Assembly (NCBI GenBank): GCA_947568835.1
Contig: OX387612.1
Coordinates: 12,774,001 to 12,838,000 of the forward strand
Reading direction: 5' to 3'
From: Protonemura montana
Taxonomy: Eukaryota; Arthropoda; Insecta; Plecoptera; Nemouridae
DNA: 64,000 nt
The notes under the pieces are model-generated. The model had not been told where the DNA came from, searched no databases, and saw nothing but the letters and a program-made list of their open reading frames with translations. Within the stretch, counting starts at the first letter, position 1; every line of letters begins with the position of its first letter. Below are positions 1 to 64,000 of this stretch, one piece after another. Both the position numbers and the translations under genes were made by a program.

Positions 1-205
1 AGCTTGTGGCAAATATTACTATCTAGCAAGCAGCAAATCAAAATCTACCACAAATCACAAATTGTGTGCTAGCTAGAAATTAATTAAGCATATTTATTAT
101 TGAGCCAAATAATTTCAAAAGATAACTTGAATCGATATTTTTTTTTTTAAATTAAGATATAATCAAAACTCCGTTATTTCTGGTTTCTTATTTATTTTAT
201 AATAA
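1..205. other. AT-rich flank with no recognised gene
   Basis: The stretch is AT-rich with short homopolymer runs and no coding pattern. It lies immediately outside the first LTR copy. Confidence 0.5.
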
Positions 206-398
206 TGTAACGTAGTACACACGAGTCGTGAACAGTTTATGTTTATTTACAAGTGTACAATATTACTTTAATATCTAATATATGAAAAGATCAGACGACA
301 AGTCTATCCTAGAGAGTCCGAGAACCGAGTGAGTCTCTAAAACAGTTGCCCCGCTCTCCTTCTTCTCATCCACCCTGCCTGGTGGATTGTCAGAGTCA
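206..398 (-). repeat. LTR copy 1 of the Ty3/gypsy element
   Basis: A 193-bp block that matches 3539-3731 almost base for base and has the same length. It begins TGTAACG on the plus strand and ends GAGTCA, so on the minus strand it runs TG...CA, as LTRs do. Its right side is not polypurine tract or pol. It runs directly into an inverted copy of LTR end, primer-binding site and gag start, so the element end is rearranged. I found no convincing target-site duplication. Confidence 0.8.
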
Positions 399-731
399 AA
401 CTGTTCACGACTCGTGTGTACTACGTTACATTGGTGACCCCGAAGTGATTTGCAACCGACCTACGATGGCTACAAACGAATCCGCATCGGTAGACCGAAT
501 TAGCTGCAAGATTCCATCGTTCTGGATCGAAGACCCTACACTTTGGTTTGCTCAATTTGAACTGGCTTTCTATCTGAGCAAACCAAAGTGTAGGGTCTTC
601 GATCCAGAACGATGGAATCTTGCAGCTAATTCGGTCTACCGATGCGGATTCGTTTGAAGCCATCGTAGGTCGGTTGCAAATCACGTCGGGGTCACCAATG
701 TAACGTAGTACACACGAGTCGTGAACAGTTT
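398..731. repeat. Fold-back palindrome of LTR end, PBS and gag start
   Basis: Arms 398-554 and 575-731 are reverse complements over about 157 bp with only a few mismatches, and a 20-bp loop (555-574) separates them. Each arm contains the last bases of the LTR, the tRNA primer-binding site and the first codons of gag (MATNESAS on the plus strand from about 466, and again on the minus strand). Such head-to-head joins can arise from aberrant reverse transcription or self-integration of an LTR element; that origin is inference. Confidence 0.8.
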
Positions 732-792
732 ATGTTTATTTACAAGTGTACAATATTACTTTAATATCTAATATATGAAGAGATCAGACGAA
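699..792 (-). repeat. Truncated LTR joined to pol
   Basis: This starts with the same TGTAACG terminus as the 193-bp LTRs and follows them for about 94 bp. It then switches into the 3' part of pol. The rest of the LTR, the polypurine tract and the integrase region are missing at this junction. Confidence 0.65.
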
Positions 793-2760
793 AGGTCTGA
801 TTGGCACGAAAGGTCGTTCTACTAGTGTCGATGTGTCGCAGTAGATCGTGAGGTTCGCGTCCTCGAGGCGTCGTGACTGTATGTGTAGCGACGTGTTGGA
901 CTGAAGAAATGCCCGAAGTTCATCATCGTCCTTCTGGGCTTGGGCAATTGTCTCGAAGCCCACTGGAGCAGAGATCGCTTCTACTCGAGATAAAACATCT
1001 GCGACAACGTTTTCTTTACCGGGAATATGGCGGATGTCTGTTGAAAATTGTCCGATGTAGTCGAGATACCGAAATTGTCAAGGCGAACATTTGTCTGATT
1101 TCTGCTGGAACGCGAATGTCAAAGGTTTGTGATCGGTATAAATGGTGAATATTCGCGCTTCTACCATGTGTCTGAAGTAGCGTATAGCCTCATAAATAGC
1201 CAACAGCTCGCGGTCATATGCACCGTAATTGCGCTGCGCTCCGTTTAATTTGCGAGAGAAAAATGCCAGCGGTTGCCACCCTGTGTTCGTTCTCTGTTGA
1301 AGCGCAGCTCCAATACAAATGTCTGAGGCATCAGCGACGATGGCGAGTTCTGCGTTCGGATTCGGGTGTGTAAGAAGCGTAGCTTGAGAAAGACTTCGTT
1401 TGCAACCTTCAAACGACCTCAACAGTTCTGGTGTCCAAACGATTGGTGTCTTGCCTGACTTATCGGCGCCAACGAGAAGGTTATTGAGAGCTGCCTGAAG
1501 TCTAGCAGCTGATGGTAGATGACGGCGATAAAAATTTAGCATCCCTAGAAATTGTCGTAATTGTTTCACATTGCTTGGCGGTGAAAACGAAACGATTGCT
1601 TCGACCTTGTCGTCAAGGGGTCGTGTCCCATCAGCGTTGACAGTGTGGCCAAGAAATTTCACTTCAGATGCGCCGAAGACACACTTGGAAAAGTTAATTA
1701 AAACACCATATTCGGAGAGCCTAGCAAAAAGCAGGCGAAGATGTTGTTCGTGCTCCGTTTGTGACGATGATGCAATAAGAATATCGTCGATGTAGGCGTA
1801 GGCGAAATCCAAATCACGAAGGGCTTCATCGATAAATCTTTGAAAAGTTTGAGCTGCGTTCCTCAAACCAAAGCTCATGAACGGAAATTCGAATAAGCCA
1901 AAGGGGGTCGTTATCGCCGTTTTGGCAATGTCTTCTGGCGCGACGGGAATTTGATTGTAAGCCCGAACTAAATCTACTGTTGAAAATACGGTCTTACCGG
2001 TAAGCGCTGGAGCAAAATCTTGTATATGCGGAACAGGATACCGGTCTGGAATGGTCCTGCTGTTCAAAGCTCTGTAGTCACCACACGGTCTCCATTGGTT
2101 GTCCTTTTTGGGAACGAGATGAAGGGCAGCCGACCAGTTACTGGATGAACGTCTAGCTGTGCCTGTCTTAAGCATAGTGTTGAATTCAGCCTTGGCCATT
2201 TGTAGTCGATCTGGTGCTAGGCGTCGAGGTTTGCACGACACTGGATGACCAGCTGTCGTGTGGATGTGATGCAATGTTTCGTGTTTAGTTTTGCGCGAAA
2301 TACCTGCTGGTCTCGTGATATCCGGGAATTCAGCAAGAATGGCATGGTATGGCGAGTGACCATTGACTGCTTTGACATGTTGCTGGTTGTCGTTGATCAA
2401 CTTGCCGGCGATAGCAAAAGATGTGAGACTGTCGATAAGACGATGGTTTCGGATATCCACCATTAAACTGTAAAATGATAGGAAATCAACAACGATGATA
2501 GGTTTGGATACGTCGGCGACGACGAAACTCCAGGAGAAATTGCGTTTAAATCCCAGATTTAAGTTGAGGCTAAATGCACCGAATGTAGATATGATTGAAC
2601 CATTGGCGGCGAATAGCTCATATGTGGACCTTTCGCGAGTTCCTTTAATCATCTTGCGCGGGTAGACACATAAATCGGATCCGGTATCAACAAGGAACTG
2701 TTGCCGGGTTGTGATATCTGTTACGAAAAGGCGACGTGAATTTGGACAGCCGTCCGTCGC
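793..2760 (-). pseudogene. pol: Ty3/gypsy pol: protease, reverse transcriptase, RNase H (no integrase)
   Basis: In minus-strand order it shows an aspartic protease motif (DTGSDL, near 2680), then an ATG-started frame 2652-1078 with reverse transcriptase. The RT blocks include [22 protein letters not shown] and the catalytic AYIDD. An RNase H start follows ([20 protein letters not shown]). A TGA at 1078-1080 interrupts RNase H, and the same frame continues with VVADVLSRVE to about 793, where it runs into a truncated LTR. The integrase zinc finger and DDE core are absent. The set is typical of metazoan Ty3/gypsy elements. The copy cannot be autonomous as it stands. The frame upstream of 2652 is needed for the protease, so gag-pol was probably joined by frameshifting or overlap. 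Confidence 0.85.
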
Positions 2761-2762
2761 GT

Positions 2763-3503
2763 CTACTGACTGTCCTTCGAGTTTTTTCCGTCAAAACTAC
2801 AGGGTTGACGACACATTTTCGCTCGTGCGCCAAACTTATGGTGATACCAACACATACCATCCGTTAATGAACGTGGATTGGCCGGCAGTCGCACCCGATT
2901 CGATGGTCGTTTACCTGAGAGTGCTTCAATTTGGCGCGACAACTCTTCAACCTGCATTCGAAGTTGGTTGTCGTCGTTGACTACCGCTATGCGCATAGGA
3001 CATGAGGCGTCCTCGTGAATCCGATCGGCGATCTCGGAGAGGGCGTCCAGGTCGTCAGGCGGCGACGCGGAAAGGACATCTCGCATCCTAATTGGCAAAC
3101 GTTCGAGCCATAATATCCTTAAAACTTTGTCGGTCACTTCTTTGTCCGCTAAGCTTCGCAATTGCAATAATAATTCTGATGGTTTTCGATCACCCAACTC
3201 TTCATGTTGAAGAAGTCGCTTAATTTGAACTTCAGACGACTTCGAGAAACGACGAATAAGTTCCGATTTGAGACGTTCGTATTTGCCTGTCTCGGGTGGA
3301 CTTACTATGATGTCGCGTACGGCGGTAGCATATCTGTGCTCCAGGGCACTTGCAACCTGGCAAAACTTCGTTGAATCGCTTGTAATTCCACTCAATTTGA
3401 ACTGGCTTTCTATCTGAGCAAACCAAAGTGTAGGGTCTTCGATCCAGAACGATGAAATCTTGCAGCTAATTCGGTCTACCGATGCGGATTCGTTTGTAGC
3501 CAT
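2763..3503 (-). CDS. gag: Ty3/gypsy Gag-like protein
   Basis: A 246-residue frame beginning MATNESAS, immediately downstream (minus strand) of the LTR and primer-binding site, where gag belongs. It is a mostly helical capsid-type sequence with the WF.Q.E..F family pattern. Near the C-terminus is a Cys/His cluster (CWYHHKFG...C...C) like the zinc-knuckle-type element seen in many arthropod and other invertebrate gypsy Gags. It ends just before the protease frame. The first codons are also present twice in the fold-back at 398-731. Confidence 0.75.
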
Positions 3504-3516
3504 CGTAGGTCAGTTG

Positions 3517-3537
3517 CAAATCACGTCGGGGTCACCA
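3517..3537 (-). promoter_or_regulatory. Primer-binding site complementary to tRNA-Trp
   Basis: The plus strand here reads AATCACGTCGGGGTCA followed by CCA, which is the 3' end of a eukaryotic tRNA-Trp with its CCA tail. On the minus strand it is therefore a PBS beginning TGGTGACCCC, one base inside the LTR. Further copies lie at 677-697 and, inverted with a mismatch, at 432-452. Confidence 0.75.
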
Positions 3538-3538
3538 A

Positions 3539-3731
3539 TGTAACGTAGTACACACGAGTCGTGAACAGTTTATGTTTATTTACAAGTGTACAATATTACT
3601 TTAATATCTAATATATGAAAAGATCAGACGACAAGTCTATCCTAGAGAGTCCGAGAACCGAGTGAGTCTCTAAAACAGTTGCCCCGCTCTCTTTCTTCTC
3701 ATCCACCCTGCCTGGTGCATTGTCAGAGTCA
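3539..3731 (-). repeat. LTR copy 2 (5' LTR of the gypsy element)
   Basis: 193 bp, the same length and near-identical sequence to 206-398. The PBS flanks it on the gag side and non-element sequence on the other, as expected for a 5' LTR on the minus strand. Confidence 0.8.
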
Positions 3732-4030
3732 GAGTCGCCACAGCTGTAATATGGTGCCACGCCTGTTAGCTGGAGTTTGCGCCAGGCTGGATGCCCGTAG
3801 TGGAAGAAGCAGTCGTGGATTTCTTCTGCCGGAGAAGCTACCGTCAGGGAATTGCGAAATGCCCGTTGAGAGTCGCAGAAAACCCTGGCAAACTCGGTTC
3901 TATGATCGCTAATTGCCTCGCGTAAGCTGCTTGCTTTTTCCTGATCATAGAAGCTGGATAACGACTGAAAACGCTTGAAGTTGCACTGAAGTCGTCTCCT
4001 GCAATTCATGTATCTCTTATTTCTTATCAT
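3732..4030 (-). CDS. Unrecognised ORF fragment abutting the LTR
   Basis: A minus-strand frame from an ATG at 4030 runs about 100 residues and ends CGDSD at the LTR edge, then reads on into LTR sequence. It has basic and polar content, an FFHYGHPAW stretch and no domain I recognise. It may be a host or transposon exon cut by the gypsy insertion, or chance. Confidence 0.25.
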
Positions 4031-4412
4031 TTTCCGTCACAGTCTCGGTGGCTGATTGGAAAAGTTGCTTCTCTCCGACTCACTCCAGACTCGAATCCTG
4101 TACACTCCGCTCTACGTTAGCAAAAATTAGCAATAGATTTTGCATCAATGCGAGAAGAATCGCAGCACGCTGCTTGCGATAGTGTTGTGCACCGCGATAT
4201 CGTAGCAGCGTTTTTGCCAAATATTCATGTGATAGTACCATTCAAACCACTCCTGCCGATGAAAGTCCGCCGTCTTTGCAACGATGGATATCTGACAGAA
4301 CAGTTGCTACAAGGCACTGCAAAGTCGCGGCAGCCTAGAAACTAACATCTTTTGTCGCGGCGCTGTGAACGGTAGGGTTCGCTTCGCTGATGGAGCTTGA
4401 GAAGCGAAGCGA

Positions 4413-4522
4413 CCAGCGGCACGGCCCGTTGGCACAATGCACGGACATGTTTCTAGGTGGCGTGGTCTATGAAAGCCAGCGACTCGCTGCAGCTAGGCTC
4501 GGTCTCTCCGATTCTCTCAAAT
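4413..4522 (+). repeat. Dispersed repeat, left copy (pair with 7921-8030)
   Basis: About 110 bp beginning AGCGGCACGGCCCGTTGG recurs in direct orientation at 7921-8030 with a few substitutions. The two copies bracket the Harbinger relic and LINE fragment. They could be a SINE-like repeat or the two ends of a larger duplicated unit. Confidence 0.6.
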
Positions 4523-4762
4523 GGTAATCATCAGCCTGTGCCAAGGCTTTGGTTCAACCCCTCGCTGCCACGACATTTAAGTTTTGTTTTATGTCTAATG
4601 CGTCGTCTTATTTTGGCTGCAAATGATATATTTTTAAGCTCGTCAGGTTTTCAAATCGTCATTTCACTGGGTTATTTTATACGAGAACGGTTGCGCTTGC
4701 GCAAACTCTTAGTTTCCCGCGTTGTCCTGTGGCAGTCGCTCCTTCTTCATCGACAATGTATC

Positions 4763-5631
4763 ATGGCGGACGGTGAGATTCAGCGCGGCAGATTCAGTCT
4801 GGCCGTCAGGATACTGCAACGCATGAGGAAGCCGAGCTACAAGGAACTCTCCCCCGACGAACGAGACCTTGTCGACAACGTCACGCTCACAAAGCTAGAT
4901 GTTATCCTGGCAATCCGTTTGGATTATTATGGATCGAACTATCATTCAACTATTCAACTATTCAACTATCATGAATAGCTTTCCTCTTGTCCGTGGGTGT
5001 ATCGACTGCACTCACGTGAAAATCCAATCGCTAGGTAATAATTCCCAAAAACTACCTACTTACATTCTATACTTTCCTGTCATATTACCAACCTGGTTCC
5101 TTTATCTTCCCATATACTTCAGGAGGAGATAATGCTGAAGACTTCAGAAATAGGAAAGGTTTCTTGTCACTGAACGTACAAACTGTTAGCGATGCACAGT
5201 TGCGCATATTAGATATAGTAACAAGGTGGCCAGGATCAGCACACGATCAGACCGTTTTCAACAACTCTGTCCTTCGAGCCCGCCTTCAAACAGGGGAGTT
5301 TGGAAATGGTTTGATCCTGGGTGATTCTGGCTACACCGTAAAACCGTATCTATTAACGCCTCTGCGTAATCCCAATCTCCCCGAAGAGCTATTGTACAAT
5401 GAGAGCCAAATTCGAACACGCAGTACCGTAGAGCGGCAATATGGGACATGGAAACGTCGCTTCCCTGTGCTGTCTCTGGGGATGAGACTTAAAAATCTAG
5501 CCAACATTCAGGCGGTAATCGTGGCCTGTGCTGTCCTCCACAATCTGGCCATTGATCAGCATGAAGACGAGCCACCCCATGACCCCGAGTTGCCGCAGCT
5601 TGATTTGGAGAGGGATCAAATGCTGTGCTAA
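4763..5631 (+). pseudogene. Harbinger (HARBI1-type) DDE transposase, internally deleted
   Basis: A frame starting at ATG 4763 (MADGEIQRGRF) resembles a HARBI1 N-terminus but soon degenerates. A later exon ending 5034 has GCIDCTHVKI, which holds the first catalytic Asp. It joins in phase across a GT-AG intron (5035-5122) to 5123-5631. That exon has the ILGDSGY block (second Asp), VERQYGTWKRRFP (Glu) and IVACAVLHNLAI. The full DDE triad is therefore present. The roughly 110 residues that normally hold the helix-turn-helix between the N-terminus and the first Asp are missing, so the copy is unlikely to be active. The nuclear transposase normally works with a Myb-like partner, and one lies convergently at 5712-5995. 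Confidence 0.8.
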
Positions 5632-5711
5632 ATGCGGTCATTGAACATTTTAGGCAACTTCTCTAGAAATGTTTGACGATTCAATTACAATACAGTTCAT
5701 TTTTATTCCTT

Positions 5712-5995
5712 TTATTCATTTTTATTCCTAAGAATATCAAGCTGCGCTTGTTTGATTTCCGCATCAAGCAAGGCTGCTTGCAGCTTTGTTTCATTAATTG
5801 ACATTTTCAGTATATGCAGCTCCGTTTTCTCCGCTTGCTCTGTGACTGCAGCGACCTTCATTAGCTCGGCCAGCTCCCGCTTGGACTTGGCCAGCAGAGC
5901 GTAGTTTGATGAGCTACCGGATGGTAGGCTCTGTTGGCCAAGTCCAAGAGATGGTGTCCGCCTTCGCACCCAGTCTTTATTGTGAACAGCTGCAC
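5712..5995 (-). CDS. C-terminal exon of Harbinger Myb/SANT-like partner
   Basis: A minus-strand exon with a good acceptor (TTTTCACAG) on its upstream side and a stop at 5712. It encodes a Ser-rich linker followed by a charged coiled coil (LLAKSKRELAELM..., then LQAALLDAEIKQAQLDIL). This layout, convergent to the transposase, is that of the Myb/SANT-like DNA-binding protein of Harbinger elements, where the C-terminal coiled coil follows the DNA-binding domain. The Myb domain exon was not found. Assignment rests mainly on context. Confidence 0.5.
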
Positions 5996-6159
5996 CTGTG
6001 AAAAGAAAGGACATAGGGGAGTAGGCTAGAACTAGGTCTTTCACTTTTAATTTAAGGCCTAGCCTACATTGGTTTTTTTATTGAGGATTAAAATCTGTCC
6101 TGGACTGAAATATTTTTTTTAAATATTGATGTTAAAAAAATGAAGTACATGAACTACAC

Positions 6160-6590
6160 TTATTTTGTATTTACATTTTCTTTTGCCTTTCCATTTAAAA
6201 AATCTGTACTTGAATAAAAACAGTTTTCAATAAAATATGCCTTCAGGAAGTCTTTAAAATTAGTCTTACTTTTCAATTCTTTTAAATCTTTAGGCAAGCA
6301 ATTAAAAAATTTGTTTCCTGCATAGCTTGGTCTTTTTAAAATAACTTAAGATGGTGGCTTTCTTCCCTCAGATGATCTCTATTTCTAGTATTATAATTCC
6401 TTTTTGTTTCCACCTCAATTTTGGACCATTCTAAGACATATATAATTGTACAGTACATGTATAAAGAAGGCAACGTCATCATTTTGAAATATTTCAACAG
6501 AGGCTTTGTCGTATCTTTATAAAAAAATCTCCGCGCGTGCCTGGCTCTCGCACCTCGGCCAGGTTCTTCTTGCTCTGCTCTCACAATCCT
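6160..6590 (-). mobile_element. 3' end fragment of a CR1-group LINE
   Basis: Minus-strand translation gives FYKDTTKPLLKYFKM, then a Y...R.RDHL segment and, after frame breaks, a C-terminal FLKAYFIENCFYS. These align by eye with the C-terminus of the intact LINE at 14516-17422 (FYKDSCKPYFIKFQI, FLINNAFYSID). Only the extreme 3' part of ORF2 is left, as in a 5'-truncated LINE. Confidence 0.7.
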
Positions 6591-7920
6591 GGGCAGAACA
6601 TTTGTTTAATTCTTCTTTTAGCTTCTAGGAAGCTTCATGAAACTTGTTATTTCCGTTCTACTTGGGGCCTAACATTGCTATGTCACATGCACCGTTGTTT
6701 TCCCTCTCTTTGTGTATAAAAGATATAAAGCTCACAAACAGCTGCCAATCGAGCCGCTATTAATATCGTGTGTTGACTTGACCGATATTTTCCCGCTGTA
6801 AAAGTTGGAGCCACATATCACAGTTCGCTATCACAGAGAGCCGCTTAGCAGATCCGTTCGAGCTGCTTCCGCAGGGCCGTGAGGGTCTCTTAGATAGCTT
6901 TCAAAGGATACGGTGAGTGCGATTTACTCGATTGCCTCCTGGTTGTCCATCTTGAAGACAGCCGGACGTGGTATGGCACCAACCTGGATTCAAACCCGTG
7001 ATCACCTGGTTGTTGATTGGTAACCAAGTCTTGGTCGTCGCCTTCACGAGCTCTTATCAGAGAAATGAGTTTGATGGTCGCCTTGGCGTTTGAATCTCCT
7101 CTACCAGGGAATTCTTTTCTTGAGCATCAAGTACTTGTGTAATGGCAAGCGAATAATCTGCCCGAGTCTGTGCGGAAGTAATCCAAGCCATTGCTGCTTC
7201 TCTAGCGGTCGCCATCAAAATTATTTGTGGCTCTTCATGTTCCTTGCTGGATTGCATAGAGGATACCTGTGTATTTAACTTACAGCTAGTACCTGTTCAG
7301 TGCCGTAGGACTCATGAATCGAGGCGTTGATACAGCAGGCTTCCTCTTTCTCTTTTCCACACCCTCTTTCTGACGCTTTGGTCAATGCCAGTCTCTGTTA
7401 AGTTGTGTCATTTTTTTAAATACTTGTACTGGCATTCATCGTTCTAAGAAGCAGGCCTTTTTCATGAAGCTATGACAATAAACATGAAAATTGATAAGAC
7501 ATTAAAGTACACTATTGTACAAACGTTATTATTATTGCTCCTTGACATCAATTACCAATTCATCAATCATTCTTTCTCCAACGCTCGAGGCTTTTTGTTT
7601 TTGTTTTCGCTAATCGTCCTCCAATTGTTTAAAGGCGATTTCTGCGTTGCTCTTCTTATTGCTACAGCGTAAGCAACTTCAAGAAAGTTTTTTGGATTTC
7701 TTAGAAATTTTTCCATACAATCTATCGTCATTTTCTTGTCAGTATTTTTCTAATGCTGCTTGGCTCCTTTTTGGTTAGGGCAGAGTTTGACAAACGGGAG
7801 TGAAAATAACTTGCCATTGTACTGCAATTGACCAGTTTTGGATTTCATCAAATGTTTCCTCTGCTAAAACTGTACATGTTCATTGAATCTTCAGAAATAA
7901 GTTGTACCCAACCAAGTACC
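6591..7920. other. No clear gene; possible tRNA-like relic
   Basis: Around 6970-7030 the minus strand has a B-box-like GGGTTTGAATCC but no convincing A box. A 66-codon minus-strand frame (7057-7257) has no recognisable domain. The rest is AT-rich with no support for coding. Confidence 0.3.
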
Positions 7921-8030
7921 TAGCGGCACGGCCCGTTGGCACAATGCACGGACATGTTTCTAGGTGGCGTGGTCTATGAAAGCTAGCGACTCGCTGCGGC
8001 CAAGCTCAGTCTCTCCGATTCTCTCAACTG
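7921..8030 (+). repeat. Dispersed repeat, right copy (pair with 4413-4522)
   Basis: Direct-orientation copy of the 110-bp repeat at 4413-4522, with the same GGTGGCGTGGTCTATGAAAG core. The sequence after it (8031-8860) shows no gene. Confidence 0.6.
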
Positions 8031-8860
8031 GTCAACATAGACCGTTGCCATGGCGTCGGTTGTTAGGCTACGTTTGGGATATTACTCGATGCCAAGACTG
8101 GTTCATCAAGTCTAAATTCACTTCAAATTACGGACACTCTTCTTTTTTCGCTCGGTCGGCCGGCCGACTTGGCAGGAGCGCGGACACTTTACTCTGCTTG
8201 CGGTGGAACAATAGCGCAACGCGGTACGATCGGCGTTCATTGAGGTAGCATCGTCCTGACGTTGAACATCACGCTCTCAACTTTCGTTGACGCTATTTGC
8301 CTAACATTCCTGTGCCATGCAGACGATGGTTCAATATATATTTCGTACTTTACCGATGTTCATTTATCTAGTTAATTTGAAGAAAAAAATCACCTAGCCT
8401 GTCTGATAGAAGAACTGCCACCAGGAGCCTTATTCACTAACTTTTCTTGTCGCCAATGCCCGGCAATGGGAGTCCAATTGCGAGAAATGGAAATCTCGTC
8501 TAAAATTGGTATTCGCTATCTAGTTATGCGATCCAAAGCCGCGAATTGGAATTACAACCGGGACTTTCGCTTTCTGAGTCGACCGGACCCCGTAAATGGA
8601 CTAAGTTAGGTTAAAGGTTGGCAAATAATCAACGTCATAGCACCAAATCCTTTTTAAAGTATCCCTTTTAAGTTTTAATTCAGTATATATTGTGAGAAGT
8701 GTCGTGTTACGCGTTTAAAAAAGTTCATGTGAATATGTTTCCGAAAAAAAACATGCGTAATTATTAAGTGTAACAAAGATTATTAGAATGTGAAAATATT
8801 TTAGTGACGGTGATGCCCAAAGGATTGACATAGAACAAGATTGACATAGGATTGACATAG

Positions 8861-9104
8861 GAGCTGAAAACGCTATCGGCTGCACGCCCTGTCAGTTGCA
8901 CATGCTGTCGGCTGAACAAGCGACCAGTTGACATTTTACCTCCGATCAGTTGCTCATGCGATCAGTTGAGTTCCTTGTCAGCTGAACGTGCGGTCGGTTG
9001 AACTTGCTGTCAGTTGAGTTTTTGAATCTCCGACCAGTCGCACAAGTTGCCACTTGCATCACTTGATTTTACTATCAGCTGAACATGCTACTAGCTGAAA
9101 ACGC
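8861..9104 (+). repeat. Degenerate short repeats (GTCAGTTGAACATGC-like)
   Basis: Loose repeats of a CAGTTGAAC/CATGCT-type motif at roughly 20-26 bp spacing, too diverged to fix a unit. They abut the ordered 46-bp array. Confidence 0.5.
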
Positions 9105-9474
9105 TACAGTTGTGTTAGCCTAACCTTGCCACAGCCTGGTGGACTCTGACTACAGTTGTGTTAGCCTTACCTTGCCACAGCCTGGTGGACTCTGACTACA
9201 GTTGTGTTAGCCTTACCTTGCCACCGCCTGGTGGACTCTGACTACAGTTGTGTTAGCCTAACCTTGCCACAGCCTGGTGGACTCTGACTACAGTTGTGTT
9301 AGCCTCACCTTGCCACAGCCTGGTGGACTCTGACTACAGTTGTGTTAGCCTAACCTTGCCACAGCCTGGTGGACTCTGACTACAGTTGTGTTAGCCTTAC
9401 CTTGCCACAGCCTGGTGGACTCTGACTACAGTTGTGTTAGCCTTACCTTGCCACAACCTGGTGGACTCTGACTA
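9105..9474 (+). repeat. 46-bp tandem repeat, 8 copies
   Basis: Eight near-identical head-to-tail units beginning ACAGTTGTGTTAGCC and containing GGTGGACTCTGACT. The copies differ at one to three positions. 9475-9816 after it shows no gene. Confidence 0.9.
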
Positions 9475-10918
9475 CACATTGCCAACTTTAGAATGCAAAA
9501 TAAAGCCAGTCTTCACCGGGGAGTTTGAAAATTAACCAGTAAATTATGATCAAACAATGCATCATGCACTTAAATTCTTTGTGAATTGAACAGTTTGTTT
9601 ACGTGAAATTAATTCCATTTAAAAATAAGAACTTAAATGCAAAACTAAAAGTTCTAATGGCTTCTGCTAAATACCTACCGTACACTAGCGGATTCTAGCA
9701 ATGGCTGCCAAAACGCAGTTTGCAAGCTTGGTTTCCTGCCAAAACCCAATAAAAGTTAAAAGTAATCCAAAATATATTAATTGTAACTTTGGTTGATTAA
9801 CATTTATTGTTTTTCATTAAATCTTTTGTATTAAATTTAGTCCCTCGGAAGAATCTTGAAAATTTAGAAAGTCTACGTTTTTCATCTGCAAAATTTCTAG
9901 ATGGGCTCGGGCTGTGTTTAACTTAAGCAACCTACGTAGTAGAGACACCGGACTGAAAATGTCTACAGATTTTAACCCTCTGTCAATTTCACTGTGGATT
10001 GCATCCACTTCTTGCAAATTACCGTGGCCCGGCTCAGAATATTTCTGCTCTATACTTTGAATGGTAACTTGATCGTCAGCGAGAAAGGTTGTGATTGCAG
10101 TGATAGAGTTTTTATTCTGTGGGACGCACGAATCTGACCAAAGTATTACTTTCTTGAGCTGGGGATATCGCTGTTGGACGGCATATAGTATTTTAACCAT
10201 AGCGCTTGCAATGTGGTTACCTGCACGTCCGGATATTCCCTCGTTCCACAATGCACAGAACGTTACGCCATCTAGGCTGCAATGGGCTGTCAAATTATAG
10301 CAATTCAACTTTCGTAGGTAGAAAAAGCTTGATATTTCGGATTTAGGCAATGAAATAACCCTCTCCATATCGTTACAAATCACCATAGTCTCTACGTCAG
10401 GGGAATTTCTTTTGTACCGCTCCCGATCAGTATCTCGCTCAGCTTTTCCCAAAGTCTTCCTCTTTAAATGAGCATCGTGGAGTTCTAGCTCTGCAGTGCT
10501 TGGCTGTAGGATCATTTTAAAAGCCTCACAACTGTCACATCAATCTTTCTTTGGGTGATGAAATGCTAGGTTGAACTCATTCATGAAGATTTGTCTATAC
10601 TTGCTTCATTTCACTGGATTTTCCTTGTAAGGTGAGACCCTGTAAATACCTCTAAACGTCTCGATGCTCGCAAGTGTATGCCGACGCACGCAATGTCGTC
10701 CTACGAAAGGGTACGGTGCGGGGTACAAAGTTTGCCTAATATAAAACACTCTTAAGAAATAACAATTTACTCTCAATGCACGACATCTCTGATAGGTACA
10801 TGAAAGGTAATATGAAAATAATCCTAATTACAAACTAACAATTTACTATAAGAGTGATAAGATAAAAAATCCCTTAGTCCCTAGCTAGCTGTCATTGGCC
10901 AGAATACAATTATGAAGA

Positions 10919-11305
10919 TTACTTGAATTTGATCGCCGAGGTAGCCGTGTTTCTCCGTCGATCAGGCGACGACGTTCGCGTTGACTCGTCGAACAGGCGT
11001 CGTGTGACTAATGAGGATCGCGACTCAGGCGTCGTGGCTCGGGTTCGCGTCGCAACTCCGGGCGCAATCAAACAGGCGGCGTGGATCGAGGCCGCGTCGC
11101 AACTCGGGCGACGTCGTGGTATCAGGCGACGTCGTGGCTCAGGATTCGTAGCTCGAGACAGCGTCGCCACTCCAGGCGTCGTACCTCCGCTGACTTGGTG
11201 TACTGGTCCCGGTGTACTCTCTCGTCTCCTCTGATCAGCCTTCTCACGTTCCCGGTCTCGGGCCTTCTCCCGTTCCTCCCTTGTTCTTCCGCTGGCGTTC
11301 CTCAC
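10919..11305 (-). CDS. 128-aa basic ORF of the 1.3-kb element
   Basis: An ATG frame with an Arg/Glu-rich start (TREEREKARDRERE) and an Arg/Thr/Ser-rich body. The homologous frame in copy 2 (48090-48476) differs by one visible residue. No domain is recognised. It could be a Gag-like or nucleic-acid-binding protein, or a frame kept open by youth of the element. Confidence 0.35.
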   Translation of the reverse strand: MRNASGRTREEREKARDREREKADQRRRESTPGPVHQVSGGTTPGVATLSRATNPEPRRRLIPRRRPSCDAASIHAACLIAPGVATRTRATTPESRSSLVTRRLFDESTRTSSPDRRRNTATSAIKFK

Positions 11306-11539
11306 GCTCCCTCTCCAGATTACACCTCGTGACTTCCTCGGCCAATCATTTGCTCGAATTTATTCTATTGTACATTTAAAGAACTATAACTAATTGGGAG
11401 AGGCACTTTGGAAAGGATCATGGGGACTGGACCTCACTGCGAACGTCGACACATTCCTGCGAAGCATGTGGCTAACCAGTCGCCTTTCAACCGATGCCAG
11501 AACACTTGTCACCCTTACAAAACTATCGGATATTAAACA

Positions 11540-11995
11540 GACGCGCGTGCCTCGAAGATTGTATGCATTATGTGCATCGCGCAAACCGATGCCAGAATAC
11601 TTGTCACCCTTATTGATGCCTAACAGATATATTATACAGATGGCTCGACGCACATGGCTAGAAGATTGTATGCATTATGTGCATCGCACAAACCGATGCC
11701 AGAACACTTGTCACCCTTATTGATGCCTAACAGATATATTATACAGATAGCTCGACGCACATGGCTAGAAGATTGTATGCATTATGTGCATCGCACAAAC
11801 CGATGCCAGAACACTTGTCACCCTTATTGATGCCTAACAGATATATTATACAGATGGCTCGACGCACATGGCTCGAAGATTGTATGCATTATGTGCATCG
11901 CACAAACCGATGCTAGAATACTTGTCACCCTTATTGATGCCTAACAGATATATTATACAGATGGCTCGACGCACATGGCTAGAAGATTGTACGCA
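11540..11995 (+). repeat. 107-bp tandem repeat inside the 1.3-kb element
   Basis: About four units spaced 107 bp apart (CTCGACGCAC at 11644, 11751, 11858 and 11965), each containing the self-complementary stretch GCATTATGTGCATCGC. A shorter version of the array is in the other element copy. Confidence 0.85.
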
Positions 11996-12383
11996 TTATG
12001 TGCACCTCACATCCTTATTTAAAAATTCACTGTCTAAGAAAAGCTGATGCATTCCAGCTACTGTCAGAGACGGATCTAAATACTTTTTGGTCGTTTCTGA
12101 TTGACAATCCCCGTCCACTTCAAAATAGTAACAAAATGAGTTGGCGCGTCGACTAATCTCCGCTACTGTGCGCTTCCGGGCTTTGGGCAAACGCTCAATA
12201 AACTTAGCGTAGATATGCATTTTTTTTTCATCCGACAGTTTCCAAAACATGCGAGCCCCATTGGTCCCATGCGAGCTCCCGACAAATTAACCTAACAGTG
12301 AAACACACCTTTGTTTCCCAGCTACGACAAGACGCGTCCCGATTGCGTTTGTTCGCGTGGCGGCCAGAGAATATTTGGCCAAG

Positions 12384-14489
12384 ATGGCGGCAGACGGGGA
12401 AGACGGCTCAGAAAGCTCGTGCAAAGCATTGAAGATAAAGTGTTTTAAATGTAAAAGAAAGGTATCAAATGGTGTTCAATGCAAGGACTGTGCTCGTGTT
12501 TTTCACTGGAGGTGTGCTGGCTGTGTGCAAGAGGGTGATGAAGCTGGTGGTGACGAGTTATGTGTGTGGACGTGTCAGACGTGCAGTGAAGCCGAGGCTA
12601 ATGGCGGACCCGATGAAATAGCACAGCTGACATCAACTGTCATAGGCCTACACACAGAAATCAACTCGATGAAGCTTGACATCAAACAAATCTACGCCAA
12701 CTTAGAAGAGGTAATAAATAAAAATAAAACACTACAGTCCAAACTCCAAGCCCTGAGAAAAACAGATAATCAGTCGAATTCAGAGGCAGTTGAAATTGAA
12801 GTTACGTCCCCAATGCCATGTATAAACACCCCAAAAAATCGCTCCAGTCAAATAGCATCGAGAATTAGATTCTACGAGACATCAACAAATAAGAAATCAG
12901 AGCAAGGGGAAATCGTGCCAGTTAGCAGTCCTGTCTCAAAAACTAACCTAGGGAATGTACAGTTGTACGCAGATATCGCTGTTACAGTAAATAAGGACAG
13001 TGACCTATTCAAATCTAACCCTGCTCATTCGCTAGCGCATTGCGTCGCTAGAGATATGAAGATGTCCTCAGGAATTGCAGTTGCTTTTCGGGAAAAGTTT
13101 AAGAAAACCGAAGAGCTCAAAGCACAAAAAAAGAAAATAGGTGAAGTCGCTTATATCAAGGAGGGAAGCAGATACGTGTTCTATCTAATCTCCAAAGAAA
13201 AATCGCGCCATAAACCTTCGTTTAATGACCTGAAGAAGTGTATTCGCGAACTCAAATTGCTTTGCAATCATCTAAATATCCAAAATGTATCAATCCCCAC
13301 TATAGGATGTGGTCGAGATGGCCTAGAGTGGAACCGAGTACATGAAGTGCTCATCGCTGAATTCCAGAGCAGTAACACTCACGTTCATGTCCACATTCCG
13401 AGAGACACTGTAGTTGTTCTTCCAGAGAATCCGGGAAAATCAGTCCTTTTAATCGGAGATAGCCACCTTCGAGGCTGCCGCAGCCTCCTTCAGGATGAAC
13501 TCCCGGGTATGAATATAGTTTGCATGTTCAAACCAAACGCAACGGCGAAAGAAACACTTAAAGATATAGAGAGCAACTTGGCCTCTAAGGCTTGGCGAAC
13601 GCCAGAAACTGTCATTATTGCTTGCGGCACAAACGACATTACGTCTCCCTTTGATCGGGAAGAAAAGAATACGTTTTTGCGATCCATCCGAGAAGCCATC
13701 GTAAAATCAGGAGACACAAAAAAGATATTGTGTAACCTGCCATATCGCTATGATAATCCACCACTAAATCGAACAATATTCTCTTTAAACATAATAATGA
13801 ACAAAATGCAAAAAGAGTTCCCCAAATTACATATTGCAAATGTAACAGATATTCCTAGGTCAGGCTACACCAGGCATGGCCACCACCTCAGCGAGGAGGG
13901 AAAAAATCAATTCTGTAAAAAGCTAGTCGCGCTCATTAGTGACATATCACTTAAAGCCAAACGAAAAGTACCCCATATCTCGATGCCCACCGTGTCTCAG
14001 TGGGAAATGGAAACAAGCCGACCAAAGAAATCTCCGGAAGAAGAATTCCCTACTCTACCCCAAATTATCTCAAAGAAAATATTGTTCTCAGAAAGACAAG
14101 AAAGAAATGCAGTGACCGGCAATCAACAGAATCATAAAGCATCGAGGATTGATGGGCATAACATCCCTGACCCAGAAAAGAATTCGACGCACCTAAATAA
14201 TCAATTCCGACAGACCCAAATCATAACCGACCGACGATATCAACAAACCGTTCAGGGCAAAGACCGATGCACCACCACTGACCCAGTCACCGAAAGAAAT
14301 CAGAGAAATACACCATTGGCCTGCGGAAACTGTTTCGCCGCGAAGGATTTTCATCCAACATCTCAAAGCAAACCGCCTCCGTACATACCGCCACACTGTC
14401 ACCGAATGGTCAAACATCACCCCGGATATCCGCACAGACTGCCCGAAAGGTATCCAATTATCAACAACCAATTAGTAACGCTAGTTTAA
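12384..14489 (+). CDS. LINE ORF1: PHD finger, TARG1-like macrodomain, SGNH hydrolase
   Basis: 701 residues from ATG 12384, which sits in a good AAGATGG context; the open frame extends 27 bp further upstream without an ATG. A PHD finger (C20, C23, C33, C36, H41, C44, C64, C67) and a coiled coil (about 78-127) come first. A macrodomain of the TARG1/OARD1 type follows (about 192-338): SLAHCVARDMKMSSGIAV, RYVFYLISK, HKPSF and IPTIGCGRDGLEW. The residues matching the TARG1 catalytic Lys and Asp are K271 and D312. An SGNH/GDSL hydrolase comes next (about 350-520) with LIGDSH (S360), CGTND (415-418) and HGHHLS (H501). The C-terminal tail is polar. PHD and esterase domains are known in CR1-like ORF1s. 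The ADP-ribose-hydrolase-type macrodomain between them is the unusual part. ORF1 probably forms the RNP and may bind chromatin. Confidence 0.85.
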   Translation: MAADGEDGSESSCKALKIKCFKCKRKVSNGVQCKDCARVFHWRCAGCVQEGDEAGGDELCVWTCQTCSEAEANGGPDEIAQLTSTVIGLHTEINSMKLDIKQIYANLEEVINKNKTLQSKLQALRKTDNQSNSEAVEIEVTSPMPCINTPKNRSSQIASRIRFYETSTNKKSEQGEIVPVSSPVSKTNLGNVQLYADIAVTVNKDSDLFKSNPAHSLAHCVARDMKMSSGIAVAFREKFKKTEELKAQKKKIGEVAYIKEGSRYVFYLISKEKSRHKPSFNDLKKCIRELKLLCNHLNIQNVSIPTIGCGRDGLEWNRVHEVLIAEFQSSNTHVHVHIPRDTVVVLPENPGKSVLLIGDSHLRGCRSLLQDELPGMNIVCMFKPNATAKETLKDIESNLASKAWRTPETVIIACGTNDITSPFDREEKNTFLRSIREAIVKSGDTKKILCNLPYRYDNPPLNRTIFSLNIIMNKMQKEFPKLHIANVTDIPRSGYTRHGHHLSEEGKNQFCKKLVALISDISLKAKRKVPHISMPTVSQWEMETSRPKKSPEEEFPTLPQIISKKILFSERQERNAVTGNQQNHKASRIDGHNIPDPEKNSTHLNNQFRQTQIITDRRYQQTVQGKDRCTTTDPVTERNQRNTPLACGNCFAAKDFHPTSQSKPPPYIPPHCHRMVKHHPGYPHRLPERYPIINNQLVTLV

Positions 14490-14515
14490 ATGTCTCTAAA
14501 AGGAATCAGTGTATC

Positions 14516-17422
14516 ATGATGCATGTAAACATACAGTCTATTAAATATAAAACAGATCGCATTGATTCATTTGTAAAGATACATAATCCTGAAATCTTAT
14601 GTTTCACAGAGCATTGGCTACAAAAGGAAGACGTTGATTATGTTAAAATTCAAGGATACATTCCAATATCCTTCTTTTGTAGGGAAAAAACTAAACATGG
14701 TGGTGTCATCATCTTTTCAAAAGAAGGTTTGGTAACTAAACCAATACAAATAGACCCCAATCTAATTCTAGATAAGGATATTGAAATCACGGCCATAGAA
14801 TTAAACGCCAGCTTTGGAAATTTTATTATTCTGTGTGTGTATAGATCTCCATCGGGCAATTTCGAAGTATTCTTAGAAAATCTTTCGTGTATCTTACTTG
14901 GATTAAACAGTCAAAATAAGCAAATTATTTTGTGTGGAGACTTCAATTCAAACTTTAACTCATCCTGCAAAAAAGCCTCGCAAATAGTTGATACCCTAAG
15001 TTCATTTGGCATAAACTTGAGAATTTTAAAAAACACAAGAATAACAAAGTCGTCCCAAACTTGCATCGACAACATCTTTACCAGCAACGAATATGTTCTT
15101 ACTGAGACGATAGATGCTGGATTGTCAGACCACTGTGTCCTACTGCTTTACATAACAAAGCAACCAAAGGCAAACAAAGTAGAATACGTGAAAAGAAGGA
15201 CTTTTAATAAAGAAAAAATAGATTCCTTCGGGCTAGCCTTAAGCCTAGCTTCTTGGGATAAAATATACGAGTTAGAAAGCGTCAATGAGATGTTCGAAGA
15301 ATTTATGAACATACTTAATGCCTTATTTGAAAATGCGTTTCCACTAAAAACGATGCATATTAATAATCAAAACAACCCCAATGTAAATTGGTACACACAA
15401 GAGTTACACGACTTGTCAGTAGAAGTAATGAAACTTTATGCAATAACTAAATCCAATAAAAGTACTGCAGATGACAATAAACACTATCTCACACTTTTAA
15501 GAAACTACAAAATTTTAATTCAAAAAAGCAAAAAGTGTGCTAACATAAAAAAGATTAAATCCTCAGACAACAAGCCAAAACAAGCATGGACTATTATTGA
15601 TAAAAACAAAAATAAACCACCCATTAGTAAGAACATTGAACTTGAACTCAAATGTGACCATGCAACAATCAAAAGGGTCACTACACCTATTGATGTAGCA
15701 AACGTTTTCAATGACTTTTTCAAAGAGGCAGCTATAAATGCCTACACAGACAATTTACCGCGCGTAAGTAAAAAACCTGTCTCATTTCTAAAATCAAAAT
15801 ATCACAACAAAAATTTCTTTTTAACACCAGCAACTTCGAAAGAAATTTTAGATGCATTCGACAAAGTCACAAAAAAGAAAAAGGCGGCTGGTTTTGATGA
15901 TATTCCGGGGCATATCTTGAGGCACAACGCAATCTACCTAGTGGACCCGTTAGAGCATATACTAAATACTTCGTTTTCAACTGGCACCTTCCCGGACAAA
16001 TTAAAGAAAGCCATAATAAGTCCATTGCATAAAAAGGGATGCCGGGAATCAGTACAAAATTATAGACCGATAGCAATACTATCCATTTTTTCCAAATTGT
16101 TTGAAAAGTGTTTTTGCAACAAATTGATTAACTTCTTAGATAAATACAGCCTAATATCAGAGTGTCAACACGGATTTCGTAATGGTAAATCAACAACATC
16201 CGCCATGCTCAGTTTCATGAATAAAGTGTATACTTCACTTAGTAATGGAAAGTCATCCATTGGGGTCTTCTACGACCTGTCAAAAGCTTTTGACATGGTA
16301 AATCACGACATTTTAATCGAAAAGCTGAAAACCTTTGGTATAATAGGTTTACCAAATGATTGGGTTAAATCCTATTTATTAAATAGGTGCTATGTTACAA
16401 AAGTCATAAGTTCAAATGGTCCTTTCTACTCAAAAGAAGCAATAACAAATATCGGCGTACCACAAGGATCTATAATAGCGCCACTACTATTTATCTTATA
16501 TACTAACGACATAGTTTCTTGTACTACGCAAGGGCAACTTACACTTTTTGCTGACGACACCACACAATTTTTAATAAATGATAAAACAAACAGTTCTGCC
16601 GAAACTCATAATAATAACTTAGCTGTTAGAGAAATCTCTGAGTGGGTAACCACAAACAAACTATCATTAAACAAACAGAAAACGGTTATGTTGCAATTTC
16701 ACTCAAAAAACGACCATCACCTTCGATCGAGCCCCCTTCTTTACCTAAATAACAAGAGCATTGTTCCACAAAACACAACAAAATTTCTAGGTATCATAGT
16801 TGACAATAAACTGCAATGGGGAGAACATATTGATGCTGTCTGTAAAAAAGTTGCCTCTGGTTGCTTTCTTATTAAAAGGCTAATGCAAATCTGCGATATA
16901 GCGACAGCAAAGCTAGTATATTACTCCTACCTTCATTCAAGACTAGCATATGGAATACTATTGTGGGGATTATCACATCACACAAAAAGACTTTTTACTC
17001 TACAAAAAAGAGCGATAAGATACCTAGCTGAAGCCACCTCAAATCCCTGTACTGCTGGCATGTTCTACAAGGATTCATGTAAACCATATTTTATTAAATT
17101 TCAAATTCTGACATTGCCTTGTATTTTTATATATTGTGCTGTATGCTTAATTATAGATAACAAACAATTGACAAATGATTGTAATGCCACGCATACATAC
17201 TTGACAAGAAACAGTCACGTATTAAAACCTAAGAAAAAAGTATCAAAATTTGATTTAAAAAATCCAATTTTAGTAAGCATTAAGCTGTACAATAAAGCAT
17301 TAGCAATTTTAAAGACGACAGGATCAAAAGAATATACTTTTAAAAATGATGTAAAAAACTTTCTTATTAATAATGCATTTTATTCTATTGATCAATTTTT
17401 ATCTTTTGACATGAGTGTATGA
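14516..17422 (+). CDS. LINE ORF2: APE endonuclease and reverse transcriptase
   Basis: 968 residues. The N-terminal AP-endonuclease-like domain shows HVNIQSI, CFTEHW (E32), CGDFNSN (D142, N144) and a GLSDHCVLL block (D205, H206). The reverse transcriptase shows NYRPIAILS, QHGFRNGKST, FYDLSKAFDMVNH (D587), GVPQGSIIAPLLF and LFADD (D680, D681). The C-terminal part has LQKRAIRYL and YKDSCKP. All key catalytic residues are present and there is no frame break, so target-primed reverse transcription could work. The start overlaps the end of a nine-codon ORF that follows ORF1. The ORF2 frame is also open back to 14282, inside ORF1, so frameshift or reinitiation are both possible. Confidence 0.93.
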   Translation: MMHVNIQSIKYKTDRIDSFVKIHNPEILCFTEHWLQKEDVDYVKIQGYIPISFFCREKTKHGGVIIFSKEGLVTKPIQIDPNLILDKDIEITAIELNASFGNFIILCVYRSPSGNFEVFLENLSCILLGLNSQNKQIILCGDFNSNFNSSCKKASQIVDTLSSFGINLRILKNTRITKSSQTCIDNIFTSNEYVLTETIDAGLSDHCVLLLYITKQPKANKVEYVKRRTFNKEKIDSFGLALSLASWDKIYELESVNEMFEEFMNILNALFENAFPLKTMHINNQNNPNVNWYTQELHDLSVEVMKLYAITKSNKSTADDNKHYLTLLRNYKILIQKSKKCANIKKIKSSDNKPKQAWTIIDKNKNKPPISKNIELELKCDHATIKRVTTPIDVANVFNDFFKEAAINAYTDNLPRVSKKPVSFLKSKYHNKNFFLTPATSKEILDAFDKVTKKKKAAGFDDIPGHILRHNAIYLVDPLEHILNTSFSTGTFPDKLKKAIISPLHKKGCRESVQNYRPIAILSIFSKLFEKCFCNKLINFLDKYSLISECQHGFRNGKSTTSAMLSFMNKVYTSLSNGKSSIGVFYDLSKAFDMVNHDILIEKLKTFGIIGLPNDWVKSYLLNRCYVTKVISSNGPFYSKEAITNIGVPQGSIIAPLLFILYTNDIVSCTTQGQLTLFADDTTQFLINDKTNSSAETHNNNLAVREISEWVTTNKLSLNKQKTVMLQFHSKNDHHLRSSPLLYLNNKSIVPQNTTKFLGIIVDNKLQWGEHIDAVCKKVASGCFLIKRLMQICDIATAKLVYYSYLHSRLAYGILLWGLSHHTKRLFTLQKRAIRYLAEATSNPCTAGMFYKDSCKPYFIKFQILTLPCIFIYCAVCLIIDNKQLTNDCNATHTYLTRNSHVLKPKKKVSKFDLKNPILVSIKLYNKALAILKTTGSKEYTFKNDVKNFLINNAFYSIDQFLSFDMSV

Positions 17423-18724
17423 TAGTATGTATTATGTATTATGTATTATGTATTAATCGGTCGCACTACGCTATGTATACTTTACATGTAAATATGCTGA
17501 CAAGTATCATACCATTTATTTGGTCAATTGTTACAATAAAAGCAATTATTATTATTATTATTATTATTAAAACCGCTGAAAAATGTTCAATTGATCGGCT
17601 CTCGAAACCCCTAGCATACATCTGAAACTGCAATCATCACGGCACTGCCTGTTTGACGCACGGGCTGCATGCTTATTGCCTTTCCCGTCGGAGTACGCTT
17701 TCCCCGAGGCTCGGTTTAGGTTTTCAACGTTACGCGGCCAAAGATGGGGTCTCTGCTGCCTTTTCGATGTCCTTGTAGCCCTGTAAATTTATTCAAAATT
17801 TATCAAACTTCACACATCACATCTTTTTTGTAATTCAATCATTGCAGGTATACACTTACTTAACAACTAAACCAATAACAGCTGCTGACTCTTGCTCGCA
17901 ATCAGTCTCCGCTTCGCCTTCACTTAACAAGTAGTTTGGATCATCGGCATCATCACTGTTTAAACACGAGGGAAAAAGGCATTAAAATTTTGAAGGCTTG
18001 AGTTCATTAAAGTTTGATTTTGTTGTACGTTTTGACATACCTATCTTGCACACTTTCTGGAATAACGGTGAATCTTCGAGCATCAGATTCATCGTCGCCG
18101 ACCTCGGACGTCTCGGCGAGGTTTTCGTCATTGATGTCGTCGCTGCACTCGCTTTGAAATGATGCTGCATCATCCACTTCAGGCATCTCCGGCAGAACAT
18201 CGCTGCAACCGCTTTCGCTCGTATCATCGAGAATGCTATTATCGAAAGAAAGAGCACTGATTATTTTGCTTTATTTAAACCATTATTTCCATGCCAGATT
18301 TTACTAGGAGATTTATTACAAATCTAGAAGTACTTACCCTAAATCCAAACAGACTGGCAGATCCGGGGCTGGCGACGACATGGGTTCATCTTCACTATCC
18401 CCATATTCCATAATTTGATCCATATCAAAGAAATATAAAAATCACGGTCATTGAGAATAAACAAATCTTTACCAAAGTTTATACCTATAACCTACAATAA
18501 GCCACAAGCACACGACGAGATTCGAACCTAATTCGAACGGCGCGAAAATACTCGATCGTGATTGGTCGAAACATACTGAATCCGGTTTGTTGGAGCATAG
18601 TTGGAGTTAGAACAAATAAGCATTAACTTTGATCGGTTTCGGGTGGATACAGACCACGATTTATTCCAGAAAAGCAGTGTTAGGGACATATTTTCATGCA
18701 GGTCAGCTTGTTTTTGCATAAATT

Positions 18725-19640
18725 CAGACCTTCACAGATCGAAAGCTCATCACGTACTCTATCATCTGTGAAAATTTCAATGGAGTAGCCCCCCTTCATT
18801 TTCTCGCAAATAAATGATAACCAAATTTTTTTATTGTTAGTCTGTTTCGTTCAGTACATCGCGTATTTTTTAAGGCTAGCGCTTATGAGTTTAGTAGGCT
18901 TATTCTCATTTCTGTCCAGGGCTGGGCCAAAAATTTAGACTTTCACGGATCGAAAGCCCATCACGTACTCTATCATCTGTGAAAATTTCAATGGAGTACC
19001 CCCCCTTCATTTTCTCGCAAATAAATGATAACAAAAATTTTGTAAAAGTTAGCCTTTTTTTGTCCAGGGCTGGGCCAAAAATTTAGACCATCACAGATCA
19101 AAAGCCCATCACGTACTCTATAATCTGTGAAAATTTCAAGGGAGTACCCCCCCTTCATTTTCTCGCAAATAAATGATAACAAAAATTTTGAAAAAGTTAG
19201 CCTATTTTTGTCCAGGGCTGGGCCAAAAATTTAGACCATCACAGATCAAAAGCCCATCACGTACTTTATCATCTGTGAAAATTTCAAGGGAGTACCCCCT
19301 TTCATTTTCTCGCAAATAAATGATAACAAAAATTTTGTAAAAGTTAGCCATTTTTTGTCCAGGGCTGGGCCAAAAATTTAGACCATCACAGATCAAAAGC
19401 CCATAACGTACCTTATCATCTGTGAAAATTTCAAGGGAGTACCCCCCCTTCATTTTCTCGCAAATAAATGATAACAAAAATTTTGTAAAAGTTAGCCTTT
19501 TTTTGTCCAGGGCTGGGCCAAAAATTTAGACCATCACAGATCAAAAGCTCATCACGTACTCTATCATCTGTGAAAATTTCAAGGGAGTACCCCCCCTTCA
19601 TTTTCGCGCAAATAAATGAAAACCAAATTTTTTTATTGTT
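18725..19640 (+). repeat. 148-bp tandem repeat, about 6 copies
   Basis: The landmark TGTCCAGGGCTGGG recurs at 18913, 19061, 19209, 19356 and 19504, i.e. every 147-148 bp. Each unit has TTTAGACCATCACAGATC, a C-run and TTCATTTTCTCGCAAATAAATG. Minus-strand frames through it are simply open repeats. Confidence 0.9.
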
Positions 19641-20200
19641 AGCCTGTCTCGTTCAGTACATCACGTATTTTTGAAGGCTAGCGCTTATGAGTTTTGTAGG
19701 CTGTTTTCTCGTTGCGCTATGTTGAGTTGGTGCCTTTAGATGGCGTTTTAGATTTTGCGAGCTAAGTATCCACTAGTCCGGTTTGTTCGTGGGAAGTTAG
19801 CCTCAGCCTTCGCCTTTAAAAGCTCGGAATTGCTCGGAATAGCTTAGCAGACTATGTGAACAAACCGCAGTAAAAAAAGTGTGTATTAAAGGAACAGCAC
19901 ATAAATATTCCACCCTTAATAACGCATGAAAGCAAATAGTAACATTTTTCACAGTAAATAGAACACGTGATGGGCTTTTGATCCGTGATGGTCTAAATTT
20001 TAAGCCCAGCCTAGGAAAAAATAGGCTAACTTTGACCAAAATTTGCTTTTCAATTATTTGCGAGAAAATGAAGGGGGGGTTCTCCCTTGAAATTTTCACA
20101 GATGATAGAGTAAGTGATGGGCTTTCGATCCGTGATGGTCTTAATTTTTGGCCCAGCCCTGGACAAAAGAAATCTCGATGTAGCCTGGAGGCATCGAGAT
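19641..20200. repeat. End module of the 148-bp family and an inverted copy
   Basis: 19641-19790 is a non-repeated module ending CACTAGTCCG that recurs at about 32060-32215. 19935-20180 is one 148-bp-type unit in inverse orientation. The two blocks suggest a larger mobile unit with tandem 148-bp repeats at its end, but no coding part was found. Confidence 0.6.
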
Positions 20201-20269
20201 TTCTATAATCAGTTGAACATGAAACGGCAAATCGACTGCATCTACCAGAATAAAATCGTGTGAAACTCA

Positions 20270-20590
20270 AAATCTTGTAAAATTATAAAAACAAAATAAG
20301 GTCCCTTGAGGTAGACGCAAATTTTGTGCCCAAATTTTCAAAATGGGTTTTAAATCATCCAACACCCAACAAAGACACAATTTCTTGTTACCTTGAGTTA
20401 CTAAACCGGCTCTAACTACCAAACGAAATCCCGGCCCAACTCAAAAATCTTTGTAAAATGATCAGAACATACAGAGGTACCTCAAGGCAAAAGGAAAATG
20501 TGGGCCGGATTTTCTGAAGGGGTTAAACGGCGTCTAAACCCAACACCAATACGATTTCTTGGGTTATCCACTGCTATCGCCTGTATGTAT
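20270..20590 (+). repeat. Dispersed repeat (copies at 30240-30420 and 30755-30925)
   Basis: Phrases such as AATCTTGTAAAAT, AATTTTGTGCCC and GGGGTTAAACGGCGTCTAA recur, in one case inverted, near 30 kb. The copies are diverged and show no ORF. Confidence 0.55.
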
Positions 20591-22273
20591 GCAACCCACA
20601 CTACAAACAAGCACACAGAATTGCGTTACGACACGGCGTTGTCATTGCCCGTTTGATTCTACGATTCTACCGTTCCTTGCGCCAGAACAGCTGTTTTGAA
20701 ATATTAACCTCTACGTTTGTAGAGGAAATGTCATCGACCTATTGCAAACGAAAATGATTTCACATTTATTTATCAGACTTCGGTTGTTTATTCACTTAAA
20801 TAATTTTACAAGTTATCAATGAATGCTTAGTGAGAAGGTTTACGTAACCGTAACAACAGAAATTATAATTCAGAACTAGAATTCGAACTGCATTGATACG
20901 GCCAGGACAAGGTGTGAAAGATTGGTCTGAAACTAATTATGTGCCTTTTCATTTAAATGATTGTAAGTACGATTTTACTGTTATTTATTTGTGTGATCTC
21001 GTTTGAATGTTTCTAAATGTTTTCTCGACAGATAGTTTTAGCAAAAACTCTCTTTTGTAACTCCAACAAACCGCCGTATGAACGTCACGTTGGATAAAGC
21101 TTACAAATAATGTTAATTTTACAACCATTTCCAGTTGTTTCCAATCAATTTTCACAATCTCTATTTGGGGTGTCGATTTCCAAGTGAATGTCGGGGAAAA
21201 GACAGACCACTTACCGATGTACTTACATACCAACAACCATTGTTACATGAAATTACACAGTTTTCACATTTTGTTTGGCTTTCTTGGTTTTATCTTTCGA
21301 CGAGCTAAAATCCTGTACACTGCTGATTCACGATCTAATCACGAATTAAGCTTTAAATAACTTTGACCGTTTTCAATCACTTTTGACATATTGGCATACC
21401 TCTCTGCGGAGAGGGTCACATATTTCTCAGCGAATTTTTACCACACAAAGGACAGGTATGTGATTAGGTAATAGTTGAGGTACGCATTGACCGTTGTTCA
21501 GCTATTTATAGAAAATAACTGCCTCGTTTAGTTAGACCTATTGTCTATGTATATATCCACCAATTATGTAGGCCGTCGATATCAAAGTTTTATCCAAACT
21601 AACAAAATGCTACACGATCAAATAAATCCACTAGAATAGGAAAGTGAGCAAGAAAACTCAACAAATATTCACTTATCTTAGGCTTCGAGCCTTTTTCAGA
21701 GCTACCAAAAGTATTTTGAGAAAAAGGAATTCCTAATTTTCAGATTTTTTCCTTAAATAATAATTTTAAAGACCGTTGGCAATGACATTGCACACTACGA
21801 TTCTAATAAAATCTAGCGCTATGCTCTTGTAATTATAAAGATCAACCGCATAAAACACTGCTATTAAAACGCCATCATTTATGTACCTAGCGAGCTATCC
21901 ATCTATGCATGCAACTGGGTAAGTAGCTAGGGTACACATATATTTACCAAACTATATTTATTTTGTGAAATTGTACGGTTTATAAATTTGTTTCGTGCGT
22001 GCAAGGAAAATTTGTACCGAGGAATATGTTTTCTCTTGAATGTTTTCATATTTTCCAAGCAGTTCGGCTAAGTACCACTGCATGCAGCCAGGTGGCATCG
22101 TTCAATTAGCAGGTAGTCCACTTCCCGCCAACACGCACCAACCGTTTACTGGCTGTTTTTAGCGGAGCTCGGGCATTCGCTTCTGAACTCTCCGACGAGA
22201 ACGTTGTGCTGTCTTCTCGTCTCTTGGCCAAGACAACTCTGTGGAAGATCAACTTGCTTGCTGTTGGCTCAAA
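20591..22273. other. Upstream region of the 143-aa gene; no gene seen
   Basis: AT-rich sequence without coding signal. The last 150 bp before ATG 22274 are GC-richer and probably hold the 5' UTR and promoter; no firm TATA box was identified. Confidence 0.35.
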
Positions 22274-25200
22274 ATGTCTCTCAAATTATTTCGGTAAGTT
22301 GACATTTTACGTTTTTTACAATTCAACTAAATAATTCAACCGTCGCAGCTCGACTCTCGGTCGCCACATTTATGTTATTAGTATGCATTAAAATTTACCC
22401 GAGGTCATTTAACCCAGCCTTTTTAATTATAAAAAATCTATTTGGCTTCAATTTATAACAGCAGAGAAAATACGGGGACGCAATATCAGAGGCGCTATTA
22501 CAATCATTATTAGATTTACTGCTATCGTTTATTTCAATATCCACTTCATTTTGACATTATTTTTGCAATTAACTTCAAAACGCTGTTGTAGCTTTGCTGA
22601 ACGAATGGCGTACAATTGCACTTGTTGCAGGCAACGAGGAGTCGTGGTTAGAATGTGTTTAATTGTCTAATAATGGCGTCTGTTTTTCAGACATGGGACG
22701 CCTTCAACACGAGAGCAGCAACATGGACGAACATTGACCGCCCATGAAAGACAAGATGGAGTCGTCGCTTCATTGTTTGGGTGAGTCTTTCAATGCTTTG
22801 TCATTCCTCTTCATTTCGCAAAACCTGCTACAAACATTGGTTTTATAACCCTCGCGTGTTGCCTAGTTTATTTAATTTCTGGTTACCTGCGTTTCTTTCT
22901 TTAGAAGATTAGACCTTAATAGTTTAGACAATCATTTAGTCAATCCGATCTCCACCTGTCGCGGGTGTTGCTCTAACCAATTGAGCTACTTGGACCCCGA
23001 TCTCCACCTGTCGCGGGTGTTGCTCTAACCAATTGAGCTACTTGGACCCCGATCTCCACCTGTCGCGTGTGTTGCTCTAACCAATTGAGCTACTTGGACC
23101 CCGATCTCCACCTGTCGCGGGTGTTGCTCTAACCAATTGAGCTACTTGGACCCCGATCTCCACCTGTCGCGGGTGTTGCTCTAACCAATTGAGCTACTTG
23201 GACTCCGATCTCCACCTGTCGCGGGTGTTGCTCTAACCAATTGAGCTACTTGAGCACTGGCTTTTTGAGATGATTTCAGTGTTTTTGATGAGAATGACAG
23301 ATCTTCAAGGAGTAGAACCACGAGGCTGTAAATACTCACAGTCACTCTGATTCTAGTGACGCTATATCACGTCACAACCTGTCAAACTCGAGTAACTTCA
23401 ATTTGACGTTGGACGCGTTTTATTTAGTTAAAATATTATTTAACTTGCATCAATTTTGAGACGGCTATAGAGTTCATATTAAGAAAAAAGCGTTTTTTTG
23501 CTTCATAAAGAACTTCCCTCCCTTGCCGTGAAGTTTTTCCCCAAGTAACTTGTTTTTGAGAGTGCAAACGTTCAGTTTGTTTCGATGCTTGGTTTTAAAA
23601 AACAACAATTCGTCACGTAATGCCAAACCTTAAGCATCATCCCGGGCTTACTATCTGTTTCAACAGATTTGATTTCTTATTTCAATTGAACACACGACCT
23701 TGTATCTTTTACCATCGTAAGGAAACATAGCACCTAAAAGCCAAGACTTGGACCCGATTTTTGGAAAGGTTTTTTTCAATTGAGAACTCTCGTTCCATGA
23801 ATTGAGATTCCATCATCCTTCATCACCTGTTGCCTTGCTCTCCAGTACTTTGCCAGTCTCCTCCTTGTTTGTATCGTTGAGGTAGTCCGAGACCCAGCGT
23901 GCTTTTTTGTCATCATTTAGTCACATTTCAATTCCTGGGGCTGCCCCAATCGACCACTGAATTTGACAAAATTTAAATTGTGTTTTCTCCTTTTATATTG
24001 CCGAACAACATTTAACGATGACATGTTTTATTATTAGAAACACAAAAAACCTCTCAGAAATTGGTGATCTTGGTCCTTGAAGATTCGTCGTTCTCATTAA
24101 ATTCACTCAAATCCTCTCCAAAGTAAGTCTTCTGTCCAAGTAGCTCAATTGGTTAGAGCAACACCCGTGACAGGTGGAGATCGAGATTCCAGTCCCCGTT
24201 GGATCATCCATTTTTTAGAGGTTATTAGTGTTCTTAATAAAAAAATACTTTGCCCATCGCAAGCATTGAGTCACCGAGGTTGAATGGATGTGGATAGAAT
24301 CAGAGTGACTGTGACCATGCACGGCCTCTTGGTCATTCACCCGTCATTTGTATTCAACGCATTAAAATCGTCTTGAAAAGCTCTTGTCCTATTAGCTCAG
24401 TTGGATGTTTGAGCAACACCAAGACCAGACGGACCGGGTTCGAGACCCCGACTAGCCACTTACTTATGTTGGGTTAATTATGTTCCTAACAATAAACTAC
24501 CCCGGGGACCAATTGCGAGCAATTGCATCAATTTTGAATTCCACAATCAAATTAAAACTGAAGCTAGTTATTGATTCGAGTATATCTCTGTTCGTTGCAG
24601 GCCCCGCCGAGATTGAGTCTACTCCGACGCCGAGACTTCGACGCCGAGACTCGCCCGCGGTTCTCGTCGTCATCGGAATCGGGACACGGGCACGTAATCC
24701 GTCACCTCGGTCGGCCGGGAAGTTTGCGTTCAACATCAGCTAAGTGGTCTTGGGTTAGCGCTACAAGGCCTCACACAAACAAACACACAAACACACAACC
24801 AGTTAGGCAACAGGTATCTACAGGTAGCAGTCATCCACGAGCCAACGGGTCCACGAGCCAACGGGTCCACGAGCCGACGAGTCTTCATCTTCTGCATGGC
24901 ATGTGGGCACCGCATGATGCACACTCACACTCGAAGCGCTAATCCTACGACCTCTTTCCTCAGCGTTCATTACGATTTCGCTTCGGTACCGTGATTAGTC
25001 TTGCGTTTTTACCGCGTTTATTCTGCGTTTTTGATGCGTTTTTACCGCGTTTATTCTGCGTTTATTCTGCGTTTTTGATGCGTTTATTCTGCGTTTATTC
25101 TGCGTTTTTGATGCGTTTTTGATGCGTTTTTGATGCGTTTTTACTGCGTTTATTCTGCGTTTTTGATGCGTTTATTCTGCGTTTTTGATGCGTTTTTACT

Positions 25201-28200
25201 GCGTTTATTCTGCGTTTATTCTGCGTTTATTCTGCGTTTTTACTGCGTTTATTCTGCGTTTATTCTGCGTTTTTACTGCGTTTATTCTGCGTTTATTCTG
25301 CGTTTATTCTGCGTTTATTCTGCGTTTTTGCTGCGTTTATTCTGCGTTTATTCTGCGTTTATTCTGCGTTTTTACTGCGTTTATTCTGCGTTTTTGATGC
25401 GTTTTTACTGCGTTTATTCTGCGTTTATTCTGCGTTTATGCTGCGTTTATTCTGCGTTTATTCTGCGTTTTTACTGCGTTTATTCTGCGTTTATTCTGCG
25501 TTTACTCTGCGTTTACTCTGCGTTTTTACTGCGTTTACTCTGCGATTTTACTGCGTTTTTACTGCGTTTATGCTGCCGGCCCGTATAGCTGGCACGATCT
25601 GAACTGGAGGAATCGTGGTGGGAACGAGAGTTTGGAATCAGGAACTGTTGTGATTGTCAAGTGTGAGATTGTAACAAATGTTGTGGCTTTAAATGTTCCT
25701 GTTTGTGTTAATGTTTGTGTTAATGTTTATAAATGTACCTGTTCGCGACTATGTTTTTGATTTTGTACCTGACTGTACTAATTGCGTTTGATGTTATTTT
25801 TACAATTGCGTTCTGTTTCACTAACTTGTGTTCTTGTAATCCATGTCGCAGGAACCTAATGACGGAGCCTTTACCTTTCAGCGCCTGATAATCAAATGCC
25901 AGGCAATAACAAAAACTTTTTTGATTTCATTGTTGCGAACGTCAAGTGTCTCCGTGAACACTGCTACCAACTCGACTGGCCGATTTTTGCATCAGCTCCA
26001 TGGCTACCAACTGGACCATCATCTCGGCAACAAAGATGGAACGGAGTTAAGAAGAGGGTTCTGGTTCGACTCCCAGTACCTGGCCAGTCGCCGTGGCAAC
26101 AAAGATGGAACGGAGTTTAGAAGAGGGTTCTGGTTCGACTCCCAGTACCTGGCCAGTCGCCGTGGCAACAAAGATGGAACGGAGTTTAGAAGAGGGTTCT
26201 GGTTCGACTCCCAGTACCTAGCCAGTCGCCGTGGCAACAAAGATGGAACGGAGTTTAGAAGAGGGTTCTGGTTCGACTCCCAGTACCTAGCCAGTCGCCG
26301 TGGCAACAAAGGTGAGCCAACAAATAAACATTACAAATTATTTAACAAGTTGAGTCGAGACCGATGAAGCACTCTTGACTAGATTTACATAATAACCGTT
26401 GTTTGCTTCGGGAATATTTTGAAACTCTGTGCATCTCTTCCCGGTGAAATTTGTCAGCCAGCAACGTTTGTTTTATTTTTGTCCTTTGATTTCCAGCTGA
26501 CCGCCCGAGGCTACAGAATCTGCGCCCGTAACACTTGTCGCTCGAGACCGAAACGAAGAATGAAGATCGACATGATGCTCGACTGACCGATGGTAAGCCA
26601 AGATTTGATCGGCATTTTCCACAATAAATCCGCTGCAGGAATCGATTCTTCCAACTTACCAGTGGTGTAGTCCTACATTATTTTTTTTTGGGTATACGCT
26701 GGGTTATCAGGCCTTGAGTTCCAAATGCCGTGGTCATCACTAGGTTAGGTACTGGCTAGGTACTTCTAGTCTATTCACTAGTTATAGTTCATAGATAGTC
26801 CATTCCTATCAACACTAAAACTACTACTTGGTGTTGGGGTCGCTGCAATCGCGCTTTCCTGGGGTGGGTTGAATGAGTACGTTGACTGCTTGGAAAAACC
26901 ATTGCATACCCATCCAGATCATACGAACCGCTACGATACACGGACTACCCACTTTTCAGAATAAACTTTGCTTTTCAAGTTTTTATAATGTAGGTTGTAG
27001 GGAGATTAAGAATTGTCGTTGCAAAACGCAATTTAAAGTTTTGCAAAGTGTATTTACTGGGCGTATACCCTGTAATTTTTTTGGGTATACGCTCGGTGTC
27101 TAAAAGTTTTTTGGGTATACGGCTAATACCCGCGTACACCCTCGACTGCACCACTGCAACTTACCTTGCACTAAACGAGTCCGTCCGTTGTGCTTTGCTC
27201 GTTTAAATTTCGCGTCTACCCGTCCCAGTGGCGTTGCAAGCCACTGTCGATCGTGACTAACGTGTTTCTGGTTTTGTCTGCAGTCGGCGGTTGTCATTCA
27301 CGATTGAAGAAAGTGACGGTGAAGACCTCGAGGAACCTGAGCCCCCAGGCTTCCCCCGCGACAAGTGTCGTACGATGGAATATATTCGACAACAAAACTA
27401 CAGGTACGCAACTGCATGGACGTAAAGCTCCCTGCTCCAAACCGTAACTTTGATTGTAAGCCGACATTTTAATTCGACATGTACATCGGTGAGAATGCAA
27501 TCAACTGAGAGCGTACACAACTACCCTCTAGAAACTTTGTTCCCGTTCGTGGAATCGACCCACAATTGTTAGCTTACGAGGCACATACTCATGGACTTAA
27601 CCTCAAAAAGTTGTTGCTAGCAACCGTCTAGCGGGAACATAATTGATGAACGGTTTGGCGTGTTGGAAACACCGGTTCTCGTAAGATCACCAAAGTTAAG
27701 CAACACTGCGCTGGGTAAGGTATTGGATGGGTGACCATCATACACATGACCAGCTCTGTTCGGGAGAGACGTTGGAGGGATGAAAGTTAAGCAACACTGC
27801 GCTGGGCCAGGTATTGGATGGGTGACCATCATACACACGACCAGTTCTGTTCGGGAGAGAGGTTGGAGGGATGAAAGTTAAGCAACACTGCGCTGGGTCA
27901 GGTATTGGATGGGTGATCATCATACACATGACCAGTTCTGTTCGGGAGAGAGGTTGGAGGGATGAAAGTTAGTACAGCAACTTCACTCGCCTTGCTTATC
28001 AACCTCTCGACAGCATGGATTTGTGGAGGAATCCTGTTGTTTGCGTTGTACCGTCCTTTGGAAGGGACGTTAAGCCGGTGGTCCCCTTGGTCTTCGACAG
28101 GAGTAGGCTACGTGCCGGCACCGGGTTTCCCCTCCTGCCTTCTAGGCTAGGTTAGGTTCATCATCATCATCCACTCATTCACCGACGCCATCAGACCAGT

Positions 28201-29188
28201 GCTGCATGGCACGTTGTCAAAACAGTGTGTCGTTAAACACCGCAAATAATAATAATAACATAGATGTGTTGCCTAATATGCGGCCTTTCTTTTCACGCAG
28301 GTTTCCACTCTGCCTTGGTTTGGATGGAAAGCTGTCCGCGGTGGGACGTAATCCGATCTCCTACAAGCGACATCGAGACGTCTCTACAGCAGCGTCGATA
28401 GATGTAAGTCGGCATGCGAGCCTTCCAATACAAGTCCGTAATCTCTCGCCTTAGAATTGGCTTTTCAAAGACGTATCGCGTCAAAAACTGGATACATTTT
28501 GTCTCCGTCTAAGAGATATAATCCACAGGTTCATGACCAACGAACAAAGCTAATGATAGTTTTTAGACTCATGTCTACTTGATGTAAACTTAGCAATAGT
28601 TTTAACAAAAACTATTTCAACTGGGTTTTCAATGCTAAGTGAAGAACAACTGAATTTCCCAACGTTTCGTAACTTGTACTTGTTACTTTATCAAGGGTTA
28701 AAGCAGTCCTGACAATACAAAATACATTAGTTTTTGAGTTATTGACCCTGATTATTTTATTTAGATGCATTTAGGAAGCTTGAACTAGGAAATTGTTATA
28801 ATTTTGTGTGGTTCTTTTGTTATTGGAAAATTGTCAGGACTGCTCTTACCCTTGAAGAAGTAACAGGTACAAGTTACGAAACATTGGGAAATTTAGTTGT
28901 CCTTTACTTGGCATTCAAAACCCAGTTGAAATAGTTTTTCTACATAGCTAATGTTTTCCCAAGTTTGAAAACTGGTTTTGCGCAATTTTTCCCGAGTAAA
29001 CGTCGCTGTCCGGACCTTTTTTTACTGAGTGCAAGAGTCGTCATGTACCTGGCAATGAATCTAATGTCACTTTATTCTGTTGTCTTCAGGTGGACTCCAC
29101 TAGTCGCTGCTGGAAGCCGATGCATCTTGGCTTCCTCCGACGAGACCTTGCTTCAAGCCCTGGAAATTGTAGCAAGAACGCGCTGTGA
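22274..29188 (+). CDS. Five-exon gene for a 143-residue protein of unknown function
   Basis: Exons 22274-22293, 22691-22780, 27284-27403, 28301-28403 and 29090-29188. Every donor and acceptor is GT-AG (for example CG|GTAAGT, GG|GTGAGT, GAT|GTAAGT), and all four junctions keep one reading frame to the TGA at 29186. The protein starts MSLKLFRHGTPSTRE, has an acidic middle (FTIEESDGEDLEEPEP), then a basic C-terminal half with MEYIRQQNYRFPL and KRHRDV. I see no signal peptide, membrane span or known domain and do not recognise it. Its introns are packed with repeats. Further exon-like pieces (24601-24942, 26501-26596) have splice-like borders but do not fit the frame; they may be alternative or non-coding exons. 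Confidence 0.55.
22947..23252 (-). repeat. Tandem array of a 52-bp tRNA fragment, about 6 copies
   Basis: Read on the minus strand, each 52-bp unit contains GTAGCTCAATTGGTTAGAGC, a tRNA D-arm with Pol III A box, followed by a C...ACAGGTG anticodon-arm-like hairpin. The T-arm 3' half and acceptor stem are missing. The same unit forms a larger plus-strand array at 46382-47114. Confidence 0.85.
23253..24133. other. Intronic sequence, no gene seen
   Basis: Lies inside the long intron of the 143-aa gene. A CAGTCACTCTGATTCTA stretch near 23340 recurs inverted near 24300, suggesting a diverged inverted repeat around the tRNA-like units. Confidence 0.3.
24134..24206 (+). tRNA. tRNA-like sequence (pseudo-tRNA or SINE head)
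   Basis: 73 nt from GTCCAAG to TTGGATC. The ends pair at six of seven acceptor positions, the D arm is AGCTCAATTGGTTAGAGC and the anticodon arm is CACC-loop-GGTG. The loop has G instead of the invariant U before the putative anticodon, and the T-loop is poor, so it is probably not a functional tRNA. It is the only copy that keeps a 3' half and is therefore the likely ancestor type of the 52-bp arrays. Confidence 0.45.
24386..24458 (+). tRNA. Second tRNA-like sequence
   Basis: A 73-nt stretch with A box TTAGCTCAGTTGGA and a very good B box, GGGTTCGAGACCCC. The acceptor ends do not pair well. It is likely a tRNA pseudogene or SINE head rather than an expressed tRNA. Confidence 0.45.
25002..25574 (+). 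repeat. 11-bp tandem array, about 52 units
   Basis: Built from three interchangeable 11-mers, TTTATTCTGCG, TTTTTGATGCG and TTTTTACTGCG. Because 11 is not a multiple of 3, all plus frames cycle every 33 bp and stay open, giving meaningless YCVYSAFILR-type ORFs. It lies in an intron of the 143-aa gene. Confidence 0.92.
26030..26310 (+). repeat. 69-bp tandem repeat with tRNA B box, 4 copies
   Basis: Each unit carries GGTTCGACTCCCAGTACC, an exact match to the Pol III B-box consensus, and a GTGGCAACAAAGATGG stretch that may be a worn A box. The 69-bp length is 23 codons, so a repeat ORF stays open across it; I do not treat that as coding. Confidence 0.8.
26660..27156. mobile_element. hAT-type MITE with 8-bp target duplication
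   Basis: Terminal inverted repeats CAGTGGTGTAGTC and GACTGCACCACTG match at 12 of 13 positions. Perfect 8-bp duplications CAACTTAC lie at 26652-26659 and 27157-27164. The 497-bp interior has GGGTATACG repeats and no transposase. An 8-bp TSD and CAGTGG termini are typical of hAT elements. It sits in the intron just upstream of exon 3 of the 143-aa gene. Confidence 0.85.
27653..28262 (+). mobile_element. 5S rRNA-headed SINE with amplified head, copy 1
   Basis: It starts TTGGAAACACCGGTTCTCGT and continues AGTTAAGCAACA and TGGATGGGTGACC, matching 5S rRNA from about its 14th base through internal-promoter boxes A and C. The 5S-derived part plus spacer is repeated three times at exactly 91 bp (27694, 27785, 27876). 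A non-5S body follows (AGTACAGCAACTTCACTCGC...), then CATCATCATCAT and a TGTCGTTAAACACC motif before an (AAT)n tail. This is a SINE3-like, Pol III-type retroposon. Confidence 0.85.
28600..28945. repeat. Penelope terminal sequence in inverted pair
   Basis: About 110-bp arms (AACTATTTCAACTGGGTTTT...ACGTTTCGTAAC...GTTACTT) face each other around a 120-bp core. The same arm plus an oppositely oriented core occurs at 61682-61930 beside the Penelope-like element, so this is a detached terminal structure of that family. Confidence 0.65.
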
Positions 29189-29239
29189 GAGTTTTATCAG
29201 GCGTCTGAGGAAACGTGGGGCAACTTTTGTTAGATAGAT

Positions 29240-30240
29240 AACATATTTAATTGCTTGCTTTGTGGGGCTTAACGTCACGTCAGTTCAGAGGCTGTTCAAG
29301 TCTCGAGTTCGGGAAATATTCATAATTATTTATTCATTTGTGTGACATGAGAGAAGTTGAGAAAAATTTGGGGACAAGGCCATTGTTGTTAGACTTCCTG
29401 TCCAAGTTTTGGATTGTTGTAGGTTCTTCCTAGAGGTGTATCGTTCTTCACGGTTAGATAGGTTCGGTACCGAACCGTAGTAGGTTTGTTAGGTTTGTTA
29501 GGTTTGTTAGGTTTGTTAGGTTTGTTAGGTTTGTTAGGTTTGTTCGGTTTGTTAGGTTTTTTAGGTTTGTTCGGTTTGTTCGGTTTTGGTGTCGAATGGT
29601 TGTTTCTTTGTCGCTTTGTCCATCGTTGAGGGTCGCTGGAATTAGGTTAATTTGTTCTTCTAGTTTTCATGTCCAATTTTGTTCTCTTCTCTCATGTTGC
29701 GTTTTTCTCTTAGCTTGCCTTACGCCTAGAACATTTTGTAATATTGTGATCAATTAAGTTAACGTAAAATCATAGCAGATCGAGTCATAAGGGAGAGTAG
29801 AGTTTCCTCAGATGCTTTGAGATTCATGTGACCAAATTTACAAGCCATAGGACTTTATCGCTCGCCTGCATAATGTTCCTGTTTGCACCCGTGAGGCCCG
29901 CCTCGGACGTTCGTTTTTCATGGTTTTCGCGCGTCTTAAGTTAAGCTAATGCTGGGCGATTGATTATAATCAATGCAAAATACAGATTATAATCGGCCAT
30001 GACCACTGACCTCACGGAACAAACGCTTGGAAATATCAAATGAATCACTCTCACAGTTAGCAAGATTTACGTAAACACAAACACGTAAATAGTAATTCAG
30101 ATATTGTTAAAACATTTGAATTGTATTTGATGGCGATGTTAATGTCATTATATATATTGTGTTGTGATATAAAAATTTACAACCCTATAGCCTTTTGATT
30201 GGGATCCCTGGATGAAAAGAAATTTCACGAATTTGCGGTG
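29240..30240. other. No gene; contains a 9-bp microsatellite
   Basis: Between the last exon of the 143-aa gene and the next repeat block. 29477-29585 holds about 12 units of AGGTTTGTT. No ORF is supported. Confidence 0.5.
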
Positions 30241-30924
30241 CTTGTAAATCTGGAATTCCTGTAACTTCCACTTCCAAATTTTCCTTCCGCCTTAAGGTAC
30301 CTCAGTATGATATTATTATTGTACACATTAAGTTACTCAAGGTAGCAAGAAGTCGTATGTGTGTTGGGAATTAGACGCCGTTTAACCCCTTCAGAAAATC
30401 CTGCTGGTTTAGACATTCACGCTTCTCTGGTATGTTTATTATTTTAGTCGTAATTGTGTCCATTTAGTGCATTCTCAGTTTATAAGTAATTTTTGTGTGT
30501 TTTGATGTGATTTATTTTATTTTGAGCCTAGATTTAAATTGTTCTTGTATTTCTTTTAATTACTCGCAATATTTTTCATTTCTTTTGTTCGAATTTGCGC
30601 GAATGGCCTTAAATTACATGGTCCATTGCTGGGTTTCTGATTGGCTTAGCGGGCATGATAGTAGCCTCCTAAGGGATGTTTAAATGTCAGCCATGTTTAA
30701 TCAGAATGTGCCGCTGGTTGGGCCTGACCCCAATAAGCAGCCCATTCAGATTGTCGAATTGAAACATCTTGTAAAATGGTGACAGCATAACGAGGTTTCT
30801 CGAGGTAGAAGGAAATTTTGTGCCCGAATGTTCTAAATGGGTTTAAAATTATCCACGACACGATTTCTTGCTATCTTGAGTAACTAAACCCGGCTTCAAC
30901 TTCCAAATGAAAACCTATTGATTG

Positions 30925-31806
30925 AATGATTGATTATTGGTATTTAACGACGCACTGTTATACAACTGGGCATGCGGCACTGGTCTAATGGCGACGGTGA
31001 ATGAGCGGATGATTATGAGGATGATGATTAATCTAACCTAGCCTAGAAGGGAGACGGGGAAACCCGGTGACTACACGTACCCTACTTCTGTTGAAAAGCT
31101 TGGACCACTGGCTTAACGTCCCTTCCGAAGGACGGTACAACGCGAACAACAGGATTCCTCCACAAATCCATGCTGTCGAGAGGTTGATAAGCAAGGCGAG
31201 TGAAGTTGCTGTACTAACTTTCATCCCTCCAACCTCTCTCCCGAACAGAACTGGTCATGTGTATGATGGTCACCCATCCAATACCTGACCCAGCGCAGTG
31301 TTGCTTAACTTTCGTCCCTCCAACCTCTCTCCCGAACAGAACTGGTCATGTGTATGATGGTCACCCATCCAATACCTGACCCAGCGCAGTGTTGCCTAAC
31401 TTTGATCCCTCCAACCTCTCTCCTGAACAGAACTGGTCATGTGTATGATGGTCACCCATCCAATACCTGACCCAGCGCAGTGTTGCTTAACTTGCATCCC
31501 TCCAACCTCTCTCCCGAACAGAACTGGTCATGTGTATGATGGTCACCCATCCAATACCTGACCCAGCGCAGTGTTGCTTAACTTTCGTCCCTCCAACCTC
31601 TCTCCCGAACAGAACTGGTCATGTGTATGATGGTCACCCATCCAATACCTGACCCAGCGCAGTGTTGCCTAACTTTCATCCCTCCAACCTCTCTCCCGAA
31701 CAGAACTGGTCATGTGTGTGATGGTCATCCATACAATACCTGACCCAGCGCAGTGTTGCTTAACTTCGGTGATTTAACGAGAACCGGTGTTTCCAACACG
31801 CCAAAC
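30925..31806 (-). mobile_element. 5S-headed SINE with amplified head, copy 2
   Basis: The mirror-image copy of 27653-28262 on the minus strand, starting GTTTGGCGTGTTGGAAACACC at 31806. Its 5S-derived 91-bp unit is repeated about six times (31218-31765) instead of three. The body and the GTCGTTAAATACC tail motif are conserved. A short tail-only relic is at about 33183-33245. Confidence 0.85.
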
Positions 31807-31807
31807 A

Positions 31808-32215
31808 GGGAGTACCCCCCCTTCATTTTCTCGCAAATAAATGGAAACCAAATTTTTTTATTGTTATGTCTGTTTCGTTCAGTACATCACGTATTTTTGA
31901 AGGCTAGAGCTTATGAGTTTTGTAGGCTTTTTCTCATTTTTGTCCAGGGCTGGGCCAAAAATTTAGACCATCACAGATCGAAAGCCCATCACGTACTCTA
32001 TCATCTGTGAAAATTTCAAGGGAGTAGCTCCCCTTCATTTTCTCGCAAATAAATGATAACACAAATTTTTTTATTGTTAGCCTGTCTCGTTCAGTACATC
32101 ACGTATTTTTGAAGGCTAGCGCTTATGAGTTTTGTAGGCTGTTTTCTCGTTGCGCTATGTTGAGTTGGTGCCTTTAGATGGCGTTTTAGATTTTGCGAGC
32201 TAAGTATCCACTAGT
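31808..32215 (+). repeat. Copy of the 148-bp repeat family with end module
   Basis: Two 148-bp-type units followed by the CACTAGTCC-ending module also seen at 19600-19790. It abuts the head of the minus-strand SINE. Confidence 0.75.
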
Positions 32216-32299
32216 CCGATTTGAGTTTTATCAGTTCAGTTTACTCGAGCGCTTTCTTCGATCGTTTTATATGGTTTTGTTTTTATCCCATATTTGATA

Positions 32300-32892
32300 A
32301 TGCCTTGTTGTTTACGTTTAACGAAGAAGCGGAAGCAAAGCTTTCAGATAAAATCAGTTTTTAAGCCTCAAGACGTTGTAGTGAAAAAGAAGCAAAAGTG
32401 GGGTTAAATACGCCTGGTACCAGACGCTCAATAACGCCTTTTTCAAGTTCGTCAAGACAAAAGTTGGAAGGACACTTTGAAGATTCAGAAATCAGTGAGA
32501 ATAGTCCAGACAGTGGTAATGAAATTATCAGCATGGAACTTTTGACGGTTGCTCTGCAGAGCTTCGTTGCTTGTCGCGAGTGCCACGACAAATCCTGCAT
32601 CTCTACAGTGACCAGTGTGCATAATAGTCTTGCATCAAAACTGAAACTTTTTGTGAACGTTGTAAAGCTGAGTTTGCCTTCGATTCATCAGAGAAAAGAG
32701 TAATTGCAGCTGCTGGTTAAGCTTTTTTGGTATGATGTGAATACACGTTTCGTTTATGGTCTACGAAAGATTAGCAAGGAGCGCAAGGCAAGGCAGACTA
32801 GAAGAAACTGCAAGCGGCAGCTTGAGGACATGGAAGATAACTTGGACAACCCTTCTTATCGAGCTGGAATCGCTAGAAAAATGAGAAAGTAA
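32300..32892 (+). pseudogene. Mutator-like transposon protein fragment
   Basis: The translation starts MPCCLRLTKKRKQSF, then, after a frame change, has SRQKLEGHF, IISMELLTVALQ and paired CRECH/CERCK cysteine motifs followed by FAFDSS. YDVNTRFVYGLRKI, a basic stretch and SYRAGIARK close the frame at 32892. The order C..C, C..C, F.SS, DVN.R resembles the N-terminal zinc-binding domain of animal Mutator-like transposases with the middle deleted. It is broken by frameshifts. Family recognition is from memory and moderate. Confidence 0.45.
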
Positions 32893-33604
32893 GATTAAAT
32901 TATTGCTTCAGGCGGTCCAATTTAGTAATTTAGCGGAATTTATTGGTCAGCGAAACGCGTCAAACAAGAAAATACTATGCAAGATCCAAGAAAACTATTG
33001 TATTACTAATAATTATAAGTATGCCTGCTCAAATAAAATAACTTTTTGGTTCTAAACTTTCAGAACATTGAGCTTTTATGGAAAAATAGCAAAAATAGCG
33101 TGCTAAAAATAACCACTGCGATTATCTCGGCTCCCAGTTTTGTTGTATTCACTGTACTTTTACTCAGAGTCTGAAAAGCAGCCTCATCATCCCCTCATTC
33201 ACAGACCTCATTAGATCAGTGCCACATGGCCAATGCAACCATCTTATGACTTTGTGTTTGTTTGATTCTAGCTTGCAGTGAAGTCTGGAAGGACATAGAG
33301 TTGAGCTGTCAACTTCAACTCATCCTACAGCAGTGACTCTTGACAGGTAGGTTTCAATATTTCAAGATGCAATACAAAGTGGAAATATATCATCATGGTT
33401 TGTTGAGGGGGCAAAGAGGGATGTTACTAATGTCGGCGCTGTGTGCCAGGAATATTGATAAGACTTGGCGCTAATCCACCTTGTATTTGTTCTACGTGAT
33501 TTAAAACTCCAATCATACTTTATCTTGCTATCGCAACACCAAGGCTTCCTGCTATGCCATAACATGCCATAACGAACCATGTCATACCATACCATTAGAT
33601 ATAC
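32893..33604. other. No clear gene; SINE tail relic
   Basis: Contains the SINE tail fragment near 33183-33245 and otherwise non-coding sequence leading into the pentanucleotide satellite. Confidence 0.35.
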
Positions 33605-34485
33605 CATACCTTGCCATGCCATGCCATGCCATGCCATGCCATGCCTTGCCTTGCCATGCCATGCCATGCCTTGCCATGCCATGCCATGCCATGCCATGCC
33701 ATGCCATGCCATGCCATGCCATGCCATGCCTTGCCTTGCCTTGCCATGCCATGCCATGCCATGCCATGCCATGCCTTGCCTTGCCATGCCATGCCATGCC
33801 ATGCCATGCCATGCCATGCCTTGCCTCGCCATGCCATGCCATGCCATGCCATGCCATGCCATGCCTTGCCATGCCTTGCCATGCCATGCCATGCCATGCC
33901 TTGCCTTGCCATGCCTTGCCATGCCATGCCATGCCTTGCCTTGCCTTGCCTTGCCTTGCCATGCCATGCCATGCCATGCCATGCCTTGCCATACCATGCC
34001 TTGCCTTGCCATGCCTCGCCATGCCATGTCATGCCTTGCCATGCCATGCCTTGCCATGCCATGCCATGCCTTGCCATGCCATGCCATGCCTTGCCTTGCC
34101 ATGCCATGTCATGCCTTGCCATGCCATGCCATGCCATGCCTTGCCTTGCCATGCCATGCCATGCCATGCCATGCCATGGCATGCCATGCCATGCCATACC
34201 ATACCATGCCATGCCTTGCCATGCCATGCCCTGCCCTGCCATGCCATGCCCTGCCCTGCCATGCCATGCCATGCCTTGCCATGTCTTGCCTTGCCCTGCC
34301 ATGCCATGCCATGCCATGCCATGTCTTGCCTTGCCATGCCATGCCATGCCATACCATGCCTTGCCTTGCCATGCCATGCCATGCCATGCCATGCCATACC
34401 ATGCCATGCCTTGCCATGCCTTGCCATGCCTTGCCATGCCATGCCATGCCATGTCTTGCCTTGCCTTGCCATGCCATGCCTTGCC
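33605..34485. repeat. (CATGC)n / (CTTGC)n pentanucleotide satellite, about 880 bp
   Basis: Almost pure 5-bp units ATGCC and TTGCC with occasional variants. All frames on both strands stay open for 100-335 codons, which is a property of the repeat and not evidence for genes. Confidence 0.97.
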
Positions 34486-34930
34486 AGACGAGGAACTTTT
34501 GACCAATATTTCCCGAGCAATATTTGGTTTTGTTCCACGTGGCTGGTGCTGGTGCTGCTAGAAATGGTTGATCTTACAAGATGCTGTGGTTCTGTATCTT
34601 TAGAGTTTTTAAGCTTAGAGTAAACAATCTAACAATCCTTCCATTGTCTCTGACTAAAGAGATGTTCGCTGGCTTCCATTACATTGCGTCGATCTGTTGA
34701 TTCTTGATGGCCGTTATGATTTGATGGCTTTTTGTCTGCTGTCAGATTTAATAGAGGCTTCTCTTTGGCTTCTCTTTGGCTTCTATTTAACTTCTATTTC
34801 GGTTGATGTTTGTGCGTTGTTTCAAACGGAAACTGGTTTACCGAGGCAAGATCTTGAGTCGCCGCTATTTCCGACTCTCGCCGAGTGCATCGACGTTGAA
34901 TGACGGCGTTGTCGCTTAACTCGATCGCTG

Positions 34931-34958
34931 TGACGTCAGACAGTAGCTGGTGACGTCA
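34931..34958. promoter_or_regulatory. Two CRE palindromes 20 bp apart
   Basis: TGACGTCA occurs at 34931-34938 and 34951-34958 within a duplicated 20-bp unit. A full CRE is a CREB/ATF site. The position, 150-200 bp upstream of the first visible SERCA exon, may be intronic or an alternative promoter. Confidence 0.4.
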
Positions 34959-35111
34959 GACAGTAGACTGATATCTGTACACGCCTTGAGCTCGCGTGTT
35001 GAACGAAGCCTTCTAAACGCCCCTCCCCTTCTAGACACTGAATCTAGGGTCCCTAGCAGAACAAACTCTTATTACACTTGGTACTTCATTCACTTGTTTC
35101 TTTTGTTTCAG

Positions 35112-41321
<6,210 letters not shown>

Positions 41322-42968
41322 GCCCCCTGGATACCCACAACCAAGCACCTACTTAACCTCCAGCCCAACAAACTCTAGGAGTTCACTTAAATTCTTAGAG
41401 AAGTGCCTTTTGTTTTGTATGCGAGGTGTTATTTTTATATAGAAAGGAAGCGGTTCTTTTTTTAGCAGTTAGTACGTTCCGGCAGAGGATTCCTCGGCCC
41501 AATATTACTCGCCGGACAATAATTTTACACGAAAGTGATTCCCGCAACGTGGGGGTTGGCGCCACTGGGTGATAATCGTAGTAGCGTACTTGTATACATT
41601 CATTACACACAAACAAAATATGTTAGTAACGAGTATTTATTATTTAACTTAGTGCAGGAACGTAAGCGGAGACTCACTCACCTTTCCACTAGTAATTTGC
41701 CGGGCAAAATGTGCATTCATTAACCTCTTTTCTATTTATTCACACACTAGATATTAGCTACACAGAGATTAGGCTAGCGTGGGCTGGCAACAGAAAGTCC
41801 TGCGTCTTCCCTAACAAAGCTCCTGATAAAAGAACCCCTGATCCTGGTCCTGGTCCAGACCCCTCGGTTCCCGGTAGAAACGCCGAAGTTTTCAGTGGAC
41901 AATTGACGAAAAGTCGTAAGTACTGGCTTGGCCTCGTGGCGTGCTGTTGGTTTGCCTAGCAGACATTTCTCAACCAGATTTCATGAATTGTTGCTTTCAA
42001 TCTCCTTTTGTCTACCAAAAGTATGTAATATTTGACTGACATCAGGAGTTAAATCAATGAATTATTTAGACAAGGACAAGAGTGTACATAAACCTACAAA
42101 CTAATAATGTATTGTTCAATTTTTTTCACTTGTCTGACATTGCTGTTTACAAAATAAGACAGTGGATTGCTAATTTAATAAAAACATGAGAGTTTTACGA
42201 GGAATGCACCGAGTGTTGTTTGCCGGGTTTGCTTTTCACGTGTGCAGTGGAGTGAGCTTGCCTGGGTTTTATCCGACCATGAACTTGAATGCCAGCGAGC
42301 AGCGTGGTTGCCAGTGGTTGGGATGTCTTCCTCCCCGCTTTCTTTCAGCTTCAAGCTTCTTACAAGTATTTCACATAAATTACACCTCTAATGATATATT
42401 TAATGATATATTTGATGATATGTTTGCCAGTAGCAATAGACAAGCAAATGGAGTGAAAACTCATGACATTCCATTGATACATTATCTTATTAACATTGAA
42501 AGACAATTTTTGAGTTGAATTTAACCGTTGTGTTTTAAATGGAGTTTGACTTTCAAGTCATGTCTCGTGTTCCTCACTGACCGAGGTACATTCCTGTTTT
42601 TGAGTGAGTTTTAGGTTTGGCTTTGTGCAATTGTGAATACTTGCAAGTGAGGCCATGCGTTTGAGTTTGCAATCAGCTGGGACCATCTAATTACTCAGGT
42701 AATGTACGTGTAAAGACTGCTTAACTTTATTCATTTACATCTTTGCAATACAATGCTATGCAACTTTTCTTGACATTTGGGAGCTTGGACTTGCCAATAC
42801 AACTTGTTATTTGTTATGGGTCCTTGAAGCAAAGCTTTGTGAAAATTGCCTTGGTCATGGGTAAGATCTTGCAATTACAGAGCTTTACATTTCTAGAGAT
42901 CTTCTTTGTTTCACTTGTAAAGTAACAATATTTTCCGATAAGTTTCCGACAGTTGAACATTACTTTAC
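41322..42968. other. SERCA 3' UTR and intergenic sequence
   Basis: No further coding exon recognised. The frame 42186-42518 has no domain or splice support and probably belongs to the UTR or spacer. Confidence 0.4.
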
Positions 42969-45402
42969 CTGAAGACCTGCAGCTTGCATCTGAAACTCAG
43001 CACATTTAGTTTGGTAATCCTGTTGCTCCCGGAGAAGTCTGACATGTAATCCTGCAATTTCATTGGCTTGTGTGTTTCTATCATTAGAAACCATCTCCAG
43101 CTGCTGGTGCATTTCTTCAAGAGCATTTTGTGTGCACTTTTCCTTGCAGACACTTTCTGCTAGTAGTTGATCTAAATGCAGAAATAGAAGACTAACTTGT
43201 GTGGGCTGCAACATTCTGATAGGTAGGATTGAAGTACTTTTAGAAGTACTTTTACAGACAGATTCAGTGTAATTCAACAATAATCGATTATCTATACAAA
43301 CCAGTGAGTTTCAATTTCATTTCTAATATTTTGCAACTTTCTTCTTTATCACTGAACAATAGCTGCCACTTCATGTTTACTTGGCTGAGCTGATTTTGCT
43401 TTTCTTCCAGATTCACTTTAGAATCTTTACATTGTATTTTTAGCTTCTTGATATAATCCTGGTTTCCTTGGTTTTTTTTCTCCAATTTACTTTGTGTAGC
43501 TCTCACCAACTTGATCAGCTGAGTGTTTTGAATACTGATCTCCTTGTAGTTGACTTGGAGGTTGGTAAGATTATGGTAAGATCTTCAACGATGGCATCAG
43601 CCCAACTTCCCATACAATGCCACTGCGTTGTTTGTATTATTTCCTTCGACGCCACCTTCCTGTGATTATTACTGTCATTTTAATTGGGGTACAATCAAAT
43701 TTGTATGCTCTTGCTAAAGTATTTTCTAACTGTAAACTACCTCAAATATCTAATGCAAAGTGTCGTAGAATTGTAGTTGGTCTTTACGCGCTACCCAAAG
43801 ATATTAGTATTTAACTTGGCACTAATAAAATGTTGTTAATTGTTTGAGTTGATCATACACAGATGATAGAAACATAGTCAGTAAAACATATAAACAAGTC
43901 AATGCAACAAAATGAAAATAGAAATAGGTAAGTATATGAACCAGTTGCTGGAGTTGAAGTAATAATTACAAATAATAAACACTTTGTGTTTTCCAATCTG
44001 AAGCTCTATTCTCATTCTTGAATTAAAGGAATCGGAATTTTATTTCTTGAAGTGTGGAATCAGAACTTTTATTTGAAATAATATGCGCAGTCATAAAACA
44101 CAAGAAGGTTTTGCTTATAGGTAAAAACATGTTTGTAAATAAGTATTTATTGTACCTCTGGGCAGCAACTGAAGATTCTCTGTCGATATGACAAGTATTT
44201 TCTATCCACGTGATTAGTTTCTTCATGAGTGCTTCATTCATCTGACAGCTTTCACATGAAGCCAAGGAAATCAAATCTGTTTGACTAATTCTGGAAACAA
44301 CTGTGTGGGAAATGTTGGTTGTTTTGATATTCGAATCAGTATCTTGGTGCTTGCCATTCATTTCAAACATTTTCCTCTGAGAAACCTGCATAAAAGATAT
44401 ATTATTTTCATCATCAGGAGGTTATCTGCATTTAAAAGTAACATTACAACATTACAGAATGATATTCAAGAGTTGTAATCATTCCAAACCATGCAATCGA
44501 TCATGCTCTTCTGCAAAGATTGCATTCTCGACCAGAATATGTTTAGTAGACCTCCAAGTGAGAGCTGTTGTGGACGGATCACATTTTTAGCCGCATACAA
44601 ATTGGTCGAGGGATTTGAAAAATTGTCCACAAATTTTATCAGTAAATTCAGAATCAATAAAAGTCTGAAAAAAAAAACAGAACGAGGTAAAAGTGATGTT
44701 CACATTTAATAGCACAGAACAATAATCGCTCTTTTGTGCCAGTTTTGTCGCCTTCCGAAATGCACCGCTTCAGTAAAATCTATCTGGTAGACTCAGTAAC
44801 TCCTGGAAACTTCTTTGCTGTGACTTTAAGATTCTGAACACCCAATAAAGTATGTTGTTGTGGTATCAGAATAGATTCAGTAAGATTCCCATAATAATAA
44901 GATGCCCAGTACGTATAGTAATTATTTTAGTACAAGACTCAACCTATATTTCAGTGTGCTGCAGGCAACTTTTAGTTGTTGATGTGAATTCCATGGTTGA
45001 AGGTAGAATGTACGTATTAGATTCTGAATTTTAATTCAGTTGGTAGGGTCATATACGCTAACTCATGCTCACATCCGAATAAAAAATATAGCCAGCTGAA
45101 TTCTAAAATAATTTTTCCCAAATTCTATTCAAAATACCAGAATTATTTGGTTGGATTTCGGTACAATAGTTAAGTTACCTGTCATAGATGCATTCTAAAA
45201 GATTGATGTAGTATTCACCAGCAGATCCATTGAGCTTGTTAAAAATAGACAAGACATCTACAGATTGTGACTGCTTGGAAGGATATCTCCAAGACTTGCA
45301 GTCAATCTTGCCCATCCACGAAGACAATGTAATCGAGATATTGACTACTTCTTTCAGATCCCACACCATGGCACGAATCAAGTTTTCATTTAATTGTGCC
45401 AT
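42969..45402 (-). CDS. Coiled-coil protein gene, CCDC157-like
   Basis: Exons on the minus strand: 45179-45402 (MAQLNENLIRAMVWDL... ending LLECIYD), 44490-44664 (RLLLILNLLIKFVDNF), 44156-44385 (TDLISLASCESCQMNEALMK), about 43302-43545 and 42969-43171. Junctions 1-2, 2-3 and 4-5 are in phase with GT-AG sites. The start of exon 4 is unclear: a CTTACCA duplication near 43575 disturbs the frame. The N-terminal part, with WxYP..., IYDRLLLIL, and a CxxC segment followed by long coiled coils (KLEKKNQGNQDYIKKLK; EEMHQQLEMVSND), matches my memory of CCDC157 proteins, whose role is poorly known. The 3' end is not seen. Any other long coiled-coil protein remains possible. Confidence 0.55.
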
Positions 45403-45538
45403 CGTTTAAAAATTAAGAGTAAATGAGTAAATCATTCCCTTAGTCAGGAGCACTGACATATTTAGCGCAAAAGTTGAAAATCATCGATGGGCGCCAGATC
45501 CATCGGCTCTGACTTTCATCGACTCTGGCTTGCCTGTC
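45403..45538. promoter_or_regulatory. Shared divergent promoter region
   Basis: 136 bp separate the minus-strand ATG at 45402 from the plus-strand ATG at 45539, so both 5' UTRs and core promoters must lie here or overlap the first exons. It contains ATCGATGG-type palindromic sequence and no TATA box that I can see. Confidence 0.5.
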
Positions 45539-48500
45539 ATGGAAGAATCTGTGGTTAGTAGTGTGACTAGCGCGGGCAAAATCGAGCAATTTGTTAATGA
45601 AATATTACTGTGCAGTTCTCAATATGGAAATAGCTCTAGTATTTCGTTCACGGCAGTCAATTTGATTGGAAAACCAAGAGTTTTTCCACGTTATGGCGAC
45701 TCTCACGAAGCATATTCTCCTGTAAGTTGTCGGACCAAGCAGTCGCCGAAATTTGATGAAGCCTTCCAACAACGCTAATCTTGTTAAGTATGCTTAAAGA
45801 GTCTATCTTCTAGAGGACTTATGGCCCGTGGTGGGATATGGCGCCTTCCGCGAGCAAACCCATTCAAACGCAAAACTTGGCTCGAATCCAAGCGAAGGAT
45901 TTTGTAGGTAAGCAACAAAGACTTAAGCAACTTAACCTCAATGTAGTCCATGTGCTACAAGTGTCAGAAGAAGTAATTGTAGTTAAATTCATGTAGTTAT
46001 TTCATTGTTTACTGGTATATTTATCCATTTATCTGCTGTAGATGGGTATCTGTATCTGATGTTGGTACCCAAATGTTATGTAAGTGTTTGTAAATAAGTA
46101 AATATTGTTGTTTGTTAGTGGTCAGCTTAGAGTTGGCTGTATTCCCGAGTGAAGTCAGTGTCTACGAGACATACAACCCAGGCAGCGTTGTAAGAATCTG
46201 GGCGTGTCCTTACGCTGCTAACATCTCGCAAGACATTCGCTGGCGTTTGCTTTACGAGGGGGAACCACATTCCACGGAGAAACAATCTCGCATCTTTTCT
46301 CCACCGCTCAGAAACATTCCATTTCCCACAAGGTAGAACAAATGACCACCAAATACACTAAAATCATCTAAAAAAACTAGTGTCTAAGTAGCTCAATAGG
46401 TTAGAGCAACACCCGCGACAGGTGGAGATCGGGGTCCAAGTAGCTCAATAGGTTAGAGCAACACCCGCGACAGGGGGAGATCGGGGTTCAAGTAGCTCAA
46501 TAGGTTAGAGCAACACCCGCGACAGGTGGAGATCCGGGTCCAAGTAGCTTAATTGGTTAGAGCAACACCCGCGACAGGGGGAGATCGGGGTCCAAGTAGC
46601 TCAATAGGTTAGAGCAACACCCGCGACAGGTGGAGATCGGGGTCCAAGTAGCTCAATTGGTTAGAGCAACACCCGCGACAGGTGGAGATCGGGGTCCAAG
46701 TAGCTCAATAGGTTAGAGCAACACCCGCGACAGGTGGAGATCGGGGTCCAAGTAGCTTAATTGGTTAGAGCAACACCCGCGACAGGGGGAGATCGGGGTC
46801 CAAGTAGCTCAATAGGTTAGAGCAACACCCGCGACAGGTGGAGATCGGGGTCCAAGTAGCTCAATTGGTTAGAGCAACACCCGCGACAGGTGGAGATCGG
46901 GGTCCAAGTAGCTCAATAGGTTAGAGCAACACCCGCGACAGGTGGAGATCGGGGTCCAAGTAGCTCAATTGGTTAGAGCAACACCCGTGACAGGTGGAGA
47001 TCGGGGTTCGAGTAGCTCAATTGGTTAGAGCAACACCCGTGACAGGTGGAGATCGGGGTTCGAGTAGCTCAATTGGTTAGAGCAACACCCGCGACAGATG
47101 GAGATCGGGGTCCAATTTAGCTTCATTTACTAAAAAAATTACTAGGTTAAGCAAGTTCTCGTAGGGTTTTATTATTATGTCGATAGCATAGGAGTCGTGC
47201 ATTAAAATCTGATAAGTGTTGTTGTATGGATGTAAATTGAGACGCGGGATGCGCACTCGCAAGTCGCGGTTAGCGATTTTCATTTACTACCTCTTGCCAA
47301 TGAATTGCGTCAGCCAGTGGAGTGGCGTGCGGAACTTTTGCTCTCGGGTGCAGGCATGGGAGAAGCCGCGAGGTCTATGGAGTACGTGGTCTCGGCGTTT
47401 CGCGAGGGTTTTGATTCGGCCAGAAGCCTGTTGTATTTTTTAGTTTTTTTTCGCGTAGCTGGGCTTCACTCAAGTGGGATGGGGACGAATTGTGCGATGC
47501 ACATAATGCATACAATCTTCTAGCTATGTGCGTCGAGCCATCTGTATAATATATCTGTTAGGCATCAATAAGGGTGACAAGTGTTCTGGCATCGGTTTGC
47601 GCGATGCACATAATGCATACAATCTTCTAGCCATGTGCGTCGAGCCATCTGTATAATATATCTGTTAGGCATCAATAAGGGTGACAAGTATTCTGGCATC
47701 GGTTTGTGCGATGCACATAATGCATACAATCTTCTAGCCATGTGCGTCGAGCTATCTGTATAATATATCTGTTAGGCATCAATAAGGGTGACAAGTATTC
47801 TGGCATCGGTTTGCGCGATGCACATAATGCATACAATCTTCGAGGCACGCGCGTCTGTTTAATATCCGATAGTTTTGTAAGGGTGACAAGTGTTCTGGCA
47901 TCGGTTGAAAGGCGACTGGTTAGCCACATGCTTCGCAGGAATGTGTCGATGTTCGCAGTGAGGTCCAGTCCCCATGATCCTTTCCAAAGTGCCTCTCCCA
48001 ATTAGTTATTGTTCTTTAAATGTACAATAGAATAAATTCGAGCAAATGATTGGCCGAGGAAGTCACGAGGTGTAATCTGGAGAGGGAGCGTGAGGAACGC
48101 CAGCGGAAGAACAAGGGAGGAACGGGAGAAGGCCCGAGACCGGGAACGTGAGAAGGCTGATCAGAGGAGACGAGAGAGTACACCGGTACCAGTACACCAA
48201 GTCAGCGGAGGTACGACGCCTGGAGTGGCGACGCTGTCTCGAGCTACGAATCCTGAGCCACGACGTCGCCTGATACCACGACGTCGCCCGAGTTGCGACG
48301 CGGCCTCGATCCACGCCGCCTGTTTGATTGCGCCCGGAGTTGCGACGCGAACCCGAGCCACGACGCCTGAGTCGCGATCCTCATTAGTCACACGACGCCT
48401 GTTCGACGAGTCAACGCGAACGTCGTCGCCTGATCGACGGAGAAACACGGCTACCTCGGCGATCAAATTCAAGTAATCTTCATAATTTTATTCTGGCCAA

Positions 48501-51500
48501 TGACAGCTAGCTAGGGACTTAGGGATTTTTTATCTTATCACTCTTATAGTAAATTGTTAGTTTGTAATTAGGATTATTTTCATATTACCTTTCATGTACC
48601 TATCAGAGATGTCGTGCATTGAGAGTAAATTGTTATTTCTTAAGAGTGTTTTATATTAGGCTAACTTTGTACCCCGCACCCTACCCTTTCGTAGGACGAC
48701 ATTGCGTGCGTCGACGTACACTTGCGAGCATCGAGACGTTTAGAGGTATTTACAGGGTCTCACCTTACAGTACATAGTCCAGTTTGTTAAGTGCTACTTT
48801 GGCACCGCCACCGGGAGCTTTAGACAGTTCCGAGTGGAGATCTTGTATTATCTGAAGCGATGTCGTCAAAGGTTCTCAAATCGTCTCTAGCAATTTTATT
48901 TTTCCAGGAATGGTACCAAAATTGGATTTAATATATATCAGATCGCTAACTATTGATTTGGATGTGAATAATTTCTGAAGGGTTTTTATGCTTGCCGCCT
49001 CTTCTGGATCAAACGACACTATCACTGATTTGACCTCCTCAAAGTGGTCACAATAGAATATAGCTGCCTCAATCCACGATCCCCAACGAGTGATGATAGG
49101 TTCAGGTGGCAGCGGAACTCCAGGTAGCAAATTTCGATAAGTATTTATCCTCGATGGAGCTTTAGAAAAAACTTTCTTGGTACATGATATTAGGGTGTTG
49201 ACTTCATCATAGCTTGTTGAGAAGAAGCTGGTTGAGTCGGTATTATGGCTTTGAAAATCAAGTTTCCCCAAAAATGTTTGTATGGTTAGAGAAAAAATCA
49301 TCAAAAAGGCAGCTGTGTTGATTTTTAATTTGCAATTTTATCTGTATGGCATAAAAGATAAAATAAATTAAAAAGCTGATATTTAAAATATCTTGCATAG
49401 ACTTTTTTACAATACGACACTGATTTAAACTTTATTAACATCCCCAGTTTTGATAAATTAGCACCTCTTGTGGTGTGAAATCCACACGAGTTCACGGGCA
49501 ATGAAGCAACAAAACAGCTGATTTCACTTCCAAGGCAAGCGTCAGTAAGTTCAAACCTCTGTTCAAACGTAGCTTCTAATTGGCGGTACTATATTCCTAC
49601 CCTGCTGGATCCATTGCCTCTGACCAAGAATTATGCTGCAATGCGTATGTAAAATTGTGTACTATTCAAATATGCTCCATTTTTCGTCTGGATTTATCGC
49701 CCTGACCGATATTCCTGCTGCATTTCTTATGCAAAGTAGTGCAACCTGTTGACGGCACGTTGGCATTTTATCGTGTGTTTATTCGATAGGTAAGACGTTT
49801 ATTTGTCTAATTAATGGCTTGAGAGGATCTAGAAGGTGTAAATGTGGGGAAATGTAGTGTTGGAAGTAGAAAGAGGACGAAAAATAATTCTACCAGGACA
49901 CGAGAGAAGAAACAAAGGTACGTACTTCTTCTGCGCATTTTGTGGTTATGTTCTACTTGATTCAATGCACGAAACTTGTTTCACATGCTGATTTCACCAT
50001 GATATTCATACCGATATTGATATTCATATTCATGATATATCCATACCGCCGCACGGATAATCCTGGTCGGATTGCTTTTTTGTTGGTATATTTGGATTCC
50101 TTGTTCAATTTTGAGTCGATATGGGTCGGGAGACTTGTGCCGTGACGTCTTATTTGGATGTAGTTGTTTTTGTGCCTAAATGATCATGTTTGTCAAAATG
50201 TTCTAACATTTGCTGAAATTGCTTTGAATATCTCGGAATGAGTGTGATTGGACTGTGTCATGCCAGTCGAGCCAAGCTAGCAAACCAATGTACATATTCT
50301 ATTTCTGATTTCAATTCCTTTCTCATAGCATCACTGTCTCCTCATTTCTACGCTTTTAACCCACATTTACCGTTGGTCAGCAAACCCAACCCTTCTTCAA
50401 TATACCAGCCTCACATTCCTACAGTATGCGTCAAACCACCTCCACTGACCTTCAGCACGTGCAACTTCCCTCTGTACCATCCCTCTGTTCCTCTAGCAAG
50501 TGAGCGGTCACTTCTTTTAGCTTCATTGTAAAGTTCAAGTGTAAATTACGTTAGTAATTCAAGTTCAATCTTCCAGTTCTTTCTATTTTCTTCGTCTTTA
50601 CTAGATATTATTTTGTTAGCAATATTAAAGAGCAATGTGTGTGGTTATCCACTAGAGAATTGTAAGTAGTACCGTCTAGATCATATTGTTTCTATAATTA
50701 AATTCAAATCATCATTTCAATCCTAAATTTGTGTCTCTTGTTCATTCATTCAGTCAATCTTGCCGATTTCAATTTCCATTGCACTCAGGAAACCAAGGCT
50801 CACGCTTTGGCGAATTCACACTTTCTGAAGAGCGCGTACCGAATTTCCATAATGGCAATAAGCCCCTGTTAAGCCCCTGTTAGGCCTCTGTTAGGCCTCT
50901 GTTAGGCAGGGCTGGTGGCAGCGACCCGACAATCTTGTCAGCTCAGATGTTCCATGTCTGTGATGACCATTTTGTCCCATACACTCTAATTATTCACCAC
51001 CTGACCGCATTAGTGGGCCACGATCTAGTGGCTACACGACAGACTGTATCTTTTACAAACTATACTCAACTAATTTTGCCATGAGAAATTTAGAAATGTA
51101 TTTTTCTGAGCTGCATTTTGAATACTTTGTGATATTGTCACAACCCAATCTTTGACCTGCCCTTGAAGGATCACACACTGGCCTAGTCAGGGGCCTAATA
51201 GATCTTAATTAATCATCTTCTTTATTGATTGATTTATTTACAGGTCGCTGTTGGATTCATTCATGAAACAGAGAACAAGGATCAGTGACTTCTTCTCAAG
51301 CTCGGCCTCCTCCGTTCTCTGTCACCAACTCATACCGTGATGTCATGCAATGCATGTTCTTCTGGTGAAGTATCTTTTTCCTATTGTGACACTTTGAGGG
51401 TGATTTGAAAGCGTTTTTTTGGTGAAATATTGATAATTGTGTTTGCATCGTGGCTGGCGATGCGATTTAAAGCCATGTCTGACAGCTCGATTGTTATTTA

Positions 51501-53189
51501 ATTCAAAACTGGCCTTAAATGACCTGCAGCATCTCGGTAATACTCTTCATGCATTCCCATGGAAGTTGTTGAAGAAATTGAGCCCAAACGCTGTTATTTA
51601 AGTTCGTTTTACGTGAAATATTAATTAATTTGCAAAAAGTTTGACAGATGCATTAATTTGTTTGGTTTTTTAACCACAGCAAGGTGAACGAATTCTTGAA
51701 CTTATCTTTGTGGCAGTGCATTCAGGATATTCAAACGTCAAACGGGATTAGAATGTCAAATACTTTTAAGAAACCGGTCAAACATTGCTGGGAATAATTT
51801 TATATTTTACATGACTTCAGAGCACGACCCTATGCGACATTTATACGATGATTTATTGGGATTTTCATAATAAATTTTATTTAAAACTTGGTGGCAAGGA
51901 AAGATTTTGACAGTTCTCAATCAATGTCAAACAACTTAAATTACATTTTGTCAATTCTAAGTGCTTATCCGTTCTTTAAACATGTTATTAGTAAGATCTG
52001 GTGGAGATGTAAAAGGTATTTCACAAGTTTCACTCTCTAAGAAATATTTCAAGAAATCATACACGGAAATCTTTTGACAGCCAACATCGTTTGTTTTTTA
52101 AATTGTCATCGTGGTCACTTTGGAATTCACAGAGTTTCCACAATGCAGTGACCCTAAGTGACATAAGCGGCAAATTTCAAATAAAATAAATGGGGGTAAA
52201 GTATGGTATTGCATGGTAGGCTTTACATTTAAACCAAAATGCCCAGTCCCTCAAAATCTTAAGCGGCCGTTAGGCAGCGGGTAATGCAAGTTTGACATAT
52301 CATTGCTGTATTGTTATTGCTGATCATTGCTGAATTCAGCTATAGCAGCACTACTATATCTATATATACTATCTTCTTTCTGTTGTTAGCTTTAACTGTC
52401 AAGTATTTGACATATCATAGCTGTATTGTTATTGCTGATCATTGCTGAATTCAGCTATAGCAGCACTACTATATCTATATATACTATCTTCTTTCTGTTG
52501 TTAGCTTTAACTGTCAAGTATTTGACATATCATAGCTGTATTGTTATTGCTGATCATTGCTGAATTCAGCTATAGCAGCGCTACTTAATCTATATATACT
52601 ATCTTCTTTCTGTTGTTAGCTTTAACTGTCAAGTATTTGACATATCATAGCTGTATTGTTATTGCTGATCATTGCTGAATTCAGCTATAGCAGCACTACT
52701 ATATCTATATATACTATCTTCTTTCTGTTGTTAGCTTTAACTGTGAAGATTATCAAAAAATTACAGTTGCATTTTGCCAAAGAACTGATAAAGTTTATCT
52801 GAAAGTTTTGTGATAAAGTTTGGGCCAGTTATGAGATAAAAAAAGGTTTTATCTCAATTACATCTGAAAATCAGAAAAGCACATAATGTTAACTCCTGAT
52901 CTTTAAGACTTGCTACTCGTTCTAAAAGATGAAAAAATGCTTTTTATAAATGCGTCTAGTAGCAATATGAAGCCTCTCAGAAATGTTTGGGTTTGACAGT
53001 AACAGTTGTATTTGTTTTCCAGTCTGGCAGATGAAGTTGGAGATCTTCTTCCGTTGGTGGAATCTTGTTCTTCGCTGAAGAAGCTGGGCCTGGCTGCTTG
53101 TCGTGGAACTAATGATGCAGACCTCCTGCAGTTGGTCCAAAGTGCATCCTCCCTACAACAGCTGGACTTGACAGGTATCAATGGTAGGG
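45539..53189 (+). CDS. FBXL4: FBXL4-like F-box/LRR gene (discoidin-like and LRR exons seen)
   Basis: Exons 45539-45721 (VNEILLCSSQYGNSSSISFT, NLIGKPRVFPRYGD), 45814-45907 (RTYGPWWDMAPSAS) and 46119-46332 (VYETYNPGSVVRIWAC, IRWRLLYEGE, IPFPT) join in phase. They match the N-terminal discoidin-like region of FBXL4, a mitochondrial outer-membrane F-box protein that restrains mitophagy as part of an SCF ligase. The exon 53023-53189 (LADEVGDLLPLVESC, LKKLGLAACRG, LQQLDLTG) is a C-terminal LRR piece on the same strand, in compatible phase. The F-box and most LRRs, expected between, were not found in 46333-53022, which is full of repeats. The last intron starts with a GGG|GTAAGT donor and enters a 6-kb satellite. 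Linking the LRR exon to this gene is inference. Confidence 0.6.
46382..47114 (+). repeat. Tandem array of the 52-bp tRNA fragment, about 14 copies
   Basis: Spacing is exactly 52 bp (TAGCTC at 46389, 46441 and onward). Units contain TAGCTCAATTGGTTAGAGC or the AATAGG variant, CACCCGCGACAGGTGG and ATCGGGGTCC. Late units read GGGGTTCGAGTAGCTC, so a T-arm start with B-box-like GGTTCGA is fused straight to the next D-arm. It sits in an intron of the FBXL4-like gene, inverted relative to the 22947 array. Confidence 0.92.
47115..47489 (+). other. Unassigned sequence with a short open frame
   Basis: A plus-strand frame around 47285-47523 is open but lacks splice signals or recognisable domain. It abuts the 1.3-kb element copy. 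Confidence 0.25.
47490..48774 (-). mobile_element. Unclassified 1.3-kb repeated element, copy 2
   Basis: Inverse-orientation twin of 10628-11995. The end CACCTTACA at 48774 adjoins a hAT transposase relic in the middle of its LNKLDYVL motif, marking the insertion point. The other end stops within the 107-bp repeat. The copies are nearly identical, including the 128-aa frame. Confidence 0.75.
48090..48476 (+). CDS. 128-aa basic ORF of the 1.3-kb element, copy 2
   Basis: The same frame as 10919-11305 with one visible change (TPVPVHQ for TPGPVHQ). Function unknown. Confidence 0.35.
   Translation: MRNASGRTREEREKARDREREKADQRRRESTPVPVHQVSGGTTPGVATLSRATNPEPRRRLIPRRRPSCDAASIHAACLIAPGVATRTRATTPESRSSLVTRRLFDESTRTSSPDRRRNTATSAIKFK
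48775..49330 (-). pseudogene. hAT-family transposase C-terminal relic
   Basis: The minus-strand frame 49304-48876 has INTYRNLLPGVPLPPEP, ITRWGSWIEAAIFYCDHFE and a helical tail. After a frameshift, ELSKAPGGGAKVALNK and LDYVL follow up to the element border. TRWGSW with a YC..HFE follow-up and a LD.VL.KNPG-type end are familiar from BED/DUF659-type hAT transposases. The catalytic N-terminal part is not present. Confidence 0.65.
49331..49830. other. No gene recognised
   Basis: AT-rich intronic or intergenic sequence without coding support. Confidence 0.35.
49831..51340 (+). CDS. Possible exon pair with PIP-box-like motifs
   Basis: A frame ending 49917 (GSRKRTKNNSTRTREKKQ, donor AAAG|GTACGT) joins in phase to 51244 (acceptor TTTACAG) and reads RSLLDSFMKQRTRISDFF, then a Ser-rich tail to TGA 51338. 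RISDFF and QRSLLDSF resemble the PCNA-interacting Qxx(I/L)xxFF pattern, imperfectly. The first exon is not defined. It lies on the same strand as the FBXL4-like gene and could be unrelated or non-coding. Low confidence. Confidence 0.2.
51341..52290. other. No gene recognised
   Basis: AT-rich sequence with no ORF or motif support. Confidence 0.35.
52291..52750 (+). repeat. 115-bp tandem repeat, 4 copies
   Basis: TTTGACATATCAT starts at 52291, 52406, 52521 and 52636, exactly 115 bp apart. Units are AT-rich with CTATATCTATATATACTATC. It lies 270 bp upstream of the LRR exon. Confidence 0.93.
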
Positions 53190-56100
53190 GTAAGTGTAAG
53201 CCAATCCAAGCCAATCCTAGCCAATCCTAGCCAATCCTAGCCAAGCCAAGCCAATCCTAGCCAAGCCAAGCCAAGCCAAGCCAAGCCAATCCTAGCCAAT
53301 CCTAGCCAAGCCTAGCCAAGCCAAGCGAAGCCAAGCCAAGCCAAGCCAAGCCAAGCCAAGCCAATCCTAGCCAAGCCTAGCCAAGCCAAGCCAATCCTAG
53401 CCAAGCCTAGCCAATCCAAGCCAAGCCAAGCCAATCCTAGCCAAGCCAAGCCAATCCTAGCCAAGCCAAGCCAAGCCAAGCCAATCCAAGCCAATCCTAG
53501 CCAAGCCAATCCTAGCCAAGCCAAGCCTAGCCAAGCCAAGCCAATCCTAGCCAATCCTAGCCAAGCCAAGCCAAGCCAAGCCAATCCTAGCCAATCCTAG
53601 CCAAGCCTAGCCAAGCCAAGCCAAGCCAAGCCAAGCCAAGCCAAGCCAAGCCAAGCCAAGCCAATCCTAGCCAAGCCAAGCCAAGCCAAGCCAAGCCAAT
53701 CCTAGCCAAGCCAAGCCAATCCTAGCCAAGCCAAGCCAAGCCAGGTCATGCCAAGCCAAGCCAATCCTAGCCAAGCCAAGCCAAGCCAAGCCAAGCCAAG
53801 CCAATCCTAGCCAAGCCTAGCCAATCCTAGCCAATCCTAGCCAAGCCAAGCCAATCCTAGCCAAGCCAATCCTAGCCAAGCCAAGCCAATCCTAGCCAGG
53901 TCATGCCAAGCCAAGCCAAGCCAATCCTAGGCAAGCCAATCCTAGCCAAGCCAAGCCAATCCTAGCCAAGTCAAGCCAATTCTACCCAAGCCAAGCCAAG
54001 TCAAGCCAAGCCAATCCTAGCCAAGTCAAGCCAATGCTAGCCAAGCCAAGCCAAGCCAATCCTAGCCAATCCTAGCCAAGCCAAGCCAAGCCAAGCCAAT
54101 CCTAGCCAAGCCTAGCCAAGCCAAGCCAAGCCAAGCCAAGCCTAGCCAAGCCAAGCCAATCCTAGCCAAGCCAAGCCAATCCTAGCCAAGCCAAGCCAAG
54201 TCAATCCTAGCCAAGTGAAGCCAAGCCTAGCCAAGCCAAGCCAAGCCAAGCCAAGCCAATCCTAGCCAAGTCAAGCCAAGCCTAGCCAAGCCAAGCCAAG
54301 CCAATCCAAGCCAAGCCTAGCCAAGCCAAGCCAATCCTAGCCAAGCCAAGCCAAGCCAAGCCAATCCTAGCCAAGCCAAGCCAAGCTAAGCCAAGCCAAG
54401 CCAATCCTAGCCAAGCCAAGCCAATCCAAGCCAATCCAAGCCAAGCCAATCCAAGCCAAGCCAATCCTAGCCAAATCAAGCCAAGCCAAGCCAAGCCAAG
54501 CCAATCCTAGCCAAGTCAAGCCAAGCCTAGCCAAGCCAAGCCAAGCCAATCCAAGCCAAGCCTAGCCAAGCCAAGCCAAGCCAATCCTAGCCTAGCCAAG
54601 CCAATCCTAGCCAAGCCAAGCCTAGCCAAGCCAAGTCAAGCCAAGCCAAGCCAAGCCAATCCTAGCCAAGCCAAGCCAATCCTAGCCAAGCCAAGCCAAT
54701 CCTAGCCAAGCCAAGCCAAGCCAAGCCAAGCCAATCCTAGCCTAGCCAATCCTAGCCAAGCCAAGCCAAGCCAATCCTAGCCAAGCCAAGCCAATCCAAG
54801 CCAAGCCAATCCTAGGCAAGCCAATCCTAGCCAAGCCAAGTCAAGCCAAGCCAATCCTAGCCAAGTCAAGCCAATTCTAGCCAAGCCAAGCCAAGCCAAG
54901 CCAAGCCAAGCCAATCCTAGCCAAGTCAAGCCAAGCCTAGCCAAGCCAAGCCAATCCTAGCCAAGTCAAGCCAAGCCAAGTCAAGCCAAGCCAAGCCAAT
55001 CCTAGCCAAGCCAATCCTAGCCAAGTCAAGCCAAGCATAGCCAAGCCAAGCCAATCCTAGCCAAGTCAAGCCAAGCCAAGTCAAGCCAAGCCAATCCTAG
55101 CCAAGCCAAGCCAAGCCAATCCTAGCCAAGCCAAGCCAAGCCAAGCCAATCCTAGCCAAGCCAAGCCAAGCCAAGCCAAGCCAAGCCAATCCTAGCCAAG
55201 CCAATCCTAGCCTAGCCAAGCCAATCCTAGCCAAGCCAAGCCTAGCCAAGCCAAGTCAAGCCAATCCTAGCCAGGTCATGCCAAGCCAAGCCAAGCCAAT
55301 CCTAGCCAAGTCAAGCCAAGCCTAGCCAAGCCAAGCCAAGCCAATCCTAGCCAAGCCAAGCCAATCCAAGCCAAGCCAATCCTAGGCAAGCCAATCCTAG
55401 CCAAGCCAAGCCAAGCCAAGCCAAGCCAATCCTAGCCAAGCCAAGCCAAGCCAATCCAAGCCAAGCCAATCCTAGTTAAGCCAAGCCAATCCTAGCCAAG
55501 CCAAGCCAAGCCAAGCCAATCCTAGCCAATCCTAGCCAAGCCAAGCCAATCCTAGCCAAGCCAATCCTAGCCAAGCCAAGCCAATCCTAGCCAAGCCAAG
55601 CCAAGCCAATCCTAGCCAGGTCATGCCAAGCCAAGCCAATCCTAGCCAAGTCAAGCCAAGCCAAGCCAAGCCAATCCAAGCCAATCCTAGCCAAGCTAAG
55701 CCAAGCCAAGCCAATCCAAGTCAAGTCAAGCCAATCCTAGCCAATCCTAGCCAAGCCCAGCCAAGCCAAGTCAAGCCAAGCCAAGCCTAGCCAAGCCAAG
55801 CCAATCCTAGCCAATCCTAGCCAAGCCAAGCCAAGCCAATCCTAGCCAAGCCAAGCCAATCCTAGCCAAGCCAAGCCAAGCCAAGCCAATCCTAGCCTAG
55901 CCAAGCCAAGCCAATCCTAGCCTAGCCAATCCTAGCCAAGCCAAGCCAAGCCAATCCTAGCCAAGCCAAGCCAATCCTAGCCAAGCCAAGCCAATCCTAG
56001 CCAAGCTAAGCCAAGCCAAGCCAATCCTAGCCAAGTCAAGCCAATCCTAGCCAAGCCAAGCCAAGCCAATCCAAGCCAAGCCAATCCTAGGCAAGCCAAT

Positions 56101-59100
56101 CCTAGCCAAGCCAAGCCAAGCCAATCCTAGGCAAGCCAAGCCAATCCAAGCCAAGCCAATCCTAGGCAAGCCAATCCTAGCCAAGCCAAGCCAATCCTAG
56201 CCAAGTCAAGCCAATTCTAGCCAAGCCAAGCCAAGTCAAGCCAAGCCAAGCCAATCCTAGCCAAGTCAAGCCAATCCTAGCCAAGCCAAGCCAAGCCAAG
56301 CCAATCCTAGCCAAGTCAAGCCAAGCCTAGCCAAGCCAAGCCAATCCTAGCCAAGCCAAGCCAAGTCAAGCCAAGCCAATCCTAGCCAAGTCAAGCCAAT
56401 CCTAGCCAAGCCAAGCCAATCCTAGCCAAGCCAAGCCAAGCCAATCCTAGCCTAGCCAATCCTAGCCAAGCCAAGCCATTCCAAGCCAAGCCAAGCCAAT
56501 CCTAGCCTAGCCAAGCCAATCCTAGCCAAGCCAATCCTAGCCAAGCCAAGCCATTCCAAGCCAAGCCAAGCCAATCCAACCTAGCCAAGCCAATCCTAGC
56601 CAAGCCAAGCCAATCCTAGCCAAGCCAATCCTAGCCAAGCCAATCCTAGCCAAGTCAAGCCAAGCCAAGCCAAGCCAATCCTAGCCAAGCCAAGCCAAGC
56701 CAAGCCAATCCTAGCCAAGCCAAGCCAAGCCAAGCCAAGCCAAGCCAATCCAAGCCAAGCCTAGCCAAGCCAAGCCAAGCCAATCCTAGCCTAGCCTAGC
56801 CAAGCCAAGCCAATCCTATCCAGGTCATGCCAAGCCAAGCCAAGCCAATCCTAGCCAAGTCAAGCCAAGCCTAGCCAAGCCAAGCCAAGCCAATCCTAGC
56901 CAAGCCAAGCCAATCCAAGCCAAGCCAATCCTAGGCAAGCCAATCCTAGCCAAGCCAAGCCAATCCTAGCCAAGCCAAGCCAAGCCAAGCCAAGCCTAGC
57001 CAATCCTAGCCAAGCCAAGCCAAGCCAAGCCAATCCTAGCCAAGCCAAGCCAAGCCAAGTCAATCCAAGCCAATCCAAGCCAAGCCTAGCCAAGCCAATC
57101 CAAGCCAAGCCAATCCTAGCCAAGCCAATCCTAGCCTAGCCAAGCCAAGCCAAGCCAATCCTAGCCTAGCCAATCCTAGCCAAGCCAAGCCAATCCTAGC
57201 CAAGCCAAGCCAATCCTAGCCAAGCCAAGCCAAGCCAATCCTAGCCAGGTCATGCCAAGCCTAGCCAATCCTAGCCAATCCTAGCCAAGTCAAGCCAAGC
57301 CAAGCCAAGCCAATCCAAGCCAATCCTAGCCAAGCCAAGCCCAGCCAATCCTAGCCAAGCCAAGCCAAGCCAAGCCAATCCTAGCCAAGCCAAGCCAAGC
57401 CAAGCCAATCCTAGCCTAGCCAATCCTAGCCAAGCCAAGCCAATCCTAGCCAAGCCAAGCCAATCCTAGCCAAGCCAAGCCAAGCCAATCCTAGCCAGGT
57501 CATGCCAAGCCTAGCCAATCCTAGCCAATCCTAGCCAAGTCAAGCCAAGCCAAGCCAAGCCAATCCAAGCCAATCCTAGCCAAGCCAAGCCCAGCCAAGC
57601 CTAGCCAAGCCTAGCCAAGCCAAGCCAATCCTAGCCAATCCTAGCCAAGCCAAGCCAAGCCAATCCTAGCCTAGCCAATCCTAGCCAAGCCAAGCCAAGC
57701 CAATCCTAGCCAAGCCAAGCCAATCCTAGCCAAGCCAAGCCAAGCCAATCCTAGCCAAGCTAAGCCAAGCCAAGCCAAGCCCAGCCAAGCCTAGCCAAGC
57801 CTAGCCAAGCCAAGCCAATCCTAGCCAATCCTAGCCTAGCCAATCCTAGCCAAGCCAAGCCAAGCCAATCCTAGCCAAGCCAAGCCAATCCTAGGCAAGC
57901 CAAGCCAATCCAAGCCAAGCCAATCCTAGGCAAGCCAATCCTAGCCAAGCCAAGCCAATCCTAGCCAAGTCAAGCCAATTCTAGCCAAGCCAAGCCAAGT
58001 CAAGCCAAGCCAAGCCAATCCTAGCCAAGTCAAGCCAATCCTAGCCAAGCCAAGCCAAGCCAAGCCAATCCTAGCCAAGTCAAGCCAAGCCTAGCCAAGC
58101 CAAGCCAATCCTAGCCAAGCCAAGCCAAGTCAAGCCAAGCCAATCCTAGCCAAGTCAAGCCAATCCTAGCCAAGCCAAGCCAATCCTAGCCTAGCCAAGC
58201 CAAGCCAATCCTAGCCTAGCCAATCCTAGCCAAGCCAAGCCATTCCAAGCCAAGCCAAGCCAATCCTAGCCTAGCCAAGCCAATCCTAGCCAAGCCAATC
58301 CTAGCCAAGCCAAGCCATTCCAAGCCAAGCCAAGCCAATCCTAGCCTAGCCAAGCCAATCCTAGCCAAGCCAATCCTAGCCAAGCCAATCCTAGCCAAGC
58401 CAATCCAAGCCAATCCTAGCCAAGCCAATCCAAGCCAATCCTAGCCAAGCCAAGCCAAGCCAAGTCAAGCCAAGTCAAGCCAAGCCAAGCCAATCCTAGC
58501 CAAGCCAAGCTAAGCCAAGCCAATCCAATCCTAGCCAAGCCAATCCTAGCCAAGCCAAGCCAAGCCAAGCCAAGCCAAGCCAAGCCAAGCCAAGCCTAGC
58601 CAATCCAAGCCAAGCCAAGCCAAGCCAAGCCTAGCCAAGCCAAGTCAAGCCAAGACAAGCCAATCCTAGCCAAGCCAAGCCAAGCCAAGCCAATCCTAGC
58701 CAATCCAAGCCAAGCCAAGCCAATCCTAGCCAAGCCAATCCTAGCCAAGCCAAGCCAATCCTAGCCAAGCCAAGCCAATCCTAGCCAAGCCAATCCTAGC
58801 CAATCCAAGCCAAGCCAAGCCAAGCCAAGCCAATCCTAGCCAAGCCAAGTCAAGCTAAGCCGAGCCAAGCCAAGCCTAGCCAATCCTAGCCAATCCTAGC
58901 CAAGCCAAGCCAAGCCAAGCCAAGCCAATCCTAGCCAAGCCAAGTCAAGCTAAGCCGAGCCAAGCCAATCCTAGCCAATCCTAGCCAATCCAAGCCTAGC
59001 CAATCCTAGCCAAGCCAATCCTAGCCAAGCCAAGCCAAGCCAATCCTAGCCAATCCAAGCCAAGCCAAGCCTAGCCAATCCTAGCCAAGCCAATCCTAGC

Positions 59101-59217
59101 CAAGCCAAGCCTAGCCAATCCTAGCCAAGCCAATCCTAGCCAAGCCAATCCTAGCCAAGCCAATCCTAGCCAAGCCAATCCTAGCCAATCCAAGCCAAAC
59201 CAATCCTAGCCAAGTTA
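53190..59217. repeat. 6-kb satellite of CCAAG / CCAAT / CCTAG pentamers
   Basis: The repeat begins six bases after the likely donor of the LRR exon and runs 6 kb with only 5-bp units: CCAAG, CCAAT followed by CCTAG, and rare variants such as a CAGGTCATG insertion at several places. Larger blocks recur, e.g. around 57245 and 57495. Minus-strand WLGLAWLGLA-type ORFs are repeat artefacts. Confidence 0.96.
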
Positions 59218-61675
59218 CCCTCAAAGTCAATATTCCTATTCTCTACCAATCCTGGAGAGATCTCATTTGGAGTCCGCTTCCTCCAAAACAAACACTGGAG
59301 CGAACTAGATGAGTTCTCCATCTGAGTTCATAGCCAGCAACTTGCACCTCCTAACCGACCCCCTCACCCTCATCAATAATAGCTCCTTTACCTCAACATA
59401 TTCCCACCAAACTCAAACAGGCTCTCATCATCCCAATCGTTGACAACGATAGGCCCATCTCCTACCTCTCCACATTGTCCAGACTCATCGAATAAATCAT
59501 GCTCTCCCGGCTTCTTTCCTTGCTTAACACCCACAACATCCTTCCAGACTGCAAACACAGCTTCCAGAAGAATAAATTCACCATCACAGCCATCTTGCAA
59601 TTCCTCTCTACCATCCACACTGCCCTGGACAAAGATGATCAGGCACTGGGACTCTTGTGATCTCAGCAAAGTCTTGGACACAATCAACCACACCCTCCTC
59701 CTCCCCAATATCCAGTCTCAAGGAACCAGAGGAACCCATGACAAGTGGATTGCCTCATTACTCTCCGACCACACCCAAGTTGTTTGTATTAACTCTTCAA
59801 CCCCCGGCAAACCCCCCTACATATCTACCCCCCTACGTATCTACCCCCCTCCGTATCTACCCCCCTCCGTATCTACCCCCCTCCGTATCTACCCCCCTCC
59901 GTATCTACCCCCCACCATATCTACCCCCCTCCGTATCTACCCCCCACCATATCTACCCCCCTACGTATCTGTATCTGTATGTATTCTCTATCAAGCAAGG
60001 CTCGGTGCTTCCCCTCTCCTTTTCCTCCTCTACGTCAACGACCTTCCTCAACTTTTAACTTGGCCGCTCCCTCTTCCAATTTGCAGACAACACGACCCAC
60101 CTTCCCACCAGCCTGAAATTCCAACCTACCAGCTCCCTCACTCAAGCTGCAAACTCCCAAACAATTATTATCTCCTCCTATTACCTAAACAACCAACTAG
60201 CCCTCCAGCCAGCAAAGTCCACCTTCATCAACTTCCACACTAAAACAAACTCCCAAACAATTATTATCTCCTCCTATTACCTAAACAACCAACTAGCCCT
60301 CCAGCCAGCAAAGTCCACCTTCATCAACTTCCACACTAAAACAAACTCCCCGACTTCTTCCCCCTCATCTGAGTCAACTGCAAAGTAACTCCAAGTGCCC
60401 CCTCGACTAAATTCCTTGGCATCCACATCACCCCTAACCAAGACTGGACACTTCGTGTTCAAAAAACTCTCTCCAAAATCAAAACTACCGGCTCCTCCGT
60501 TGACTAGACAAGGTAGTCAACCCCCACTCTGTCAAACTAGTTTATCATGCACACCTACACTCACACATATCCTACAACCTCCTTTTCTAGGGCACCTACC
60601 CCCAAGCAAAAAGAATCTTTACTACCCAAAAACAAGCGGTCTGCATTATTGCAGGAGCATCCTGCCGTAACACATGCAAACCCCTCTTCATAACTCTCAA
60701 AATCCTTACCCTCACCTGCACCCTCGTTCAAATTGCAAGCACCCTAGTCAGATCCCACCCTGACCTATTCCCACCTGACTCCTCCGTTCACTCCCACGCA
60801 ACAAGGAGAAGTCAGGAAATCCAAGCCCTCACCTGCACCCTCGTTCAAATTGCAAGCACCCTAGTCAGATCCCACCCTGACCTATTCCCACCTGACTCGT
60901 TCACTCCCACGCAACGAGTAGAAGTCAGGAAATCCAAGCCCTCACCTGCACCCTCGTTCAAATTGCAAGCACCCTAGTCAGATCCCACCCTGACCTATTC
61001 CCACCTGACTCCTCCGTTCACTCTCACGCAACGAGTAGAAGTCGGGAAATCCAAGCCCTCACCTGCACCCTCGTTCAAATTGCAAGCACCCTAGTCAGAT
61101 CCCACCCTGACCTATTCCCACCTGACTCCTCCGTTCACTCTCACGCAACGAGTAGAAGTCGGGAAATCCAAGCCCTCACCTGCACCCTCGTTCAAATTGC
61201 AAGCACCCTAGTCAGATCCCAGCCTGACCTATTCCCACCTGACTCCTCCGTTCACTCCCACACAACGAGTAGAAGTCAGGAAATCCGAGCCCTCCCCCAT
61301 AAAACCACACTTTTCAAACACAACCCCCGATACCTTTGTATCAACATCTACAAACACCTTCCTGCCCTCGTCAAAGACTCCCCAACCTTCAGCTGCTTTG
61401 ACTTTAAACTGCATATCTTCCTTCTCAACAACCACTTCTACTCCCTTGATGAACATTAAAACCTTTCTAACAATTTGCAAAACTGTCATCTGTAAATATG
61501 TTCATCTCTTGGAACAAAACTAATTGTTATTATTGTTTTTACTATTATACTTTACCCCTATCAATATTATTTGCCTATATTATAGCTGACCTGACTTTGC
61601 TCACACTGGTTCACTATACTTGTCAGGGACAAAAATACAATACAATACAATACAATACAATACAATACAATACAT
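59218..61675 (+). mobile_element. Decayed CR1-like LINE with (AATAC)n tail
   Basis: Broken RT pieces appear in order: KLKQALIIPIVDNDRPISYL (59400s), NILPDCKHSFQKNKFTITA, LSKVLDTINHTLL, QGSVL and LLFLLYVNDLPQLL (60000s), LNNQLALQPAKSTFINFH, and a C-terminal LLNNHFYSLDEH ending at 61459. Frames shift many times. Internal duplications include a 16-bp CCGTATCTACCCCC array (59815-59970), a 100-bp duplication (60146-60243 and 60249-60346) and the 117-bp array below. The tail AATACAATAC repeats at 61632-61672. Confidence 0.8.
60706..61290 (+). repeat. 115-117-bp tandem repeat within LINE ORF2, 5 copies
   Basis: CTCACCTGCACCCTCG recurs at about 60711, 60826, 60941, 61058 and 61175. The unit encodes part of the RT C-terminal region (LVQIASTLVRSHPDLFPPD). 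The last spacings are 117 bp, a whole number of codons. Confidence 0.85.
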
Positions 61676-61681
61676 CCTTGT

Positions 61682-61930
61682 TAGAAAAACTATTTCAACT
61701 GGGTTTTGAATGCTAAGTAGAGGGCTACTAAATTTCCCGACGTTTCGTAACATATACTAGTTACTTCTTCAGAGGTTTGAGCAGTCCTGACAATTTTCCG
61801 ATAACAAAAGAACCACATAAAATCATAACAATTCCCAAGTTCAAGCTTCCTAAATGCATCTAAATAAAATAATCAGGGTCAATAACTTAAAAACTAATGT
61901 ATTATGTATTTTCTGAAATAAGATCTCGAA
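61682..61930. repeat. Terminal sequence of the Penelope-like element
   Basis: Homologous to the inverted structure at 28600-28945: the CAACTGGGTTTTGAATGC and ACGTTTCGTAACATATAC arm, then a core in the opposite orientation. This GTTTCG...CTTCTTCAG type of sequence commonly marks Penelope-like element ends. Confidence 0.6.
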
Positions 61931-62179
61931 CACATTGGCGTTTTTTAACTAACTAATTATGCGTAAGGAAAAAACGCCAATTTTTCGAGGTTGTCCTAAC
62001 GTTATGTGATACAATTTAAAATTTCCTTATTCATTACGTTTAGTTCTTAATCTACTCGTCCAAATATTTTCTTCTGGATTCTTTGTGCTGATTTCTTCTG
62101 TCTCCTCACTGATATTCTCTATTCTATTATTCTGTTGTAAAATTGTTCCCCAAGCTCTATCTTGTTGAAAACTATCATC

Positions 62180-62569
62180 TTAATTGAAGTTATTGGCTTG
62201 TTTTTTAATTTCTATTGCTTCTCTGACTTTTCTAGTGAATTTCCTATCATCTCGACATAAAATCATCCTTACCGTGTCTATTTTAATGTGATGTTGAAAC
62301 TCATTCCCGTGTTCTGCACAAGCTGATTGATTCAAGTGGCTTTGTTTTTCCCCAACAATGCAAAATTGTTTTGCTAATCTGATGTGTCTTTCATGTTCCT
62401 TGACTCTTGTGCTAATTTTCCTACCTGTTTCTCTTATGTAAACTTTTCCACACTCACAACTTACCTCATAGACGCCTTTGCATTCTAATGGAACCTGATC
62501 CTTCACTGGTCTTACCATTGTACTTATTTTTCTATCTGCCCTAAATGCTGTACAAATCTGCTTTTTCAA
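62180..62569 (-). pseudogene. Penelope-like GIY-YIG endonuclease domain
   Basis: The frame has KGVYEVSCECGKVYIRETGR and RVKEHERHIRL, the GIY-YIG core as found in EN+ Penelope-like elements, then C..H-type residues (SACAEHGNEF). No ATG starts it. It continues the RT polyprotein after one frameshift at about 62570, so the copy is probably inactive. Confidence 0.85.
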
Positions 62570-63474
62570 CAGTACTTTTTTAATTTTTCTCCAATCTTAG
62601 GTACATATGGTAAAACTGTGATGGATTTGATTTCATCGAAACTGTTTTCACTAATTCCCTTTTCAACTGTCTCAGAGTTTATTTTCCTACTTTCTTTATT
62701 TTTTAATCGATTCATTTTTTCAAGTACTCTTCTTATTTCTTTGGTTTTATAATCATTCTGTTGAAAAATTGTCCTAAGTGTTTCTTTTTCTGCCTCGAAG
62801 TGTTCCTCATCTGTTAATCTCGCTGATCTTGTCGCTAATGTGTTTAGTACCCCCTGTTTTTTCCGAGGATGATGACATGAATCTGCGTGTAAAACCCTGG
62901 TTGTGTTTGTTTTATTTTTGTAGACTTTGTGCCCTAATGAGCCATCTTCTTTTCTAATAACCAAAACATCAAGAAAAGCTAAACATCTATTCTCTTCTAC
63001 CTTCATAGTGAATTTTATCCTATCATGCTGTCTATTTATGTGTTCTAATAATGTATCCAAATATTCTCTCTCATGTTGCCAAACCAAAAAAGTGTCATCT
63101 ACATATCTGAAGAAGCATCTGGACTTGAGTTCTGCACTATTCAACGCTATTGTCTCTAGATTATCCATGAAGATATTTGCTAATGCTGGAGATAAAGGTG
63201 ACCCCATTGCTATTCCTTCTTTCTGCTGATAAATATGACCGTCCCATAAGAAATAATTGCACTTTAAACATTCTTCTATCAAATTGATCAACGTTATTGG
63301 TAGCCTAAACTTTCTATTATTTGTCTTCAAAATTCCTATCGTTTTGTTAAATGGAATGTTACTAAATAGTCCAACAACATCTAAACTAACCAGCATATCT
63401 CCTTCTTCCAAATGCACCTGTTTTACCTTTGATAAAAAGTCTTGAGAATTCTTTACAAATAATTTAGCCTTCAT
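62566..63474 (-). pseudogene. Penelope-like reverse transcriptase
   Basis: The RT core has VSLDVVGLFSNIPFNKTI (first catalytic Asp), KEGIAMGSPLSPALANIFM, FFRYVDDTFLVW (YVDD), FTMKVEENRCLAFLDVLV and a basic C-terminal connector. This order and the I.MGSP.SP block are those of Penelope-like RTs, which are related to telomerase. It is open for 302 codons, then breaks before the endonuclease. Confidence 0.9.
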
Positions 63475-64000
63475 TACTGGTTCATTACTGGACTTTTCCT
63501 ATGGTTCTAGCTATTTCATGTGCTGGTGCACCTATCACACTGGTTACAAGTTGCATTGGCACTTCCATCTCTTCTCAACTATCCTCTGCTTTTCCCAATC
63601 TATTTTGTGAATTTTTGGTAACCCATAAGCTTTTGGAATGATTGATTCTTTTGGAACTAATTCTCTTATTAACTTTTCTTCTACTGGCGCTTTCTCTAAG
63701 TATTCTGTTTATCTCTTCTCAAATTTTGTTGTGGGGTCTTTATTCAGTTTTACGTAATCCTCTGATGGTATAACTTCATCCATTTGCCTTTTGTAATCTT
63801 CTGTATTCATAATAACTGTTGAATTCCCTTTGTCTGCTTTCAAAATTACTACCTTCTTATTTTTCTTCAATTCCCTCAAAGCTTCTGTCTCTTCTGGTTT
63901 TGTGTTTTGTTTAAACTCTTCTGTTTTTCCCTTCCTTCAAATGTATGCTACATCCTGTCTTATAACATCTGCTAATTTGAAAGGTAACCTTTTAACTGCA
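63475..64000 (-). pseudogene. Penelope-like RT N-terminal part, runs off the window
   Basis: In the minus frames, pieces such as KKNKKVVILKADKG, TVIMNTEDYKRQMDE, LNKDPTTKFE and IPKAYGLPKIHK appear, typical of the region upstream of the RT fingers. Several stops and a frameshift near 63475-63500 break it. The element continues beyond 64000. Confidence 0.75.

Follow-up and report, generated by a model that had tools for sequence, protein, structure and literature searches.

A TARG1-like macrodomain in the ORF1 of a young Protonemura montana LINE and its relatives in other retroelements

Described systems nearest to the locus

ADP-ribosylation has been linked to antiviral defence and to the repair of DNA breaks, and viruses are known to counter it with macrodomains. 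Viral macrodomains such as those of coronavirus nsp3 and alphavirus nsP3 are parasite-borne ADP-ribose erasers carried in the parasite's own protein, as the domain described here would likewise be if active. TARG1/OARD1 (C6orf130; ALC1-like class) is a small stand-alone cellular enzyme, whereas the domain found in our window, the 64,000-nucleotide stretch of DNA that was analysed, is a module of a LINE ORF1. In layout the closest systems are the PHD/esterase ORF1s of CR1/L2 elements (PMC4120745; ZfL2-1, PMC3905857), which share with the window element a PHD-like finger, a coil, an SGNH domain and a separate endonuclease-reverse transcriptase ORF2; the window element differs from those described by a macrodomain between coil and SGNH. 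The survey of 448 elements by Metcalfe and Casane (PMC4120745) describes ORF1s with PHD, RRM, CCHC, Tnp22, esterase, coiled coil and zf/lz, its Table 1 contains no macrodomain, and its account of the esterase-type ORF1 places it in two vertebrate groups only. The nearest precedent is a review (PMC4977317) citing Basta 2009 for fish epsilon-like ERVs with macro domain ORFs. The likeness is that of a retroelement with a macrodomain; the fish elements, however, are retroviruses that carry it as an additional ORF, and the class of macrodomain is not stated in that passage of the review. Among the literature matches listed, read by title and opening of the abstract and with most subscription journals and Repbase outside the scope, none describes a macrodomain in a LINE ORF1, and the initial annotation's impression that a PHD-macrodomain-SGNH ORF1 is not already catalogued held within that same scope.

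The window LINE and the domains of its ORF1

The element and its parts, all on the plus strand, are as follows.

12370..17571, plus: LINE element; extent as common with copy L009; (ATT)n tail at the 3′ end; true 5′ end putative
12384..14489, plus: ORF1, 701 aa from the first ATG; PHD-like, coil-like, macrodomain, SGNH and a low-complexity C-terminus
12441..12584, plus: PHD-like zinc finger; C4HC3 spacing by eye; Pfam PHD 10.3 bits against a cut-off of 24
12624..12782, plus: probable coiled coil, suggested by coil-rich Pfam families, the only ones to match (e.g. YabA 90-142), below cut-off
12978..13406, plus: TARG1/OARD1-type macrodomain, from Pfam, phmmer against the PDB, TARG1 alignment, structure model and fold search
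13194..13196, plus: codon of K271, aligned with TARG1 Lys84
13317..13319, plus: codon of D312, aligned with TARG1 Asp125; codon place derived from the residue number
13434..13989, plus: SGNH/GDSL hydrolase-like domain; AF2 model of modest confidence (pLDDT 77.6), matched by Foldseek to GDSL hydrolases
14516..17422, plus: ORF2, 968 aa; endonuclease (Pfam Exo_endo_phos, 1e-09) and reverse transcriptase (RVT_1, 1.1e-30)

The window LINE is a young element with near-identical copies. The copy L009, on another contig, matches it over 5202 bp at 99.98% with a single mismatch, and a 5′-truncated copy (L010) starts at the equivalent of 12897 and is 99.87% identical (both by blastn). Near-identical copies lie on contigs C3, C15 and C16, and an identical 295-aa reverse transcriptase (RT) stretch is encoded at 7 places in the genome, the window among them. 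No clear target-site duplication was seen at the window, L009 or L010. The 5′-truncated copy and the short 3′ repeat tail are as in the CR1/L2/Jockey group, as is the layout of ORF1 followed by an ORF2 with an APE-type endonuclease and an RT. The ORF1 frame is open from a GTG at 12357, upstream of the first ATG at 12384.

The domain now modelled at 12978-13406 had been placed by the initial annotation at 12957-13397, which is correct to within a linker, and its assignment to a TARG1-like macrodomain is borne out by both sequence and predicted structure. Pfam Macro scores 29.3 bits in the window ORF1 (cut-off 22, E 8.8e-07), above the threshold as that assignment anticipated. When phmmer was run against the PDB, five human TARG1 (C6orf130) sequences ranked first at 1.1e-31 to 1.4e-31 and the next family, DarG, followed at 1.5e-05, which makes the match specific to TARG1 and much too strong for chance. 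The macro fold is intact in the predicted structure, and the fold search again gave TARG1 as the nearest solved relative, in line with the structural expectation. The TARG1-aligned core spans 13002-13376 (residues 216-340, numbered from the GTG). Within it the motifs YLISK and CGRD hold K271 and D312 (numbered from the ATG), as had been proposed for the equivalents of Lys84 and Asp125. A domain that is TARG1-like and retains both catalytic residues is therefore supported by alignment and by the predicted model. In DarG, by comparison, the lysine is the one dyad residue retained (PMC9411070), and membership of the window domain in the DarG antitoxin family was rejected, NCBIfam NF048014 giving 46.2 bits against a curated cut-off of 250.

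The neighbouring domains are less clear-cut, and the intact PHD-SGNH ORF1 of the initial annotation is supported as follows: the frame is open and the SGNH domain is recognisable by fold, and the PHD finger is read from its motif spacing and from the sister element L011, whose PHD exceeds the Pfam cut-off (26.6 against 24). The window SGNH domain scores 19.5 bits in Pfam, under the cut-off of 32.9; in Foldseek its model best matches 4rw0 (5.4e-09), and the ZfL2-1 ORF1 esterase, 4c1b, appears at rank 44. Aligned by eye with that esterase, the serine of the GDS motif and the histidine of the triad are present, and the aspartate position is a histidine (RHGHH). Since the triad aspartate reads histidine in the window and L011 has, by eye, an asparagine in place of the triad histidine, the esterase may be in decay even as the macrodomain retains its dyad.

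Other features of the window lie apart from this element. On the minus strand at 1078-3503 is another retroelement, with an RT-RNase H ORF and a DUF7041 ORF. Segments 10626-11905 and 47490-48769 form an inverted duplicate, 98.8% identical over 1280 bases, which contains tandem units of about 100 bases. Two isolated 5S-rRNA-like matches, at 27645-27765 and 31694-31810 (56.5 and 44.1 bits), are possibly SINEs or pseudogenes.

Carriers of the domain, constraint and captures

Three genome searches for the domain returned at least 47, at least 55 and at least 51 matches. After repeats had been dropped by eye, 59 intervals were merged into about 46 places, a number that derives from lower-bound listings and includes the window and the host-gene places. 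Among the 45 places beyond the window, 26 were fetched (L009-L028, L031, L032, L041-L044), and all but one of these were read as retroelement copies or fragments; the remaining place, L026, is the host OARD1. For L018, L031, L042 and L044 the call as retroelement was made from domain similarity or ORF1 make-up and not from an RT at the same place. The carriers were sorted by RT and ORF1 make-up into the following groups.

Group A1: window, L009, L010, L011 and L012; PHD-coil-macrodomain-SGNH; plus the fragment L018
Group A2: L014-L016, L022, L024, L027, L031, L032 and L044; macrodomain, then tandem repeats in ORFs of sufficient length
Group B: L017, L019, L042, L020, L021 and L023
Group D: L041/L043; zinc finger (by eye)-coil-macrodomain-repeats; frame-broken, with its own endonuclease/RT
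LTR carriers: L013, L028 and L025

The LINE carriers belong to several RT lineages and pair the macrodomain with varied partners. In group B, L017 has SAP (2.6e-08), the macrodomain and SGNH (7.9e-10), the last matching the ZfL2-1 esterase at 7.9e-13; L019 and L042 have a PHD-like finger, below the Pfam cut-off in L019 and seen by eye in L042. In A2, the LINE ORF1 at 1992-3788 of L024 has an N-terminal BTB/POZ domain (1.9e-24) before the macrodomain and tandem repeats. Pfam Macro was above its cut-off in 5 of 10 relatives scanned (L011, L013, L020, L022 and the public protein P0001) and below it in L014, L017, L019, L024 and L027, as also in L032. Compared directly with human TARG1 the relatives gave full-length domain scores of 70.6-132.8 bits, stronger than those of Pfam Macro.

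The LTR carriers hold the domain within pol. In the Gypsy-type element L013 a protease, a repeat array, the macrodomain (5831-6400, minus strand; TARG1 match 2.5e-38), RT-RNase H and integrase share one open frame, with the macrodomain between protease and RT. A second, broken copy, L028, matches over long stretches at 94.8-98.4% and has an LTR-like direct repeat that ends at the edge of the examined stretch. In the decayed Gypsy-type element L025 the order is RNase H, macrodomain (2215-2703, plus strand) and integrase zinc-binding domain; Pfam finds nothing in its macrodomain piece at E values up to 0.1, but the piece matches TARG1 at 3.2e-20 and keeps the dyad. The slot within pol differs between L013 and L025, which argues that the domain entered LTR elements at least twice, in addition to its entry into LINEs. 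Judged by similarity, the domain is shared by many families of LINEs and by two LTR elements, beyond the single element first noticed.

Several features of the carriers were recorded alongside. Long in-frame proline- or threonine-rich tandem repeats lie C-terminal of the macrodomain in L014-L016, L022, L027, L032 and L043, with a repeat unit that varies between families. In L042, a PHD-macrodomain-SGNH LINE copy, an unrelated 684-aa ORF splits the macrodomain, as if another element had inserted. L023 (C15:12000-20500), a lineage-B copy, lies inside a 5S rRNA gene array, with 5S genes flanking it on both sides at steps of about 955 bases; on C15 there are four matching copies, three of them spaced about 11.4 kb, and L017, of the same family, had no 5S match.

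A search for the architecture among public proteins gave hits in 2 of 216 candidates for the window query, 8 of 359 for the L017 query and 1 of 389 for the L013 piece. P0001, a JGI metagenome protein of 713 aa, has the window's layout with identities of 47.6% in the PHD-coil part, about 67-69.6% in the macrodomain and 65.3% in SGNH; only its macrodomain exceeds the Pfam cut-off. P0002, from the mayfly Ephemera danica, and P0011 resemble LINE ORF1s that lack RT context, combining coil-like N-termini (by eye) with the macrodomain. Two macro-like copies are present in each of the fish proteins P0003 and P0004, and P0005, P0006 and P0009 resemble insect host genes. In IMG/VR viral contigs 2 of 17 pattern matches are relatives, both stand-alone TARG1-like genes with both dyad residues:

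L029, 467-1030: viral TARG1-like gene
L030, 5950-6399: viral TARG1-like gene

Across the retroelement fragments that cover the sites (L026 excluded, and several fragments being copies of one family rather than independent families), Asp125 is kept in 24/24 and Lys84 in 22/24, with changes in the decayed L018 (Asn) and L044 (Arg). The dyad is retained in families down to 26% identity with the window domain. Between the window element and L011/L012 the macrodomain is 67.4% identical, against 52.9% for SGNH, 50-52% for the endonuclease, 49.9% for RT and 34.6% for the PHD-coil part; its dN is 0.251, against 0.373-0.433 for SGNH, endonuclease and RT, and with dS set at 3 its dN/dS would come to less than about 0.08, a rough figure because dS is saturated. 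In lineage B (L017-L019) the macrodomain is 76.2% identical and the RT 46.8%, with a dN/dS of about 0.064 that is likewise rough, dS being near saturation. In 4 of 5 pairs among A2 elements (L016, L022, L027, L032) identity is lower in the macrodomain than in the RT (36-50% against 63-71%), so constraint is not uniform; the exception is L027-L032, with 75% for the macrodomain and 60% for the whole ORF2.

Among eight fetched regions that lie upstream of related RTs (L033-L040), three sister families have a readable ORF1 without the macrodomain: L034 (RT 59% to the window), with a PHD-like finger by eye, a coil and SGNH (Pfam 19.5, below cut-off); L033 (RT 63% to the window), with PHD at 22.8, just under 24, a coil and CCHC-like knuckles by eye; and L039 (RT 60% to L016), with a coil and proline-rich repeats by eye. 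The remaining regions (L035, L036, L037, L038 and L040), having no full ORF1, are uninformative on this point. Aligned with the window, L034 has a gap at the second half of the macrodomain and unlike linker sequence opposite the first.

The macrodomain trees are compatible with one capture or with several. These trees left out the phage L030 and L023, and L026 was represented by its two exons in place of exon 2 alone. A single clade of all 13 retroelement domains was not rejected (AU p 0.215), and p was 0.082 for the 12 LINE domains as one clade, 0.293 for the macro-repeat group with L016 and 0.357 for RT lineage A as one macrodomain clade. A forced macrodomain clade of L016, L022 and L032 was rejected (p 1.2e-05); since the RT tree can likewise do without this grouping (p 0.129), we claim no swap. 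Lineage B domains adjoin insect host OARD1 in the tree (84/82), a hint that this lineage may represent a separate capture from a host, and L026 clusters with the OARD1 of cricket (92/85) and of cockroach (96/92). Element descent cannot give LINE and LTR elements the same domain, which implies at least one transfer between classes, or separate host captures.

Proposed function of the domain

Our preferred reading, to which we give a probability of roughly 0.7, is that ORF1 carries a TARG1-type ADP-ribosyl hydrolase that would undo host ADP-ribosylation of the retrotransposon RNP or of the target site. We infer the enzymatic activity from conservation; the substrate and the benefit to transposition are proposals. 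ORF1p is thought to coat the element RNA, so the enzyme, as part of ORF1p, would travel with the RNP. Host PARPs might attach ADP-ribose to the element's RNA or proteins in defence and the domain would then strip it off; alternatively, it could act at the nicked target site, clearing ADP-ribose from DNA ends and proteins there while target-primed reverse transcription proceeds. Both ideas of the initial annotation, erasure of PARP marks at target breaks and antiviral-type defence, would fit this picture; its further idea that the PHD reads ADP-ribosylated chromatin drew no support from the analysis. The domain would be a retrotransposon counterpart of viral macrodomains. What the data show is the homology, the predicted fold, the conserved dyad, the constraint in two lineages, the repeated association with retroelements and the youth of the copies. 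The host also possesses PARP genes, its genome giving 7 exon-wise matches to the PARP catalytic domain, as such an eraser would require. Against it stand the three sister families that manage without the domain and the uneven constraint in A2.

Published work bears on this proposal from several sides. ZAP/PARP13 restricts L1, and its zinc-finger domain suffices for that restriction, so this case needs no ADP-ribosylation (PMC4441479). Mutations in the SARS-CoV macrodomain raise innate responses (PMC5156301), and among the roles that a review considers possible is the ADP-ribosylation of RNA from transposons or viruses (PMC7050489). ADP-ribose on Glu/Asp and on nucleic-acid ends is removed by TARG1, which also acts on O-acetyl-ADP-ribose (PMC7050489), so the substrate could be other than a defence mark.

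That the domain simply belongs to host OARD1, or that the assembly has falsely joined that gene to a LINE as a chimera, is very improbable and was rejected. A host-type OARD1 does exist in the genome, at L026, but it lies on contig C12, where a GT-AG intron separates its two exons within the domain and one more exon-like match is present, whereas the LINE copies are open through the domain; near-identical copies on three contigs speak against a chimera, as does P0001, a separate public record with the same layout and a macrodomain at about 67%. If the domain is genuinely the element's, it might still act as a reader and not as an eraser, binding ADP-ribose only, so as to tether the RNP to PARP-marked breaks and aid target choice. 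Pure-reader macrodomains exist (PMC7050489), the predicted fold is intact and the ORF1 also has a PHD-like finger; retention of the whole dyad is not required of a reader, but the fragments keep Asp125 without exception and Lys84 in nearly all, and we regard this alternative as unlikely. We think it somewhat less likely again that the domain is a structural or RNA-binding part or a passenger, accidentally captured, serving oligomerisation or nothing, and conserved through folding alone. Its patchy presence among sister families and its weaker conservation than the RT in most macro-repeat pairs would fit, but the dyad persists at low overall identity, dN is low and dN/dS roughly so in two lineages, and the domain recurs in two element classes. 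This recurrence, in unlike ORF1s and in two LTR elements, speaks for the reading of the domain as an ADP-ribose eraser.

A broader proposal, that several retrotransposon classes have repeatedly acquired and shuffled TARG1-type erasers as counter-defence, we hold tentatively, at somewhat under even odds. Were it true, it would point to an ADP-ribosylation (PARP) arm of invertebrate anti-transposon immunity and to an arms race like that between PARPs and viral macrodomains. LINE and LTR elements that share the domain in one genome offer a natural replicate. Should the domain prove active, control of transposons by ADP-ribosylation would be open to direct test, and ORF1, whose role is poorly understood, would gain an enzymatic handle. 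The presence of the same domain in many other retroelement families of this genome suggests that erasers of this kind may serve retrotransposons, as they do some viruses, in countering a tagging system of the host.
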